In this document: piece after piece, positions 1-64,000 of the stretch
Layout of the letters: every line of letters begins with the position of its first letter
How positions within the stretch are numbered: the first letter of the stretch is position 1
Assembly: GCA_943788755.1 (NCBI GenBank)
Contig: CALSRM010000003.1
Coordinates: 930,001 to 994,000 of the forward strand
Reading direction: 5' to 3'
Origin: an uncultured Flavobacteriales bacterium
GTDB lineage: Bacteria > Bacteroidota > Bacteroidia > Flavobacteriales_D > Parvicellaceae
DNA: 64,000 bases
Position numbers and translations under genes: made by a program
The notes under the pieces: model-generated
What the model was told of the DNA's origin: nothing
What the model saw: only the letters and a program-made list of their open reading frames with translations
Database searches by the model: none

Positions 1-123
1 TTCTAGTGCCATAAATAGGTTGTAAAGATAGCCAATATGACACTATTGAACCAAATTTATGCTAATAGTTCACTTGAAAAATACTTGTTTTATCACAGCA
101 AAACCAAAGTTGTATTTATAGTG

Positions 124-141
124 CACCCTTGTTTAAGGGTG
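124..141. other. short inverted repeat, 7-bp arms
   Basis: Perfect arms (CACCCTT and AAGGGTG) flank a 4-base loop. It could end a gene lying left of the window, but no clean T-run follows it on either strand, so a terminator role is only a guess. The rest of the leftmost 275 bases is AT-rich, and I see no gene or exact TAnnTTTG element in it. Confidence 0.3.
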
Positions 142-275
142 TTAAATTGCCTAAATACACTGTTTTTATTGGATTTTTTATATTTATTACGGCTTTAAAA
201 AAGAGTTTATTGTAAAAATGGTACACCTTTTGACAAGAGCTAGTCAAAATAAATAAACATATAAAACTATATACA

Positions 276-626
276 ATGGAATTACTAAAGAATTTTGTTT
301 ACGCCGGTGTTGGATTAGCCGCATTAACATCAGATAAGGTAAAGGAAACAGTTGAAGATTTGGTTGAAAAAGGAAAAATTTCTGATACTGAAGGGAAAAA
401 AATAATTGAAGAATTTTTTAAATCAACAGAATCTAAAAAAGAAGATTTCGAATCTAAAATGAAATCACTTGGCGATAACATTTCTTCAAAATTTGATTTC
501 CTTAAAAAGGAAGATGATGAAGTAAATGCTTTGAAAAAGAGAATCGAAGAATTAGAAGCGAAACTTAAGAAATCAAACACTACAAAGAAAAAACCGGCTG
601 CAAAAAAGACTGTAGCAAAAAAATAA
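276..626 (+). CDS. phasin-like helical protein (first of a tandem pair)
   Basis: A 116-residue protein of the small phasin/granule-associated kind. The N-terminus (about residues 1-20) is hydrophobic and Gly/Ala-rich, residues 20-75 look like amphipathic helix, residues 80-97 form a short coiled coil rich in E/K/L, and the tail (98-116) is Lys/Ala-rich like histone H1. Phasins coat polyhydroxyalkanoate granules, but in Bacteroidota such proteins also occur without any PHA synthase, and none is visible here. The basic tail could bind DNA or another polyanion; that is inference. The next gene encodes a paralogue with the same N-terminal layout, 35 bases downstream, so the two probably share a transcript. 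Confidence 0.7.
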   Translation: MELLKNFVYAGVGLAALTSDKVKETVEDLVEKGKISDTEGKKIIEEFFKSTESKKEDFESKMKSLGDNISSKFDFLKKEDDEVNALKKRIEELEAKLKKSNTTKKKPAAKKTVAKK

Positions 627-661
627 CAAGACATATTAATTAATCATTAAAAACAAAAACC

Positions 662-1051
662 ATGAATATTATTGAAACATTAGCATACGCAGGATTAGGA
701 ATGGCGTCAGAAGCATCGGACAAGGCAAAAGCAAAGTTTGATGAATTAGTTGAAACAGGAAAAAAAGTAGATAGCGATGGAAAGAACTATGTAGGAGATT
801 TTTTCAAAACAGTTGATTCAACTAAAGATGATGTTCAAGCTCAGTTTGACAAGAATAAAGAAAAATTAGAGGAGGCATTTCCATTTTTAAAAGAATTGGA
901 AGAGAAGTTTTTGAAAGCGAAAGAAGACTTAACAACAAAAGCTAAAGATGCAAAGGAAGATTTAACTTCTAAAGCGAAAGAAACAAAAGAAAAGATTACA
1001 AGTAAGTTAAAGAATATAGATGATGCAGAAGTTGTTTCTGAAGAGGCTTAG
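662..1051 (+). CDS. phasin-like helical protein (second of a tandem pair)
   Basis: A 129-residue paralogue of the preceding gene. Both start with a short hydrophobic Gly/Ala stretch (YAGLGMAS here, YAGVGLAA before) followed by a charged amphipathic helix. Residues 85-120 contain 11-residue-like repeats of the form LTxKAKxxKEx, a LEA/apolipoprotein-like pattern expected to form a long amphipathic helix. Unlike its partner it ends in an acidic stretch (DDAEVVSEEA) rather than a basic tail. The opposite tail charges suggest the pair could interact or coat different surfaces; this is inference. A strong intrinsic terminator follows the gene. Confidence 0.7.
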   Translation: MNIIETLAYAGLGMASEASDKAKAKFDELVETGKKVDSDGKNYVGDFFKTVDSTKDDVQAQFDKNKEKLEEAFPFLKELEEKFLKAKEDLTTKAKDAKEDLTSKAKETKEKITSKLKNIDDAEVVSEEA

Positions 1052-1073
1052 TTGACCTATTGGTAATTAAAAA

Positions 1074-1106
1074 GAGGCTCATTTCTATACGGAATGAGCC
1101 TTTTTT
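1074..1106 (+). terminator. intrinsic terminator after the phasin-like pair
   Basis: The arms GGCTCATTTC and GGAATGAGCC (nearly perfect complements) enclose a loop of about four bases and are followed directly by a run of six T. An A-run on the 5' side makes the structure plausible in both directions. Confidence 0.9.
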
Positions 1107-1210
1107 GTTACGAGCAAAGAGCTTTAAGGTCGCGCCAATTTATTAAGATAGTTTTCTTTTTGTTGAAAAGTAAATCTTTATATTATTTCGTAATTCTTTT
1201 CTCAATAGTA

Positions 1211-1218
1211 TAGTTTTG
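1211..1218 (+). promoter_or_regulatory. -7 promoter element (TAGTTTTG)
   Basis: Matches the Bacteroidota -7 consensus TAnnTTTG and ends 19 bases before the ATG at 1238. The expected transcript start falls at about 1224, which makes the upstream TTG at 1226 an unlikely initiator. No clear -33 TTG is seen at the usual spacing. Confidence 0.55.
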
Positions 1219-1237
1219 TTGAAAATTGAAAAGAGCA

Positions 1238-2131
1238 ATGCTTACTATTGATACAAAAGAGACTAAAAACCCGAAACTGCACCATTATTTATTGGGAAGT
1301 GTTGGGCCACGGCCTATTTGTTTTGCGAGTACAATAGATAGAGATGGAAATCGAAATTTAGCTCCGTTTAGCTTTTTTAATGTTTTTAGTTCTAACCCTC
1401 CAATTGCTGTTTTTTCTCCAGCAAGAAGTGGTAGAACAGGTCAACAAAAAGATACATACAATAATGTAAAAGAAGTTCCAGAAGTGGTAATCAATATTGT
1501 TGATTACTCAATGGTGCATCAAATGTCATTGGCAAGTTCTCCTTATAATCCAAATGAAGATGAATTCGTTAAAAGTGGATTAACTGCTATTGAATCGGAA
1601 GTGGTAAGACCTTGGAGGGTTAAAGAGTCGCCTGTTCAAATGGAATGTAAGGTCAATGAGGTAATTGAGTTAGGCGAAGGTGGCGGAGCAGGTAATCTAA
1701 TTGTGTGTGAGATTCTAAAAATCCATATTGCAGAAAGTATTTTGGATGAAAACCAAGCCATTGATCAAAAGAAAATTGACCTTGTTGCTCGTATGGGTGG
1801 AGATTGGTACTGTAGAGCTGATGAGAATTCTATGTTTGAGATTAAAAAACCAATTACTACAAGAGGTATAGGGGTGGATGAAATACCTAAAGAGATTGTT
1901 AAGAGTAAAATTTTAACGGGGAATGACATTGGTCAACTAGGAGGAATAGAAACTTTGCCGGATGAAACAGAAGTCAATGATTATAAATTAATTGAATTGA
2001 TTGATTTATTTGTATCTTTAGAAAATGCTCCGGAAAAGCTGGAAACAGAGCTTCATTTAAGAGCAAAAGAGTTGTTGAAAGAAAATAAACTTACGGAAGC
2101 GTGGAAAACGCTTCTATCATTTAATAATTAA
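1238..2131 (+). CDS. flavin reductase-like protein (FMN-binding split barrel)
   Basis: A 297-residue protein. Residues 1-200 match the flavin-reductase-like, FMN-binding family, with a typical N-terminal stretch (SVGPRPICFASTID then NLAPFSFFNVFSSNPP) that forms the flavin site. The C-terminal 100 residues are an extension with no motif I recognise; it ends in a helical, Glu-rich segment. Members of the family use NAD(P)H to reduce flavin or act as small flavin-dependent oxidoreductases; the substrate cannot be told from sequence. The frame extends upstream to a TTG at 1226, but the ATG at 1238 fits the promoter position better. The next gene starts 36 bases downstream. Confidence 0.8.
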   Translation: MLTIDTKETKNPKLHHYLLGSVGPRPICFASTIDRDGNRNLAPFSFFNVFSSNPPIAVFSPARSGRTGQQKDTYNNVKEVPEVVINIVDYSMVHQMSLASSPYNPNEDEFVKSGLTAIESEVVRPWRVKESPVQMECKVNEVIELGEGGGAGNLIVCEILKIHIAESILDENQAIDQKKIDLVARMGGDWYCRADENSMFEIKKPITTRGIGVDEIPKEIVKSKILTGNDIGQLGGIETLPDETEVNDYKLIELIDLFVSLENAPEKLETELHLRAKELLKENKLTEAWKTLLSFNN

Positions 2132-2167
2132 AAAGTACGGCCATGTGGTCGAAGAAAAACAAAAAAA

Positions 2168-2512
2168 ATGGAATTAAAAATTAACGGAAAAGTAAAAGTA
2201 ATTTTGGACACACAAACATTTGACAGTGGGTTCAGTAAAAGAGAATTTGTTATTACAACACAAGAGCAATATCCTCAGGATGTAAAGTTGGAGTGTATCA
2301 AGGATAAAACAGCAATGTTAGATTCTTTAACTGTTGGGGATGACGTAGATGTGTCATTTAACGTTAGAGGGAATGAGTACAATGGAAGGTATTTTGTAAA
2401 CCTTCAAGCGTGGAGAATTGAGAAAGGTGCTGCAGGAGTAGCTCCAACACCTGAAGCTCCAGATACCGCTTTAGAGCCTATGGCAGAAGGTGAAGATGAT
2501 TTGCCTTTCTAA
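2168..2512 (+). CDS. DUF3127 protein, single-strand-binding-like
   Basis: A 114-residue protein matching the DUF3127 family, common in Bacteroidota. The compact N-terminal part (residues 1-88) looks like an OB-type beta barrel (pattern GKV..I, FVITT, DVSFNVRG, YFVNLQAWRIE). The tail is acidic and ends in DDLPF, which resembles the acidic hydrophobic-tipped tail of bacterial SSB proteins that recruits repair partners. Binding of single-stranded nucleic acid is therefore plausible but not shown. An intrinsic terminator follows. Confidence 0.8.
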   Translation: MELKINGKVKVILDTQTFDSGFSKREFVITTQEQYPQDVKLECIKDKTAMLDSLTVGDDVDVSFNVRGNEYNGRYFVNLQAWRIEKGAAGVAPTPEAPDTALEPMAEGEDDLPF

Positions 2513-2533
2513 ATAGCATTAAATAATTGATGT

Positions 2534-2567
2534 AAAAAGGTCAAAGCGAAAGTTTTGACCTTTTTTT
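2534..2567 (+). terminator. intrinsic terminator after the DUF3127 gene
   Basis: Arms AAAGGTCAAA and TTTTGACCTT form a 10-bp stem around a 7-base loop, followed by a run of T that overlaps the 3' arm and reaches 2567. Confidence 0.9.
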
Positions 2568-2597
2568 GTGAGATAATATTCCTATTTTTAACATCAA

Positions 2598-4217
2598 ATG
2601 TCGTTTACCGAAAAATATACTAAAGCATTTAGAACGCTTCTTCCCACGCCATTTACTATAGCAATCGTGTTGACTGTTGTCACGTATTTGTTGTCTCTTT
2701 CGTTTGGGAATAAATTACCAAGTGAAAAAATCATTGTCGAAGAATCAGTAGAGGAAACTTTGTTGATTTCAAGTTCTGACAATACTGAGTGGACTTATTT
2801 TGACATAGGAGACAAGCACACTATAAAAAACGACACATTTAAAATAAAGCATCAAAAGGAAATCCTTGATTTAGAAGCCGTCATTTCAGAAAAAGGCAAT
2901 GGCTATACAACAATAATTCAATTTGAAGTCAGTAACCAGAAACAGTTGATTTCAACCAATGAATCAACAAGCAGGCCGCTACAATTGTTAAATCATTGGT
3001 ACGATGGATTATGGAGTACTGGGCTAATGAAATTCGGTTTTCAGATGATGTTAATGCTTTTACTTGGTCATGTATTGGCCTTAAGTAAGCCAATCGACAA
3101 CCTTTTAAATAAGATAACACCTATTTGTAAAAGCACAGCTCAAGCAGCTTTTTATGTAACGCTCTTTACAGTGTTAGTGAGCTTGTTCAATTGGGGACTG
3201 GGATTGATCTTTGGAGCTGTTTTCGCCCGAAAAGTGGGTGAGTTTGCACTACGGTCAAATATTAAAATAAATTACGCATTAGTTGGCGCAGCAGGCTATT
3301 CAGGGATGATGGTTTGGCATGGAGGAATATCTGGATCTTCCCTTGCCGTTGTATCTGAAGAAGGACATTTTGCGAAAATTGTTCAAAATCAAGAGGTTTT
3401 AGCGCAGCTGCCGGATACAATTCCTTTTACAGAAACTGTTTTCTCTACTATGAATATTTCAGTTTCAATGGCTTTAATAATACTACTTCCATTAAGTATG
3501 TATCTGATTGGAAAAAAATTGAAACCTTCTATCATTCGATTGTCAAATCCACAAATTGAAACCGAAGAGGAAACAGGATTGATGGGTGCTGAAAAGCTAG
3601 ATCATTCGAGAATATTCACTTTCTTATTGGGTCTAGGCATCATTTCATTCGCTGTTTATAAAGCTTACAGTCACCCAGGGGCTTCAGAATTGAAATTTTT
3701 AAAACCCGATTTTATAAATTTTTCTCTACTCGGATTGGTCTTTATTTTTCATAAAAATATTCACAAGGTACTTGAAGCCGTTGGAAATGCTATTAGCGGC
3801 GTTTCTGGAATCTTATTACAGTTTCCTTTGTATTTCGGGATAATGGGAATTATGAATAACTCTGGATTGATTGGAGATATATCGGCCTTTTTCAGTGCGC
3901 ATTCAAACGGAACAACATATCCTCTCTTGACCTTCTTGAGCGCGGGAGTTGTCAATGTATTTGTTCCAAGTGGTGGTGGGCAATGGATGGTGCAAGGACC
4001 AATTGTTTTGGAAACGGCAATTAATATGGGGCTTTCAGTACCTAAAAGCATTATGGCTCTAGCATATGGTGATCAACTGACCAATATGATGCAACCGTTT
4101 TGGGCGTTGCCACTGCTTGGTATTACTGGGCTTAAAGCTAGAGAAATACTTCCTTATACATTGTCTCTAATGCTAGTAGGTGCTGTAATTTTCATTGCAG
4201 GATTGCTATTGTTTTAA
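2598..4217 (+). CDS. AtoE-type short-chain fatty acid transporter
   Basis: A 539-residue polytopic membrane protein of the SCFA_trans (AtoE) family, thought to move short-chain fatty acids such as acetoacetate or butyrate. The family-typical core is present: GYSGMMVWHGGISGSSL around residue 235, and VNVFVPSGGGQWMVQGP followed by YGDQLTNMMQPFWALP in the C-terminal third. Between the first membrane segment (about 15-35) and the next (about 140-160) there is a soluble stretch of about 100 residues, longer than I expect for AtoE, with a beta-rich look (see findings). No CoA-transferase gene lies beside it, so its pathway is unclear. Confidence 0.85.
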   Translation: MSFTEKYTKAFRTLLPTPFTIAIVLTVVTYLLSLSFGNKLPSEKIIVEESVEETLLISSSDNTEWTYFDIGDKHTIKNDTFKIKHQKEILDLEAVISEKGNGYTTIIQFEVSNQKQLISTNESTSRPLQLLNHWYDGLWSTGLMKFGFQMMLMLLLGHVLALSKPIDNLLNKITPICKSTAQAAFYVTLFTVLVSLFNWGLGLIFGAVFARKVGEFALRSNIKINYALVGAAGYSGMMVWHGGISGSSLAVVSEEGHFAKIVQNQEVLAQLPDTIPFTETVFSTMNISVSMALIILLPLSMYLIGKKLKPSIIRLSNPQIETEEETGLMGAEKLDHSRIFTFLLGLGIISFAVYKAYSHPGASELKFLKPDFINFSLLGLVFIFHKNIHKVLEAVGNAISGVSGILLQFPLYFGIMGIMNNSGLIGDISAFFSAHSNGTTYPLLTFLSAGVVNVFVPSGGGQWMVQGPIVLETAINMGLSVPKSIMALAYGDQLTNMMQPFWALPLLGITGLKAREILPYTLSLMLVGAVIFIAGLLLF

Positions 4218-4251
4218 TGAATTTTTAACAGTTTCAACTCATATAAAATCG

Positions 4252-4259
4252 TATTTTTG
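4252..4259 (+). promoter_or_regulatory. -7 promoter element (TATTTTTG) for lgt
   Basis: Exact match to TAnnTTTG, ending 18 bases before the ATG at 4278. The frame's earlier TTG (4257) lies inside this element, so it cannot be the start if the promoter is real. Confidence 0.5.
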
Positions 4260-4277
4260 CTGCTCACAAAAAACTAT

Positions 4278-5366
4278 ATGGACACATTAGCTTTTATTAG
4301 TTGGGATGTAAACCCTAATATTATCGAATCGCCTATAATGATTCGTTATTATGGTTTGCTTATGGCAATATCATTTATAACAGGGTATTACATTGTGCGA
4401 AAATTTCTTATTAATGAAGGGGCGGATGCAGAATGGATAGATAAGTTTTTGTTTTATACATTGATTGGAGGTGTTGTTGGAGCAAGGTTAGGGCATGTTT
4501 TCTTTTATGATTGGAAGGATTATAAAGACAACCTCATAGACATCTTTAAAATATGGGAAGGAGGCTTGGCTAGTCATGGTGGAGCAATTGGTGTTATTAT
4601 TTCTACCTGGTTGTTGTCAAAGCGGGTAACAAAAAAGCATATCCTTTGGGCTTTGGATAAAATTGTAATTGCTACTGCTATAGCGGCTTGTTTTATAAGG
4701 GTAGGGAACTTAATGAATTCAGAAATAATAGGCGCAAAGAGTGATTCTGAATCGGCTTTCTTTTTTCAATATGAAGCTGAGAAATCAATAGGAAGGTATT
4801 TTGACGTAGAAGAGTCGAATGTAAATATTGAACCAAGCGACAGGATTATTGAGGTAGCTGCGATTACACATCCTTTAGCAAAGATGACTATTCAGGTGTC
4901 ATTGGATACCCTTGATTCTAAAAGGTATTATGAGCATTTTGAGCTTTCTAATAGAGATAATATTAAAAACGCGAACGACCACTTTTTTACAATTAATAGT
5001 AATCCAGAAATCATTACCAGTAATGGAGGCAGCACAATTATTTCTACAATAGGCGTAATTCCTAGAATTCCAACCCAACTATTGGAAAGTGGGACTTATT
5101 TTTTAATTTTCATCTTACTTTTTATTGGATATTGGAAATGGCATTGGTATAAAAGGCAAGGTCTTTTATTCGGAATGTTTTTGACGTTACTTTTTTCAGC
5201 TCGCTTTATTATTGAATTTTGGAAAGAACACCAAACATTAGATGGAGGAGCGTCATTAAATATGGGGCAATGGTTAAGTGTCCCAGCAGTGACTATCGGG
5301 GTGTTTTTTATTGTAAGAGCATTTATAAAAAAGTCAGCAGAAAACGAAAAAACGGAATTAAAATGA
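4278..5366 (+). CDS. lgt: prolipoprotein diacylglyceryl transferase with an insertion
   Basis: Inner-membrane enzyme that transfers diacylglycerol from phosphatidylglycerol to the lipobox cysteine of prelipoproteins, the first step of lipoprotein maturation. Visible signatures are IRYYGLLMA near the N-terminus, GGLASHGGAIG at about residue 95 with the essential His, the RVGNLMNSEIIG block at about 143, and a final FSARFIIEFWKEHQ block. At 362 residues it is longer than the usual 260-290 because about 100 residues are inserted between the RxGNxxNxEixG block and the RIPTQLLES segment. ATG 4278 is preferred over an upstream TTG (4257). The gene overlaps the next start by ATGA. Confidence 0.92.
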   Translation: MDTLAFISWDVNPNIIESPIMIRYYGLLMAISFITGYYIVRKFLINEGADAEWIDKFLFYTLIGGVVGARLGHVFFYDWKDYKDNLIDIFKIWEGGLASHGGAIGVIISTWLLSKRVTKKHILWALDKIVIATAIAACFIRVGNLMNSEIIGAKSDSESAFFFQYEAEKSIGRYFDVEESNVNIEPSDRIIEVAAITHPLAKMTIQVSLDTLDSKRYYEHFELSNRDNIKNANDHFFTINSNPEIITSNGGSTIISTIGVIPRIPTQLLESGTYFLIFILLFIGYWKWHWYKRQGLLFGMFLTLLFSARFIIEFWKEHQTLDGGASLNMGQWLSVPAVTIGVFFIVRAFIKKSAENEKTELK

Positions 5367-6904
5367 GATATATAATTGGATTATTAAGTATAGCTTTTTT
5401 AGCATCTTGTGGTAATACTGCCTCGAATGAAATCGTTACTCAGGCAATTGAATTACCCGATAAAGTTTTGGCGGATACGGTTTTAGATATAGTCGAGCCT
5501 GAAACAGTTAAAATTCCTTTGGATAGTTTTTTTGTTGAAATAGACACAAATTTTCATACTAAGAAATTGATAATTCCTGGTAATCTAACTTCAACAATTT
5601 TGTTTACGGGAAATGTGGATCAAGTTTTAGCTCACGATGGGAGAACGGCTCCAGCAAAAAAACATCATGACATGACTGCATATATGCCAATTGATGGTTC
5701 TAGCGAACACGGATGGTTATATATTGGGCACGAAACAAATTATGGAGACGATGTTTTAGGAGATGGAGGTGGAGCAACTATGTTTGAAGTCAAATTGGAA
5801 AATGGAGAATGGAATGTAGTTTCTGATTTTAATAATGTAGATTTTTCTTCTGTGCGCGGTACAGGAAGAAATTGTGGTGGAAGTGTTGCTCCAAATGGAA
5901 TGATTTATACCTGTGAAGAAACCGTTCCTCAAAACAATAAAGCTTCTTATATCGGGGGGAATGGTCATCGAGATACTTCTGATGTAGGAGGTCTGAAATT
6001 CCATCAAAACTTTGGTTTTATTGTTGAGGTAGATCCAAAAACAATGAAAGCAACTCAAAAAATGATTCAAATGGGGAGGTATTACCATGAAGATATTGAG
6101 TTCATGGATGACCGTAAAACGGTTTACCTTTCAGATGATTATGAGCCAGCCATTTTTTATAAGTTTGTTGCAGATGTCGCAGATGATTATTCTCAAGGTC
6201 AATTGTACGCTTACAAGCAAAGTAAAGATGGTACAGCAGGAGATTGGTTGGCAATGCCAATGGATACAGCATCATTGTTGAATCCGCGAGATATTGCAAT
6301 TGACAATGGAGCTACAATGCTTATGCGGCATGAATGGTTTGCGCGTGTCGGGAATAAAATTTATATAGCTGAAACGGGTCATGATTCGACGGATTGGTCT
6401 GAAAGAGTTGCACAAGGAGGGGTTCCAGCAAAACATTTAAGAGATGATCATTATAAAGGAGATGGAGTTTATACGGATTACTTTGGTAGAGTCTTAGTTT
6501 TTGATACAGAAACAAATAAAATGTCTGTTCATCTAGAAGGCGGAGTTTCTTCTGATGGAAAAAACGTGCTGTCTAACCCTGATTGTGTTTCTGCTGTTAA
6601 TTTAGCAGGGACAGATTATTTAATCATTCATGAAGATATTAATGGAAATGATTACGGAAGAGTTTCTGCTGCCGCTTATAAAAAAAACCACTGGTACAAT
6701 GAGCTTTATTTCCTAGATTTGAGCATTGAAAACCCAACTGTGGACGACGCTGTATTGTTTGCAGTAACTCCAATGGGAGCCGAGTTTACAGGGGGGCTTT
6801 TTACGCCCGATGGGAAGTCATTGTTTTTGAATATTCAGCACCCGTTTTATGGGAATGGACAACCTTATAATAGAGCAATGACTGTTGTTATTACAGGATG
6901 GTAA
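5363..6904 (+). CDS. PhoX-like lipoprotein (DUF839)
   Basis: A 513-residue predicted lipoprotein. The signal peptide ends in a lipobox (FLASC, Cys near residue 15), so it is a likely substrate of the Lgt encoded just upstream. The body matches the PhoX/DUF839 family: HHDMTAYMPIDGSSEHGWLYIGHE, then RNCGGSVAPNGMIYTCEE, which corresponds to the conserved TPWGTxLTCEE region of PhoX. PhoX enzymes are calcium- and iron-dependent phosphatases with a propeller fold. Whether this member hydrolyses phosphate esters or has another role is unknown. The chosen ATG overlaps the lgt stop; the frame is open further upstream only because it runs inside lgt. Confidence 0.82.
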   Translation: MRYIIGLLSIAFLASCGNTASNEIVTQAIELPDKVLADTVLDIVEPETVKIPLDSFFVEIDTNFHTKKLIIPGNLTSTILFTGNVDQVLAHDGRTAPAKKHHDMTAYMPIDGSSEHGWLYIGHETNYGDDVLGDGGGATMFEVKLENGEWNVVSDFNNVDFSSVRGTGRNCGGSVAPNGMIYTCEETVPQNNKASYIGGNGHRDTSDVGGLKFHQNFGFIVEVDPKTMKATQKMIQMGRYYHEDIEFMDDRKTVYLSDDYEPAIFYKFVADVADDYSQGQLYAYKQSKDGTAGDWLAMPMDTASLLNPRDIAIDNGATMLMRHEWFARVGNKIYIAETGHDSTDWSERVAQGGVPAKHLRDDHYKGDGVYTDYFGRVLVFDTETNKMSVHLEGGVSSDGKNVLSNPDCVSAVNLAGTDYLIIHEDINGNDYGRVSAAAYKKNHWYNELYFLDLSIENPTVDDAVLFAVTPMGAEFTGGLFTPDGKSLFLNIQHPFYGNGQPYNRAMTVVITGW

Positions 6905-7524
6905 GAATTAATGGACTGACATATAATTATTCATCTGAAATTCAGTTGAGGTTTCCCGATTTTAGTTTATCTAAAGGGGAGCAAGCTTTAATTTTGGGTC
7001 AAAGTGGTTGTGGTAAAACAACGTTGTTACATTTATTGTCAGGGCTTCTAAAGCCTGATTCAGGAGAAGTTGATGTTGAAAATGAGAATATTTCTAAAAT
7101 GTCTGGAGCTAGATTAGACAATTTTAGAGGTGCTAATATCGGAATCGTTTTTCAGACACCTCACTTTATTGAGGCGCTCACTGTTAAAGAAAACTTGACG
7201 TTAGCACAGACACTTGCAGGCAAGTCTAAAAACGTTGATAAAGTAAAAACACTATTGGCAGATTTAGGAGTTGAAAGCAAACTTAATGCTAAGTTAAACG
7301 CATTGAGTGTAGGCGAAAAACAAAGGATTAGTATTGCCAGAGCATTAGTAAACTCTCCCGCTTTAATTTTGGCAGATGAACCTACTTCTGCATTAGATGA
7401 TAAAAATTGTGATGCTGTTTTAAAGTTGGTAAGAGAACAAGCAAAAAAACATAATTCTACATTACTTATCGTCACGCACGATAATCGTCTAAAAGATCAA
7501 TTTGATAAAAGAATAGAGCTATGA
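6898..7524 (+). CDS. ABC transporter ATPase, LolD/MacB type
   Basis: A 208-residue nucleotide-binding subunit. Walker A GQSGCGKTT spans residues 34-42, the ABC signature LSVGEKQR lies at about 139, and Walker B LILADEPTSALD at about 158. Size and sequence match the ATPases that partner FtsX-type permeases (LolD, MacB, FtsE relatives). It overlaps the PhoX-like gene by 7 bases and the permease gene by 4, so the three are translated together. Such pairs usually work by mechanotransmission rather than moving substrate through the membrane. See the permease entry for a possible link to metals. Confidence 0.9.
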   Translation: MVRINGLTYNYSSEIQLRFPDFSLSKGEQALILGQSGCGKTTLLHLLSGLLKPDSGEVDVENENISKMSGARLDNFRGANIGIVFQTPHFIEALTVKENLTLAQTLAGKSKNVDKVKTLLADLGVESKLNAKLNALSVGEKQRISIARALVNSPALILADEPTSALDDKNCDAVLKLVREQAKKHNSTLLIVTHDNRLKDQFDKRIEL

Positions 7525-8870
7525 ATATTCTTAGATTAAGTTGGAAAAATATTATAAGCAAGCCACTTCCATCGCTATTGTCGATGCTATTGTTAGCTGT
7601 TGGTTTAAGTACGGCGATTATATTACAATTGACAGAACATCAATTAACGGAAAACATTAACAATACGGGAAAAGATGTAAAGTTGGTGATCGGAGCTAAA
7701 GGAAGTCGTTTACAATTGGTATTGAGTGGTGTATTTCAAATTGATAATCCTACGGGGAATATCAACTATGGTTTTTATAGCCTTATGAAAAGGAATAAGA
7801 TGATTAAGGAAATGATTCCTGTTTCGATGGGTGATTCTTATAAAAGAAAAAGAATTGTAGGAACAAACCACGATTATATTCGTCTTTTTTCTGGTAAATT
7901 AAAAGAAGGTGTTTTATTTGAAAAACCACTGGAAGCAACTATAGGAAATGTTGTTGCATCTGAATTAGGTTTAAAAGTAGGGGATGAATTTGTAGGAGGT
8001 CACGGAATGGAAGAGGTGCTTCATTCTCACGATGAGTATAAGTATAAAGTTGTTGGTGTTTTAGAAAGAAGTGGGTCTGTTTTGGATAATTTGATTTTAA
8101 CACCCGTTCAAACAGTTTGGATAATGCATGCAGGTCACAATGATGATTCTGAATATACTTTAGAAGGAACTGAAGAAGCAGCTCACGATGAACATGAACA
8201 TGCACACGAAGAGATTCTTGAAGACAGCTTGCCTCAAAAATATGAGGAACATAATCATCACGATCATAATCATCATGAACATGCCGAAGTAAATTTAGAG
8301 GAATTATTGGCGAATATTGACCCAAAAGACAGAGAGATAACAGCAATTTTATTTCCAAATTTGTCAGGTAATGCAAAAATAGGAGTGTTAAACAATGCCA
8401 ATAACCAACCGAACATGATGGCGGTTGATCCTGCACCGGAAATAGCATTGCTAAAAAATAAGTTGACACCCTTTGTGTCAATTATTATCGCCATCTCATG
8501 GTTCATTACCATTATTGCAATGTTTAGTGTTTTTATAGGTTTGCTTAACTCTCTGAGAGGAAGAAAATATGAAATCGCATTAATGAGAGTTTTAGGAGCA
8601 TCCAAAGCAAAAGTTCTGGCGTCTATTTTATTTGAGGGTATTATACTTTCTGTATTGGGTTATTTATTGTGTTTGGTTTTAAGCCATGCAGGTATGGAAC
8701 TAATTGGAAGTTGGATGCAAAACGAATATCAATATGAATTCACGGGTTGGATCTTTTTGAATTCTGAACTCACCTATTTATTAGTTGCAATAGCAATTGG
8801 CTTGGTTTCTGCATTGATTCCGGCTTATAAAGCATATAACACGGACATTTCTGAAACATTATCTAAATAG
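7521..8870 (+). CDS. FtsX-type ABC permease with a His-rich loop
   Basis: A 449-residue membrane subunit with the FtsX/MacB layout: one membrane segment at about residues 15-35, a large extracytoplasmic domain, and three C-terminal segments (about 320-345, 370-395, 415-435) ending in IPAYKAY. Residues about 221-256 hold two clusters of His mixed with Asp/Glu (HDEHEHAHEE and HNHHDHNHHEH), a pattern typical of zinc or other transition-metal binding loops. The loop lies in the predicted periplasmic domain. With the upstream ATPase it would form a complex, and the small exported protein downstream may be a third part. A role in metal handling is inference. Confidence 0.88.
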   Translation: MNILRLSWKNIISKPLPSLLSMLLLAVGLSTAIILQLTEHQLTENINNTGKDVKLVIGAKGSRLQLVLSGVFQIDNPTGNINYGFYSLMKRNKMIKEMIPVSMGDSYKRKRIVGTNHDYIRLFSGKLKEGVLFEKPLEATIGNVVASELGLKVGDEFVGGHGMEEVLHSHDEYKYKVVGVLERSGSVLDNLILTPVQTVWIMHAGHNDDSEYTLEGTEEAAHDEHEHAHEEILEDSLPQKYEEHNHHDHNHHEHAEVNLEELLANIDPKDREITAILFPNLSGNAKIGVLNNANNQPNMMAVDPAPEIALLKNKLTPFVSIIIAISWFITIIAMFSVFIGLLNSLRGRKYEIALMRVLGASKAKVLASILFEGIILSVLGYLLCLVLSHAGMELIGSWMQNEYQYEFTGWIFLNSELTYLLVAIAIGLVSALIPAYKAYNTDISETLSK

Positions 8871-8876
8871 ATTGAC

Positions 8877-9314
8877 ATGAAAAACACATTTTTACTATTC
8901 ATTGTACTTATTTTCTTAACCAAAATAGGTGCTTCGCAAACTGTTATAACATGGGAAGTTTGTAAGGACGTCAAGTTTAATGAAGTGTGGTCAGAAGAAT
9001 TTCAAGCCTATTATATGGTGCCAAAATTTGGGAAGAAAATTTCTTCTTTGGATGGCAAGGAAATACAAATAAGAGGCTACATTATTCCGGTAGATATTGT
9101 TCAAGACTACTATGTTCTTTCTGCTAATCCTTATAGTTCATGTTTTTTCTGTGGTCAAGCAGGTCCTGAATCTGTCATGGAAATTCAATTAAAAAAACAG
9201 GTGGCAGGATTGCGTATGGATCAAATTTTAACGTTTAAAGGAAAGCTTCGGTTAAATGCTGATGATATATACGATTTGAACTATATCTTGGAGGATGCTG
9301 AAGTTGTAGAGTAG
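8877..9314 (+). CDS. exported DUF3299-like protein
   Basis: A 145-residue protein with a signal peptide (residues 1-20). The mature part resembles the DUF3299 family: a one-domain beta fold with GKEIQIRGYIIPVD followed by VLSANPYSSCFFCGQAGPESVMEI, where the CFFC pair could bind a metal or form a disulfide, and a closing FKGKLRLNADDIYDLNYIL. I recall DUF3299 genes sitting beside FtsX-type ABC genes in proteobacterial clusters tied to zinc. It starts 6 bases after the permease stop, so it belongs to the same operon. Family assignment is from memory of motifs and is less certain than the neighbours. Confidence 0.65.
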   Translation: MKNTFLLFIVLIFLTKIGASQTVITWEVCKDVKFNEVWSEEFQAYYMVPKFGKKISSLDGKEIQIRGYIIPVDIVQDYYVLSANPYSSCFFCGQAGPESVMEIQLKKQVAGLRMDQILTFKGKLRLNADDIYDLNYILEDAEVVE

Positions 9315-9344
9315 TTATTTTCAACTATTGGTTTATTTTTCTGT

Positions 9345-10601
9345 CTATTTTAGCAACTCGTTTATTCCCTTAAAAACGATTTCCGTAGCACCCTTATTAT
9401 TCTCAATAAATGCTTTAGCGTGTTGTTGCGTTCTTTCAAGCAATTTCTTATTTTCTACAAACGTATTGATGCAATTCGAAAAATCATTTGCATCTTTTAT
9501 TGCAAATGCACCTTTCGCTTCAATTAGCTGTTCCCCTTCGGGGAACTTAATATGGTTGTCGCCATATATTAATGCATTTTCAAATGTTGCGGCCTCTAAT
9601 ATGTTGTGCAATCGGTTGGTAAAACCACCTCCAATAAATGAAATGTTTCCGTATTGATATAAGTTTGAAAGCATTCCTATATTATCGATAATTAGTATGT
9701 CAAAGTCTTCAATGTTATTCTCATCAGCTTCAGAAAATTTTAACGATTTTACCGGAAGTTTTCCCATTATTTCTGAGATGTGATTTCCGTAAATATTATG
9801 AGGAGCAATAATAATTTTTAGTTGCTCATTCCATTCTTTGTTTTTTTCTAAATAGTCAGCTAAGATATCCTCTTCCTTCTGCCAAGAGCTTCCAAGTATT
9901 AGCAATATTTTGTTTTGTTTGAATTGTTCAATTAATGCAATCGGCTGGCATCTAGTTGCGTTTTGAATTACTTTATCAAAACGCGTATCTCCACAAATCT
10001 CCATGTTTGAGAAACTGTGGTTTTTCAGTACGTCAAAACTTCGCTTATTCAATGTGAATAAACGATTAATTTTTTGAAGAATTTCTACTTGCCATTTATT
10101 AACAGGTTTAAAATAGATTTGATTTTCTCGAAAATTACAGCCAAAAAATAAATGAGGAATTTGTTTTTTTTGAAGTAATTCTAAGTAGTTAAACCAGAAG
10201 TCATATTTCACAAATATTGCAATAGAAGGATTGATTAATTTAATGAAATCAGCGGCATGTATTTTTGTGTCAATGGGTAAATAAAACTTAAAATCAGCGA
10301 GTTCATAATTTTTGCTGTATTCAAACCCTGATGGACTAAAAAATGTAACGACAATTTTATATTCTGAAAAAGCATTGTCTGCTTTTATTTTTTCGATTAG
10401 CGGTTTTACTTGTTCAAATTCACCGAGGGAAGTTGCGTGTATCCAAATATTTTTTTCGCTATTCCCAAGCTGATTTTTAATAGTTTTTCTCCAGTCTTTT
10501 CTGCCAGTAGTCCATTTTTTTGCTTTACTATTTCCAAAAATACCTGCCAGTTTAACTCCAAATGAATAAGATCGAATACCTATGTTGTAAAATGCTTTCA
10601 A
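9345..10601 (-). CDS. kdtA: Kdo transferase (lipid A core)
   Basis: A 418-residue GT30-family enzyme (WaaA/KdtA) that adds Kdo to lipid IVA at the cytoplasmic face of the inner membrane. Recognisable parts are IWIHATSLGEFEQVKPLI near the N-terminus, the typical SPSGFEY segment, and GNISFIGGGFTNRLHNILEAA near the C-terminus. The start is a TTG at 10601, directly after the stop of the upstream gene. No ATG is nearby, and the N-terminal sequence beginning with that TTG (KAFYNIGIRSYSFGVKLAG) agrees with other Bacteroidota KdtA proteins, so a TTG start is well supported. The 3' end converges on the DUF3299-like gene with 30 bases between. Confidence 0.92.
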   Translation of the reverse strand: MKAFYNIGIRSYSFGVKLAGIFGNSKAKKWTTGRKDWRKTIKNQLGNSEKNIWIHATSLGEFEQVKPLIEKIKADNAFSEYKIVVTFFSPSGFEYSKNYELADFKFYLPIDTKIHAADFIKLINPSIAIFVKYDFWFNYLELLQKKQIPHLFFGCNFRENQIYFKPVNKWQVEILQKINRLFTLNKRSFDVLKNHSFSNMEICGDTRFDKVIQNATRCQPIALIEQFKQNKILLILGSSWQKEEDILADYLEKNKEWNEQLKIIIAPHNIYGNHISEIMGKLPVKSLKFSEADENNIEDFDILIIDNIGMLSNLYQYGNISFIGGGFTNRLHNILEAATFENALIYGDNHIKFPEGEQLIEAKGAFAIKDANDFSNCINTFVENKKLLERTQQHAKAFIENNKGATEIVFKGINELLK

Positions 10602-10607
10602 TGGAGT

Positions 10608-11369
10608 TTAGTCAATGTAAAATTCACTTGGTGCTTTTCTATATACAGGAACAATCCAACCTACTCTTATTCCATATAGAATGTCAAGTTTGCTGCTTTT
10701 ATAAGGTCCCATATAGTCAATTTGATAATCTCGGATTCCTTGTGTTAGTCCTTCGTAGACTTCAAATCCAATATTGAAATTTGTCAATCTACTATTACTT
10801 AAATGTTGGTATCCGATGTACTGTTTAAAAGCAACACCTAACGTTTTTCTGTCATAAAACTGAAGGTTATTTTTTGCTAATTGTGGAATTTCATTCCCTT
10901 GATTGTCAATTCTTACTCTGTGCCAGATTGTTCCAACACCTATTTTAGTAATGATTCCTGAATTACGGTTAGGTCCAAAAATAGGAAATACTCTTCCAAG
11001 GTTTGCTGTGATAGTAAATCCTCGTTCAAAAAGTAAAACTGGATTGTACTCTCCAAACTGATCTATAATTCGATATTCATTTTTTATGTTTGTACTTGTA
11101 GCACTTAATGGTGTTAACATAGCTGTATCCTTAACGTTGCTGCTAAAGAAAAAAGTTCCCTCAACCTCAAATTGCCAATTTGAATGGTGCTTTATTCCGG
11201 CACTAAAGCCTATGTTATTATTTACTCCAAATCGTTCAGATAAATCCTCTCCTGGGATTTGAAAAGCATAGCTGGCAGAGAAAAGAGGTGCCGATATAAC
11301 GGTGTCTCTAATGTTTTGCGCAAAAGAAGAAAATGCGGATAGTACAAATACGAATAACATTCCTTTCAT
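10608..11369 (-). CDS. exported envelope protein of unknown function
   Basis: A 253-residue protein with a clear signal peptide (MKGMLFVFVLSAFSSFAQ). The mature part has alternating beta-strand-like stretches rich in Tyr, Phe and Gly (for example FQIPGEDLSERFGVNNNIGFSAGIK and ILYGIRVGWIVPVY), which suggests a small outer-membrane beta barrel or a periplasmic beta protein. I do not recognise a named family. Its stop lies 6 bases before the TTG start of kdtA, so both are on one transcript and it may serve the lipopolysaccharide-bearing outer membrane. Confidence 0.75.
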   Translation of the reverse strand: MKGMLFVFVLSAFSSFAQNIRDTVISAPLFSASYAFQIPGEDLSERFGVNNNIGFSAGIKHHSNWQFEVEGTFFFSSNVKDTAMLTPLSATSTNIKNEYRIIDQFGEYNPVLLFERGFTITANLGRVFPIFGPNRNSGIITKIGVGTIWHRVRIDNQGNEIPQLAKNNLQFYDRKTLGVAFKQYIGYQHLSNSRLTNFNIGFEVYEGLTQGIRDYQIDYMGPYKSSKLDILYGIRVGWIVPVYRKAPSEFYID

Positions 11370-11468
11370 AAAGGTTGCTAAGATAGAGAATTGTTGAATA
11401 TTTAAAGCATTCTGTAGAGATAAACTAAATAGTTGTCATAAAATTGTTTTTTCTCCTATAAATCTAAT

Positions 11469-11484
11469 GGATATAGCTATATCC
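11469..11484. promoter_or_regulatory. 16-bp perfect palindrome upstream of the sugar operon
   Basis: A 16-base sequence, GGATATAG followed by its exact complement, lies 48 bases before the first ATG of the nucleotide-sugar operon. A -7-like TATATTCG (one mismatch to TAnnTTTG) follows at 11500-11507. The position suits an operator for a dimeric regulator, but no regulator gene is next to it. Confidence 0.4.
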
Positions 11485-11531
11485 TTGCGGGATATATGTT
11501 ATATTCGCGTCTCATCTAAATGCGAACTTAA

Positions 11532-12662
11532 ATGAAAACAATTCAAATGGTTGACTTAGTTGGTCAATACGAGAAGATTAAGCCCTCGGTTGATGAAGCC
11601 ATAATGGGGGTTATGGGATCTGCGGCATTTATTAAGGGCCCGGAAGTGAAGTCATTTCAAGAAGAATTGCAAGCGTATTTGAGAGTTAAGCATGTTATAC
11701 CCTGCGCTAATGGAACAGATGCACTTCAGATTGCATTAATGGCACTTGGGTTAGAGCCAGGTGACGAAGTGATAACTTCCAATTTTACTTTTGCAGCAAC
11801 TGTTGAGGTGATAGGCTTATTGAGGTTGACTCCGGTTTTGATTGATGTTGAAAGAGATACTTTCAATATGGATGTTGAAGCTTTAAAGAAAGCAATTACT
11901 CCAAATACTAAAGCAATTATACCCGTTCATATTTTTGGGCAATGTTCCAATATGGAAGCGATAATGCAAATTGCAAAAGAAAATAATATTGCTGTTATTG
12001 AAGATACTGCTCAATCGATAGGTTCGAAATATACTTTTGCAGATGGCACGGTAAAATCTGCTGGTTGTATTGGAGATATAGGCACAACTTCATTTTTCCC
12101 CTCAAAAAATTTAGGATGTTTTGGTGATGGTGGAGCTTTGTTTACCAATGACTCTGAATTGGCCGCTAGATTAGAGGCAATCGTAAATCACGGAATGAAA
12201 GCACGTTATTACCATGATGAAATTGGTGTTAACTCTCGCTTAGATTCGATTCAAGCAGCGGTTTTAAGAATAAAGTTACGTCACTTGGATAGTTATGTTG
12301 CCGCTAGACAAGCAGCAGCCAAATATTATACAGATGCATTTGCTGATGTTGATGGTCTGGAAACGCCCTTAATAAGCGAGAAATCTACACATGTTTTTCA
12401 TCAATACACTTTAAAAACAAAAGGTGTGGATAGAAATGCATTGCAAACTTTTTTAAGCGAAAAGAAAATTCCTGCAATGGTTTATTATCCAGTTGCATTA
12501 CATAATCAAAAAGCGTATAAGAGAGATGGTGTTATTGATGCTGATTTTCCTGTGACAATGGATTTATGTGATTGCGTAATTTCGTTGCCAATGCATACAG
12601 AATTGGATAACGAACAATTAGAATACATTACGAATTCTGTTAAAGAGTTCTTTAATAAATAA
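11532..12662 (+). CDS. DegT/DnrJ aminotransferase, WbpE-like
   Basis: A 376-residue PLP-dependent sugar aminotransferase. The lysine that binds PLP is Lys192 in SFFPSKNLG, and the typical GDGGALFTND follows. Of the family members, WbpE (which aminates the 3-keto derivative of UDP-GlcNAcA using glutamate) fits best because WbpD-, WbpB- and WbpA-like genes follow in the same operon. Predicted product: UDP-2-acetamido-3-amino-2,3-dideoxy-glucuronate. It is the first gene of the operon; the next ATG comes 2 bases after its stop. Confidence 0.87.
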   Translation: MKTIQMVDLVGQYEKIKPSVDEAIMGVMGSAAFIKGPEVKSFQEELQAYLRVKHVIPCANGTDALQIALMALGLEPGDEVITSNFTFAATVEVIGLLRLTPVLIDVERDTFNMDVEALKKAITPNTKAIIPVHIFGQCSNMEAIMQIAKENNIAVIEDTAQSIGSKYTFADGTVKSAGCIGDIGTTSFFPSKNLGCFGDGGALFTNDSELAARLEAIVNHGMKARYYHDEIGVNSRLDSIQAAVLRIKLRHLDSYVAARQAAAKYYTDAFADVDGLETPLISEKSTHVFHQYTLKTKGVDRNALQTFLSEKKIPAMVYYPVALHNQKAYKRDGVIDADFPVTMDLCDCVISLPMHTELDNEQLEYITNSVKEFFNK

Positions 12663-12664
12663 TT

Positions 12665-13981
12665 ATGCAAATAGCAGTAGTTGGAACAGGATATGTTGGA
12701 TTGGTAACGGGAACTTGCTTCGCAGAAACAGGTAATAATGTTATTTGTGTCGATATAGATGCAGCGAAAGTTGAGAAGATGAAGAATGGAGAGGTACCTA
12801 TTTATGAGCCCCATCTGGATGTTCTTTTTGAAAGAAATATTAAACAAGGAAGATTAGCGTTTACGACAGATCTAAAATCTGCAATTGAGAAAGCTCAAAT
12901 TATATTTTTAGCTTTACCAACCCCTCCGGGAGAAGATGGCTCAGCTGACTTATCTTATATTTTGAATGTTGCAGAAGAATTAGGTAAAATCATTACAGAC
13001 TACAAAGTTATTATTGATAAAAGCACTGTACCTGTTGGAACAGCAGAAAAAGTAACTGCAGCAGTAGCAAAAAACGCAACAGTAGATTTTGATGTAGTTT
13101 CTAATCCAGAATTCTTACGTGAAGGTTTTGCTGTCGATGATTTTCTGAAGCCAGATAGAGTTGTTATTGGCACACGTTCAGCAAAAGCAAAAAAAATTCT
13201 AGAAGCATTATATAAGCCATTCGTCCGCCAAGGAAACCCTGTTATTTTTATGGATGAGAAATCGGCAGAGCTTACGAAGTATGCTGCGAATGCTTTTCTA
13301 GCTGCTAAAATTACATTCATGAATGAAATCGCAAACTATTGCGAGCTAATTGGAGCTGATGTAGATGCTGTAAGAAGAGGAATGGGTACGGATACGCGAA
13401 TAGGAAATCGTTTTCTTTTCCCAGGAATTGGATATGGTGGAAGTTGTTTTCCAAAAGATGTGCAAGCATTAGCTAAATCAGGCAAGGAAGTAGGGTATGA
13501 TTTCGAAATCATCAATTCTGTAATGGGTGTCAATCATCGTCAAAAGGTGACAATGGCACAGAAGATAAAAACTTATTTTGGAGATGATTTATCTGGAAAG
13601 AAACTAGCACTTTGGGGGCTAGCTTTTAAACCTGACACAGACGATATAAGAGAGGCACCTGCCTTATATATTATTGAGGAATTGGTGGAAGCGGGAGCTG
13701 AGATAACAGCTTTTGATCCTGAGGCAATGCCAAATGTCAAAGGGGTAATAGGAGATAAGATTAACTATGCAGAGAATCAATACGATGCTTTGGAGAATGC
13801 TGATGCATTATTGATAGCAACAGAATGGGCTGTGTTTAGATCACCAGATTTTGATAAGGTAAATAGCTTATTAAAAGAAAAAGTGATTTTTGATGGACGT
13901 AATTTGTATGATTTAGAATCCATGCGAGACTTAAATTACTACTACGAAAGTGTGGGTAGAAAAACAATAAAGGCAGTCTAA
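12665..13981 (+). CDS. ugd: UDP-glucose 6-dehydrogenase
   Basis: A 438-residue NAD-dependent enzyme that oxidises UDP-glucose to UDP-glucuronate. The N-terminal Rossmann motif is GTGYVGLVTG, the catalytic Cys261 sits in GGSCFPKD, and GLAFKPDTDDIREAP marks the C-terminal domain. The sequence is of the Ugd/TuaD type rather than the WbpA type found later in the operon, so the two dehydrogenases should act on different sugars. Its product is the direct substrate of the decarboxylase encoded next; the two genes abut with no gap. Confidence 0.92.
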   Translation: MQIAVVGTGYVGLVTGTCFAETGNNVICVDIDAAKVEKMKNGEVPIYEPHLDVLFERNIKQGRLAFTTDLKSAIEKAQIIFLALPTPPGEDGSADLSYILNVAEELGKIITDYKVIIDKSTVPVGTAEKVTAAVAKNATVDFDVVSNPEFLREGFAVDDFLKPDRVVIGTRSAKAKKILEALYKPFVRQGNPVIFMDEKSAELTKYAANAFLAAKITFMNEIANYCELIGADVDAVRRGMGTDTRIGNRFLFPGIGYGGSCFPKDVQALAKSGKEVGYDFEIINSVMGVNHRQKVTMAQKIKTYFGDDLSGKKLALWGLAFKPDTDDIREAPALYIIEELVEAGAEITAFDPEAMPNVKGVIGDKINYAENQYDALENADALLIATEWAVFRSPDFDKVNSLLKEKVIFDGRNLYDLESMRDLNYYYESVGRKTIKAV

Positions 13982-14965
13982 ATGAAAAGGGTATTAATAA
14001 CAGGAGCAGCTGGGTTTTTAGGTTCACACCTTTGTGACCGTTTTATCAAAGAAGGGTGTTATGTTATCGCTATGGATAACCTTATCACGGGGAGAATGGA
14101 AAATATTGAACATTTGATAGGAAATGAGAATTTTCATTTTGTTCATCATGATGTTTCCAACTTTGTTCATGTAGGCGGTGATTTAGATTATATTTTGCAT
14201 TTCGCATCTCCAGCCAGTCCGATTGATTATTTGAAAATCCCTATTCAAACGTTAAAAGTTGGTTCTCTAGGAACACATAATCTTTTGGGATTAGCTAAAG
14301 CAAAAGAAGCTAGAATGCTAATAGCATCTACTTCTGAAGTTTATGGTGATCCTACTGTTCATCCACAACCGGAAGATTATTGGGGAAATGTAAACCCAAT
14401 TGGACCGCGAGGTGTTTACGATGAAGCCAAAAGATTTCAAGAAGCGATAACAATGGCTTATCACCGTTACCATAATGTGGAAACACGCATCATTCGAATT
14501 TTTAATACGTACGGTCCAAGAATGCGTTTAAACGATGGTAGAGTCTTACCTGCTTTTATAGGGCAAGCTCTGCGTGGAGAAGATTTAACCGTGTTTGGAG
14601 ATGGTAGTCAAACACGCTCATTTTGCTATGTTGATGATTTGGTGGAAGGGATTTATAAATTATTGTTGTCAGATTATTCCTATCCCGTGAACATTGGTAA
14701 TCCAGATGAAATAACCATAAGTCAATTTGCGGAAGAGATAATTAAATTGACAGCAACAACACAAAAAGTTATATACAAAGATTTGCCAGTTGATGATCCA
14801 ACCCAACGCCAGCCTAATATTGATAAAGCAAGAGAGATATTAAATTGGGAACCAAAGGTAACTCGAGCTGAAGGGTTGAAAATAACATATGATTATTTCA
14901 AATCGCTTTCGGAAGAAGAATTATACAAGAAAGACCACAATAGCTTTAAACAATACATAAAATAA
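13982..14965 (+). CDS. uxs: UDP-glucuronate decarboxylase (UDP-xylose synthase)
   Basis: A 327-residue extended short-chain dehydrogenase. It has GAAGFLGSH for NAD binding and the YxxxK pair in GVYDEAKR. Family marks of UXS are [19 protein letters not shown], and [19 protein letters not shown]. It converts UDP-glucuronate from the upstream Ugd to UDP-xylose. The gene begins immediately after ugd and its last base overlaps the next start. It implies that pentose residues occur in one of the cell's glycans. Confidence 0.9.
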
Positions 14966-15546
14966 TGAGTAAAGACTATTTTGCACATGAAACGGCTATA
15001 ATCGACGAAGGTTGTGATATTGGTAATGGTACTAAAATTTGGCATTTTAGTCATTTGATGTCTAATTGTAAGTTGGGAAACAACTGCAATGTGGGTCAGA
15101 ATGTAGTTATCTCTCCGGAAGTTGTTTTGGGTGATAATGTAAAAGTGCAAAACAACGTCTCTATTTATACAGGAGTAACTTGCGAAGAGGATGTGTTTTT
15201 AGGACCTTCAATGGTATTTACGAATGTAATGAATCCTAGAAGCGCTGTTAATAGAAGAGGAGAATATCTAAAAACAACCGTTCGAAAAGGAGTGTCTATT
15301 GGTGCTAATGCAACAATAGTTTGTGGAAATGATATTGGCCAGTTTGCTTTTATTGGTGCTGGCTCCGTTGTTACAAAAGAAGTTCCGGCCTATGCATTGC
15401 TAGTAGGTAATCCAGCAAAACAAATTGGATGGATGAGTGAATTTGGACACCGTCTCAACTTTGATAAAAGCAGTGAAGCGACTTGTGAAGAAAGTGGAGA
15501 AAAATATAGAATTGAAAACAATACGGTAAATAAAATTGGAGAATGA
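14965..15546 (+). CDS. sugar N-acetyltransferase, WbpD-like (left-handed beta helix)
   Basis: A 193-residue acetyltransferase built from hexapeptide repeats (for example CDIGNGTKIWHFSHLMSNCK, then VVLGDNVKVQNNVSIYTGV), with the conserved tail VPAYALLVGNPAKQIGWM. WbpD-type enzymes use acetyl-CoA to acetylate the 3-amino group of UDP-GlcNAc(3NH2)A. The motifs match WbpD/WlbB closely, and the neighbours supply the other steps. It overlaps the next gene by 4 bases. A WbpI-type 2-epimerase, which would give the manno isomer, is not seen in the window. Confidence 0.88.
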   Translation: MSKDYFAHETAIIDEGCDIGNGTKIWHFSHLMSNCKLGNNCNVGQNVVISPEVVLGDNVKVQNNVSIYTGVTCEEDVFLGPSMVFTNVMNPRSAVNRRGEYLKTTVRKGVSIGANATIVCGNDIGQFAFIGAGSVVTKEVPAYALLVGNPAKQIGWMSEFGHRLNFDKSSEATCEESGEKYRIENNTVNKIGE

Positions 15547-16583
15547 CATCGTTAACTGCAGAAGATAAAAGAGTAAAATTTGCCATAGTTGGTTGTGGAC
15601 ATATTGGTAAACGACATGCGGAAATGGCAGCTAGAAATGCGGAAGCAGAATTAGTTGCCTTGTGTGATATAGCAGATAAAGATTCTTTAGGCATTGAAAG
15701 GTTTGATGTGCCATTTTATTCATCAATTGATGAATTGCTATATTCTAATATAGAAATTGATGTTCTGAATATTTGTACGCCAAATGGAGTTCATTCAGAA
15801 CAGGCGGAAAAAGCTCTGGACAAAGGAATTCATATTGTAGTTGAAAAACCAATAGGGCTATCTAAAGCAAAGTGTGAAAAGGTAATTTTTAAGGCGTTAA
15901 GAAATCATAAACATGTTTTTGCTGTAATGCAGAATAGGTATTCTCCGCCTTCAGAATGGTTAAAAGATATTGTTGAGAATAAAATTATCGGAGATGTGTT
16001 TACGGTACAAGTCAATTGTTACTGGAATAGAGATGATCGCTATTATAAAAAAGGTGGATGGAAAGGAACTGCAGATTTAGATGGTGGAACTTTATTTACA
16101 CAATTTTCTCATTTCATTGATATTATGTATTGGTTGTTTGGAGATGTTAAAAATATTCAAGGAAAATTTGCAGATTTCACACATAAGGATTCTACGGATT
16201 TTGAGGATTCAGGATTGGTATCTTTTGATTTTGTAGATGGCGGAATGGGCTGCTTAAATTATTCAACAGCTGTTTGGGGACAAAACCTAGAAAGTAGTTT
16301 GACAATTATTGGAAGTAAAGGAAGTGTTAAGGTAGGGGGGCAATACATGAACGAAGTAGAATATTGCCATATTGAAGGATATGAGATGCCTGAATTAGCA
16401 CCATCTAATCCTCCAAATGATTACGGACCTTACAAAGGATCAGCGGCGAATCATCACTATGTGATAGACAATGTTGTCGATACGTTAAAAGGAAGAACAA
16501 CGGCAACGACAAATGCTTTAGAAGGATTAAAGGTGGTTGATATTATAGAAAGAATATACGAAGTAAGAGATAAACAAAAATAA
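15543..16583 (+). CDS. UDP-GlcNAcA 3-dehydrogenase, WbpB-like
   Basis: A 346-residue Gfo/Idh/MocA oxidoreductase. The NAD site reads IVGCGHIGKRH near residue 12, and the family's EKP (VVEKPIGLSKAKCE) at about 100 and the GGTLFTQFSHFIDIMYWLFG block are present. WbpB oxidises C3 of UDP-GlcNAcA and hands the ketone to the WbpE aminotransferase. Its presence beside WbpD-, WbpE- and WbpA-like genes makes this role likely. It starts inside the stop region of the acetyltransferase gene. Confidence 0.87.
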   Translation: MTSLTAEDKRVKFAIVGCGHIGKRHAEMAARNAEAELVALCDIADKDSLGIERFDVPFYSSIDELLYSNIEIDVLNICTPNGVHSEQAEKALDKGIHIVVEKPIGLSKAKCEKVIFKALRNHKHVFAVMQNRYSPPSEWLKDIVENKIIGDVFTVQVNCYWNRDDRYYKKGGWKGTADLDGGTLFTQFSHFIDIMYWLFGDVKNIQGKFADFTHKDSTDFEDSGLVSFDFVDGGMGCLNYSTAVWGQNLESSLTIIGSKGSVKVGGQYMNEVEYCHIEGYEMPELAPSNPPNDYGPYKGSAANHHYVIDNVVDTLKGRTTATTNALEGLKVVDIIERIYEVRDKQK

Positions 16584-16627
16584 TAAAATGGACTAAGAGA
16601 GATTTAAGTCTTAAAATCGAATAAAGA

Positions 16628-17923
16628 ATGAATATTTACGATAAACTGTTAAACAAAGAAACGAAGTTAGCCCTAATTGGCTTGGGTTATGTTGGATTGC
16701 CAATAGCTTTAGAATTTGCAAAAAAGATTAAAGTAGTTGGATTTGATATCAATCAAAAAAGGGTTGATATGATGAAAAACAATATTGATCCAAGTGATGA
16801 ATTAGTTGCTTCAGATTTTGAAGGCTGCGATATAGAATTTACCGCAGATGTTGATGATTTAAAAGAATGTACATTTTTTATTGTAGCGGTTCCAACACCA
16901 ATTGACGAAAGTAAAGAACCCAATATTAAGCCTTTGCTTGGTGCTTCTACTATGGTTGCAAAAGTATTGAAAAAAGGTGATTATGTAGTTTATGAATCAA
17001 CAGTCTACCCTGGTTGTACAGAAGATGATTGTATCCCTGTATTGGAAGAAGTTTCTGGCTTAAAATGGAAAGAAGATTTTAATGTTGGGTATTCTCCAGA
17101 AAGAATTAATCCAGGAGACAAAGTTCATACCCTTGCAAGTATTGTAAAAGTTTCTTCCGGTGATACTTTAGAGTCTTCAGAACACATCGCAAAGACTTAC
17201 GAACTGGTTGTTGATGCAGGAGTGCACAGAGCCTCTTCAATTAAAGTGGCAGAAGCTGCTAAAATTATTGAAAATACGCAACGTGATGTGAATATTGCAT
17301 TAATCAATGAGTTGTCTATCATCTTTGGAAGAATGGGAATCAACACGTATGAAGTGCTAGAAGCTGCTGGAACGAAATGGAATTTCCTAAAATTTTCACC
17401 TGGTTTAGTAGGCGGTCATTGTATTGGAGTTGATCCTTATTATTTAACACATAAGGCAAAACAATTAGGGTACCATGCAAAAATTATTAATTCTGGTCGT
17501 TATGTAAACGATACAATGGGGTTCTATGTCGGGAAACAGACGGTTAAGAAAATTCTAGCTAAAGGAAAAAGTATTATTAATTCTCGTATTTTGGTTATGG
17601 GAGCAACTTTTAAGGAGGATGTTAGTGATATCCGAAACTCAAAAGTAATTGACGTTGTTAAAGAAATTGAATCTTATTCTTGCACCGTCGAAATAGTAGA
17701 CCCCCATGCTGATTCTGCTGATTACCAAGAAGAATATGGTTATCCTGTGACCAAAGAAATAACAGGTACATACGATGCTGTAATTGTAGCAGTTAATCAC
17801 AAAGAGTATTGTGATTTAGATGAAGCATATTTTAAAAGTATTATGACTGATATTGGGGTTTTTGTAGACATTAAAGGCATTTATAAAAATAAATTTAATG
17901 ACATAGATTACTGGAGTTTGTAA
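16628..17923 (+). CDS. UDP-N-acetylhexosamine 6-dehydrogenase (WbpA/TviB type)
   Basis: A 431-residue nucleotide-sugar dehydrogenase. It has GLGYVGLP for NAD, the catalytic Cys265 in GGHCIGVDPYY, and the GATFKEDVSDIRNSK block. These are marks of the WbpA/WbpO/TviB group that oxidises UDP-GlcNAc or UDP-GalNAc to the uronic acid, in contrast to Ugd upstream. Most likely it makes UDP-GlcNAcA for the WbpB-E-D steps; TviB-like closeness keeps UDP-GalNAcA open as an alternative. A 44-base gap separates it from the previous gene. Confidence 0.87.
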   Translation: MNIYDKLLNKETKLALIGLGYVGLPIALEFAKKIKVVGFDINQKRVDMMKNNIDPSDELVASDFEGCDIEFTADVDDLKECTFFIVAVPTPIDESKEPNIKPLLGASTMVAKVLKKGDYVVYESTVYPGCTEDDCIPVLEEVSGLKWKEDFNVGYSPERINPGDKVHTLASIVKVSSGDTLESSEHIAKTYELVVDAGVHRASSIKVAEAAKIIENTQRDVNIALINELSIIFGRMGINTYEVLEAAGTKWNFLKFSPGLVGGHCIGVDPYYLTHKAKQLGYHAKIINSGRYVNDTMGFYVGKQTVKKILAKGKSIINSRILVMGATFKEDVSDIRNSKVIDVVKEIESYSCTVEIVDPHADSADYQEEYGYPVTKEITGTYDAVIVAVNHKEYCDLDEAYFKSIMTDIGVFVDIKGIYKNKFNDIDYWSL

Positions 17924-17933
17924 TTATTGAAGA

Positions 17934-18986
17934 ATGAAAAATATTTTAATAACAGGAGGAAGTGGGTTTATTGGATCTCATGTAGTGAGGTTGTTTATTA
18001 ATAAATATCCAAATTATAATATTGTCAACTTGGATAAGCTTACCTATGCTGGCAATCCAGAAAACCTAACAGATGTTGAGGATGCTGCAAATTATACTTT
18101 TGTAAAAGCTGATATTAACGACGATAAGGTAATATTTGAATTGTTCGAAAAGTATAAGTTTGAAGGAGTAATCCATTTGGCGGCAGAAAGTCATGTAGAT
18201 CGCTCTATTTCGAATCCGAAGCAGTTTATTACGACCAACATAGTTGGGACATTGAACTTATTGAATGCGGCTAAAGATTGTTGGAAGGACAATATGGATG
18301 GAAAAATATTCTACCATATATCTACGGATGAGGTATATGGGTCTCTAGGAGCTGATGGTTATTTTTATGAGGATACACCTTACGACCCAAGAAGTCCTTA
18401 TTCTGCTTCAAAAGCAAGCTCTGATCATATTGTGAGAGCTTACAACCATACTTATGGAATGCCTGTTAAGATTTCAAATTGTAGTAATAACTACGGATCG
18501 CATCAGTTTCCAGAGAAATTGTTGCCTTTGATGATAAACAATATTAAGAATAGTAAACCACTTCCTATATATGGAGAAGGTGTTAATGTAAGAGATTGGT
18601 TGTGGGTTGTAGATCATGCAAGAGCAATTGATGACGTTTTCCATAAAGGAAGGGTAGGTGAGACTTATAATATTGGAGGGTATAACGAATGGAAAAACAT
18701 TGATATTGTGCACTTATTGTGCGATACTATGGATGATAAATTAGGAAGGGAAAAAGGAACATCTCGTGGACTAATTACTTTTGTAAAAGATAGAGCAGGA
18801 CATGATATGCGCTATGCAATTGATGCTACCAAAATAAAAGAAGAATTAGGTTGGGAACCATCTGTCACTTTTGAGCAAGGAATGAATAAGACGATAGATT
18901 GGTATTTAGCAAATGAAGCATGGATGGAAAACATCACTTCAGGAGCTTATTTGGATTATTATAAAAATCAATATATCAATAGATAA
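17934..18986 (+). CDS. rfbB: dTDP-glucose 4,6-dehydratase
   Basis: A 350-residue extended short-chain dehydrogenase that converts dTDP-glucose to dTDP-4-keto-6-deoxyglucose. It shows GGSGFIGSHVV for NAD, the DEVYGSLG block with catalytic Asp-Glu, and SPYSASKASSDH with the YxxxK pair. The genes that usually go with it (rmlA, rmlC, rmlD) are not in the window, so either they lie elsewhere or the keto sugar feeds another branch such as an aminodeoxy sugar. It is followed directly by the phosphatase gene. Confidence 0.9.
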   Translation: MKNILITGGSGFIGSHVVRLFINKYPNYNIVNLDKLTYAGNPENLTDVEDAANYTFVKADINDDKVIFELFEKYKFEGVIHLAAESHVDRSISNPKQFITTNIVGTLNLLNAAKDCWKDNMDGKIFYHISTDEVYGSLGADGYFYEDTPYDPRSPYSASKASSDHIVRAYNHTYGMPVKISNCSNNYGSHQFPEKLLPLMINNIKNSKPLPIYGEGVNVRDWLWVVDHARAIDDVFHKGRVGETYNIGGYNEWKNIDIVHLLCDTMDDKLGREKGTSRGLITFVKDRAGHDMRYAIDATKIKEELGWEPSVTFEQGMNKTIDWYLANEAWMENITSGAYLDYYKNQYINR

Positions 18987-18987
18987 T

Positions 18988-19737
18988 ATGGGGCTTTTTG
19001 GCGGCTTATATAAGAAAAAGGAACCGGTTTTAGAACCAATCGATTTGTCGATTCTTCAAGTAGATATCCATTCACATTTTATCCCGGGTATTGATGATGG
19101 TGCAAAAACTATCGAAGATTCTATTGAGCTTATTTCGGCAATGAAGGATTTTGGTTATCGAAAAGTGATAACAACTCCGCATATTATGAGTGATTATTAT
19201 CGGAACACTCCAGAAATAATTTTATCAGGTTTAGAAAAGGTCAGAGCAGCTCTCAAAGAGAACAATATTGACATTGAAGTTGATGCAGCGGCAGAATATA
19301 ATGTTGATGCTGATTTTCCAGAAAAGATTGAAAAGAAGGAGTTACTCACATTTGGCGATAATTATGTGTTGTTTGAACTTCCATTTATGGAAGAGCCAGG
19401 TGTTTTAAAAGATGTTATTTGGAAACTACAGTCGGCTGGGTATAAGCCTGTTTTAGCGCATGTAGAACGTTATCAGTTCTGGCACCACCAGTGGGATAAG
19501 TTTGAGGATATGGTCAATAGAGGTGTGTTACTTCAAATAAATATAGGCTCACTAACAGGTAGTTATGGTCCAGAAGTAAAACAAATTGCCGAAAAGTTAA
19601 TCGATAATGATATGATAAGCCTTTTAGGTTCTGATTGTCACCATATGGGTCATTTAGAAATGATTGATTCTGCTAGAACCAAAGCGTATCTTCATAAGAT
19701 TGTGAATAGTCCAAAGCTGATCAATAAGAAACTGTAG
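18988..19737 (+). CDS. PHP-type protein tyrosine phosphatase (CpsB/YwqE family)
   Basis: A 249-residue metal-dependent phosphatase of the PHP superfamily. The first metal motif is DIHSHFIPGIDDGAKT (about residues 25-40), followed by TTPHIMSDYYRNTP, LAHVERYQFW and GSDCHHMGH. CpsB/YwqE enzymes remove phosphate from the tyrosine kinases that control capsule or exopolysaccharide assembly. No Wzc/BY-kinase gene is in the window, so its partner must lie elsewhere. The ATG at 18988 is chosen because the frame upstream runs inside rfbB; the gap to rfbB is one base. It is the last gene of the operon. Confidence 0.87.
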   Translation: MGLFGGLYKKKEPVLEPIDLSILQVDIHSHFIPGIDDGAKTIEDSIELISAMKDFGYRKVITTPHIMSDYYRNTPEIILSGLEKVRAALKENNIDIEVDAAAEYNVDADFPEKIEKKELLTFGDNYVLFELPFMEEPGVLKDVIWKLQSAGYKPVLAHVERYQFWHHQWDKFEDMVNRGVLLQINIGSLTGSYGPEVKQIAEKLIDNDMISLLGSDCHHMGHLEMIDSARTKAYLHKIVNSPKLINKKL

Positions 19738-19788
19738 TTTTCATTCAATCGTTATCCTTGAATGTGATTCGAAATGACGTAATTAAAA

Positions 19789-20682
19789 TTATTCAGCTAC
19801 TTCAATACTGGCACTCCCAGTCTCAAACTTTCGATCCACCTTTTTAAACATTCCTTGCAATGCTCTTCCTGGTCCTACTTCAGTAGCAGAAGTACAACCT
19901 GCTGCTATCATATTTTGCATTATTTGCGTCCAACGAACTGGAGCAGTTAGTTGCGCAATTAAATTTTGTTTTATTTCAGAAGGTTCAGTAACAGCTAATG
20001 CGGTAACATTTTGATAAATTGGACAAGAAGGAGTGTTGAATTCGTTTGCTTCTATTGCAGCTGCTAATTTCTCTCTTGCAGGCTCCATTAATGGGGAGTG
20101 AAATGCTCCTCCTACAGGCAACATTAACGCTCTTTTTGCTCCAGCTTCCGTCAATTTTTCACAAGCAGTTTCTACTGCTGGAATAGCTCCAGAAATAACT
20201 AATTGCCCTGGACAGTTGTAATTGGCAGCAACCACTATACCGTCAACTTCTTCGCATACTTTTTCAACTACATCGTCTTCCAGTCCTAAAATAGCAGCCA
20301 TCGTGGATGGCTCAGCTTCACAAGCTTCTTGCATCGCTAATGCTCTGGCAGAAACTAATTTAAGTCCATCTTCAAACTGAATCGATCCACTTGCTACTAA
20401 TGCAGAGAGTTCTCCCAAAGAATGTCCAGCTACCATTGCTGGTTGGAAATCACTTCCCAATACTTTGGCTAAAATAACAGAGTGCAAAAATACAGCTGGC
20501 TGCGTTACTTTTGTTTGTTTTAGTTGCTCATCAGTTCCTGCGAACATAATGTCTGTAATTCGGAAACCTAATATATCGTTTGCTTTTTCAAATAGCTCTT
20601 TTGCTTCAGCAGAATTATCATAAAGGTCTTTACCCATTCCTACAAATTGAGCTCCTTGACCTGGAAAAACATATGCTTTCAT
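19789..20682 (-). CDS. fabD: malonyl-CoA:ACP transacylase
   Basis: A 297-residue enzyme that loads malonyl groups onto acyl carrier protein for fatty acid synthesis in the cytoplasm. It has the FPGQGAQ motif at residues 6-12, the nucleophile Ser88 in GHSLG, and AFHSPLM with the catalytic His near residue 200. Length is normal for FabD. It stands alone: the previous gene is convergent, and the upstream Bax-inhibitor-1 family gene is 88 bases away. Confidence 0.95.
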   Translation of the reverse strand: MKAYVFPGQGAQFVGMGKDLYDNSAEAKELFEKANDILGFRITDIMFAGTDEQLKQTKVTQPAVFLHSVILAKVLGSDFQPAMVAGHSLGELSALVASGSIQFEDGLKLVSARALAMQEACEAEPSTMAAILGLEDDVVEKVCEEVDGIVVAANYNCPGQLVISGAIPAVETACEKLTEAGAKRALMLPVGGAFHSPLMEPAREKLAAAIEANEFNTPSCPIYQNVTALAVTEPSEIKQNLIAQLTAPVRWTQIMQNMIAAGCTSATEVGPGRALQGMFKKVDRKFETGSASIEVAE

Positions 20683-20770
20683 ATCTTTAGTTTTAAGTTG
20701 GTACGAATTTAAAATAAAAACTTACCCTAGAAAAAAGTACTTTAAAAAGTAATTCACAAAGTGTTTTGAA

Positions 20771-21508
20771 TCAATCTTGAAGTTTTGACAACAATCTTAA
20801 GAATTCTAAATACAACCATATAATTGTAACCAATAAAGCCATTGAGCCAATCCATTCGTAAGATTTTGGGGCACCACTTCGAACATTCTTTTCAATCATA
20901 TCGAAGTCCAGTAATAAAGTTAATGCAGCCACTATTGTTATTACAAGACTGATTCCTATAGACAATGGACTGCTGTCATGTAAAAATGACATTTGAAAGC
21001 CCATGAACCCTCCAATCCAAGAGGCTAGATATAAAATGGCAATTGCCCCAATCGCCATGGTAATTACCATTCTGAATTTATCTGTCACTTTTATAATCCC
21101 ACTTTTATAAATAAAGAGCATAAGAAATAGTGTGCCAAAGGTCAGTAATGCTGCATTTGCAACTATCCCTTCAAAAGCGGAAGCATACATAGCGGATATC
21201 GCACCGATAAATAATCCTTCAACAAAGGCATAGGTAGGAGCTATAATATGCGCATACTGTGGTTTTCTTATTCCAGTTACCACCAAGATAATTCCAAGTA
21301 TCATTATTCCAAACATAAGAGGCATGCTAAAAATAGTTAACATTTGCTGCCAACTAAAAAAGGCCGTAATAACTGTAATTATGAGCAGTAGTATTGTTTT
21401 GTTTACGGTTCCGTTAACGGTCATTTTTTCTTCTTTTACGAAGTCCAAATTGTCTAAGATCTTCTCATTAAACATCGGATTAGAGCTTTTGTTATTTAGT
21501 AAATTCAT
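20771..21508 (-). CDS. Bax inhibitor-1/YccA family membrane protein
   Basis: A 245-residue protein with about seven membrane segments after a soluble N-terminus of about 35 residues. The family features are the YAHIIAPTYAFVEGLFIGAISAMY segment and the C-terminal LLDFDMIEKNVRSGAPKSYEW with conserved acidic residues, which in BsYetJ form a pH-gated calcium leak. This member has the longer YccA-like N-terminus found in many bacteria. A role in ion leakage or membrane-protein quality control is known for relatives but not shown here. A possible -7 element on this strand lies at 21578-21585. Confidence 0.85.
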   Translation of the reverse strand: MNLLNNKSSNPMFNEKILDNLDFVKEEKMTVNGTVNKTILLLIITVITAFFSWQQMLTIFSMPLMFGIMILGIILVVTGIRKPQYAHIIAPTYAFVEGLFIGAISAMYASAFEGIVANAALLTFGTLFLMLFIYKSGIIKVTDKFRMVITMAIGAIAILYLASWIGGFMGFQMSFLHDSSPLSIGISLVITIVAALTLLLDFDMIEKNVRSGAPKSYEWIGSMALLVTIIWLYLEFLRLLSKLQD

Positions 21509-21681
21509 AGTTATTTTTTAAAATATTCTAATAATTATTTTCGATCTCATTGTAATTAAATCACTTAAATGTTGTTTCAAAATTAAAGATACTTTTCTTA
21601 ATTACGTCTTGACATTTAATCATAGCCACAGCTGATATCTGTTTGGCACAAGTTAGTTTTCAATAGCAAAAATAAGTCTTC

Positions 21682-22026
21682 TTATAAGTCTTCTTTGATC
21701 TCGATTAAAAAAGATTTGATTTTTTGTAATCTTTTAACAATTTCATGCTGAGATACAGCTTCATCAATATTGCCTTTTAAATGGTCTTTCGCTCCTTGCA
21801 GTGTGTAACCACGTTCCTTTACCAAATGAAATATTAAATGAAAATTTTCAACATCCACTGGCGTAAACATTCTATTTCCTTTTTTATTTTTTTTCGGTTT
21901 GATGATGTCAAACTCCTTTTCCCAAAAACGAATTAATGAATTGTTGACGCTAAACATTGCAGATACCTCTCCAATGGAGTAATATAATTTCGTTATTTCT
22001 TTTTCTTTATAGGGCACAAGGTGCAT
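21682..22026 (-). CDS. MerR-family transcriptional regulator
   Basis: A 114-residue DNA-binding protein. The MerR winged helix-turn-helix begins at about residue 13 (YYSIGEVSAMFSVNNSLIRFWEKEF) and is followed by GNRMFTPVDVENFHLIFHLVKERGYTLQGAKDHL. The C-terminal part is a short helix of about 30 residues with no cysteines, so there is no sign of metal sensing. Many Bacteroidota carry this single-domain form; its targets are unknown. ATG 22026 is chosen over a TTG at 22059. Confidence 0.85.
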   Translation of the reverse strand: MHLVPYKEKEITKLYYSIGEVSAMFSVNNSLIRFWEKEFDIIKPKKNKKGNRMFTPVDVENFHLIFHLVKERGYTLQGAKDHLKGNIDEAVSQHEIVKRLQKIKSFLIEIKEDL

Positions 22027-22098
22027 TATGATTTGTGAAAATACAAAATAAGAAGTCAAAGATTTCCTTTGACTAAAATTGTAAGTAACAGCTACTTG

Positions 22099-22590
22099 TT
22101 AATAGCAGTCATTAAGATGGCTCCAAATTAAATCGCTTTCATAGCCTTTGTTATATATGTAAGCAGCGGTTTTCTTTTTTTTTGTAAATCGGTTTTTATC
22201 TTTTAATGAGGTGTATTTTTTTTCAATAAGATTGTGCATGTTTGAAATATACTCTTCCTCTATTATTTCTTCTAGACCTTTTTTAATACAATAATCCGAA
22301 ATACCCTTTTCTTTTAATTTTTGGATTATTTTTTTTCTTCCCCATTTTTTAATCCTAAATTTTCCTCCAGCAAAAGTAATTGCGAATCGCTCTTCGTTTA
22401 AATAATTTTCTTGTAGCAAGCGGTCAATTATATAATTGATTTCGTCTGTGTTCAGCTTCCAAGAGTATAATTTATCCGAAACTTCTTTATGGCATCTTTC
22501 CTGATAAGCACAATAAGATTTAGCTTTTTCAAGTCCTTCAATATGTGTTATTATTTTATCTGTCATTTTTACAAAGGTATTTGATTTCAT
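22099..22590 (-). CDS. recX: RecX regulatory protein
   Basis: A 163-residue protein of the RecX family, which binds RecA filaments and limits recombinase activity. The three-helix repeat pattern is visible: AKSYCAYQERCHKEVSDKL, then LLQENYLNEERFAITFAGGKFRIKKWGRKKII, then LKEKGISDYCIKKGL. A second ATG (22566) would give a protein starting MTDKIITHIEGLEKA, which is also acceptable. It is transcribed away from the porZ-like gene, with 61 bases between the starts. recA is not in the window. Confidence 0.9.
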   Translation of the reverse strand: MKSNTFVKMTDKIITHIEGLEKAKSYCAYQERCHKEVSDKLYSWKLNTDEINYIIDRLLQENYLNEERFAITFAGGKFRIKKWGRKKIIQKLKEKGISDYCIKKGLEEIIEEEYISNMHNLIEKKYTSLKDKNRFTKKKKTAAYIYNKGYESDLIWSHLNDCY

Positions 22591-22651
22591 ATGGTAAATA
22601 CTTAATCATCACAATAAATCATTCGTAATTTAGTTTGTAACTTGCGCCATC

Positions 22652-24985
22652 TTGAAAAAGCTTTTGACCATATTACTCCTTCTAATGACCGTGCTTCTTA
22701 ATGGTCAAGATTTTGGGGTTGGTACCTGGAGAGAACATTTACCTTATAATAATGTAGTCTCGATAGCGCAAGTAGGTTCTAAAACATATGCCGCAACAGA
22801 GTTTTCGTTGTACAGTATAGATGAAGAAGAGAACATAGAGCGTCTGAATAAAATAAACTCGATCTCTGAATTGTCCATTAAAATAATTCAGGAAAACAAG
22901 TCTCAAAATGCACTGGTTATTGGTTATGAATCTGGAAATATTGATATTATAAAAAATGATAACGTAATTAACCTATCTTCTATTCTCATAAGCAATATCG
23001 TTGGAGATAAAACGATATACGGGATGCATAATGATGGTCAATTTGCCTATTTAGCTTGTGGTTTTGGAATAGTGGTCTTGGACGTCAAAAAGGAAGAGGT
23101 AAAGGACACTTATATATTAGGAACAGGTGGGGCTCAATTGAAAATTAATGATATTACCATAGACGATACGTATATATATGCTGCCTCTGATGATGGCATA
23201 TATAAAGCGAACAAAACAAGTTCGTTCTTATCGGATTTTACGATGTGGTCAAAAGATAATTCCATTCCAAATAGTAATGGCGAATTTTCAATAATTCATT
23301 TATTTAATAATACGATTTATACAAATCTTTCCGTAAATGGGGTTAACAATGACACAATTTATTATAACGATGGAGCTTGGAATAACGCAACCGAAACCTT
23401 TGGGAAAGATTATTATTCAATTGAGGATAAGGGCAATGATATTGTTACTGCCAATAGCACGGGTTTAAATGTGATAAATTCGTCCAATCAGATAATAGAA
23501 ACTTATTCGTATTATAAAGGTGCTGTTGCTATTCGTCCAAGTCAAATAATTTGGGATGGGAATTATTTTTGGGTTGGTGACCGTGAAAGTGGAGCTACAA
23601 AAATGCTGAATGATTGGGTCGTAACTAACTATTTTGTTTCGGGACCATTTACTAATGATGTTTTTCAAATGTCTTTTTTGAATGATCTATTATGGGTTGC
23701 TACCGGAAGAGTTGATGGCACAGCTTGGAATTCAAACTATAACATCCGAGGAATGTATATTTATGACCAATATGATTGGGATATGGTGAATGAGAGAACA
23801 GATCCTGCTATGCAATTGACGGACACACTTTTCGATTTTGTTCAAGTTACAATAGACCCCAAGGATGAAAACCATGTATTTGCGAGTTCATTTCACGGTG
23901 GTATTATTGAAATTCTTGACAAATCTATGGTAAATCACTTTACATTTTATAATTCTTCTTTACAAACCTCAATTATCCATGGAGGAGGTGCTGTAAAAGT
24001 TGCAGGGAGTACTTTTGATAAAGATGGGAATTTTTGGGTCGCAAATTCATTTGTTAATGAGCCATTATCCGTTTATACGGCTGATGGAACTTGGATGTCT
24101 TTTAATTGTGGATCAGCATCAAGTAATATGGTATGTACCGATTTAATGATTGACAAAAACTATAATTATATCTGGATGGCTGTTAAGAATGTTGGTTTAT
24201 TGGTTTATGATTTTAATGATACTCCTACTGATAATACAGATGATCAATATAAACTCATTGTAAGCGGAGAAGGTAATGGTAATTTGCCTTCTAAAGTAAT
24301 TAACACGATTGTTGAAGATAAGGAGGGTGAAATTTGGATTGGAACTGAAGCTGGGCCCGCAGTACTGTATAATGTTTCTGCAATATTTGATGGAGGAGAG
24401 TTTGATGTACAGCAGGTTTTGATTGAGCAAGATGGTGTAATTCAATTACTTCTAGAGACACAGAATATTATTGAAATTGTTGTTGATGGCGGTGATAGAA
24501 AATGGTTTGGAACAGATGGAGGAGGTTTGTTTTTAATGTCAGCTGATGGAACCAAATTGATTCATGATTTTAATGAAGATAATAGTCCATTGTTTTCGAA
24601 CAATATTTTGGCATTAACAATGAATGATAACACTGGAGAATTGTATATCGGAACGGATAAAGGGATCATGGGATATAAAGGAGAAGCTACAGAAGGCGCT
24701 GAGAACTTGGATGATTTGTATGTTTATCCAAACCCAGTTCGACCGGATTATGTTGGTGTTATAGCTATCAATGGATTCATGGACGAATCAGATGTTAAGA
24801 TTACGGATGCATCTGGAAATCTTGTTTATTCAACAGTTTCTAAAGGAGGGCAAGCCATTTGGAATGGAAATAACTTGCAAGGAGAAAGGGTGAAGTCAGG
24901 AATTTACTACTGTTTTGCTGTTAGCAGAACTAGTAATCAGAAAGGGTTTACTAAAGCAGCAACAAAAATTTTATTTATTAATTGA
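22652..24985 (+). CDS. porZ: PorZ-like type IX secretion protein
   Basis: A 777-residue exported protein. Its signal peptide starts at a TTG (22652) and is followed by FGVGTWREHLPYNNVVSIAQVGSK, the start typical of PorZ. The body is a double beta-propeller of repeated units such as IWIGTEAGPAVLYN and KWFGTDGGGLFLM. The last 90 residues (from about 690, VYPNPVRPDYVG) resemble a type IX C-terminal domain. PorZ sits on the cell surface as part of the attachment complex that joins secreted proteins to A-LPS. No other por genes are near, but gldH about 4 kb downstream agrees with a T9SS/gliding species. Confidence 0.85.
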   Translation: MKKLLTILLLLMTVLLNGQDFGVGTWREHLPYNNVVSIAQVGSKTYAATEFSLYSIDEEENIERLNKINSISELSIKIIQENKSQNALVIGYESGNIDIIKNDNVINLSSILISNIVGDKTIYGMHNDGQFAYLACGFGIVVLDVKKEEVKDTYILGTGGAQLKINDITIDDTYIYAASDDGIYKANKTSSFLSDFTMWSKDNSIPNSNGEFSIIHLFNNTIYTNLSVNGVNNDTIYYNDGAWNNATETFGKDYYSIEDKGNDIVTANSTGLNVINSSNQIIETYSYYKGAVAIRPSQIIWDGNYFWVGDRESGATKMLNDWVVTNYFVSGPFTNDVFQMSFLNDLLWVATGRVDGTAWNSNYNIRGMYIYDQYDWDMVNERTDPAMQLTDTLFDFVQVTIDPKDENHVFASSFHGGIIEILDKSMVNHFTFYNSSLQTSIIHGGGAVKVAGSTFDKDGNFWVANSFVNEPLSVYTADGTWMSFNCGSASSNMVCTDLMIDKNYNYIWMAVKNVGLLVYDFNDTPTDNTDDQYKLIVSGEGNGNLPSKVINTIVEDKEGEIWIGTEAGPAVLYNVSAIFDGGEFDVQQVLIEQDGVIQLLLETQNIIEIVVDGGDRKWFGTDGGGLFLMSADGTKLIHDFNEDNSPLFSNNILALTMNDNTGELYIGTDKGIMGYKGEATEGAENLDDLYVYPNPVRPDYVGVIAINGFMDESDVKITDASGNLVYSTVSKGGQAIWNGNNLQGERVKSGIYYCFAVSRTSNQKGFTKAATKILFIN

Positions 24986-25052
24986 TAGGCAATTGGTGAC
25001 TTTTAGCAGTTCTGTCATTTCCTTTAATAGACACCTAAAAGTAAATCTAATT

Positions 25053-25721
25053 ATGAGAACATTCTTGACGCTCTTTTTTTTATCGACTTTTTCAATTGTA
25101 TTCTCTCAAAAAATGGCTTCGTTTACAGTTGTTGTAACAAATTATGAAAATGCTCCATTAAAAGGAGAGCAAATTTTAATTGTTGGGAAATCTTCTAAGC
25201 AAGTATTCAAAGTAGTAACTAACTCATCCGGGACTTTCGATATTGATATTCCTGGTGGAGATGTTTACAATATTAAAATCAAAAGTATTGGAGATGCCAA
25301 GCATTAAAATACAATGGAAATTCCTGCAATTGGAGAAAATCAAAGTTATAATAAAGGAACGCTCACAATTATGATAGCGCAGCCCAAATCTTTCACGTTG
25401 GATAATGTGCATTTTGACAGTGGAAAGTCAAGCATTAAAACATCTTCTTATGATGAGCTCAAGGAGTTAGTAGATTTTTTGAAATTAAAACCTAAAATAA
25501 AAATTAAGATTGGCGGTCATACAGATAACGTTGGAGAGGAGCTAGCTAAACAAACTTTGTCGCAAGAGAGAGCGAGTTCTGTAAAGAAATATCTTGTAGA
25601 GCATGGCGTTTCATCAAGTCGATTAATTGCCAAAGGTTATTGAGAGTCAACACCTGCTGCTGATAATAATACAGAGAAGGGGAAGAAGTTGAATCGTAGA
25701 ACTGAAGTGAGGATATTTTAA
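25053..25721 (+). pseudogene. OmpA-family gene broken by two in-frame stops
   Basis: One open frame of 223 codons, interrupted only by TAA at 25305-25307 (codon 85) and TGA at 25641-25643 (codon 197). Translation across the stops gives a complete OmpA-family protein: a signal peptide (MRTFLTLFFLSTFSIVFSQ), a carboxypeptidase-regulatory-like beta domain, then the OmpA peptidoglycan-binding domain with FDSGKSSIK, IGGHTDNVG and, after the second stop, KLNRRTEVRIF. The TGA stands where OmpA proteins have Gly (GYG), one base from GGA; the TAA is one base from a Tyr codon. There is no frameshift. It may be a young pseudogene, a sequencing error, or a readthrough gene. Confidence 0.8.
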
Positions 25722-25885
25722 TTAAATTAATATTTCGAGTTACATTTTTTAAGGGATGAATTAATTTCACTAAAAGAATGTAGATTTCTAAACTTCCTAG
25801 GTGTTTTGGATTTAACTGAATGTTTTTAAAGTTTTTCTGTTGATAGAATAAAAGTCTTATCAAAAAACCTTCCTAGTAATAACCC

Positions 25886-25893
25886 TACTTTTG
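25886..25893 (+). promoter_or_regulatory. -7 promoter element (TACTTTTG) for the cvpA-like gene
   Basis: Exact match to TAnnTTTG, ending only 7 bases before the GTG start at 25901, so the transcript would be leaderless or nearly so. No -33 TTG is seen at normal spacing. Confidence 0.45.
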
Positions 25894-25900
25894 TTTAAGA

Positions 25901-26440
25901 GTGAATTATTTAGATATAATATTTATGGTTCCATTAATTTGGGCAGGGTTTATAGGCTTCAAAAAAGGCCTTATAATAGAGGTTTCAGCGCTCATCGCTT
26001 TTGGGTTTGGAATATGGGGAGGCATTCACTTTTCTGATTTTGTTGCGGAACTGCTTTCTAACAGTATAGAATCTAAATATGTTCCTTTGGTGTCATTTGC
26101 AATTACTTTCATACTGATAGTAGCAGCAGTTTTTGTTTTGGGGAAAATGCTAGAAAAAGCTGTTAACCTTGTTCAATTAAAGTTGGTAAATAAATTAACT
26201 GGCGCTGTATTTGGTGTCGCAAAGATTGTCTTGGTAATAAGCGTATTGTTGGTAATTGTAAATTCATTCGATCAAAAATCGAATATTGTCCCTAAAGATT
26301 TAAAAGAAAACTCGTTATTATATCAACCATTATCAGATGTTTCTTTAAAAGTAATACCAGCTCTTAAGAATAGCGGGTTGTTTAGCGATAGTCTTGCTAA
26401 TTCTTTGCCGGATTCTTCCACTATTGCTTATGCTCAATAA
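25901..26440 (+). CDS. CvpA-family membrane protein
   Basis: A 179-residue inner-membrane protein with four predicted membrane segments (about 5-20, 27-50, 63-85, 103-122) and a polar C-terminal tail. The start NYLDIIFMVPLIWAGFIGFKKGLI is typical of the CvpA/colicin V production family, whose role is poorly defined but linked to envelope homeostasis. The start codon is GTG at 25901; it gives the N-terminus usual for the family, while an internal ATG at 25925 would remove it. Confidence 0.85.
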   Translation: MNYLDIIFMVPLIWAGFIGFKKGLIIEVSALIAFGFGIWGGIHFSDFVAELLSNSIESKYVPLVSFAITFILIVAAVFVLGKMLEKAVNLVQLKLVNKLTGAVFGVAKIVLVISVLLVIVNSFDQKSNIVPKDLKENSLLYQPLSDVSLKVIPALKNSGLFSDSLANSLPDSSTIAYAQ

Positions 26441-26553
26441 GCGAATAAGTTTCTAGGAAATACAATCGTTTTTAAGAAATAATGCTAATCACCGAATATC
26501 TTACGTGTTAAAACGAGCTTCTTAAAATTAAAAATTCGTTACTTTGGCTTCCG

Positions 26554-27681
26554 ATGCAATTTGTAAATGTAATAGCCCGCGAAGCTGAAAAAAAACACTT
26601 GATTCATACGGTTCAAGAGAATAGAATCAGCCATGCGCAAATGTTTCTCGGGCCAGCGGGCAGCGGCACAGTTCCTTTAGCCATTGCATATGCTCAATAT
26701 ATTTTATGCCAGAATAAACAAGAAAACGACTCTTGTGGAGTTTGTGCTTCTTGCGCTAAAATTCAAAAGCACAATCATCCTGATTTACATTTTTCTTTTC
26801 CTATTCACCTCTCTAAAGAAAAGCATATTTATGCATCGGATAATGTATTAGGAGTCTGGCGTGCAATTTTAGATGAAAATCCATATTTTGGTATAGAAGA
26901 CTGGAGTTTAAAGCTCGGGAATGAGAACAAACAAGGTATTATTGGGAAAGAAGAAAGTCAAAATATTGTATCTAAACTCAGCCTAAAGTCTTTTGAGGGA
27001 GGATATAAAATACTTATAATGTGGTTGCCAGAATTAATGAATGGTCAAGCATCTAACAAATTATTAAAATTTATTGAAGAGCCTCCTGATAAAACTGTTT
27101 TCCTATTGGTGGCAGAAGATCAAGAGCAAATTATCACCACAATTCGATCTAGAACACAAATAGTTAAGTTACCAAGACTAAGGGAGAAAGAAATTGCCAC
27201 TTATTTAGAGACCGAAAAAGGAATTCCAGCAAACGATAGTAATATAATAGCTCATCTAGCAGAAGGAGATGTAGGAAAAGCAATTCATTTAATTTCTGAA
27301 CAAACGGAAGCTAACTTCAATTTTGAAAATTTTATTAATTGGATGCGATTATGCTATCAAAGAAATATTGCTAAATCAATTGATTGGGTAGACTTGATTG
27401 CTGTTTCGGGAAGAGAAAACCAGAAGAGTTTTTTAAAATTCTGCTTAAATATGTTTCGTCAGTGCATTGTAGGTCATTATTCTGGAAATGAATTGGTTGT
27501 GCTTACGGATGAACAAAATGCTTTTTTATCTAAATTTTCCCCATTTATCAACAGTAAAAATATTGTTGGTCTAACAGAAGTATTCAATGAGGCGTATTAC
27601 CATATTGAAAGAAATGCAAATGCTAAAATTCTGTTTCTAGACTTATCAATCAAAACATTTTCATTACTCCAGAAAAAGTAA
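26554..27681 (+). CDS. holB: DNA polymerase III delta-prime subunit
   Basis: A 375-residue clamp-loader AAA+ subunit. Zinc-binding cysteines are at residues 52, 61, 64 and 67, between the P-loop region and the HNHPDLHF block, as in delta-prime and gamma/tau. SNKLLKFIEEPPDKTVFLLV and the IRSRTQIVKLPRL arginine region are conserved. The P-loop (GPAGSGTV, residues 33-40) lacks the usual GK(T/S), so ATP binding is unlikely, as for delta-prime of E. coli. A -7-like TTACTTTG (one mismatch) lies 7 bases before the ATG. Confidence 0.88.
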   Translation: MQFVNVIAREAEKKHLIHTVQENRISHAQMFLGPAGSGTVPLAIAYAQYILCQNKQENDSCGVCASCAKIQKHNHPDLHFSFPIHLSKEKHIYASDNVLGVWRAILDENPYFGIEDWSLKLGNENKQGIIGKEESQNIVSKLSLKSFEGGYKILIMWLPELMNGQASNKLLKFIEEPPDKTVFLLVAEDQEQIITTIRSRTQIVKLPRLREKEIATYLETEKGIPANDSNIIAHLAEGDVGKAIHLISEQTEANFNFENFINWMRLCYQRNIAKSIDWVDLIAVSGRENQKSFLKFCLNMFRQCIVGHYSGNELVVLTDEQNAFLSKFSPFINSKNIVGLTEVFNEAYYHIERNANAKILFLDLSIKTFSLLQKK

Positions 27682-27684
27682 TCT

Positions 27685-27713
27685 TTTGCATCCCATAAAA
27701 TTTGATAACTTTG
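27685..27713 (+). promoter_or_regulatory. promoter of ricT-gldH (TTTG-N17-TAACTTTG)
   Basis: Both Bacteroidota elements are present: TTTG at 27685-27688 and an exact TAnnTTTG at 27706-27713, 17 bases apart. The leader to the ATG at 27839 is long (about 120 bases) and holds GAGGGGAGGAA, but I see no known riboswitch fold in it. Confidence 0.65.
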
Positions 27714-27838
27714 TGTTTGAAATTGAAAGAGGGGAGGAAAGCAAAAAATTGAATTTTAACAAGAATTTATGTTTAATGTTTATCGACATTGAACACCAAT
27801 ATATAAGCTAACCTTTACTCCCAAAGTAAAAGAAGACT

Positions 27839-29143
27839 ATGGGGTGCACATCATGCGGAAATAAAATAGAAGGGGTGCCTAACGGGTGCAAAAGCAATGG
27901 TAATTGCGCTACTGGTGGCTGTGAGAAAATGTCTGTATTTAATTGGTTAAACGACATTGAACCTCCAGCTGGACATAAACCATTTGACTGTATAGAAGTA
28001 AGTTTTAAAAATGGCCGTAAAGATTTTTTTAAAACAAAAGAAGACATTCGTGTTTATACAGGCGATACAATTGCGGTAGAGGCTAGTCCAGGTTACGACG
28101 TAGGAACTGTAACCCTTACAGGAGAGCTAGTTAAGCACCAGATGAATAGAAAAGGTGTAAACCATAATTCTAAGGAGCTGAAATCGGTGTATAGAAAAGC
28201 AAGTGAATCAGATTTAGAGAAGTGGAAAGAAGGAAGAGATTTGGAGAATGAAACAATGCATAGAGCTCGTACAATGGCGTTAAACTTAGGCTTGCGGATG
28301 AAGCTTGGGGATGTAGAGTTTCAAGGAGACAAGTCCAAAGCTGTTTTTTATTACACAGCAGAAGAAAGAGTTGACTTTAGAGAATTAATCAAAGTGATGG
28401 CAGATTCTTTTAAGGTAAGGATCGAAATGCGTCAAATCGGTTCAAGACAAGAAGCTGGAAGGCTCGGAGGAATTGGTTCATGCGGAAGAGAGTTGTGTTG
28501 TTCAACATGGCTGACGGATTTTAGGTCTGTATCTACTGGTGCGGCTCGTTATCAGCAATTATCTCTTAACCCAGAGAAATTGGCAGGACAATGTGGGAAG
28601 TTAAAATGTTGCTTAAATTTTGAACTAGATCAATATATGGAGGCGTTAAAATCGTATCCAAGCACCAGAACTTTATTAGAGACAAAAGAAGGGAAAGCAA
28701 ATCACATTAAAACAGATGTGTTTAAGCGTTTGATGTACTATTTTGTTTCTAAGGATGGAAAAAATAGTATTGTACCGTTGAGTGTAGAGCGTGTTTTTGA
28801 TATTATCGAATTGAACAAAAATGGTGAAACTCCTCATAAATTAGCAGATTTTGTTGACTTTGTGGAGGAAGAGGCTAAGCCAGATTATACTAATGTTGTT
28901 GGTCAAGATGAATTAACTCGTTTTGATAAGGTTTTCAAAAAGAAGAAAAAGAAGAAAAATTCACAAAATCCTAACAAGGATAATAGAAACTCCAACAATC
29001 AAAATAATCCCCAAGCAAAGAAGAAGGGCAGGAATAACCAGGGAGGACCAAAAAAAGCCGGTAACAATAGAAATAACCGTAACAAGAACTCTAGAAATAA
29101 ACGGAATAACCAAAACAAACCGAATCAACCGAAGAGTGAATAA
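27839..29143 (+). CDS. ricT: RicT (PSP1 domain, YaaT-like)
   Basis: A 434-residue protein of the PSP1/RicT family, part of the Ric complex that influences RNA maturation in Bacillus. The N-terminus is Cys-rich (Cys 3, 6, 17, 23, 28). The PSP1 core holds GGIGSCGRELCCSTWL and GQCGKLKCCLNFELDQY, which supply cysteines for iron-sulfur binding in relatives. From about residue 365 the tail is low complexity, made of Lys, Asn, Gln and Arg, and could bind RNA. The gene overlaps the gldH start, a neighbour pair common in flavobacteria. Confidence 0.9.
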   Translation: MGCTSCGNKIEGVPNGCKSNGNCATGGCEKMSVFNWLNDIEPPAGHKPFDCIEVSFKNGRKDFFKTKEDIRVYTGDTIAVEASPGYDVGTVTLTGELVKHQMNRKGVNHNSKELKSVYRKASESDLEKWKEGRDLENETMHRARTMALNLGLRMKLGDVEFQGDKSKAVFYYTAEERVDFRELIKVMADSFKVRIEMRQIGSRQEAGRLGGIGSCGRELCCSTWLTDFRSVSTGAARYQQLSLNPEKLAGQCGKLKCCLNFELDQYMEALKSYPSTRTLLETKEGKANHIKTDVFKRLMYYFVSKDGKNSIVPLSVERVFDIIELNKNGETPHKLADFVDFVEEEAKPDYTNVVGQDELTRFDKVFKKKKKKKNSQNPNKDNRNSNNQNNPQAKKKGRNNQGGPKKAGNNRNNRNKNSRNKRNNQNKPNQPKSE

Positions 29144-29606
29144 GCTCCTTTACATATTCATTACCTCTTTGTTATTAAGTTCTTGCGGTGATGCTGACAT
29201 TGTATACCAGAACAGTAAAGTGATTGAAAATAACACATGGAATAAAAACGAGGCTGTTAGCTTTGATTTTGACATTAATGACACCGTCGAGTTTTATGAT
29301 TTTTACTTCAATCTGCGCACAACAAATCTATATGAATGGTCAAATTTGTATATGTTTGTTGAAATAGGTTCGCCTGAAGAGCAATTTAATATAGATACAG
29401 TTGAATTTTCATTAGCTAATTCTGTCGGAGAATGGACAGGTGTAAGTTCAGGAAGCATTATAAATAACAAGATATTATTCATTAGTAAAAAACGTTTTCC
29501 AGCGTTGGGAACATATAAGTTAACATTTAACCAAGCCATGCGTCAAGATGATTTAACTGAAGTTATGGATGTAGGTATTATTATAAAGAAAGCTGTGTTG
29601 AAGTAA
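29136..29606 (+). CDS. gldH: gliding motility lipoprotein GldH
   Basis: A 156-residue lipoprotein of the GldH family, needed for gliding in Flavobacterium. A signal peptide (NKLLYIFITSLLLSSC) ends in a lipobox LLSSC, and the mature part has YFNLRTTNLYEWSNLYMFVE and the conserved KLTFNQAMRQDDLTEVMDVGI near the end. The start is GTG 29136, inside the last codons of ricT (8-base overlap). The frame is open upstream only because it crosses the low-complexity ricT tail, so a longer protein is not expected. Its 3' end lies 4 bases from that of the convergent sensor-cyclase gene. Confidence 0.9.
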   Translation: MNKLLYIFITSLLLSSCGDADIVYQNSKVIENNTWNKNEAVSFDFDINDTVEFYDFYFNLRTTNLYEWSNLYMFVEIGSPEEQFNIDTVEFSLANSVGEWTGVSSGSIINNKILFISKKRFPALGTYKLTFNQAMRQDDLTEVMDVGIIIKKAVLK

Positions 29607-29610
29607 GGCT

Positions 29611-32600
29611 TTAATCTTTATAGTTATTCTCTTCTAGTCGCTTCTTAATTTCTTCAATATGTATAAGCTTTTTAGCTTGCCTAAGTTGAATTGCTGACTT
29701 AGTGAAGTATTTGTGTTGCGTTAAAAATTTCACTTGAATCTCGTCCCACATTCTATCACTTTTAATTTTTCCGTGATCCCGTAATTCACGTCTCAAATTA
29801 TCTGCAATAACATGAAAGTCATCGCGTCCAAGGTAATCTAAATCTGCATCACAAATTATTTCTTCCAATTGTGTTGTTGGGCTATGCGGTATTATAGTTG
29901 CATAAATCATTTTCTCTACCTCGTTAACTTGCTCCTGAGTATAGCCATATTTTGGTAGAATTTCTGCCGCCATTCTAGCCCCTACAGGCTCATTTGCATC
30001 ATATTGATCTACAAAACCTGCATCATGATATGTCGCTGCAGATTTTAATACAAAGATTCCATCATCCAAAACCCCTTCCATAAGAGCTAAACGTTCTGCA
30101 GCTTCTACAACATCTAATGTGTGATGAATACCATGGTAATGTAGATTCGGAGATAGTTTAGCCTTAAGAATTCTCATAATATGCCGCTCTGCCTTTCGGT
30201 AGTTTATACTGCTATAAAGATGCAAGTTGACATAGTCTTTAAATTTCTGATTAGGGACGAGTCCTGCAACATCTTTAGAAAGGTGCGGTTTAATTCTTTC
30301 GACAAAATACATGTCAATTTCACCTTTATTTTTGGCTGGCACCTTACCACGGTATGTACAGTCAAAATAAGGTCGAATTAGCTCATAGGTAGAGCCTGAA
30401 ACATTTACTTTATCGGGCTCTCCACTCATCTCCATTCGATTGGCAACATTAACTGTGTTACCCCAAATGTCGTATGCGATTCGTTTTGTTCCAATAACAC
30501 CTGCAATTACATCTCCCGTGTGCAGTCCTACTCTTAAATGCCACATTGTGGCATCTTCTCCATCTTCTTTTTTTATTCTATCTCTGTTTACTTTCATAAA
30601 AGCCTGAATTTCAATTGCGGCTAATACAGAGTTAATAGGATTTTCTTTATCTCTTAATGGAACACCACCAGCTGCCATATAAGCGTCGCCAATAGTTTTA
30701 ATTTTCTCGATTTGGTGTTTTTCAATAATTTTATCAAACTCCCCAAATAGACTATCTAACTTTATTACTAATTCACTTGGTTTTATCGTTTCAGCAATTT
30801 TAGTGAAACCTTCAATATCGGTAAACATTACAGTCACCATTCTATAATATCTAGTCTGAGCCTTACCTTTATTCTTTAGTTCTTCAGCAGTTTCTGCAGG
30901 AAGTATATTTGCTAATAATTTATCAGATTTGTCTTTTTCAACTTCTAGAGCGGCTTTTTGAAGTTCCATTTGCTCTTTTTGCTGTGTAATTTGTTTCGTT
31001 CTTTTTTCAACTAGAAAAGCAAGTTTCCTTTTTTGAGATTTCATTGCCCGCATTCTTACGATGTAAAAACCATAGATCACCAATAAAATAAAACCTATTC
31101 CAATAGACATAAACCACCATGTTTTCCAGAAAGGGGGGGTAATGACGATGTCTAGAACTGCTGGCGATTCAGTCCAAATTCCATCACTGTTAGCTGCCCA
31201 AATTTTAAGTGTGTATTCTCCAGGAGATAAATTTGAGTAGTTAATTTGTTGAAGGTCTCCTAACTCAATAGGTTCATGATCTGCTCCTTCCAGAAAGACT
31301 TTATATTTATTTCCTTCAGGAAAAGTGTAGTGTAGTGCGGCAAATTTAAATGTAAGGTTATTTTGCGTGCTTTTTAATTGAAGTGTTTTAATAAAAGATA
31401 CTTCCGGAATAGTGTCTATTTCATGTTCAATTGGAATGTTAAAAAGAAGTATGTCAGTTAAAACAACGCTGGGGGGAATCGCATTGATTTGTATGACCTC
31501 AGGATAAAAAGCGTTAAACCCATTTATTCCTCCAAACAATAATTTTCCTGAACTAGTTCTAAAATAGGCTCCAGTATTGAATTCATTACTCTGTAAGCCA
31601 TCATTTTCTTGGTAATTTTGGAATGTGCTAGTACTAATATTAAATTTTGACAATCCAAAATTAGTACTTACCCATAGCGTATTTTCTGACCCCTCCAATA
31701 CTCCATAAATAGAATTATTGGACAATCCATTCTCTTCTGTATAGCTTGAGAATGTATGAGTAGAAGAATTAAACTTATTTAAGCCACCGCCGTAGGTTCC
31801 AAACCACATGTTTTTGTTATTGTCTTCCCAAATTGATAAAATGGTATTGTTGCTTATTGACGTTGAGCTATTAGGATCATTTTTGTAATTAATAAATGCA
31901 TACTTTTCTTCAGAACTTTTAAAAGTCCTTTTAATTTTAGTAACACCACCTCCATCAAAACCTATCCACAAGTCATTTCGAGAGTCGGAATAAACTACCC
32001 TACATTCTTCTTTTGGCATTGCAGACGAATTTTCATGAGAGAAAAATTTATAATTTAATGTCGATAAATCAATTTCAGCAATTCCTTCTCTACAAGCAAT
32101 CCATAAAGTAGTGTCATTTTCAATATGTAAGTTATAAACGCGGTCATCATCTTGGTCCGTAATTTGATCTCTAAATGGAATTTTTTTAAACTCTCCAGTA
32201 GAAAAATCGGCAGAAGTTTCCAAAATGTATAACCCGCCTGCAGCGCCTGCCCATATTCTTCCAAGTGTGTCACTTGTAATGCTATATACGTTGTTGTTGT
32301 TAGGTTCGTTTAGGTTGTCAGTTTTATATAGGTAATGATTGTATTGATTTTTTTTAAGGTTTATTCTTGAAACACCTTTTCTCGTGCCAACCCATATAAT
32401 TTCATCATTCCCTTCATAAATTGACCAAACATTTTTCTCGTTTAAGCTATTTTCATCTCCATATTTATAGGTATAATGCTGAAACCCTAATTTGATTGGA
32501 TCAAAGTTAGAAATACCATCCTGTGTTCCAATCCAAATGGATCCTGTTCTGCCTGATATTATTGAGTGTACTATGTTGCTAGGAATTGATGTTCGATCAT

Positions 32601-33528
32601 AATCGTTGTTTTCATAGTGGTTAATTATAGTGTCGCCATTTTCCACGTTTATTCTGAAGAGTCCATTCCCTTGTGAACCAAACCATAATTCATTTTCTGA
32701 AGCTGGAAAAATTGCTGAAACTACATTGAAACGACTATGTTGGGTTCCATTATGGTTTTTAACGGTTGTAAACAACAGTCCATCATCGTTGATTGTGGCT
32801 ATATTTAATCCGTTATTGGTGCCGATTAAAACTTTATCATTAAATCCCTTTGTTATAGTTAGGATGTTGTTATCAGATATTGATAAAGGAGAATTAGGTT
32901 CGTTTTTATAATGAGTAACTAGGGCTGTTTTTTTATTTAAAAGACATAATCCTCCACCTTCAGTTCCAATCCAGACATACTTATTGTCCAAGAAAAGAGA
33001 CGTAGTTTTATTTGTTTGCAATCCATGGTTATAACGATATTGTCTTTCTCTATCCTCATTTGGAAAAAAGTGTACTATACCGTTTTTCGCAGTCGCAACC
33101 CATAATGAACCATCGGCTTCTTCTTTAATATCTTTTATGTTTCCAGACTTGAGCACTTCAGATGTCTTAACGTTTCCAAATTGTTTTGTTTCGGGGTTGT
33201 AATAGTTAAGACCTCCATTTTGTGTTCCAATCCATATAATACCTTTATTATCTTGGTATAAAGCGTTTATATAATCATTTGTAAGACTATTGTCAGAATC
33301 TAATCCTTGCTTGTAAATTTTAAAATGATACCCATCAAAACGATTAAGTCCTGCTTGGGTTCCCGCCCAAATGTAGCCTTGATTGTCTTGTAATATACAG
33401 TTTACAGTACTTTGAGAAAGTCCATCTTTTATTGTAAGTCTCGAAAACTTGATGGAGTTTGCATGCTGTGCGTATGTAAATTCTATTATGAAAATAAATG
33501 CTATTAATAGTATTTGTTTCATAGACAT
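29611..33528 (-). CDS. propeller sensor fused to class III cyclase and HD domain
   Basis: A 1305-residue membrane protein. After a signal peptide come two-component-type propeller repeats (about 25-690, many IWxGTxxGGLN units), a Y_Y_Y domain (about 700-790), one membrane segment (about 797-818), a coiled coil (about 825-880), a class III cyclase domain (about 890-1060) and an HD domain (about 1120-1290). The cyclase has both metal Asp (FTDIEGFT near 900; GDAY near 945), the adenine-type Lys in KIKTIGDAY, Asp in DIWGNTVNVANRM, and the transition-state Asn and Arg, so it should be active and adenylate-specific. The HD part has HHTLDVV near 1132 and HDAG near 1166. One protein may make and break a nucleotide signal. 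A second ATG is at 33522. Confidence 0.88.
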   Translation of the reverse strand: MSMKQILLIAFIFIIEFTYAQHANSIKFSRLTIKDGLSQSTVNCILQDNQGYIWAGTQAGLNRFDGYHFKIYKQGLDSDNSLTNDYINALYQDNKGIIWIGTQNGGLNYYNPETKQFGNVKTSEVLKSGNIKDIKEEADGSLWVATAKNGIVHFFPNEDRERQYRYNHGLQTNKTTSLFLDNKYVWIGTEGGGLCLLNKKTALVTHYKNEPNSPLSISDNNILTITKGFNDKVLIGTNNGLNIATINDDGLLFTTVKNHNGTQHSRFNVVSAIFPASENELWFGSQGNGLFRINVENGDTIINHYENNDYDRTSIPSNIVHSIISGRTGSIWIGTQDGISNFDPIKLGFQHYTYKYGDENSLNEKNVWSIYEGNDEIIWVGTRKGVSRINLKKNQYNHYLYKTDNLNEPNNNNVYSITSDTLGRIWAGAAGGLYILETSADFSTGEFKKIPFRDQITDQDDDRVYNLHIENDTTLWIACREGIAEIDLSTLNYKFFSHENSSAMPKEECRVVYSDSRNDLWIGFDGGGVTKIKRTFKSSEEKYAFINYKNDPNSSTSISNNTILSIWEDNNKNMWFGTYGGGLNKFNSSTHTFSSYTEENGLSNNSIYGVLEGSENTLWVSTNFGLSKFNISTSTFQNYQENDGLQSNEFNTGAYFRTSSGKLLFGGINGFNAFYPEVIQINAIPPSVVLTDILLFNIPIEHEIDTIPEVSFIKTLQLKSTQNNLTFKFAALHYTFPEGNKYKVFLEGADHEPIELGDLQQINYSNLSPGEYTLKIWAANSDGIWTESPAVLDIVITPPFWKTWWFMSIGIGFILLVIYGFYIVRMRAMKSQKRKLAFLVEKRTKQITQQKEQMELQKAALEVEKDKSDKLLANILPAETAEELKNKGKAQTRYYRMVTVMFTDIEGFTKIAETIKPSELVIKLDSLFGEFDKIIEKHQIEKIKTIGDAYMAAGGVPLRDKENPINSVLAAIEIQAFMKVNRDRIKKEDGEDATMWHLRVGLHTGDVIAGVIGTKRIAYDIWGNTVNVANRMEMSGEPDKVNVSGSTYELIRPYFDCTYRGKVPAKNKGEIDMYFVERIKPHLSKDVAGLVPNQKFKDYVNLHLYSSINYRKAERHIMRILKAKLSPNLHYHGIHHTLDVVEAAERLALMEGVLDDGIFVLKSAATYHDAGFVDQYDANEPVGARMAAEILPKYGYTQEQVNEVEKMIYATIIPHSPTTQLEEIICDADLDYLGRDDFHVIADNLRRELRDHGKIKSDRMWDEIQVKFLTQHKYFTKSAIQLRQAKKLIHIEEIKKRLEENNYKD

Positions 33529-33750
33529 TGATAGAGTTTAAAAAATATTGCCGTTGGCAAGTAGGTATTTAATATAAATTAGTAATACTTGCAGTATATT
33601 ATTTATTAGACCAGTTTACTTTTTTTGCAAACGAATTCATCTTTTACTTGAATAGTCAGAATTAGTTGCGCAATATAACAAAAATTGTGGCAATTTTTAT
33701 TATGACAAATGTTCTAAAACCTTAAAAAAAACACCTTATTATGAGCAGCA

Positions 33751-34221
33751 CTATCCTAATTTTTTAAGAGGAAGAATTTTTTGTTTTTTCTTTTTAGGTT
33801 TGTTTTTGTTCTTTTTAGCACTATAGCCTCTATTATAAGCTTTGTCTTTTAATTTTGTTGCGAAGATGTCTTTTTCTTTACTTTTCTTATTTCGCCTTTT
33901 TTGTTTTTTCGGCTTTTTATTTTTAAAGATTACGAATTTTTTCTTTTTCTTTCTGTCTGGTGGTTTAGAACTGTATTGATTAGATTTTTTTTGTCTTTTG
34001 TCTTTTTTATTTAGAAATGGATCCTTGTTTTTCTTTTGTTTACCCTGATTTCCTTTCAGACCAAAAAGACCTAGTTTATTAAGCTTTGCCTGCTTATTTT
34101 TCTTCTTTGTTTTAGATTTTGCTTCTGAGGGGTCTCGATATTGGGCATGGAAAAAATTTGTGTTGATGGATACAACAGCAAGTAGAATTATAAGAAGGAT
34201 CCGATTTGTTGATCTCACCAA
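33751..34221 (-). CDS. lysine-rich exported protein of unknown function
   Basis: A 156-residue protein with a good signal peptide (LLIILLAVVSINTNFFHAQ, to about residue 27). The mature part is almost entirely low complexity and extremely basic, with runs such as DRKKKKKF and KNKPKKKKQK. It has little hydrophobic core and is probably disordered. I know no family. Exported polycationic proteins may bind lipopolysaccharide, peptidoglycan or DNA outside the cell; this is inference. It begins 3 bases after the ferritin stop, so it is cotranscribed with ferritin. Confidence 0.6.
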   Translation of the reverse strand: MVRSTNRILLIILLAVVSINTNFFHAQYRDPSEAKSKTKKKNKQAKLNKLGLFGLKGNQGKQKKNKDPFLNKKDKRQKKSNQYSSKPPDRKKKKKFVIFKNKKPKKQKRRNKKSKEKDIFATKLKDKAYNRGYSAKKNKNKPKKKKQKILPLKKLG

Positions 34222-34224
34222 TAT

Positions 34225-34743
34225 CTATTTTGCAGCTTCTGCTTGTTTCATTTCAGTAGCCATACTGTCTAGATCTCTATCAAACAAGTATAGTCCTCCT
34301 TTGTCATCACCAATCATATTCAACTTGTCAATAATTGTTCGCGCTAGAGCTTCTTCTTCAAGTTGTTCAGCAACATACCATTGCATAAAATTCTGCGTAG
34401 TATAATCTTTTTCGGTTAAACATAAGTCAATAATGTTATTTATACTGTCAGTAACATTTAACTCATGTTCCATTAAGTTTTCAAAAAGATCTTTTAATCC
34501 TTTAAAGCTTACCGGAGGTTGGCTTAATGCAGGAATCAATGCTGTTCCACCTCTTTCATTTATAAATTTAACCAATTTTAGCATGTGAAACCTTTCCTCA
34601 TCGCTATGCTGATATAAAAAGTTTGAAGCTCCAGTTAGTCCATTGGTTTCAGACCACGATGCCATAGAAAGATAAAACTGAGACGATGAGGCTTCTAGTT
34701 CTACCTGTTTGTTTAGTGCTTTTTGAATAGAATTCTTTAACAT
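34225..34743 (-). CDS. ftnA: ferritin
   Basis: A 172-residue non-haem ferritin that stores iron as a mineral core in a 24-subunit cage. The four-helix bundle motifs are clear: LEASSSQFYLSMASW, HSDEERFHMLKLVKFINERGG (with the Glu-Glu-x-x-His iron ligands), and the third-helix WYVAEQLEEEALARTII. Length is normal. An exact -7 element lies 20 bases before the ATG. The lysine-rich exported protein follows in the same transcript, an odd partner. Confidence 0.95.
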   Translation of the reverse strand: MLKNSIQKALNKQVELEASSSQFYLSMASWSETNGLTGASNFLYQHSDEERFHMLKLVKFINERGGTALIPALSQPPVSFKGLKDLFENLMEHELNVTDSINNIIDLCLTEKDYTTQNFMQWYVAEQLEEEALARTIIDKLNMIGDDKGGLYLFDRDLDSMATEMKQAEAAK

Positions 34744-34763
34744 AAGATGTTGTCTTTAATTAT

Positions 34764-34771
34764 CAAAAGTA
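34764..34771 (-). promoter_or_regulatory. -7 promoter element (TACTTTTG) for ferritin
   Basis: On the minus strand this reads TACTTTTG, an exact TAnnTTTG match, 20 bases before the ftnA ATG. I see no -33 element at normal spacing. Confidence 0.5.
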
Positions 34772-35008
34772 GTGTTATTTCTCCATGTGTTAAACAGATT
34801 GTACATATTTGAAGGAAATGTAGGAACTAAAACCGCACTATTTTACTAAGATTAATGCATGTTGGTAATATTTTTAACGCATCATTAATCTAATGATATT
34901 AACCGTTGTAGATATAATTTCGTCCTTATTAATTCTGCAGCTGTGTTAGTTCTATTGTAAAAGTTCAATATAAAGTGTACTTTCAAGCCATCTTATTAGA
35001 ATAATAAA

Positions 35009-36817
35009 ATGAGTAAGCAGCCTTTATTAGAAGTTAAAAATTTAGTAACAGAGTTTCGTACGGATAACGGAACTGTGAGGGCAGTTGATGGTGTTAGCTT
35101 TGCGCTTCACAGAGGCGAAACTATCGGTATTGTTGGAGAATCAGGGTCAGGGAAATCTGTAACATCGCTTTCCGCTATGCGCTTAATTCCAGAGCCCCCT
35201 GGTAAAATTGTAAATGGGAACATTCTTTTTCACGGTGAGGATTATGAATCGGATTTAGCAAACCTTAATGAAAAGCAAATGCGGAAATTTCGAGGAAATG
35301 AAATCGCAATGATTTTTCAAGAACCGATGACATCTTTAAATCCGGTATTTACTTGCGGAAAGCAAGTAATGGAAGCAATTCAATTACACCAAAAAGCTTC
35401 CAGAAAAGAAGCGAAAGAAAAAACAATAGAATTATTTAATAAAGTAAAATTACCACGGCCAGAAGAGATATTTAAAAGTTATCCACATCAAATTTCAGGA
35501 GGTCAAAAGCAACGGGTAATGATTGCGATGGCTTTGTCTTGTAATCCTGCAATTTTAATTGCTGATGAACCTACAACAGCATTAGATGTGACGGTTCAGA
35601 AAACGATTTTACAGTTGATGAAAGAACTGCAAGAAGAGTATAATATGGGGATACTTTTTATTACCCATGATTTAGGTGTTATAGCAGAATTGGCGGATGA
35701 AGTGGTGGTGATGTATAAAGGGAAAATAGTCGAAAAAGGACCCGCACTTCAGGTTTTCTCAAGGCCTAAACACCCTTATACTAGAGGACTGTTGGCTTGT
35801 CGTCCTCCTTTGGATGTTAGAGTTAGAGAGCTTCCTACTCGGAAGTATTTTATGACTGAAGATGAGAAGGGGGCAATTGTAGAAACAGGTAAAACTGTAG
35901 CGGAAGTTATAAAAGAACTAGAGGTATCGAAAAATGAGGTGTCCTTTAGGCATGATATAATATATGCGCAGGAACCACTTTTGGAAGTTAAGAACTTAAA
36001 AACTTATTTTCCAAATAAAAGATCCTTTTTTGGTAAGACTAGAAGTTGGGTAAAAGCTGTTGATGATGTGAGTTTTAAGCTCTGTACTGGAGAAACTCTA
36101 GGACTTGTAGGGGAGTCTGGATGTGGGAAAACTACCCTTGGAAGAACAATATTAAAGTTGATTGAGCCCACTGATGGAATGATAACCCTAAACGGAGAAG
36201 ATATAACGGGTTATTCTAGTAAGATGATGCGTCCATTGCGGAAAGATGCTCAGATTATTTTCCAAGATCCATACTCTTCATTGAATCCAAGAATAACCAT
36301 TGGAGAAGCTATTATGGAACCAATGCGGGTACATAACGTTTGTGATAATGAGGTGCATAGAAAGTACGAGGTTTTTGAACTATTAAAAAAGGTAGGATTA
36401 GATCCCAACCAATTTAATAGATACCCTCATGAGTTTTCCGGAGGTCAGAGACAGCGTATTTGTATAGCAAGGTCGATGGCGTTAAAACCAAAACTTGTAA
36501 TATGTGATGAATCTGTTTCAGCTTTGGATGTTTCCGTTCAAGCAGAGGTTTTAAACCTTTTAAATGAATTAAGGGACGAATTTGGCTTGACTTACCTTTT
36601 TATATCGCATGATTTATCTGTGGTTAAATTTATGAGTGATAGAATTATTGTGATGAAAGATGGGAAAATTGAAGAGGAAGGATTAGCGGATGAAATTTAT
36701 GCAAACCCAAAAACTGAATACACTAGGTCATTAATTAATTCTATTCCAAAAGGAAGAATTGAAGATATAAGAGGAAGTCAGGAATCGAAAAAATCAAATA
36801 GTACTTCTGTAATATAA
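35009..36817 (+). CDS. dipeptide ABC transporter, two fused ATPases
   Basis: A 602-residue protein with two complete nucleotide-binding domains of the oligopeptide/nickel (DppD-DppF) type. The first (about 1-290) has [16 protein letters not shown] and [13 protein letters not shown]; the second (about 325-590) has [16 protein letters not shown] and [12 protein letters not shown]. The region between them is the oligopeptide family linker ([15 protein letters not shown]). Both sites look intact. Fused pairs like this (YejF, GsiA) drive peptide or glutathione uptake. No permease or binding protein gene lies beside it, so its membrane partners are elsewhere. Confidence 0.9.
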
Positions 36818-36860
36818 TGCGACTTGGCTCTGCTTTATTTCTTACTTTATTTTTTTCCTG

Positions 36861-36868
36861 TACATTTG
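36861..36868 (+). promoter_or_regulatory. -7 promoter element (TACATTTG) for the GH3 gene
   Basis: Exact TAnnTTTG match ending 23 bases before the ATG at 36892. No -33 TTG is seen at normal spacing. Confidence 0.5.
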
Positions 36869-36891
36869 TAAAGGCATTCTAATTAAGAATC

Positions 36892-38394
36892 ATGGGAGTT
36901 AAAGCAGCATTGAGTAAGCCTTTCGCAAGATTTATCGCAATAGGAATAAAAAAATGGAGTTCGAACCCAATTAGAACCCAACAGAAGGTATTCGATAACC
37001 TTATCAATAAAGCTAAAAACACAGCTTTTGGAAAGGACCATGGGTTTAATATAATTTCGTCTTATTCAGATTTTAAAAAAGCTGTTCCCGTTAGGGATTA
37101 TGAGGAGTTAGCAAGCTATGTTTTAAGAGTAAAAAAAGGTGAAGAAAATGTGCTTTGGCCCGGGAAGCCAATTTACTTGTGTAAGACTTCTGGGACAACC
37201 TCAGGGGCAAAATATATTCCGATTACAAAACAATCCATGCCGAATCATATCCATTCGGCTAGAAATGCTTTATTGTCATACATTGATGGAAGCAATGAGG
37301 CTGGTTTTGTGGATGGTAAAATGATATTTTTACAAGGCAGTCCAGAAATGGAATCTGAAAATGGAATTCCTATAGGGAGGTTGTCTGGGATAGTTGCTCA
37401 CCATGTTCCGCAGTATTTGCAGAAAAATAGAATGCCTTCATACGAAGTAAATTGTATTGATGATTGGGAGTCGAAAGTAGATGCGATTGTTGATGAAACA
37501 ATCCATGAGAATATGACATTGATTAGTGGAATTCCTTCCTGGGTTCAAATGTACTTTGAGAAGCTGCAAAAAAAATCTGGAGGCAAACTCATTAAAGATA
37601 TTTTTCCAAACTTTTCGCTCTTTGTCTATGGCGGTGTGAGTTATGAGCCATACAGAAAAAGATTTGAAGAGTTAATTGGAAAGTCAATTCCTAGTGTAGA
37701 ATTATATCCTGCTTCAGAAGGTTTTATTAGCTTTCAAGATAGCCAAGATGAAGAGGGAATGCTTTTAGTTTTAAATGAAGGTATTTTTTATGAGTTCATC
37801 AAAGCAGATGACTTTTTTAAGGATGATCGAGAGAGAGTTTCATTAAATGATATTGAGCTAGGTATTAATTATGCAATAATTCTAAATACGAATGCAGGTC
37901 TATGGGGATATAATTTAGGAGACACAATAAAATTTGTTTCCAAAAACCCTTACCGCATTATTGTAACAGGAAGGATTAAACACTTCACTTCTGCTTTTGG
38001 AGAACATGTAATAGCGGAAGAAGTAGAATTTGCAATACAAGAAGGGTTAAAAGGTTTAGATGCCCAAATTGTTGAGTTTACCGTCGCACCTCAGGTGAAT
38101 CCAAAACAAGGTGAACTTCCTTATCATGAATGGTTTATTGAGTTTTCAAAGAAACCGAATGATATGAAAGCATTTATTGCAAAAATAGATTTATTGCTTC
38201 AGCAAAAAAACCCGTATTACGCGGATTTATTAAAGGGAAATATTTTACAGTGTTTAAAGATCTCTATAATAAAAGAAGGAGGTTTTACTTCTTTCATGAA
38301 ATTGAGAGGTAAATTAGGAGGGCAGAATAAAATACCCCGATTAAGCAATGATCGAAAAATGGCGGATGAACTTATTGAGTTTATAGAGAAATAA
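36892..38394 (+). CDS. GH3-family acyl-adenylating enzyme
   Basis: A 500-residue member of the GH3 auxin-responsive family, known in plants as acyl-acid-amido synthetases. The ATP motif is KTSGTTSGAKYIPIT (about residue 97), followed by LISGIPSWVQMYFEKL, YPASEGFISFQDS, and NLGDTIKFVSKNPYRIIVTGRIKHFTSAFGEHV, the adenylation-domain hinge. Bacteroidota carry many GH3 genes, yet their substrates are unknown. The enzyme should activate a carboxylic acid with ATP and could join it to an amine. It stands alone behind its own promoter. Confidence 0.88.
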   Translation: MGVKAALSKPFARFIAIGIKKWSSNPIRTQQKVFDNLINKAKNTAFGKDHGFNIISSYSDFKKAVPVRDYEELASYVLRVKKGEENVLWPGKPIYLCKTSGTTSGAKYIPITKQSMPNHIHSARNALLSYIDGSNEAGFVDGKMIFLQGSPEMESENGIPIGRLSGIVAHHVPQYLQKNRMPSYEVNCIDDWESKVDAIVDETIHENMTLISGIPSWVQMYFEKLQKKSGGKLIKDIFPNFSLFVYGGVSYEPYRKRFEELIGKSIPSVELYPASEGFISFQDSQDEEGMLLVLNEGIFYEFIKADDFFKDDRERVSLNDIELGINYAIILNTNAGLWGYNLGDTIKFVSKNPYRIIVTGRIKHFTSAFGEHVIAEEVEFAIQEGLKGLDAQIVEFTVAPQVNPKQGELPYHEWFIEFSKKPNDMKAFIAKIDLLLQQKNPYYADLLKGNILQCLKISIIKEGGFTSFMKLRGKLGGQNKIPRLSNDRKMADELIEFIEK

Positions 38395-38553
38395 GGACTT
38401 GGGATTTACTATTAATTAGCTATCTCGATTATAATAACTTTATAAAGTATAATTTCGTGTTATTTCTTCTTGCTATTTTCTATTTCCCCCACTTTTCCAT
38501 TTAGGTATAACCTTTGTAAATAGAATTGCGTTGAGTCATTCATAAATATTTCC

Positions 38554-39978
38554 GTGAAAAATTTAATTAATACATTTATTCTATTTGCTTTTGGTGCAGT
38601 AAATGCCCAAACGGTCTTTTTAGATCAGCCTTACGAATTGGGCTTATTAGATAAGTCAAGCCAAAGGTATGTTGATGTTCCAATAAAAAACACGAGTGAT
38701 AAAAAGGTGTTTATTTTTCGAGCAGAGGCTGATAAACGATTTCAAATTCGGTATTCTAGCAAAGAGATACTCCCTGACAGTACTGTATATATGCGTGTTC
38801 AATTTACGCCCGAAGTAAAAGGTCCGTTTTCTGAAAAGATAGCAGTTCATTTTAGTTGTTATACAGCGCCTAAAACGATCAAATTAACCGGTTTTACTAT
38901 GGTAGTCCCAACATCGGCAATTGCATGTCCTAGTTTTTCTGACCAAGACATTAATACTTCACTTAATTTCGAGCTCGAGGTAACAGTTATTGATAAAGAG
39001 ACGCGAGAGCCAATTCATAAAGCGCAAGTTATTTTGATTAAAAATGGAATCCCAGTTGAAAAATTAATTACAAATTCAAAAGGTTTTGTTGAAAAGGAAG
39101 TTGAATTAGGCTTGTATTATTTTGTCGTTTCGGTAGAAACTTACTTCCCCACGGAGTTTGTAAAATACGTAAACCGTAATAACAATGTCGTATTGGTTGA
39201 ATTAGAAAAAGACCCTGACTTAGAGTTGCTTGTAATTGAAACAAATAAACCGGATGAAGAGATTGAAGATAGCCCTGAGGATCTATTTGAGCCAGATGAA
39301 ATTGAAAGCGCTGAGACATTGGAAATTATTATAGACGAAGTAGAAGTACAAGACACTATTTCAGAGATCATGGTTGAGATAGTAGAAGATCACTATCCTA
39401 ATTTTTCTGTAAACGAATTTAAGCCAAGTAACATTGTGTTTTTAGTTGATGTTTCAAGTTCGATGGCATACACAGGTAAGCTAGACCTGTTGAAAGTAGC
39501 GATGATTAATTTAGCGGGAATGTTAAGAGATGTAGATCAAATTACGATGGTATCATACGCAGATAACGCGAATATTATTTTAGAAACCCTACCAGGGAAT
39601 AATCCCGACACTATTATAAGCATTATACAAGGCTTAAAGGCTAATGGACATACAGCAGGAGGGAAAGGGATGAAAAAAGCTTACCAAAAAGCGGAAGAAG
39701 TTTTTATACCGCAAGGAAACAATCAAGTCATTATGGCTACAGATGGTGGGTTTACGCAAAATGATATTAATCCTTATAAATTGGCTAAAAAATATAAGAA
39801 AAAGGGAATTACTATTTCAATTGTTGGAGTAAAAACTAACTCAATTCAAGAGCTTTCGTTAGAAAAAGTAGTTGAACTAGGGGAGGGTAATTACGTTCGA
39901 ATTAAAAATTACGAAGAGGCGCAAGGTGCTTTGATTGATGAAATCAAAGCAAGCTCAAAAAGGTCGTGGTCACCTTGA
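38554..39978 (+). CDS. exported von Willebrand factor A protein
   Basis: A 474-residue exported protein that starts with GTG (38554) and a signal peptide (NLINTFILFAFGAVNAQ). Residues about 20-110 form a DUF1573-like immunoglobulin-type domain (VFLDQPYELGLLDKSSQRYVDVPIKN), about 135-215 a carboxypeptidase-regulatory-like domain, and about 220-285 a Glu/Asp-rich linker. The VWA domain starts at about 293 with an intact MIDAS (DVSSSM, residues 299-304, then a TAGG turn and ATDGG). It probably binds a partner through a divalent metal in the periplasm or at the surface. No lipobox or T9SS tail is seen. Confidence 0.8.
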   Translation: MKNLINTFILFAFGAVNAQTVFLDQPYELGLLDKSSQRYVDVPIKNTSDKKVFIFRAEADKRFQIRYSSKEILPDSTVYMRVQFTPEVKGPFSEKIAVHFSCYTAPKTIKLTGFTMVVPTSAIACPSFSDQDINTSLNFELEVTVIDKETREPIHKAQVILIKNGIPVEKLITNSKGFVEKEVELGLYYFVVSVETYFPTEFVKYVNRNNNVVLVELEKDPDLELLVIETNKPDEEIEDSPEDLFEPDEIESAETLEIIIDEVEVQDTISEIMVEIVEDHYPNFSVNEFKPSNIVFLVDVSSSMAYTGKLDLLKVAMINLAGMLRDVDQITMVSYADNANIILETLPGNNPDTIISIIQGLKANGHTAGGKGMKKAYQKAEEVFIPQGNNQVIMATDGGFTQNDINPYKLAKKYKKKGITISIVGVKTNSIQELSLEKVVELGEGNYVRIKNYEEAQGALIDEIKASSKRSWSP

Positions 39979-40046
39979 CCGTAATATAAGGATGTGTTAT
40001 TGTTTTTTAACACGGATAGAGAAGTGTTAATTCACAACCTCAATCT

Positions 40047-40075
40047 TTTGTTATTCATTTATAAAACTATCTTTG
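40047..40075 (+). promoter_or_regulatory. promoter of rseP (TTTG-N17-TATCTTTG)
   Basis: TTTG at 40047-40050 and an exact TAnnTTTG at 40068-40075, with the same 17-base spacing as the ricT promoter. The -7 element ends 19 bases before the ATG. Confidence 0.65.
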
Positions 40076-40094
40076 CCTTTCATTTATAAAAATT

Positions 40095-41423
40095 ATGGAG
40101 TTTTGGATTAAAGCTGCTCAGCTTATTTTGAGCCTTTCAATATTAATTGTATTACATGAATTAGGACACTTTTTACCAGCTAGGTGGTTTGGTACGCGTG
40201 TGGAAAAATTCTATTTATTTTTTGATGCAGGATTTTCTCTTTTTAAGTTTAAAAAGGGCGATACTGAATATGGAATAGGGTGGATTCCTTTAGGGGGCTA
40301 TGTGAAAATATCTGGGATGATAGATGAGAGCATGGACAAAGAACAGCTAGATAAGCCTGCTGAACCATGGGAGTTTAGATCTAAACCAACTTGGCAACGA
40401 TTAATCATTATGATTGGCGGTGTAACGGTTAATTTTATTCTTGCATTATTCATTTACATTGCTGTAATGTGGGTTTGGGGTAAAGAATATTTGCCAGTAG
40501 AAAATGCTATTTATGGAGTGCACTTAGCCGATGAAAGTATTGAAGGAGAAAACCTATTTATGGAAGGGGACATGATCCTTGACATAAACGGAAATATACC
40601 TCAGACTATGGGCGACATTAGTTCTTTGATCGTGATTGATGGTAACAGAGAGGTAAACTTAATAAGAAACGGGGTTAAAAGACATATTTCGCTCCCTCCT
40701 GATTTTGAGCAGATAGTATTAGCCAATGTAAGAGGGCCAATGTTTCAAGCATTGATTCCAACGCGCATTAATGATGTTATTTCTAGTTCAGGGGCTTCTG
40801 AAGCAGGATTGCAGGAAAATGATAGCTTGGTAGATATTAATGGAAAGTCCTTTCCTTTTTTCCAGCATTTTACGGTTGAATTACAAAACCACAAGGATAC
40901 GACTATTGAATTAGGTCTTTACAGAGGAAAAGAGCATATGGTAGTTCAAGTAAATGTAAGTGAAGAAGGAACATTAGGTTTCCATACAAAAATGCCCAGT
41001 GATTTGTTGGTTTACAAAACAGAGAAGTTTGGATTTTTCGAGTCTATTCCAGAAGGAATCAATCTAGGTGTTGAGACTTTAGGGAAGTACGTTAAGTCTA
41101 TGGGGCTTTTGTTTTCTAAAGAAGGAGCTAAGCAGTTAGGAGGTTTTGGATCTATTGGAAATATATTTCCTTCTGAATGGAATTGGCAAATATTCTGGTT
41201 AAATACTGCATTTCTTTCAATCATTCTTGCTTTTATGAATATTCTTCCAATCCCTGCATTAGATGGAGGGCATGTGATGTTTCTTATTTATGAAATGATT
41301 GCAGGAAAAGCGCCTAGTGATAAATTTCTTACACGAGCACAGGTTGTAGGAATGGTATTGTTACTTAGTTTGCTGCTTTATGCAAACGGAATGGATATTT
41401 ATCGCTGGATAGTTGGCGCCTAG
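40095..41423 (+). CDS. rseP: site-2 zinc metalloprotease RseP
   Basis: A 442-residue inner-membrane protease that cuts membrane segments of anti-sigma factors and remnant signal peptides. The zinc motif HELGH is at residues 21-25 in the first membrane segment, and the third metal ligand lies in ILPIPALDGGHV near the C-terminus. Two PDZ domains lie between (about 130-210 and 215-300). Length and layout are normal for the family. It is monocistronic, and a 24-bp perfect palindrome lies 15 bases past the stop. Confidence 0.93.
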   Translation: MEFWIKAAQLILSLSILIVLHELGHFLPARWFGTRVEKFYLFFDAGFSLFKFKKGDTEYGIGWIPLGGYVKISGMIDESMDKEQLDKPAEPWEFRSKPTWQRLIIMIGGVTVNFILALFIYIAVMWVWGKEYLPVENAIYGVHLADESIEGENLFMEGDMILDINGNIPQTMGDISSLIVIDGNREVNLIRNGVKRHISLPPDFEQIVLANVRGPMFQALIPTRINDVISSSGASEAGLQENDSLVDINGKSFPFFQHFTVELQNHKDTTIELGLYRGKEHMVVQVNVSEEGTLGFHTKMPSDLLVYKTEKFGFFESIPEGINLGVETLGKYVKSMGLLFSKEGAKQLGGFGSIGNIFPSEWNWQIFWLNTAFLSIILAFMNILPIPALDGGHVMFLIYEMIAGKAPSDKFLTRAQVVGMVLLLSLLLYANGMDIYRWIVGA

Positions 41424-41438
41424 TTTTTTTAATCTTCC

Positions 41439-41462
41439 TAGTTTTTCCATATGGAAAAACTA
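41439..41462. repeat. 24-bp perfect palindrome after rseP
   Basis: TAGTTTTTCCAT is followed at once by its exact reverse complement, with no spacer. As RNA it would form a hairpin with a small loop ending in an A-tract side, not a T-run, so it is not a standard terminator for rseP. It may be a protein-binding site or an mRNA 3' stabiliser. The rest of the gene-free stretch to 41793 (about 330 bases) holds nothing I recognise. Confidence 0.55.
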
Positions 41463-41793
41463 TAATTGATTAAGTTTCTAGTTCTTATTCCTTTTTATAA
41501 CTGTAATTTTTGATTTATTTCTAATGTCTATTTTGTGGTAATTTGTTGCGCGGATCCTATTGTTTTAATGTTTCACAAAAAGGTAGTTGAAAATTAGCTG
41601 CAGCGATTGTTGTGTGTAGTTATTTTCAAGGCGAATTTATATCTCAACATTATCCGCTAACTCTAATAATAGATGTTGACATCCGTTTTGGTAAATCTTG
41701 AGATTTGAAGCTTTCCTCCGATAATCTTTTCTCGGTTCTTCTGAAGAAATCTTTGGCTTTTATTGATAAAACAGATTTTTAGTTACAGTATAT

Positions 41794-42594
41794 TTACTTT
41801 GATAATACGGAAACAACGCGTCGTGTTAAATATTTGTTGACTAAAGGTATGTATGCGATGAACCTAATATTAAATAGGATTCTTGGTTCTAGTAAAACTA
41901 TTTTGTAATCAATTTCATTAATTATTTTGCGAAATTTTTTTCGTGTAATCTTATTTAGTTCCAAATAGTGATCAATAGCATTTAAAGTGCCAATATGATT
42001 CTCTTTCACACCTATTTTTTTGACAACATTGATTAATGTTTTATCTGAAAAGAACACTTGACACCATGGAATATTTATATAGTCCAGCATGTGGCTTGCA
42101 TCATAGCTGGTCCAAGGAGGGAACTCTGCGCAAAGCTTTCCACCGTGTTTTAGCACTCTTTTACATTCAGCTAAGGCAGAATTAAGTAATTTGATATCAA
42201 TGTGTTCTACCACATCATTCATCATTATTATGTCAAAAGAGTTATCCTCAAAAGGTAATTCTGCCAGACTTCCTGTCATGAAATTAATATTGTTGGCACC
42301 TTTATCCTGAGTAAATTCTTTAGCAAGGGCAATTCGCTTCTCGTCAATGTCTATTCCTGTTAAAGATTTACAGTTGCGTAAAGAATAAAAATAGGTTTTA
42401 CCCCCTGGTCCACAGCCTGCGTCAAGTACATCCTTGCCCTGTAAATCAATATATTTTTCATGAAGTTCAAAATTCTTTGAAGCCCATTTAAATTGAGCTT
42501 CCGGATAGGATAATTCTCCCCCCTCACGTCCATCAAATTTCTTCTTTGGCAAGATTGAACTGAAAAACATACAAAGATATTCCGGTATTCTCAT
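41794..42594 (-). CDS. SAM-dependent methyltransferase
   Basis: A 266-residue class I methyltransferase. The SAM site is VLDAGCGPGGKTYFYS (about residue 55), with acidic TGIDID in the next strand and FDIIMMNDVVEHI at about 120, a Methyltransf_11 pattern. The C-terminal third is basic and hydrophobic (RILFNIRFIAYIPLVNKYLTRR), perhaps binding a membrane or lipid-linked substrate. It begins 8 bases after the sdhB stop, so it seems to be the last gene of the sdh transcript, but its function has no obvious link with respiration. Sequence resembles glycan or lipid methyltransferases. Confidence 0.82.
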   Translation of the reverse strand: MRIPEYLCMFFSSILPKKKFDGREGGELSYPEAQFKWASKNFELHEKYIDLQGKDVLDAGCGPGGKTYFYSLRNCKSLTGIDIDEKRIALAKEFTQDKGANNINFMTGSLAELPFEDNSFDIIMMNDVVEHIDIKLLNSALAECKRVLKHGGKLCAEFPPWTSYDASHMLDYINIPWCQVFFSDKTLINVVKKIGVKENHIGTLNAIDHYLELNKITRKKFRKIINEIDYKIVLLEPRILFNIRFIAYIPLVNKYLTRRVVSVLSK

Positions 42595-42602
42595 TTTTAT
42601 TG

Positions 42603-43373
42603 TTAATCTTCTTTCGTGATAGAAGCTTTTAAGTACTCTCTATTCATTATCGCAATATTTTCTAAAGAAATTCCTTTAGGACATTCAACTTCGCATGCAC
42701 CGGTGTTAGTGCAGTTTCCAAAGCCTTCCAAGTCCATTTGTTTAACCATGTTTAAAACACGTTCTTTTCTCTCAACCTGGCCTTGAGGTAACAAAGAATA
42801 TTGAGTAACTTTTGCACCAACAAATAGCATCGCTGAAGCATTTTTACAAGTTGCCACACACGCTCCACAACCTATGCAAGTAGCGGCATCCATAGCTTTG
42901 TCGGCGTTATACTTGCTAATAGGAGTTGCATTTGCATCTTGTGTATTCCCAGAAGTATTTACCGAAATAAAACCACCTGCTTGTTGAATTCTATCAAAAG
43001 AAGAACGATCAACTTTCAAATCTTTCAATACAGGGAAAGCTTTTGCTCTCCATGGCTCTATCGTTACGGTTTCTCCATCTTTAAATTTTCTCATATGAAG
43101 CTGGCAAGTCGTAACTGCTCTATCAGGTCCATGTGCCTCGCCGTTAATGTATAAAGAACACATTCCGCAAATGCCCTCACGACAGTCGTGGTCAAATTCC
43201 ACAGGTTCTTCTCCTTTGCTTATTAGTCCTTCATTTAACACATCCATCATTTCTAGGAATGAGGAGTCTGGAGATATACCATTAACTTTGTAATCTACCA
43301 TTTTACCGGAAGACTTTTGGTCTTTTTGGCGCCAGATTTTTAATATTAAATTCATGTCTTTGTTTGTTGACAT
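42603..43373 (-). CDS. sdhB: succinate dehydrogenase/fumarate reductase iron-sulfur subunit
   Basis: A 256-residue subunit carrying three iron-sulfur clusters that pass electrons from the flavin to quinone. The [2Fe-2S] ligands lie in [18 protein letters not shown], and the two ferredoxin-type sets lie in [11 protein letters not shown] and [15 protein letters not shown]. It belongs to the B-type found in Bacteroidota and Epsilonproteobacteria. A 105-base gap with a strong hairpin separates it from sdhA, unusual for subunits needed in equal amounts. Confidence 0.93.
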
Positions 43374-43414
43374 AGCTTTTATTTTAATTATGTATAAAAG
43401 TATATTGTATTAAG

Positions 43415-43458
43415 TACAAAGTATGATGTCGTTTTTAAATAAAACATAATACTTTGTA
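43415..43458 (-). other. inverted repeat between sdhA and sdhB
   Basis: Arms 43415-43429 (TACAAAGTATGATGT) and 43444-43458 pair along 15 bases with one mismatch, around a 14-base loop. No T-run follows on the coding (minus) strand, so it is more likely an intercistronic stability or processing element than a terminator. Confidence 0.6.
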
Positions 43459-43478
43459 AAGTCTACATAATACAAATA

Positions 43479-45494
43479 CTATTTATAACTTCTTTGTTTT
43501 AACTCGATATCGTTAAATTCAAGTTTTTCTTTATGCAATTTTGATTTTCCTGCGTCACCAGTCCATTCCCATGCAGCAACATATTTGTAGTTTTTATCAT
43601 CTCTTTTTGCTTCACCTTTTTGTTCGCCATCTAATTCAACAGATTCCTCTCTAAAGTGACCTCCACAAGATTCATTTCTATCTAAAGCATCTAAAGCAAA
43701 TAATTCACCTAACTCTAGGAAGTCTGCTACGCGGCCTGCTTTTTCTAGTTCTGTGTTGAGACCTTGAGTAGTTCCTGGAACTCTCACATCTTTCCAAAAT
43801 TCTTCACGAATTTCGCGAATTGTTTTTATTGCTTCTTTAAGTCCGCTTTCATTCCTCGCCATACCTACATTGTTCCACATCACTTTCCCCAATCTTTTGT
43901 GAAAGTGATCAACTGATTTAGTTCCTTTAATATTGATTAATTTATTTAGCGTATCAGATACTTCTTTTTCAGCAGCATCAAATTCAGGAGTATCCGTTGG
44001 AATAGGTCCTGTTCTAATTTCATCTGCTAAGTAATCACCAATTGTATAGGGAAGTACAAAATAACCATCTGCTAACCCTTGCATTAATGCAGAAGCGCCT
44101 AGTCTATTTGCTCCATGTTCGGAGAAATTAGCTTCACCTGCTGCGTAACATCCAGGAATACTCGTCATTAAATTGTAGTCAACCCAGATACCTCCCATTG
44201 TGTAGTGTACAGCAGGGTAAATCATCATTGGAGTTTTGTATGGGTTTTGATCAACAATTTTCTCATACATTTGAAATAGATTACCGTATTTAGCCTTGAT
44301 AACTTCTTCACCGTATTCAAGTACTTCAGTATCTGTTGGATTATGGTTACCTGTTACTAATGCTTTCTCTTTCCCGTATCGTTGAATTGCAGATTTAAAA
44401 TCTAAATATACTGCCTCACCAGTTCCATTAACACCAAATCCAGCATCACACCTTTCTTTTGCCGCTCTAGACGCAACATCTCTTGGAACTAGGTTTCCAA
44501 ACGCAGGATACCTTCTTTCTAAATAGTAATCTCTACTTTCTTCAGGAATAGCAGTAGGAGTCAATTTGCCTTCTCTAATAGCTTTAACATCATCTAAGTT
44601 ATTTGGAACCCATATTCGACCATCATTTCTCAAGGACTCGGACATTAAGGTCAACTTAGATTGATGATCTCCTGATCTTGGAATACACGTTGGGTGAATT
44701 TGTGTGTAACAAGGATTTGCAAAATAAGCTCCTTTTTTATGAATTTTCCATGCAGCGGTTACGTTTGATCCCATTGCATTAGTAGAAAGAAAGAAAACGT
44801 TTCCGTATCCACCAGATGCGATTACAACAGCATGAGCTGAGTGGCGTTCAATCTTTCCGGTTACAAGGTCTCTTGCAATAATTCCTCTTGCTTTACCATC
44901 TACTTTCACTACATCAAGCATTTCATGACGGCTAAACATTTGGATTTTTCCTTTACCAATTTGTCTATTCATAGCTGAGTATGCACCTAGTAAAAGTTGT
45001 TGTCCTGTTTGCCCTTTAGCATAAAACGTTCTTGAAACAAGCACTCCACCAAAAGAACGATTGTCTAAAAGGCCTCCATATTCACGTGCAAAAGGAACCC
45101 CTTGCGCAACGCACTGGTCAATTATGTTTCCAGATACTTCAGCTAAACGATAAACGTTAGCTTCACGCGATCTGTAATCTCCACCTTTTACAGTGTCGTA
45201 AAATAATCTATAGATTGAATCACCGTCGTTTTGATAGTTTTTCGCAGCATTAATACCTCCTTGTGCAGCAATTGAATGTGCTCTGCGCGGAGAATCTTGA
45301 TATGCGAAAGCTTTTACACTATACCCCATCTCAGCTAACGAAGCTGCAGCAGAACCACCAGCTAATCCTGTTCCTACAACAATGACATCAATTAGACGTT
45401 TGTTCGCTGGGTTAACAACATTAATGTTGTTCTTATGATTGGTCCATTTCTCTTTAATAGGACCTTCTGGTATTTTAGCATCTAAAACTGACAT
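43479..45494 (-). CDS. sdhA: succinate dehydrogenase/fumarate reductase flavoprotein
   Basis: A 671-residue flavoprotein that oxidises succinate (or reduces fumarate) in the cytoplasm. The dinucleotide fold is [17 protein letters not shown], the covalent FAD His is in [18 protein letters not shown], and the active-site region includes HPTCIP and [49 protein letters not shown] marks the late FAD contacts. The length and the match to the B-type (Wolinella-like) group fit the two partner subunits. It starts 1 base after the sdhC stop. Confidence 0.95.
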
Positions 45495-45495
45495 A

Positions 45496-46164
45496 TTAAC
45501 AATGATTAAAATGGTGGAATAAAGCGATTACTACAAAACCCAATGGGATTAGAATGGCATATGCCATACCAAATTTACTTAGTGCTCTGGTATATTTGTT
45601 GTTTGCACCAATAGATTGGAATGCAGAACTGAAACCATGTAGAAGGTGCAATGAAAGGAAGATAAATGCAACACAATAAATTGCTACTCTAATCGGGTTT
45701 ACAAACTTATGCTGGAGTTCCGTAAAGTATCTCAGTCCTGTTTCTCCTTCAAGAACTCCTGACCAGTCTCCATCTACAAATTTTATTTTTAATTCTGGCA
45801 ACCAAAAATCGTAAAAATGTAATCCCATAAAAGCAAGAATAACAAGTCCTGAAAGAATCATGTTTCTACTCATCCATGAAGAATTAGCCCCACCATTATT
45901 TTTTGCATACTTTATGTTCCTTGCTCCCTTGTTCTTCAATTCTAGGATAAACCCCATTACGAAGTGAAATACGACTCCAAAAATCAATATTGGCTGCATA
46001 ATGTATTGAACAGCAAAATTTGTCCCCATAAAATGGGAGAGATTATTAAATGTTTCGCCGGAAAAAATAGACGTAACATTAATGGCAAAATGCTGTAATA
46101 AAAAAATCATTAGAAAAAAGGCAGATAATGCCATTGAAACTTTTCTTGCAATCGATGTTTTCAT
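45496..46164 (-). CDS. sdhC: succinate dehydrogenase cytochrome b subunit
   Basis: A 222-residue membrane anchor of the B-type enzyme with five predicted membrane helices and no SdhD partner, as expected for this class. Candidate haem ligands are His in [41 protein letters not shown] and [17 protein letters not shown]. It carries quinone and two haems in relatives. It is the first gene of sdhCAB, with a -7 element 21 bases ahead of the ATG. Confidence 0.92.
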
Positions 46165-46185
46165 AAAGAGAATTTAAATTCATTA

Positions 46186-46193
46186 CAAATGTA
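46186..46193 (-). promoter_or_regulatory. -7 promoter element (TACATTTG) for sdhCAB
   Basis: On the minus strand this reads TACATTTG, an exact TAnnTTTG match, 21 bases before the sdhC ATG. The remaining intergenic stretch to 46419 carries no gene I can support. Confidence 0.5.
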
Positions 46194-46419
46194 GCGGTTT
46201 GCAGGCAGATAGACGAATAAATTTAATGGTAATTATTGAAATGATTTCTATTCATGCCTTTCTAGATAACAAACAAAATTTTGTATTTTCGAAAGAGAAG
46301 CAATTGATGCAGTAAAAGTAAAGAATGTATACAATAGTATAATAAGTATTCTGGGAGGTTATCATTCAAAAACAAATGATCAGAATATAAAAAATGCTTA
46401 TTAATGAAAACAACTTAGT

Positions 46420-47160
46420 TTAACTAATTGCTCTATATTTTTCAATAGCTATTTTTGTTTCTCCAAAGTATACCATTTCACCTTTGTGCATTAAAATTGT
46501 TCTGTTACAATATTGCTCAATCAAACTAGTACTATGGGAAACAATAATTGCTGTCCGACCCTTTATCCAATTCTCCTCTAATACTTTTGTTGCTTTATTT
46601 CTAAACTTTTCATCACCTACAGCAAAAACTTCATCTAAAAATATAATATCTGCTTTTGCATAAATTGCTATTGAAAATGACAATCGCTGAATCATCCCAG
46701 ATGAATAATATTTAATCTTAGTATCAACAAAGTCTTCCAGTTCAGCAAATTTTATAATGTCATTAAATATTTCATCTATTTGCTTAACTCTAAGACCTAA
46801 AGTAGAACCATTAACATAAATGTTTTCTCGAGCAGTTAATTCATGACTAAATCCTACTCCTAAATTCAACAATAAGGAAGTTCCGTTTTTAATAATGTTT
46901 CCCTCTTTATCTGGAACATAAGCTCCAGACATTATTTTTGTTAGTGTTGATTTACCACTTCCATTACGACCAATTATACCAATACACTCTCCTTTGTAAA
47001 TGTCAAGATTGACAGTCTTCACAGCCTTAAGGTGTTGCTTTTTATTTTTCTTATGAATATTAAACAACCTTTCCTGAAGGCTATGAAACGTTTTATCAGA
47101 AAAACGAAATGTTTTACTGATATTTTTCAAAGACAATGCTATTTCTTTTGTCAAACTCAT
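46420..47160 (-). CDS. polysaccharide ABC exporter ATPase (Wzt-like)
   Basis: A 246-residue ATPase of the polysaccharide/polyol phosphate export family (Wzt, TagH, KpsT). Walker A is GRNGSGKST, the signature YYSSGMIQRL, and Walker B IIFLDEVFAVGD, with the family's atypical signature. It lacks the C-terminal carbohydrate-binding domain found in Wzt proteins that recognise a capped glycan end. ATG 47160 is chosen over a TTG at 47193 that lies inside the permease gene; the gap to the permease is 4 bases. It is the last gene of the glycan assembly operon. Confidence 0.9.
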   Translation of the reverse strand: MSLTKEIALSLKNISKTFRFSDKTFHSLQERLFNIHKKNKKQHLKAVKTVNLDIYKGECIGIIGRNGSGKSTLTKIMSGAYVPDKEGNIIKNGTSLLLNLGVGFSHELTARENIYVNGSTLGLRVKQIDEIFNDIIKFAELEDFVDTKIKYYSSGMIQRLSFSIAIYAKADIIFLDEVFAVGDEKFRNKATKVLEENWIKGRTAIIVSHSTSLIEQYCNRTILMHKGEMVYFGETKIAIEKYRAIS

Positions 47161-47164
47161 TCGA

Positions 47165-47953
47165 TTAAAGTATTTCAGAAGCTCGAGAGCCAATTTTTTT
47201 AACCATTATCATGCCTATTAATACAACAACAATACCGTGGACAAAATTTAGAGCTAACAGCTTTAAGTCTGGTGGTAAATTGTACATTAATGTTTGCCTA
47301 AAATTAATAATAATTCCAGCTAAGGGGTTCATGTAGTTTAAGATAGGTAAGGTTTCGGCAATACGTTCATAATGATAAAGTAATGGCGAAATCCAAAATA
47401 AAAACATGATGACTAATCCCCAAATTTGCTTTATATCTTTTGCTATAAGAAATAGGTTAGATAGTATCATTGATGTTCCTATTGAGAAAAGAAATAAATT
47501 TAAAAATACGAGAGGAAACCACAAAGTATTGATGCCGAGTGACATACCGTCAATATATAGTGCAATAACAAAAACAACTAAATTGAACATGAAACCAATT
47601 ATAATACTTAATTGGCTAGATATATAAATATCTAATTTGGACATGTTAGAATACTCATAAAGATATTTTTTTGTTTTTAAAACGACAATCATCCCTGAGG
47701 TACTTTCTGTAAATACCCCCCAAACAATTAGCCCTATAAAAAGATATACTGCATAGTTTGGTACGCTAACTTGAAGAATTATAGCAAAGGCAACATAATA
47801 TATAGCCATTTGCACCAATGGCTTTATTAATGCCCAAAGTAATCCTAATTTATTTTCGTAATAGCGCAACTTAAATTCAATTTTAGCCAAAAGCCAAATC
47901 CTCTCAAGTCTATTGCTTTTTTTTAAGTCTTTATTTGAAATGCTATTGCTCAT
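47165..47953 (-). CDS. polysaccharide ABC exporter permease (Wzm-like)
   Basis: A 262-residue ABC-2 type membrane subunit with six predicted membrane helices. The N-terminal LLAKIEFKLRYYENKLGLLWALIKPL (amphipathic gate helix) and the C-terminal YLNPLAGI-like segment (LNYMNPLAGIIINFRQTL) are typical of Wzm/TagG permeases. With the ATPase it should flip a finished undecaprenyl-linked glycan across the inner membrane. The ATPase gene follows 4 bases later. Confidence 0.9.
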   Translation of the reverse strand: MSNSISNKDLKKSNRLERIWLLAKIEFKLRYYENKLGLLWALIKPLVQMAIYYVAFAIILQVSVPNYAVYLFIGLIVWGVFTESTSGMIVVLKTKKYLYEYSNMSKLDIYISSQLSIIIGFMFNLVVFVIALYIDGMSLGINTLWFPLVFLNLFLFSIGTSMILSNLFLIAKDIKQIWGLVIMFLFWISPLLYHYERIAETLPILNYMNPLAGIIINFRQTLMYNLPPDLKLLALNFVHGIVVVLIGMIMVKKIGSRASEIL

Positions 47954-47966
47954 TTGTTAACTAATA

Positions 47967-50129
47967 TTATTTATTTAACGCTCTATAGATTTTTTTTGAA
48001 AACGTACGCAAAGTTTTGTTTTTTTTGACAATCGAAATAAGCTTTCCTTTTAATAACCAATGATTGTTAGAAAACCCTTCTAATCCCCATGTTGGATTAT
48101 CATAATTTATTCCAGGCCCATTCTGATTTAGCAAGTTTGAAATCTTATTGCCATAAGCCTTAAAGAACTGACGGTGTTTCTCACTGATAAGACTGTATAG
48201 GTATAGCTCTTTATTTTTATTAAATGCCTGAGCCATTGAATTGGAACGAATTCTATATTGCCACCAAAGTTCTGGAAACACAACCCCTCTCGCTCCATTT
48301 TTAACCATAGAAATCACACTATCATAATCTTCCATGCCATAGATTAAAGCTGGGTCATTTTTCCCGAAATTGATAAAATCGGATTTTTTATAAATCAAAG
48401 CACTACTGTTTATCATATTATGTACCAATAAATAAGGCGGCTCAGGATTAAAAGTAGGCCAAGTAGATTTACTTTCTCCAAAATATTGTGCCCAACAGCC
48501 TACAAAACTAACGTTGGTATAATGCTTCAATACTTCCGTAGCTCTTTTATAGTAATCTGGACTCACTGTGTCATCAGCATCTAAAAAAGCTAAAAACTCT
48601 CCTGTAGCTTTGTCGGAACCGTAATTTCTGGTTAATGATAACCCTTCATTTTCTTTATTGTAAATGGTAACATTGTGTTTTTCATTTATTTCTTGAAGCT
48701 TACGAATACTCGCATCTTCTGTAGAACCATCGTTAACAATTATGATCTCTAGTGGGGCGTAACTTACTTTTGTTAGGGACTTAATTGTGTCTTCAATGTA
48801 GCTTCCCATATTAAAATAAGGAATAACAATACTTAATAATCCTTTTTCATCATTAAGACTTACTGTATCATTTTCTTTTCGATCAATTACTTCAATAAAA
48901 TCAAAATTTTCGGATAAAGTTTCTTGGTTTGCAAGCTTTTCTAATTCCAGATTTTTTTCAGCATAGACACTTTTATAATTCGTTGTTTTTTCAACAGCAA
49001 TTTGTGCTTCTTTTCCTATCAAAGTCAATTCGTCTTTTGATTTAGATAAAATGGAATACATTGTATTCTCGAAACTTTTCATTTCATCGTGTCGAAAAAT
49101 AAACCCGCTTTTATTATTTTTTATTATTTCTGTATGTCCACCATTAGTCGATGTCATTACAATTTTGCCCATAGCCATTGATTCTAGGACTGCATAAGGT
49201 AAATTATCTACGATGCTCGGCATTATAATTATATGAGCTTTTTTTAAACGTTCTTTTAAAAGTGCCGGTTTCATGTTTCCTTCGAAACGAATTAATCCTT
49301 TATCGATGTAGTGCTTGTATTTTTTCTTCACATAATCAATCATATCCGATTGCACAGGATAAAAGAAATGTTGTCCTCCGCCAATAATTGAAATGGGCTT
49401 ATCAAACCCATTATCCCACATATCTTTTAGATAAGAAAGCATTTCTAATCCACCTTTTTGTGGTGTGAGTTTTCCAAAGAAAACAAGATCGAACTCCTCA
49501 AATTCAGGAATTTCTCCAGAAGACCATTCATTATTGTATGGATTGAATATTCTTACGGGGTTTTTATCCAGTAAATTCATCCTTGGAGTTAATTCATCAA
49601 TTAGATATTGAGAAGGAGAAATAACAAGATCCGACATTCTTATGGTAGCTTTCTCCATTTCCCCTGCCCAATAATCAGGGAATTTAAAGCGGGGAACTTG
49701 GTTGTATTCAAAATATAAAAAACTTGGAGCATGCATGGTTAACACTACTTTTAGTTCTTTAAAATAAGGGTAGAGCAATTTCTTTTTTTGGAGAATGTAA
49801 TACGATATCCCTTTATAATCTTGTGTTTCTAGGATGTCAGGAATGCCTTTCTGAATCATTTCTAATTCAATAATATGGGCAAATTCCATACTTAACCTAG
49901 CATCAGTACCTAGGATTTTTCCTTTAGAAACTTGATTTGGAGAAAATCGAATAATTTCAACATTTGCAATGGGTGATTCTCGAAGAGTCCCTGAAACATT
50001 GTAGTCATTAACAAATACTTTTACAGAATGACCATTATTGGCCATCATTTTTGCTGTATGCCAACAATAAGTGCTTATTCCTCCTCCATGAATTGGAGGA
50101 AACTCTGTTGTTAACAGCCAATAATTCAT
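47967..50129 (-). CDS. two-domain glycosyltransferase (GT4 + GT2)
   Basis: A 720-residue fusion. Residues 1-395 form a GT-B enzyme of family GT4 (start FPPIHGGGISTYCWHTAKMMA, then FFGKLTPQKGGLEML and MPSIVDNLPYAVLESMAMGK with the E-x7-E region). Residues about 425-700 form a GT-A enzyme of family GT2 (LLSIVIPYFNMGSYIEDTIKS, then VNDGSTEDAS and the metal motif LDADD). Two catalytic sites in one chain suggest two successive sugar additions or a polymerase that makes a two-sugar repeat. Both sites look intact. It abuts the methyltransferase gene upstream with no gap. Confidence 0.88.
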   Translation of the reverse strand: MNYWLLTTEFPPIHGGGISTYCWHTAKMMANNGHSVKVFVNDYNVSGTLRESPIANVEIIRFSPNQVSKGKILGTDARLSMEFAHIIELEMIQKGIPDILETQDYKGISYYILQKKKLLYPYFKELKVVLTMHAPSFLYFEYNQVPRFKFPDYWAGEMEKATIRMSDLVISPSQYLIDELTPRMNLLDKNPVRIFNPYNNEWSSGEIPEFEEFDLVFFGKLTPQKGGLEMLSYLKDMWDNGFDKPISIIGGGQHFFYPVQSDMIDYVKKKYKHYIDKGLIRFEGNMKPALLKERLKKAHIIIMPSIVDNLPYAVLESMAMGKIVMTSTNGGHTEIIKNNKSGFIFRHDEMKSFENTMYSILSKSKDELTLIGKEAQIAVEKTTNYKSVYAEKNLELEKLANQETLSENFDFIEVIDRKENDTVSLNDEKGLLSIVIPYFNMGSYIEDTIKSLTKVSYAPLEIIIVNDGSTEDASIRKLQEINEKHNVTIYNKENEGLSLTRNYGSDKATGEFLAFLDADDTVSPDYYKRATEVLKHYTNVSFVGCWAQYFGESKSTWPTFNPEPPYLLVHNMINSSALIYKKSDFINFGKNDPALIYGMEDYDSVISMVKNGARGVVFPELWWQYRIRSNSMAQAFNKNKELYLYSLISEKHRQFFKAYGNKISNLLNQNGPGINYDNPTWGLEGFSNNHWLLKGKLISIVKKNKTLRTFSKKIYRALNK

Positions 50130-50741
50130 TTATTCTTGTATTTTTTTGATCACAACATCACAAAACATTTCAGGATGTAATGCAAAAAATAACATTTCAA
50201 AATTATGTTCTACCATAAACTCATTGGTAGCTTGAACCACACCATATTCTTCTTTGGTAAAATGATCATACATAATGTAATCATTCATAATTATGTAGCC
50301 ATCGGGTTTAAGAACACGAATGGCTTCTTTTAAATCTTTTTTAACACACTCGTAGTCATGAGCCGCATCAATATACATCCAATCAAAATAATGATCTGGA
50401 AAAGTTGCTAAGGTATCCCAAGACAACCCTTTCATTACTTTTACTTTATCGCCATGCGTTTCAAATTTAGTTTTGATATAGAACTCATGGGTCTTTTTCA
50501 CAAATCTATTTTTATGCGCATAATCATTAGAATTAAATGTATCCGCCAAAATCAATTCGGAAGGCACCGTTATCTGCAATAAATGACAAGACCAATCTCC
50601 CCCTAAAACCCCTATTTCAATTCCGACACCATTTTTAGGTAAATGTTCTAAAATTTGATGCCTATTGGTTAGCAACTTTGACTTTTTCAACATTTTTGGT
50701 GTCAATTTTTGTGCATATACCTTTTTCTCTATTTCACTCAT
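50130..50741 (-). CDS. class I methyltransferase (Methyltransf_24-like)
   Basis: A 203-residue SAM-dependent methyltransferase. The SAM motif is GVGIEIGVLGGDWSCHLLQ at about residue 36, the acidic strand is LILADTF, and FDWMYIDAAHDYECVKKDL followed by GGYIIMNDY-like (DGYIIMNDYI) are typical of the TylF/Methyltransf_24 group. In this operon it probably adds a methyl group to a sugar hydroxyl. The gene shares zero-base boundaries with both neighbours. Confidence 0.82.
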   Translation of the reverse strand: MSEIEKKVYAQKLTPKMLKKSKLLTNRHQILEHLPKNGVGIEIGVLGGDWSCHLLQITVPSELILADTFNSNDYAHKNRFVKKTHEFYIKTKFETHGDKVKVMKGLSWDTLATFPDHYFDWMYIDAAHDYECVKKDLKEAIRVLKPDGYIIMNDYIMYDHFTKEEYGVVQATNEFMVEHNFEMLFFALHPEMFCDVVIKKIQE

Positions 50742-51701
50742 CTACTTAAATATTTTAAACACCTTTCCGAAGGAAAGATACCATCTTGGTAAATAATTAT
50801 ATTGGTTTTCGTGCCAGTCTTTAATTTTATCTATTTCATTTTCGTACCAATCTACGACTTCTTTTTTATCAAGCTCAAAATTAACTACCTTATCGGATAA
50901 TGCATCAATTAATTCTTCTTTAAATTGGATATAAAGATTGGCGTTTATAGGTTGATTCGAAATGTAAATTCTGTCTTTTTGAAGAATAACCAATTCTTTT
51001 CGATCTCTATTGTAGCCATCATAAACATGAATAGGAGTAGCAGGCAAAACACTTTTATAACCGTGTTTTGTAGCCGAAATATAAGTATTACTATTTGGCA
51101 CATCCCAAGGCGTATCTTGGTTAGTAAAACCAGCTCTAGCACATCTCATGGTAAAGTCAACATGCCCCATTCCTCTGAAACCAAAAGAATCAACATCCAT
51201 AAACCCAACCTTTTCAATTACATGTGGAGTAAAAGTATAAAAGAAGCCATGTGCATGGAGCATTGGTACTTTTCCAATTAAACTTCCTTCAACTTTGGGT
51301 TTTTTCAAAAATTGTTCTGTACCCCAATTTTCATCACAGAAGACCAAATGATGATTTATTGATTCCATAGCAGTCTTATAATACAGATCATCCCATCCTG
51401 ACTTTAAAAAGGTAATGTCATCGTCTACTTTAAAACAAAAGGCATATTGTATACTTTCCAAACGACTCAAAATAGTATTCATTTGTTGATGAACGCCAAG
51501 CCTTTTATTTTTAATGACAACAAGCTTTATCTTGTCAGTTTTTAATGAATCTAAGTACTCGATTGTCCCATCTTCAGATCCATCGTCAGCTACAATTAGC
51601 GTCCAATTAAAATTTGTTGACCTGGTACTCTCCCATGAGCGGATACAGTCCTTCAAGTAGTCAATTCTATTGTAGGTTGTTATGGCGAATATGAATTTCA
51701 T
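50742..51701 (-). CDS. GT2 glycosyltransferase with shared C-terminal motif
   Basis: A 319-residue GT-A fold enzyme. The N-terminus (FIFAITTYNRIDYLKDCIRS), the VADDGSEDGT turn, and the metal motif KVDDD place it in the GT2 family. The substrate is unknown. Its last 27 residues (from IKDWHENQYNYLPRWYLS) contain the Y-x2-[LM]-P-x-[WL]-aromatic-x3-G signature that recurs at the C-termini of three other transferases in this operon (see findings). It abuts the methyltransferase gene and lies 3 bases from the DUF1796-like gene. Confidence 0.87.
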   Translation of the reverse strand: MKFIFAITTYNRIDYLKDCIRSWESTRSTNFNWTLIVADDGSEDGTIEYLDSLKTDKIKLVVIKNKRLGVHQQMNTILSRLESIQYAFCFKVDDDITFLKSGWDDLYYKTAMESINHHLVFCDENWGTEQFLKKPKVEGSLIGKVPMLHAHGFFYTFTPHVIEKVGFMDVDSFGFRGMGHVDFTMRCARAGFTNQDTPWDVPNSNTYISATKHGYKSVLPATPIHVYDGYNRDRKELVILQKDRIYISNQPINANLYIQFKEELIDALSDKVVNFELDKKEVVDWYENEIDKIKDWHENQYNYLPRWYLSFGKVFKIFK

Positions 51702-51704
51702 TTA

Positions 51705-52385
51705 TTATTCTGTAACTTTTAATAGCATCTCTTTAATCAAATCATCATCCGTTTTCGCCCATAATAAATTAGGGTCGTTACCACCCCATACAGCCCTAGT
51801 TTTAAATGTAAAAAATTCAATCCCCTCATTATGAGTGTGATGAATTAATTCTCTCGATTTATCTTCTCCAATTATCTCTTGAGTAAAAATTATTAATTGA
51901 ATATAGGTGCCATTAATGGAATAAAATTTAATGAAGTTTTCAGCTTTATCTAAAAGACATTTAACATCATTATTTTTATCTATTCTATAATGGTAAAAAA
52001 AACAAATATCCTTTTTCCCTTTAATATCTTTTAACCTATGTATTTTTCGTAGAAAACTATCCCTATGTAGTTCATTAGATATGACATCATGATGAGTAAA
52101 TTCGAAGCCTTTAGTATGCATAGATGAATAGATCATATCAGATTCATTGATCTTTTTATGTCGTACTACTTTTGTTCGGCCTACATAACCATATTCTAAT
52201 TCATTTATATCTAATAAACTTGCATATGACGTCTTTTCTAAATGAATTACATAATCCATATTAGATCTTCCATGCGAATAAATAGTACTAAAACTTTTTA
52301 AATTATGTCGTTTAAGTATTCCGTCGGTTAAACAATTTTCTCCTATAGATAAATATAATTTATTAGGTATATTGATATTTGTCAT
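51705..52385 (-). CDS. DUF1796-like putative cysteine peptidase-fold protein
   Basis: A 226-residue protein that I match, with moderate certainty, to the DUF1796 (papain-like) family from the start LYLSIGENCLTDGILKRHNLKSF followed by MDYVIHLEKT, which parallels the family's SLGxNC..LRR....PFDW segment with a conserved Cys (residue 18). Further His-rich stretches (FEFTHHDVISNELHRDSFLRKIHRL, then CFFYHYR) may complete the site. Such proteins recur in glycan loci, but no activity is known to me. It sits between two GT2 genes of the operon. Confidence 0.6.
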   Translation of the reverse strand: MTNINIPNKLYLSIGENCLTDGILKRHNLKSFSTIYSHGRSNMDYVIHLEKTSYASLLDINELEYGYVGRTKVVRHKKINESDMIYSSMHTKGFEFTHHDVISNELHRDSFLRKIHRLKDIKGKKDICFFYHYRIDKNNDVKCLLDKAENFIKFYSINGTYIQLIIFTQEIIGEDKSRELIHHTHNEGIEFFTFKTRAVWGGNDPNLLWAKTDDDLIKEMLLKVTE

Positions 52386-52396
52386 TCTATATAAAG

Positions 52397-53578
52397 TTAA
52401 AAGCCTTTTTTAAATTTTATTCTTCTGAATATCCCTCCTATTTTCAGAAACCATTTTGGTAGATGATCATAAGTTTCAGAGTACCATTTTAGCTCTTTAT
52501 TGATGATAGAATTTTTGTGACTTAACCTTAAATCACTCTTGTCTGAAAGATTAACTATCTCAATGTTGCTTATATAATATTTTTGGTAATCGGATAACCA
52601 ATTTTGATCAAGAGATACGATTAAAAATTTATACTCTTCTTTTATTAGAATTTTTTTTAAGCAATTCAATAATGCTTGATCAACTAATGAAAGTACATGC
52701 TTTTCCCATTTGTGAGAATTATAATAGTTTACAAAGTTTGTTATGTATTCAAAAAGATGATCTTCTGTAAACTTATTCCATCTCTGATTTAGGTTATATC
52801 TAAATCTACCAACTACAATTTGTCTAAAAAGATCGTTCTCTAATTGTTCCGGTGCGTGTACTTTGAAATGTGCATAGATAATCTCAAATGCTTTAAATAT
52901 GGAGTATGTGTGAATTTCTTTTGCCGTTAGACTGTATCCTTCAGGATTCTGCACATAATTATAAAGAATATCATCAATTACCACAATTTTTTTTGAACGT
53001 TCAACAACTAACGGAATTGTTGCAAAATCTTGATGTGCAATTCTTGTTGGAAATGTTATCTTATTCTTAATAAATAATTCTTTTTTATAAATTTTTCCCC
53101 ACGGGGCAGGATTAAATAAGTTTTCAACAAATATTTTTAAAGAATCATTTCCTGAATATTCAGCCGCTTTGTATTTGCTAGAAGTTGTAATCACTCCATT
53201 GATTTCATTAATAATATTATAGTTACAAACGACTATATCAGCATTTGTTAATTCTATGTTTCTTATCAGGACTTCAATATAGGTTTCAGCAATATAATCA
53301 TCAGCATCTAGAAAACATAGATACTTTCCACGTGATATATTCAACCCTGTATTTCTTGCATCTCCAGCACCTAAGTTTTTTAGGTGTGACTTAACCTCTA
53401 CATTTTTTTCTTGAGATTTTATTTTATTTAATAAGTCTAAGCTAGAATCAGTACTAGAATCATCTACATATATAACTTCGAAATCATTAAAAGTTTGATT
53501 TGAAACGGATTGATGAAAAATAGCAATTCTTTTTTCACAATTATAGACTGGAACTATTATTGAAATTAAAGGGTTCAT
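52397..53578 (-). CDS. GT2 glycosyltransferase with shared C-terminal motif
   Basis: A 393-residue GT-A enzyme of family GT2. It has LISIIVPVYNCEKRIAIFHQS, VDDSSTDSSLDLL, GAGDARNTGLNISRG, and the metal motif FLDADD, followed by PWGKIYKKELF and a C-terminal region of about 190 residues. The tail ends in the Y-x2-[LM]-P signature (SETYDHLPKWFLKIGGIFRR). Transcribed in a compact run; its start overlaps the stop of the upstream GT2 by ATGA. Confidence 0.88.
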   Translation of the reverse strand: MNPLISIIVPVYNCEKRIAIFHQSVSNQTFNDFEVIYVDDSSTDSSLDLLNKIKSQEKNVEVKSHLKNLGAGDARNTGLNISRGKYLCFLDADDYIAETYIEVLIRNIELTNADIVVCNYNIINEINGVITTSSKYKAAEYSGNDSLKIFVENLFNPAPWGKIYKKELFIKNKITFPTRIAHQDFATIPLVVERSKKIVVIDDILYNYVQNPEGYSLTAKEIHTYSIFKAFEIIYAHFKVHAPEQLENDLFRQIVVGRFRYNLNQRWNKFTEDHLFEYITNFVNYYNSHKWEKHVLSLVDQALLNCLKKILIKEEYKFLIVSLDQNWLSDYQKYYISNIEIVNLSDKSDLRLSHKNSIINKELKWYSETYDHLPKWFLKIGGIFRRIKFKKGF

Positions 53579-54693
53579 TTTTTTGTGTTTTTAAGAAATG
53601 AGCCCAATTTTTTCCACCAATTCGGCATATTTTCGTAAATATTTTTATAATACCCTAATTCTCTATCTCTTGTTTCGTTTAATCGGTTTAATTCATTATT
53701 AATACGCTCGAAATCCTTTGGTGAAAAACTTTTTTCTACCTCTTTGTTATTGGAAACTTGTTGTTGCCCTTCATTTTCATTCAGTTTTCTTTTAATTTTA
53801 TTAAGCTCTGATTTGTAAAATAAATATTCAGAGTAAAATTCGTTATTACACTTTTCTGAATAGGTTAATAAGTTTTGTAGCTCATTATAATCTTTACCTG
53901 TCAAATCATTTCCTATACTCTCAATAACTTTAACTTTAATTTCATTATCGATTGCAGATTTTGAAAATAATTTAAAATCTTTAAATTTGGATATTAATTC
54001 TTTCTCGAAAGGAAAAGCAACATAAGTTTTATTTGACTTATGAAAAACATTAAAAACATAGTCTTGAAATTCAGTTCTTTCAGGGCCATTCGGGAGTATT
54101 GTAGTAGTCAACTTGTTTGGACCTTGAGAGCCCCAATAAGTAAAGTCATTTAAAAGCTCCATTTTATCTTTACCATAGTAATTCTTGATCCGGGCAGCAT
54201 ATTCCATATCTCCATTTGCTCTAACTGGAAGGAAATAACCTATATCATCAACAACTTTTTTCCTAATAACAGGATATCCAACACCTCTCGTCCAATCCCT
54301 AAACCATAGTTCATTGGTGTCTTCATAAAACCTAACATACCGTGTCTCAATATGCATTGTAGACTTATTTAATTTTAAATAATTAATTATATTTAAAAAT
54401 CTGTTTGGGCTAACTAAATCATCTGAATCAACAAATGCAAGAAACTCCCCTTTTGAATGCAATATCCCAATGTTTCTTGAAAAATATGTCCCTGAATTTA
54501 TTTCGTTATCATAGATTTTTAATCGATCATTTTTAATCGACTTTAAGATTTTAAGCGTAGAATCTTGGCTGGCATCGTTAATAACTAACAATTCAAAATC
54601 AGTGTATTTTTGATTTAAAACAGCACTAACGACACGTTTAATATGTTTTTCAGCATTAAATGCTGTCATTATTATAGATAGTTTTACTCCCAT
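53575..54693 (-). CDS. GT2 glycosyltransferase with shared C-terminal motif
   Basis: A 372-residue GT-A enzyme of family GT2. It has LSIIMTAFNAEKHIKRVV, INDASQDSTLKIL, SRNIGILHSKGEF and the metal motif FVDSDD. After the catalytic part the region about 270-345 is predicted coiled coil rich in Asn, Glu and Lys, and the end carries the Y-x2-[LM]-P signature (KNIYENMPNWWKKLGSFLK). The start 54693 is chosen because its ATG overlaps the upstream stop in a TAATG junction; an ATG at 54735 would add 14 residues. Confidence 0.87.
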   Translation of the reverse strand: MGVKLSIIMTAFNAEKHIKRVVSAVLNQKYTDFELLVINDASQDSTLKILKSIKNDRLKIYDNEINSGTYFSRNIGILHSKGEFLAFVDSDDLVSPNRFLNIINYLKLNKSTMHIETRYVRFYEDTNELWFRDWTRGVGYPVIRKKVVDDIGYFLPVRANGDMEYAARIKNYYGKDKMELLNDFTYWGSQGPNKLTTTILPNGPERTEFQDYVFNVFHKSNKTYVAFPFEKELISKFKDFKLFSKSAIDNEIKVKVIESIGNDLTGKDYNELQNLLTYSEKCNNEFYSEYLFYKSELNKIKRKLNENEGQQQVSNNKEVEKSFSPKDFERINNELNRLNETRDRELGYYKNIYENMPNWWKKLGSFLKNTKK

Positions 54694-56105
54694 TATAAAT
54701 TTAATTTTCTTAATAAAGAACCTAACTTTAGCCATAAGTAGGGCATTTTAGTATATACAGAATCATGAAATTCATTCAATTCACTATATTTTTCTTTTAA
54801 TTCTTTCAACTCAATTTTCATACTATCTAAAAGCTGATTTTCATTAACTCCCTCTATTTTAAGTTGAGGGGCTTTTTTTATGTTTTGTAGATAGTGGGAT
54901 ATGTAGTATTTATGAATTATTCCAGGAGGGATTATATCTTTAATCCATCGATTCAAATTTGAGTGCTTTAATTTTGTATTCCTATCAACTAGTTCTATAG
55001 CTTTTTTAGGGTTAATTTTTTTAGATTCAATGTATAGATTGTTCAAATGTTTAATATATGAATCATAATTATATCCTAATTCAGTAATTCGGTTAAGAGC
55101 ATTTTTACTCATTTCGAGTAACTCATTTTTGTTAGAATTCAACTGGAGAATATCAGTTGCAACTTTAGATATTTCTCCAATACTATACACCATTCCAGAT
55201 TTCCCATGTTGGATTGTTGATGCAACATTTCCAACATCATAAGACAATGGAATTACACCACAAGATAGTGCTTCATAAATTACTAACGGAGCTCCTTCGT
55301 AATTACTCAATAGAAGTAAAATGTCAGATTTTAATAGGGACTTTTTAACCAACTCTGGTGTTTTTGCATCAAGGATATATTCTACTTCTATAGTTCTTAG
55401 GTTCAATTTATCAATTCTTTCTACTAATTCTTGATGATCTGGCCCATTCCCAACAATTCTGAACTTAACATTAATATTTTTTTTTTGTAATTCATTAATT
55501 ATTTGAGGTAATCTGAAAACACCTTTTATTGAGTCTTCTGTTCTTCCAATAAACGTGATATTTAACTTGTCTTCAGAAAAGACTAATTTATCATCACTTT
55601 CATTTAAATTAATTGCACTAGGACATGCAAGAAAGGAGATGTCTTCAATTCTTTTTGGAAAAATCGTCTTTAATTCCAAGCATCCTAATTGAGAAACGCT
55701 AATAAATTTTGAAATAAGGGGTTCAAATTCTTTGAAATTATCGTAATAATAAGTTCCCATTCCATGTAAATAACCAAACACAATTGGACTTACCTTGTAT
55801 TTCTTTACTAATTGATGTAATTCTTCTAAGAAGGGTCTAGCATACATTGGTATTATTAGTAAGTCATTTGGTGATATATCAGAAAACATATCAGAAAACG
55901 TACTTCGAGATATAATTTTAGATTTTTCATTCAAACTTGAAATAGATATACTATCTAAGTATCTTTCATCTGCAGGATTCACATTCCCTAAATTTATTGA
56001 GAAGGTGTTATGCCCTTTTGATCCAAGACTCTTTGCTAAGTAATAGGAGAAAGATTCTACTCCTCCCATAGAGAGATTACTTACTATGAAAATCCTATTG
56101 TTCAT
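54693..56105 (-). CDS. GT4 glycosyltransferase with shared C-terminal motif
   Basis: A 470-residue GT-B enzyme of family GT4. It starts FIVSNLSMGGVESFSYYLAKSLG, has ITFIGRTEDSIKGVFRLPQII for the nucleotide-sugar half, and LLLSNYEGAPLVIYEALSCGVIPLSYD with the E-x7-E pair. The C-terminal 60 residues are outside the catalytic fold: a coiled coil (ELKELKEKYSELNEF) and then the Y-x2-[LM]-P signature (SVYTKMPYLWLKLGSLLRK), the same as in the GT2 enzymes although the folds differ. It overlaps the repeat-bearing methyltransferase gene by 4 bases. Confidence 0.87.
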   Translation of the reverse strand: MNNRIFIVSNLSMGGVESFSYYLAKSLGSKGHNTFSINLGNVNPADERYLDSISISSLNEKSKIISRSTFSDMFSDISPNDLLIIPMYARPFLEELHQLVKKYKVSPIVFGYLHGMGTYYYDNFKEFEPLISKFISVSQLGCLELKTIFPKRIEDISFLACPSAINLNESDDKLVFSEDKLNITFIGRTEDSIKGVFRLPQIINELQKKNINVKFRIVGNGPDHQELVERIDKLNLRTIEVEYILDAKTPELVKKSLLKSDILLLLSNYEGAPLVIYEALSCGVIPLSYDVGNVASTIQHGKSGMVYSIGEISKVATDILQLNSNKNELLEMSKNALNRITELGYNYDSYIKHLNNLYIESKKINPKKAIELVDRNTKLKHSNLNRWIKDIIPPGIIHKYYISHYLQNIKKAPQLKIEGVNENQLLDSMKIELKELKEKYSELNEFHDSVYTKMPYLWLKLGSLLRKLNL

Positions 56106-57697
56106 TTGGTTAATTTAAAAAATCCTTTATGAGCCTTTATTAGCGCATAAGACAACTCAAATTTCAACTTCCATTTTTTTGCAATTTCGGCCTCTTCACT
56201 TCGATAAGCATCATCTAGATATATAACCGTTTGATCTGTAATGTAAGATTCTAAAAGAGGAAGTGCTGGGTACCTTGCCATGTATTGAGTATTCCCGGGA
56301 GGCCCATCAACAGAAATTAATGAAATATCTGAGGGGAATGTGAGCCCCTCGACATCATACCAAATCCACTTTTCACCACTTATGTCATATTCCTTTAAAG
56401 GACAATAGTGCACTTCACAATACTCTTCTAAATCGTGTGCTTTAATCAAAGCCTTTGTTTTCTCGTAATAATCTTTAGAATGCTCAACAGAAATCACTTT
56501 ACCTTTTCCATTTTTTTTAACTCCGTAGCCTAGCAATAGAGTAGAAATTCCACTCCCAATATCAATTACCGACCCACTCCCTTTCTCGAGTAAACAAGAC
56601 AGCGTTTCATGCGCATAATCAGAACTTACTCTCCACTCATGCATAATCGGTAATGGTGCATTTAATTTTATTAAATTATGAATAGACAAAAGCGCATCAA
56701 CTCGATCATAGGTTGTATTCAATTGTTTTTCTATGTATTTTTTCTGATCATCTTCACTGAATAAATTGTTTATTCCTTGTTGACTATTCGTTACGGTATT
56801 TGTAATTAGTTTCAACGATTCTTTATCTGTTACAGATTTGTTATCCATCAGTTGTCTAATTACCTCTTGACCTCTCACAGCTTCTGAACTTGATTTTTCA
56901 ACCGATTGTATAACTGCCCCTTGACCTTTTGAAAGTCCAGAGGTTGATTCATTAATGGATTGCTTAATTACTTCTTGACCTTTTGAAAGTCCAGAGGTTG
57001 ATTCATTAATGGATTGCTTAATTACTTCTTGACCTTTTGAAAGTCCAGAATTTGATTCGTTAATTGACTGGCTAATTACCTCTTGTCTTTTTGTAAGTTC
57101 AGAGGTTGATTCATTAATGGATTGCTTAATTACTTCTTGACCTTTTTCAGCTTCTGAACTTGATTCTTCAATCGCCTGTATAACTTTCTCTTGTCCTTTT
57201 GTGAAACTTGAACTTGATTCGATTATTGACCGTCTAATTACCTCTTGCTCTTTTCCAACTTCTAAAGTTGTCTTTTTCAACGACAATTCAAAACCTTCAC
57301 CAGTCTTCGATAATTCGTTAGATAAGTCTGCTAACAAACCTTTTGTTATCTTTCCAAGAGCATCAAAATGTGAAGAATTTTTTAATGAAATATTTTTCAA
57401 TTCTACATTCATCCAATCTTTCATTTCGCTCTGGGATGATTCTAGAATGCTCAATCGTTTCGCCAACTTTTCAGCTCCTTGTTTATACTCTTTATTTACT
57501 CTCTCAGTTTGGTCATTTGTCCAATTATGAGTGACCATTATTAAATACATTAATAGCACAGCTAATTCGACTGCAATAAATACTCCCCCGATTAAAAATT
57601 TCGATTCCCCCTCATACAGACCAAAAATGGCTAAACAAAGATTCATTAAAGTTAGAACCAGAGCTATGTACTTTATTTTATTTATTAAAAACTTCAT
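56102..57697 (-). CDS. membrane-anchored repeat-rod methyltransferase
   Basis: A 531-residue protein in three parts. Two membrane segments (about 9-27 and 35-56) anchor the N-terminus. Residues about 60-300 are helical and include eight tandem 18-residue repeats (residues 146-289, consensus xKGQEVIKQSINESTSGL). The C-terminal 170 residues form a class I SAM methyltransferase (VIDIGSGISTLLLGYG at about 376, then VISVEHSKDYYEKTKALI and ISVDGPPGN). An 18-residue period equals five turns of alpha helix, so the repeats should form a straight rod that holds the enzyme at a fixed distance from the membrane. WbdD of E. coli O9a, which caps chains, also links a methyltransferase to a coiled-coil ruler. 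A similar role here is inference. Confidence 0.8.
   Translation of the reverse strand: MKFLINKIKYIALVLTLMNLCLAIFGLYEGESKFLIGGVFIAVELAVLLMYLIMVTHNWTNDQTERVNKEYKQGAEKLAKRLSILESSQSEMKDWMNVELKNISLKNSSHFDALGKITKGLLADLSNELSKTGEGFELSLKKTTLEVGKEQEVIRRSIIESSSSFTKGQEKVIQAIEESSSEAEKGQEVIKQSINESTSELTKRQEVISQSINESNSGLSKGQEVIKQSINESTSGLSKGQEVIKQSINESTSGLSKGQGAVIQSVEKSSSEAVRGQEVIRQLMDNKSVTDKESLKLITNTVTNSQQGINNLFSEDDQKKYIEKQLNTTYDRVDALLSIHNLIKLNAPLPIMHEWRVSSDYAHETLSCLLEKGSGSVIDIGSGISTLLLGYGVKKNGKGKVISVEHSKDYYEKTKALIKAHDLEEYCEVHYCPLKEYDISGEKWIWYDVEGLTFPSDISLISVDGPPGNTQYMARYPALPLLESYITDQTVIYLDDAYRSEEAEIAKKWKLKFELSYALIKAHKGFFKLTK
56831..57262 (-). repeat. eight tandem 54-bp repeats inside the methyltransferase gene
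   Basis: Units start at 56831, 56885, 56939, 56993, 57047, 57101, 57155 and 57209. The units at 56939 and 56993 are identical over all 54 bases, which points to recent duplication; the others have diverged. All are in frame and keep the helix pattern, so copy number can change rod length without breaking the gene. Confidence 0.9.
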
Positions 57698-58940
57698 TTG
57701 TTTTCTTTATGTTAATCATATTGATAGAAATCACAAAACTGATGAATAAAACTCCTTGATTTCTACTCAATATATTCTCGGTTAGGCAAGCTAGTGCAAA
57801 TGTACATACTATCCCAAGTAATAGCCAATTTCTTTCTTTTATGGCTTTTAAAAATAAAAATACTAAAAATGTGAAAAAAATAATGAACCCTAATATCCCA
57901 TTCGACATTAAAATATCTAAATATTGATTATGTGTATTGTGATTTCTTTCGCGCGCCAGGATGAAGTTTTTTTCTTCATAATTCTTCATTAAACTTTCCT
58001 GAACATCTCCCAGTCCATCTCCGAAAATTGGTTTCTTCTTAATCTCTTCAATAGCACAATTCCAAATAGCTAATCTTGTATTTAATCCATTCCAATTTTC
58101 ATCCTTTATTTCGCCATTAAAATGATTAATAGGGTTAGGGTTGTCATACTTGTATTCCAGGTTCGTAATGCTATTAAACCGCTTTAAAACTTTAGGGAAC
58201 ACAGCTGTCATGGTTAAAATAAAGAGGAGAATACCACTCATTAATAAAGCTACTTGCTTTTTGCTGACCTTACCTAAAAGGATTATCAAAACAAATCCCA
58301 GAAAAATAAAAACAGTTGTCAACATAGCCGTGCGGCAAGCCAATAGATATTGTGCTCCAATAAAAACAACAAACAATAAAATGCTTGTCAATTTTTGGGT
58401 AGGCTTTTTTATTTCTCCAAGGTTCCACAACGAGAAAAGACCAACCAAAGCCACATTTATAAATAAAGCGTAATAAACAGCTTGTTTCTCCACTATTGAT
58501 ACTAAATTATCATTGTAAAAATAGCCAGAATCACCAGTTTGATTATAAAGACCTATTTGATTAATAAAACCAACAATAAGTATCGATGCTATCATTACAA
58601 TAGCGCTTTTCAAAAAGAAAACAAAATCTTTTCTTTTTATTTCAATCAAAGCAAAAACCAATGGGAAAATAAAAAGAGAAAGTCTTATTTCCAATAGTTT
58701 CCAGCCTGCTAAAATATTTTCTGAATAAAGGGTAGACACACTAAAAATTAAAAATGGTGAAATTAAAAACCAAAAGGTTTTATTAGACATCAATGTTTTT
58801 AGTTTGTTTAATATTGTTTTATCAAAAAGAGTCACTGACAGCATCAAGCCTATGCCTATATTTGTAATTAATGGAATAGAAATAAGGTGAAAGAAAAGAA
58901 CCCCCAAGCTCAATAATGCTAATATTCTCGACCTATCCAT
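57678..58940 (-). CDS. O-antigen ligase/polymerase-family membrane protein
   Basis: A 420-residue protein with about 11 predicted membrane helices and one large extracytoplasmic loop (about 245-345), the layout of WaaL/Wzy-type proteins. The loop carries LNTRLAIWNCAIEEIKKKPIFGDGLGD and ERNHNTHNQYLDILMSNGILG; the RNHNTHNQYL part matches the conserved His region of Wzy_C proteins. It could join the finished glycan to lipid A-core, or polymerise repeat units. It overlaps the upstream GT4 gene by 8 bases and the next gene by 20. Confidence 0.83.
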   Translation of the reverse strand: MDRSRILALLSLGVLFFHLISIPLITNIGIGLMLSVTLFDKTILNKLKTLMSNKTFWFLISPFLIFSVSTLYSENILAGWKLLEIRLSLFIFPLVFALIEIKRKDFVFFLKSAIVMIASILIVGFINQIGLYNQTGDSGYFYNDNLVSIVEKQAVYYALFINVALVGLFSLWNLGEIKKPTQKLTSILLFVVFIGAQYLLACRTAMLTTVFIFLGFVLIILLGKVSKKQVALLMSGILLFILTMTAVFPKVLKRFNSITNLEYKYDNPNPINHFNGEIKDENWNGLNTRLAIWNCAIEEIKKKPIFGDGLGDVQESLMKNYEEKNFILARERNHNTHNQYLDILMSNGILGFIIFFTFLVFLFLKAIKERNWLLLGIVCTFALACLTENILSRNQGVLFISFVISINMINIKKTNEVFNK

Positions 58941-60045
58941 TTACAGTTTTAAGTTTTTTCTTCTTAACGGGTATTCTGGAAATAGCTATATAAAGTTGTT
59001 CATATTCTAACGCACATCTATAATTATCATAATGCCTACGGTACATTTTTAAAGATGTATTTGAAAGTAAGTCATATTTTTCCTTATTGTCTTTGAGGTG
59101 TTCAATGTATTCAATAGCTTGTTCTTTGGAGTCAAAAAGAAAGCCATTTACATTTGGGGTTACAAGGTCTGTGTTTCCAAAACACCTATTCATAACTAAC
59201 GGCAGGCCAAAAGCTAGAGCCTCAATGGACGCTAAGGGTAATCCTTCCCATGATGATGAAGATAAATAGATGTCTGACTCTTCTAAATGTTCAAAAACTT
59301 CTTTTTTAGAGCACCATCCAGTTATTGTAATGTTTTTACTTGTCAGCAAATGCCTTAGCTCTCCATCACCAATCCATGTGAAAGAGACATTATCGTCGTT
59401 CTCAAAAAATTTAGCAATACGATTAAAAAAAGCAGGATTTTTTTGAATGGTGATTTTACCACATATAACAATATTGAAAGTGTTCTTTATTAAAGGTTTT
59501 TTCTTTTCTTCTCTTGAGATTGTAACTCCATTTTGAATAATTTTGGATTTAATTCCCAAACCTTTATAGGCATTAAATTCTGACCTGGAGGAACTTATTA
59601 TTTTTGAATGAAACTTATTTGCTAATTGTTCAATTAATTGATATGCTCTTTGTTTTTTAGGAGAAATATCAGTTCGTAAAAATGAAGCTGCATTAGGGGT
59701 GTAAATAATTTTTTTAAATCCGCAGGTTAAGCCAATGTAACGACCTATAATTCCAGCTTTTGATGAATGTAAATGTAAAATATCAAAATCTATTTGTTTT
59801 AATATTTTTTTTAATTCGAAATATGCTTTGTAATCTAATCTTAAGTTGATTTCTCTTTGAGCATTTTGCCATTTAATAAATGTTGCCTTTTCATTGTACT
59901 CTAATTTTATTTGTTCTAATTCCCTATTGTCATCTCTTTCCCCATGAACAATAATGTGCTCATGACCAGGCATTCCAAAAACGAGTTCATGAATGAAAGT
60001 ATTTACTCCTGTAGCGAAAGGTTCAACAACATGTACTATTTTCAT
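58933..60045 (-). CDS. GT4 glycosyltransferase
   Basis: A 370-residue GT-B enzyme of family GT4. It starts with IVHVVEPFATGVNTFIHELV and has LHLHSSKAGIIGRYIG in the N-terminal half, VICGKITIQKNPAFFNRI in the sugar-nucleotide half, and LSSSSWEGLPLASIEALAFGLPLV with the E-x7-E pair. The N-terminal block resembles enzymes that extend lipid-linked capsule or O-antigen units. It starts inside the stop of the GT2 gene upstream (4-base overlap). Confidence 0.88.
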   Translation of the reverse strand: MKIVHVVEPFATGVNTFIHELVFGMPGHEHIIVHGERDDNRELEQIKLEYNEKATFIKWQNAQREINLRLDYKAYFELKKILKQIDFDILHLHSSKAGIIGRYIGLTCGFKKIIYTPNAASFLRTDISPKKQRAYQLIEQLANKFHSKIISSSRSEFNAYKGLGIKSKIIQNGVTISREEKKKPLIKNTFNIVICGKITIQKNPAFFNRIAKFFENDDNVSFTWIGDGELRHLLTSKNITITGWCSKKEVFEHLEESDIYLSSSSWEGLPLASIEALAFGLPLVMNRCFGNTDLVTPNVNGFLFDSKEQAIEYIEHLKDNKEKYDLLSNTSLKMYRRHYDNYRCALEYEQLYIAISRIPVKKKKLKTVNG

Positions 60046-60878
60046 GGAGCTTTAAATAGTTGTTTTTTCATCTTTAAAACAATTTTTGAAGGAACTGCCA
60101 TGAGTCCAATATTGTATGCTATACCATAAGCCGTATGGAAATTAAATTTACCGTATTTGAGAACAATCTTTAATTTGCTTTTGTTTTGCTCTTTTCTTTT
60201 GTCATAAGAAATGCCCTTTGGATTATATTCAACTTTAGTCAGGAATTTTGCAATGTTTGCTGTTTGTGATTTGTTTGCCATATTAAAAAAATAGGCATAA
60301 TCTTCTGCAGCTTCAAAGTTGAGAGGGTACTTCCCTAATGCCTCAACAACTGATAATCGATACATAACGGATGGGTGGATAATATTGCAACGAACAGCCA
60401 TCATTCTTCGTATCTTTTTATGATTCGTTGGAGGTTTGTAACAAAAAATGTCCTTTTTCGATTTATTATCAACCCATTTGACCCAAGAACCAACAATGTC
60501 TATGCTATTATTATTGAGTAAAAAATTTTCTTGAATACTAAATCTATTAGCAACGCAAACATCACCACAATCTAGTCGAGCCACAAACCTGTGTGTCTTC
60601 TTTTTTAAAATATAATCTAATCCTACATTTAAAGCATTGGTTATTCCCCCGTTGGTTGAAATTTCAATAATTTTGACATTTACATTTTTATTTAAAATGT
60701 TGTTGATTTCAGGGATATTAGGTAATTGATTATTATCACTTCCATCATCAACGACAAGTACATCTATACTATTCGAGTGTTTAATGGATCTTAACGAGTT
60801 CATTAACCCTTGTAGATTATTGTAATGCGGTACAAGAACAATTGTGTTCGAATTTGCGCTATCGTTAATGGAAGTCAT
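60042..60878 (-). CDS. GT2 glycosyltransferase, first gene of the operon
   Basis: A 278-residue GT-A enzyme of family GT2. It has IVLVPHYNNLQGLMNSLRSI, VDDGSDNNQLP, TNGGITNALNVGLDYI and LDCGDV in the place of the usual DxD metal motif, then HPSVMYRLSVVEALGKYP. The C-terminal 50 residues are hydrophobic and basic, suggesting contact with the membrane. As first gene of the 14-kb operon its upstream region (60879-61127) should hold the promoter, but I see no exact TAnnTTTG there. Confidence 0.86.
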   Translation of the reverse strand: MTSINDSANSNTIVLVPHYNNLQGLMNSLRSIKHSNSIDVLVVDDGSDNNQLPNIPEINNILNKNVNVKIIEISTNGGITNALNVGLDYILKKKTHRFVARLDCGDVCVANRFSIQENFLLNNNSIDIVGSWVKWVDNKSKKDIFCYKPPTNHKKIRRMMAVRCNIIHPSVMYRLSVVEALGKYPLNFEAAEDYAYFFNMANKSQTANIAKFLTKVEYNPKGISYDKRKEQNKSKLKIVLKYGKFNFHTAYGIAYNIGLMAVPSKIVLKMKKQLFKAP

Positions 60879-61127
60879 TTTTAATGAAAAAAATTAAAAG
60901 GTAAACATAAAACATTGTCGCAACATATGAAAGGATAATGCATGTTTTGTGTCTATAAAAGCCAAAAGTCAATCTGATTTTCTGCTATGTGAAAAAGACT
61001 ATAAAGGAAATTTGTTTTAATAAATTACACTATATAAGCCTAATTTAAAGTGTAAAGTTAAATGTTGCAGATGAGTTGTACTAAGCTATAAAATTAGTAC
61101 TTTTACTCGTTCTTAAAATTAGTATTT

Positions 61128-62420
61128 ATGAAATATCAAAGAATAGACAGTAATTTATATATTCATAATAGAAAAAGATTTGTTGCCCATTTAAAACCTA
61201 ATTCTTTAGCTGTTTTCAATTCAAATGATATTGTTACCACAAGTGCAGATAGTTCAGCTCCGTTTGTGCAGCACAGAGATATACTGCACCTAAGTGGAGT
61301 AGATCAGGAAGAAAGTATTTTGGTGCTATTTCCTGATTGTTTTGAACAGAAAAATAGAGAAATTATCTTTTTAAAAGAAACAAGCGATTTAATTGCTATA
61401 TGGGAAGGAGCGAAACTGGATAAAGAGCAAGCGTTTGAAACTTCAGGAATTAAAACAGTTTACTGGTTAAGTCAATTCGATACAGTATTTAATGCACTAA
61501 TGTCAGAAGCTGAGAATGTATACATTAACACAAACGAGCATACGCGAGCAAATACGGAAGCGCAAACTAGGGAAGACCGATTTGTTAAGAAATTAAAAAA
61601 GAAATATTCTGCTCATACTTATCAGCGAAGCGCCCCCATCATGCACGAAATTCGTTCTATAAAGCATCCAATAGAAATTGAACTAATGCAGAAAGCATGC
61701 GACATTACTGAAAAAGGTGTTCGAAGATTATTAGAGTTTATTAAGCCGGGAGTCATGGAATATAACATCGAAGCTGAGTTAATGCATGAATTTTTGAATA
61801 ATCGTTCTAAAGGGTTTGCATATACGCCTATAATTGCGTCTGGCTACAGCGCATGTGTATTACATTATATTGAAAACAATAAAGAGTGTAAGGATGGAGA
61901 TGTAATCTTAATGGATTTTGGAGCAGAATATGGAAATTACGCATCGGATTTGACTAGATGTTTTCCCGTTAATGGAAAATTCACTCCGCGTCAAAAGGAT
62001 GTTTATAACGCTGTATTACGAGTAAAAAAGGCAGCTACTAAACTACTAGTACCTGGAACTTATTTAAACGAATATCATGTTGCTGTAGGTAAATTGATGG
62101 AGACAGAATTGATATCTTTAGGTTTAATTTCTCAGGAAGATGTTCAAAACGAAGATCCTGCTTGGCCAGCGTATAAAAAGTATTTTATGCACGGTACTTC
62201 TCATTATATTGGTTTGGACACACATGATTTAGGATTGTGGACAAAGCCAATGAGATCTGGAATGGCTTTTACGGTAGAGCCTGGAATCTATATTCCAGAG
62301 GAAAATTTAGGGGTCAGACTAGAAGATGATGTGGTTGTTCAAGAATCAGGAGAGCCAATTAACTTAATGGGAAATATTCCTATTGAAGCGGATGAAATAG
62401 AAGCTTTGATGAATCAATAA
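61128..62420 (+). CDS. pepP: aminopeptidase P (M24B metallopeptidase)
   Basis: A 430-residue cytoplasmic peptidase that removes an N-terminal residue preceding proline. An N-terminal AMP_N domain (about 1-150) is followed by the pita-bread M24 domain. The metal ligands are visible in [19 protein letters not shown] (two Asp), [14 protein letters not shown] (His), [10 protein letters not shown] (Glu) and VRLEDDVVV (Glu). Length matches PepP. A carboxylase gene follows after 46 bases, so they may share a transcript. Confidence 0.93.
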
Positions 62421-62466
62421 GTGTGAAACGATATTACTTAACAGAAGTTTAAAAGAGAAGTATTAT

Positions 62467-64000
62467 ATGGAGTCAAAGGATAAAGTTTTAGATAAAAAGA
62501 TTGCTGAGTCGAAAGTAGGAGGCGGAGAAGCTAGAATTGAAGCGCAACATAAAAAAGGAAAGCTAACTGCTCGAGAGCGCATTCACTTTTTATTTGACAA
62601 AGGATCTTTTGAAGAAATAGGAGCAATGGTGATGCACCGTTCTGTAAATTTTGGTTTGGATAAGACTAAGTTTTTAGGAGATGGTGTGGTTACTGGTTAC
62701 GGCACCATTAATGGACGGTTAACCTATGCTTTTTCTCAAGATTTTACGGTATTAGGAGGGTCATTGGCTGAAGCCCATGCTGAGAAAATTTGTAAAATAA
62801 TGGACCTTGCTATAGAAAATGGAGCTCCTGTTATTGGCTTAAATGATTCAGGTGGTGCAAGAATCCAAGAAGGTGTAGTTTCTCTTGGAGGATATGCAGA
62901 TATTTTTTATCGCAATACTTTATCCTCTGGAGTAATTCCGCAATTGTCGGCTATCATGGGGCCTTGCGCTGGAGGAGCGGTTTATTCTCCGGCCTTGACA
63001 GATTTTATATTAATGGTGGAGAATACTTCTTACATGTTTGTAACTGGTCCAAACGTTGTGAAAACGGTAACCAATGAAGTGGTTACAGCAGAAGAATTGG
63101 GAGGTGCGTCAACGCATTCTACTAAGTCTGGAGTTACGCATTTTTCATGTGAAAATGAAATTGAAGCAATTAATCATTTAAAGAGGTTACTTTCTTATGT
63201 TCCTCAAAATTGCGAAGAGAAACCTTCTGTTTTAGATTACGAGCATGGTAAAGATGAAACGAGAGCAGGTTTGGATAAAATTATTCCAGAAAGTTCAGGT
63301 ACTCCTTATGACATAAAAGAGGTTATTGAAGGAACGGTTGATGAAGGTTCTTTTATGGAAGTCCATAAAGATTATGCAGAAAACATTGTAGTTGGGTTTG
63401 CCCGGTTAGCCGGAAGATCAATCGGAATTGTAGCCAATCAACCTGCTTTTTTAGCAGGAGTGCTGGATGTTGAATCTTCCAAGAAAGCTGCACGTTTTGT
63501 GCGTTTTTGTGATTCATTTAACATTCCTTTATTGGTATTTGAAGATGTTCCCGGATTTCTACCAGGAACAGATCAAGAATGGAATGCAATTATCTCGAAT
63601 GGTGCAAAGTTATTATATGCATTTTGTGAAGCAACGGTTCCAAGAATTACGGTAATTACGCGTAAAGCTTATGGTGGTGCTTACGATGTGATGAACTCTA
63701 AACACATTGGTGCAGATATTAACTATGCTTGGCCTAACGCAGAAATTGCTGTTATGGGAGCAAAAGGAGCTGCAGAAATTATTTTTAAGAAGGATATAAA
63801 GGAAGCGAGTAACCCAGAGGAAAAGTGGAAAGAAAAAGAAGCGGAATACGCTGAAATGTTTGCCAATCCTTATAATGCAGCAGCCAGAGGATATGTTGAT
63901 GAGGTTATAAAGCCACATCAAACTAGGGAGAAGCTGATAAGAGCATTTAAAATGCTGGAGAATAAGGTCGCTACATTACCCAAAAAGAAACATGGTAATA
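62467..64000 (+). CDS. acyl-CoA carboxylase beta subunit, cut by the window end
   Basis: A carboxyltransferase subunit, 511 codons visible with the 3' end beyond the window; the last residues (LPKKKHGN) are those found just before the stop in relatives, so almost all is present. Motifs are [34 protein letters not shown], and [16 protein letters not shown], with [15 protein letters not shown] in the C-terminal half. It should transfer carboxyl from biotin to propionyl-CoA or a related acyl-CoA. The biotin carboxylase and carrier subunits are not in the window. The reading frame starts at ATG 62467. Confidence 0.92.

Follow-up and report, generated by a model that had tools for sequence, protein, structure and literature searches.

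The window, a 64,000-nucleotide stretch of DNA from a marine bacterium, carries a 13-gene surface-glycan operon (46420..60878) whose ORFs all lie on the minus strand, with gaps of −43 to +13 bp. Read from position 60878, the first nine genes encode a GT2, a GT4, a Wzy_C protein, a rod-methyltransferase, a GT4, two GT2s, a DUF1796 protein, and a GT2, and the end toward 46420 encodes a second Methyltransf_24 enzyme, a GT4-GT2 fusion, an ABC permease, and an ABC ATPase. Seven of these are GT genes, with eight GT domains. Based on profile matches, the permease is a Wzm-like ABC-2 protein (47165..47953, minus strand; ABC2_membrane) and the 257-aa ATPase is Wzt/TagH-like (46420..47193, minus strand; ABC_tran). 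The original prediction of an ABC-exporter glycan operon is borne out by this exporter pair, the GT genes, the Wzy_C gene, and the second methyltransferase. The carbohydrate-binding module of Wzt (Wzt_C, PF14524; hereafter, CBM) was found neither on the operon's Wzt nor in either of the two Brumimicrobium genomes described below, and two matches lie elsewhere in the window genome, one of them below the cut-off. The operon contains no Wzx or Wzz gene, and Wzz-domain proteins are encoded elsewhere in all three genomes.

The operon skeleton, including the rod gene, is common to Brumimicrobium aurantiacum (L039) and B. glaciale (L040), and the middle GT block differs between the window operon and the Brumimicrobium operons. 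In a search of 299 genomes from the order, only these three yielded the 720-aa GT fusion. The second Methyltransf_24 enzyme (50130..50741, minus strand) is soluble and present in all three operons (65–84% identical), and the Wzy_C (O-antigen ligase/polymerase) gene (57678..58940, minus strand) shares 20 bp with the rod gene and is its neighbour in 3/3 operons. This enzyme and the Wzy_C protein could provide other routes to methylation and chain-length setting within the operon.

The rod-methyltransferase gene (56102..57697, minus strand) is a single-frame ORF with an ATG start. Its 531-aa product has the predicted order of two membrane segments, a rod, and a methyltransferase, based on hydropathy, periodicity, and a PF13578 match. 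Searches of related genomes recovered full-length homologues only from B. aurantiacum and B. glaciale, and the gene was absent from the same-genus genomes searched. The two putative membrane-spanning segments (residues 7–30 and 31–59; 57521..57679, minus strand) were called by Kyte-Doolittle hydropathy (19-residue window, >1.6). Three lysines (K2, K7, K9) precede the first segment or fall within its opening residues, so that under the positive-inside rule the remaining protein is expected to be cytosolic, which suggests an N-in, C-in topology with both rod and enzyme in the cytosol. In Wzz polysaccharide co-polymerases the two membrane segments flank a periplasmic helical domain, whereas here both are N-terminal, and a PF02706 (Wzz) search run to E of 1 had no hit in this protein, which does not fit the Wzz pattern.

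The rod (about residues 60–319; 56741..57520, minus strand) is proline-free and has a hydrophobic period of 3.61 (0/1000 shuffles gave an equally strong spectrum), in agreement with the expected near-straight 18/5 helical periodicity. Eight tandem 18-residue (54-bp) units, as originally described, run in phase through residues 146–289 (56831..57262, minus strand; consensus GLSKGQEVIKQSINESTS), with a lag-18 identity over the rod of 0.36 (maximum of 0.16 in 10,000 shuffles) and TRF scores of 356 for the 54-bp array and 421 for its 162-bp harmonic. The array has degenerate edges (unit 8 is only 22–44% identical to the other units), and units 5 and 6 (56939..57046, minus strand) are identical over all 54 bp. 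Since these two units are identical and unit 3 matches them at 91% with zero synonymous differences, the array, judged from its units, has been duplicated recently, as expected if it changes through 54-bp duplication. An AF2 run (four-row alignment, monomer predictions only) modelled two membrane helices and placed helices at residues 31–130 and 139–284, and structure prediction gave the same plan for the B. glaciale homologue. The rod is therefore modelled as probably helical, and the helical part of the original prediction stands at low confidence only (pLDDT about 37–60). If fully helical, the rods of the three proteins would measure 39–45 nm, and one 54-bp unit would add 2.7 nm. A Pfam suprabasin-repeat match in the protein fell below the cut-off and was taken as compositional, and a rod-only match in another genome (G243, locus L045), to a protein without the other domains of the window protein, was taken as similarity of helix composition.

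The methyltransferase domain (residues 320–531; 56105..56740, minus strand) was delimited from its PF13578 match, fold match, and alignment. PF13578 (Methyltransf_24) covers residues 379–496 (E 2e-7; 32.1 bits vs a curated cut-off of 26.3), and the AF2 model is better here than in the rod (pLDDT mostly 70–92). Structure comparison over residues 343–531 returned COMT-fold matches at Z 16.5–18.1 (the best at 17–18), including 8c9v and, at Z 16.5, the sugar methyltransferase MycF (4xvz). These two COMT-type O-methyltransferases share the fold and differ from the window protein in having no membrane anchor and no such rod; their substrates are uninformative for the window enzyme. No WbdD chain was among the best PDB matches listed. 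The domain contains the motif DIGSGIST, D464 (in DGPP), and D495-D496 (in LDD). Residues invariant in a 21-sequence alignment are the SAM-motif (GxGxS) core glycines, a WY pair, D464, D495, and D496, and the three aspartates appear to occupy positions equivalent to metal ligands in COMT-type methyltransferases, a placement drawn from COMT by analogy. Profile and model together identify the C-terminal domain as a predicted COMT-fold class I O-methyltransferase.

The substrate of this enzyme is very probably a glycan, a role supported by the conserved position of the gene in three syntenic ABC-exporter glycan operons. The general COMT fold leaves the substrate unfixed, and together with a weak PCMT similarity it is compatible with a protein, a lipid carrier, or a small molecule as substrate, the rod then being a signalling or structural coil. 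This alternative is very improbable: the PCMT equivalog model scored 17.9 bits against a cut-off of 159, and glycan genes surround most relatives for which enough context was available. One relative is a GT2 fusion with a Wzx-like gene after it, and another lies in a capsule locus, an independent ABC-type locus on the E. coli plasmid pAL.H8, where an N-terminal domain and a coil-like stretch of ~150 residues precede the methyltransferase. Others adjoin Wzt genes in another Flavobacteriales family, and a further relative (L041) has TPR and a coil at its N-terminus.

Family surveys covered the order, the phylum, a Balneolaceae-like family, and the class. Rod-less Methyltransf_24 enzymes with two membrane segments, found in the Balneolaceae-like family and others (e.g., L075-L082), share the anchor type, a catalytic family ~33–38% identical, and glycan neighbourhoods with the window protein. 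They differ in spacer length, with only about 18–39 residues from anchor to enzyme in every locus examined, and in their exporters: most have a Wzx-type flippase nearby, and the stretches examined around them contained no ABC permease. In contrast, 3/3 loci of rod-bearing proteins encode both ABC components, permease and ATPase, and a Wzx was found in none. (The local HMM set the domain of L039, L040, and L086 inside the rod, and the L039 and L040 spacers were taken from the rod comparison.) In Wzx pathways the cytosol holds only a short oligosaccharide, and therefore no reach is needed; the pairing of rod and ABC exporter is what one would expect if reach matters when a long chain is built in the cytosol. 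The rod-less set comes mostly from one family and the rod set from one operon type, so the contrast represents few independent events. The broader rule that coils always accompany ABC exporters was dropped, since soluble relatives with short N-termini adjoin Wzt genes (L155, L156). The Wzt at L156 has a carbohydrate-binding domain above the cut-off, and relatives next to CBM-type Wzt proteins have no long rod.

Comparison of the three operons showed that the rod has drifted far more than the enzyme that it carries. The methyltransferase domain of the window protein is 67% identical to that of B. aurantiacum and 57% to that of B. glaciale, whereas its rod is 25% identical to the Brumimicrobium rods, against shuffled means of 23–24%. 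The Brumimicrobium rods share 35% identity with each other, where shuffled sequences reached at most 30%. The rod has 262 residues in the window protein and 300 and 289 in the Brumimicrobium pair, and a hydrophobic periodicity of 3.59–3.61 is kept in all three. Coils whose sequence drifts at constant length have been described as molecular spacers (PMC5082667). Because rod length is nearly conserved while sequence is lost, a spacer role is supported, and the rod appears to be under selection for its reach rather than its sequence. The original prediction had proposed a comparison of repeat number among relatives; this failed, as the 18-mer array was found in no other genome examined, including both Brumimicrobium, whose rods reach a similar length without it. 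The absence of the 18-mer there indicates that the repeats are one lineage's building route and not a requirement. Identities within the catalytic domain gave a hint of a domain swap (B. aurantiacum is 67% identical to the window and 53% to B. glaciale; skeleton genes, 67–91%). A swap was unsupported, given that the grouping was unresolved in a tree with outgroups (bootstrap 58) and that B. glaciale is long-branched.

Known chain terminators provide the closest comparison for this architecture. In E. coli O9a, WbdD holds a methyltransferase and a kinase ~20 nm off the membrane, and the length of its three-stranded coil sets chain length (PMC3482155, PMC5082667); in the published systems the terminator sits at the distal end of the coil (PMC11231755, PMC3482155, PMC13168486). 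The window protein has the same plan, with two membrane segments, a ~260-residue rod of low-confidence helicity, and a distal methyltransferase, in an operon with ABC2_membrane and ABC_tran genes. With WbdD (E. coli O9a/O8, K. pneumoniae O3/O5) it shares an ABC-dependent glycan locus, attachment to the membrane at one end, and, at the other, a methyltransferase carried on what is probably a long coil (PMC3482155, PMC5082667, PMC11231755). The likeness to WbdD with reversed order had been anticipated, and the anchor-rod-enzyme order agrees with it: the membrane anchor is N-terminal and the enzyme C-terminal, unlike in WbdD. Further differences are attachment through membrane-spanning segments, where WbdD uses an amphipathic helix, a COMT-type fold match and no kinase, a rod that would be 39–45 nm rather than about 20 nm if fully helical, and the partial construction of that rod from tandem 18-mers. 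The likeness does not extend to the exporter. A CBM on Wzt is reported in all terminated O-polysaccharide examples (PMC11231755) and in WbdD-type systems restricts export to capped chains; the operon's Wzt has no such module, and therefore the protein was not filed as a WbdD-type terminator, although it may act in a comparable manner.

Other terminators show similar mixtures of likeness and difference. The E. coli O101/O162 methyltransferase also combines an O-methyltransferase with a coil in an ABC-type O-antigen locus, where the methyl group is a terminal O-methyl, and its ruler role is likewise inferred (PMC13168486); there the enzyme is N-terminal and the coil C-terminal, opposite to the window protein. 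In K. pneumoniae O4 ORF7, O7 ORF6, and O12 WbbB, a coil likewise parts terminating from polymerising modules (PMC11231755), with the differences that the chemistry is another (Kdo, methyl-phosphate), that some carry GT modules on the same chain, and that a CBM on Wzt is reported. If it is a terminator, the rod-methyltransferase would be a variant of the coiled-coil design with the domain order reversed.

The best overall explanation, which we hold tentatively and at a little short of even chance, is a tethered O-methyltransferase on a rod, with reach-limited methylation ending chain growth. An undecaprenyl-linked glycan built by the operon GTs would be methylated in the cytosol and exported by the operon's ABC transporter. 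The two N-terminal membrane segments would anchor one end of the protein in the inner membrane, and a straight, probably oligomeric helical rod would keep the catalytic domain off the membrane, where chains extend. Only chains long enough to reach the distal enzyme would be methylated, and the methyl group would probably stop further extension. The minimum or modal length of the chains would then follow from that of the rod, a WbdD-like arrangement (E. coli O9a) with the order reversed. The specific role in chain termination and length control is possible rather than probable: the operon's Wzt has no CBM, the rod is modelled at low pLDDT, the array is private to one genome, and the association of rod and ABC exporter comes from one operon type in three genomes.

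The Wzy_C gene raises another reading, in which only a short lipid-linked oligosaccharide passes through the ABC transporter, to be polymerised or transferred in the periplasm by the product of the adjacent Wzy_C gene, and the methyltransferase decorates the oligosaccharide in the cytosol. An enzyme that acts only on the oligosaccharide cannot measure polymer length. The overlap of the two genes and their conserved adjacency agree with this reading, as do the eight GT domains, which suit a large repeat unit, and the Wzz-domain proteins encoded elsewhere in all three genomes. The window genome also carries two further Wzy_C matches outside the operon that could be a general ligase. Nevertheless, we consider this reading improbable: the operon has no Wzx or Wzz gene, a long rod is left without an obvious use, and the Wzy_C protein carries the pattern H-N-x9-G-x2-G, which we take to be that of WaaL/PglL-kind ligases. 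A sequence search found no PDB relatives of this Wzy_C protein.

The main rival to the ruler is a scaffold with length setting like that of K. pneumoniae O2a. In this case the rod would be a reach arm that gathers the enzyme and GTs, or that allows internal methylation along a long cytosolic chain, and length would result from synthesis coupled to the CBM-less exporter. The O2a exporter lacks the module, extension is coupled to export, and the stoichiometry of exporter and synthase sets length (PMC11231755); the operon's Wzt is of this kind, and rod-less methyltransferase relatives are common. The scaffold is a serious possibility, if on the doubtful side, and alone it leaves unexplained why the rod stays near 260–300 residues amid sequence drift. 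If the ruler is correct, the missing CBM would mean that length can be measured without export being gated by a cap; otherwise the rod serves another role. The coiled-coil terminators in the cited papers are from Proteobacteria, and in most of them the coil follows the enzyme. A Bacteroidota version that starts with anchors and ends with the enzyme would point to more than one origin of the ruler principle. The array would be a natural quantised length variable, with equal steps in chain length per 54-bp unit under a true ruler.

A final feature bears on how the GTs could be organized. Four GTs of the variable block, one GT4 and three GT2s, end in a similar C-terminal tail, roughly Y-x-x-L/M-P-x-W-x-x-K-x-G. 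Tail comparison and a pattern scan located it on the minus strand in the GT4 gene (VYTKMPYLWLKLGSLLRKLNL; 54693..54779) and in the GT2 genes (IYENMPNWWKKLGSFLKNTKK; 53575..53661), (TYDHLPKWFLKIGGIFRRIKFKKGF; 52397..52483), and (QYNYLPRWYLSFGKVFKIFK; 50742..50840), the last two also with a genome search. Because the tail is shared across two GT folds, it may be a tag by which all these enzymes dock, either to the membrane or to a protein. WbdD-type terminators recruit the polymerase close to the membrane, and the tails give a hint of docking here. Near-confinement to these operons, as would hold for a docking tag, speaks for the scaffold. A composite in which a ruler of reversed polarity is tuned in nature by 54-bp duplications, the exporter recognizes no cap, and the GTs dock by their shared tails is unlikely as a whole. 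In a scan of the loci collected up to that stage, the tail pattern occurred at 8/555 distinct ORF ends, all eight within the three operons, and one tail searched in eight genomes gave clear matches (E <0.03) only in operon GTs.

Both ends of the glycan operon are kept in the window, Brumimicrobium aurantiacum (L039) and B. glaciale (L040), and the stretch between the rod gene and the last family GT2 glycosyltransferase gene varies; the centre of these operons is a variable, cassette-like block. A DUF1796 gene (putative papain-like peptidase family; 51705–52385, minus strand) lies within the window operon, and its counterpart was absent at the corresponding place in both Brumimicrobium operons. 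The catalytic domain of the B. glaciale rod protein is unusually diverged.

One C-terminal tail pattern, Y..LP.W..K.G, is common to glycosyltransferases with two different folds; this tail is possibly a docking or membrane tag. Among the sequences examined, clear tail matches were confined to these three operons, where the tail-bearing genes are located at 50742–51701, 52397–53578, 53575–54735, and 54693–56105 in the window (all minus strand), at 12455–14725 and 15749–16729 in L039, and at 11695–15030 and 15030–16004 in L040.

Soluble relatives of the rod gene's methyltransferase adjoin genes for Wzt, the exporter ATPase, in two other loci (L156: 8547–9272; L155: 1939–2769). The L156 gene lies between two Wzt genes, overlapping one, and the carbohydrate-binding domain was above the cut-off in one Wzt of this pair and below it in the other; the methyltransferase could be a cap-adding enzyme adjoining its reader. 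At L136 (9374–10996), a GT2 domain is joined directly to a two-membrane-segment methyltransferase, with a Wzx-like (flippase) gene downstream. An ABC-type capsule locus on E. coli plasmid pAL.H8 (L086) encodes a 613-aa protein, annotated as hypothetical (4867–6708), with a C-terminal part comprising a coil-like stretch and a rod-gene-type methyltransferase.

Elsewhere in the window, a 1305-aa protein (29611–33528, minus strand) appears, from domains assigned by eye, to have a two-component-like sensor region followed by adenylate-cyclase-like and HD-like regions, and a small, extremely lysine-rich ORF (33751–34221, minus strand) overlaps short tandem repeats.
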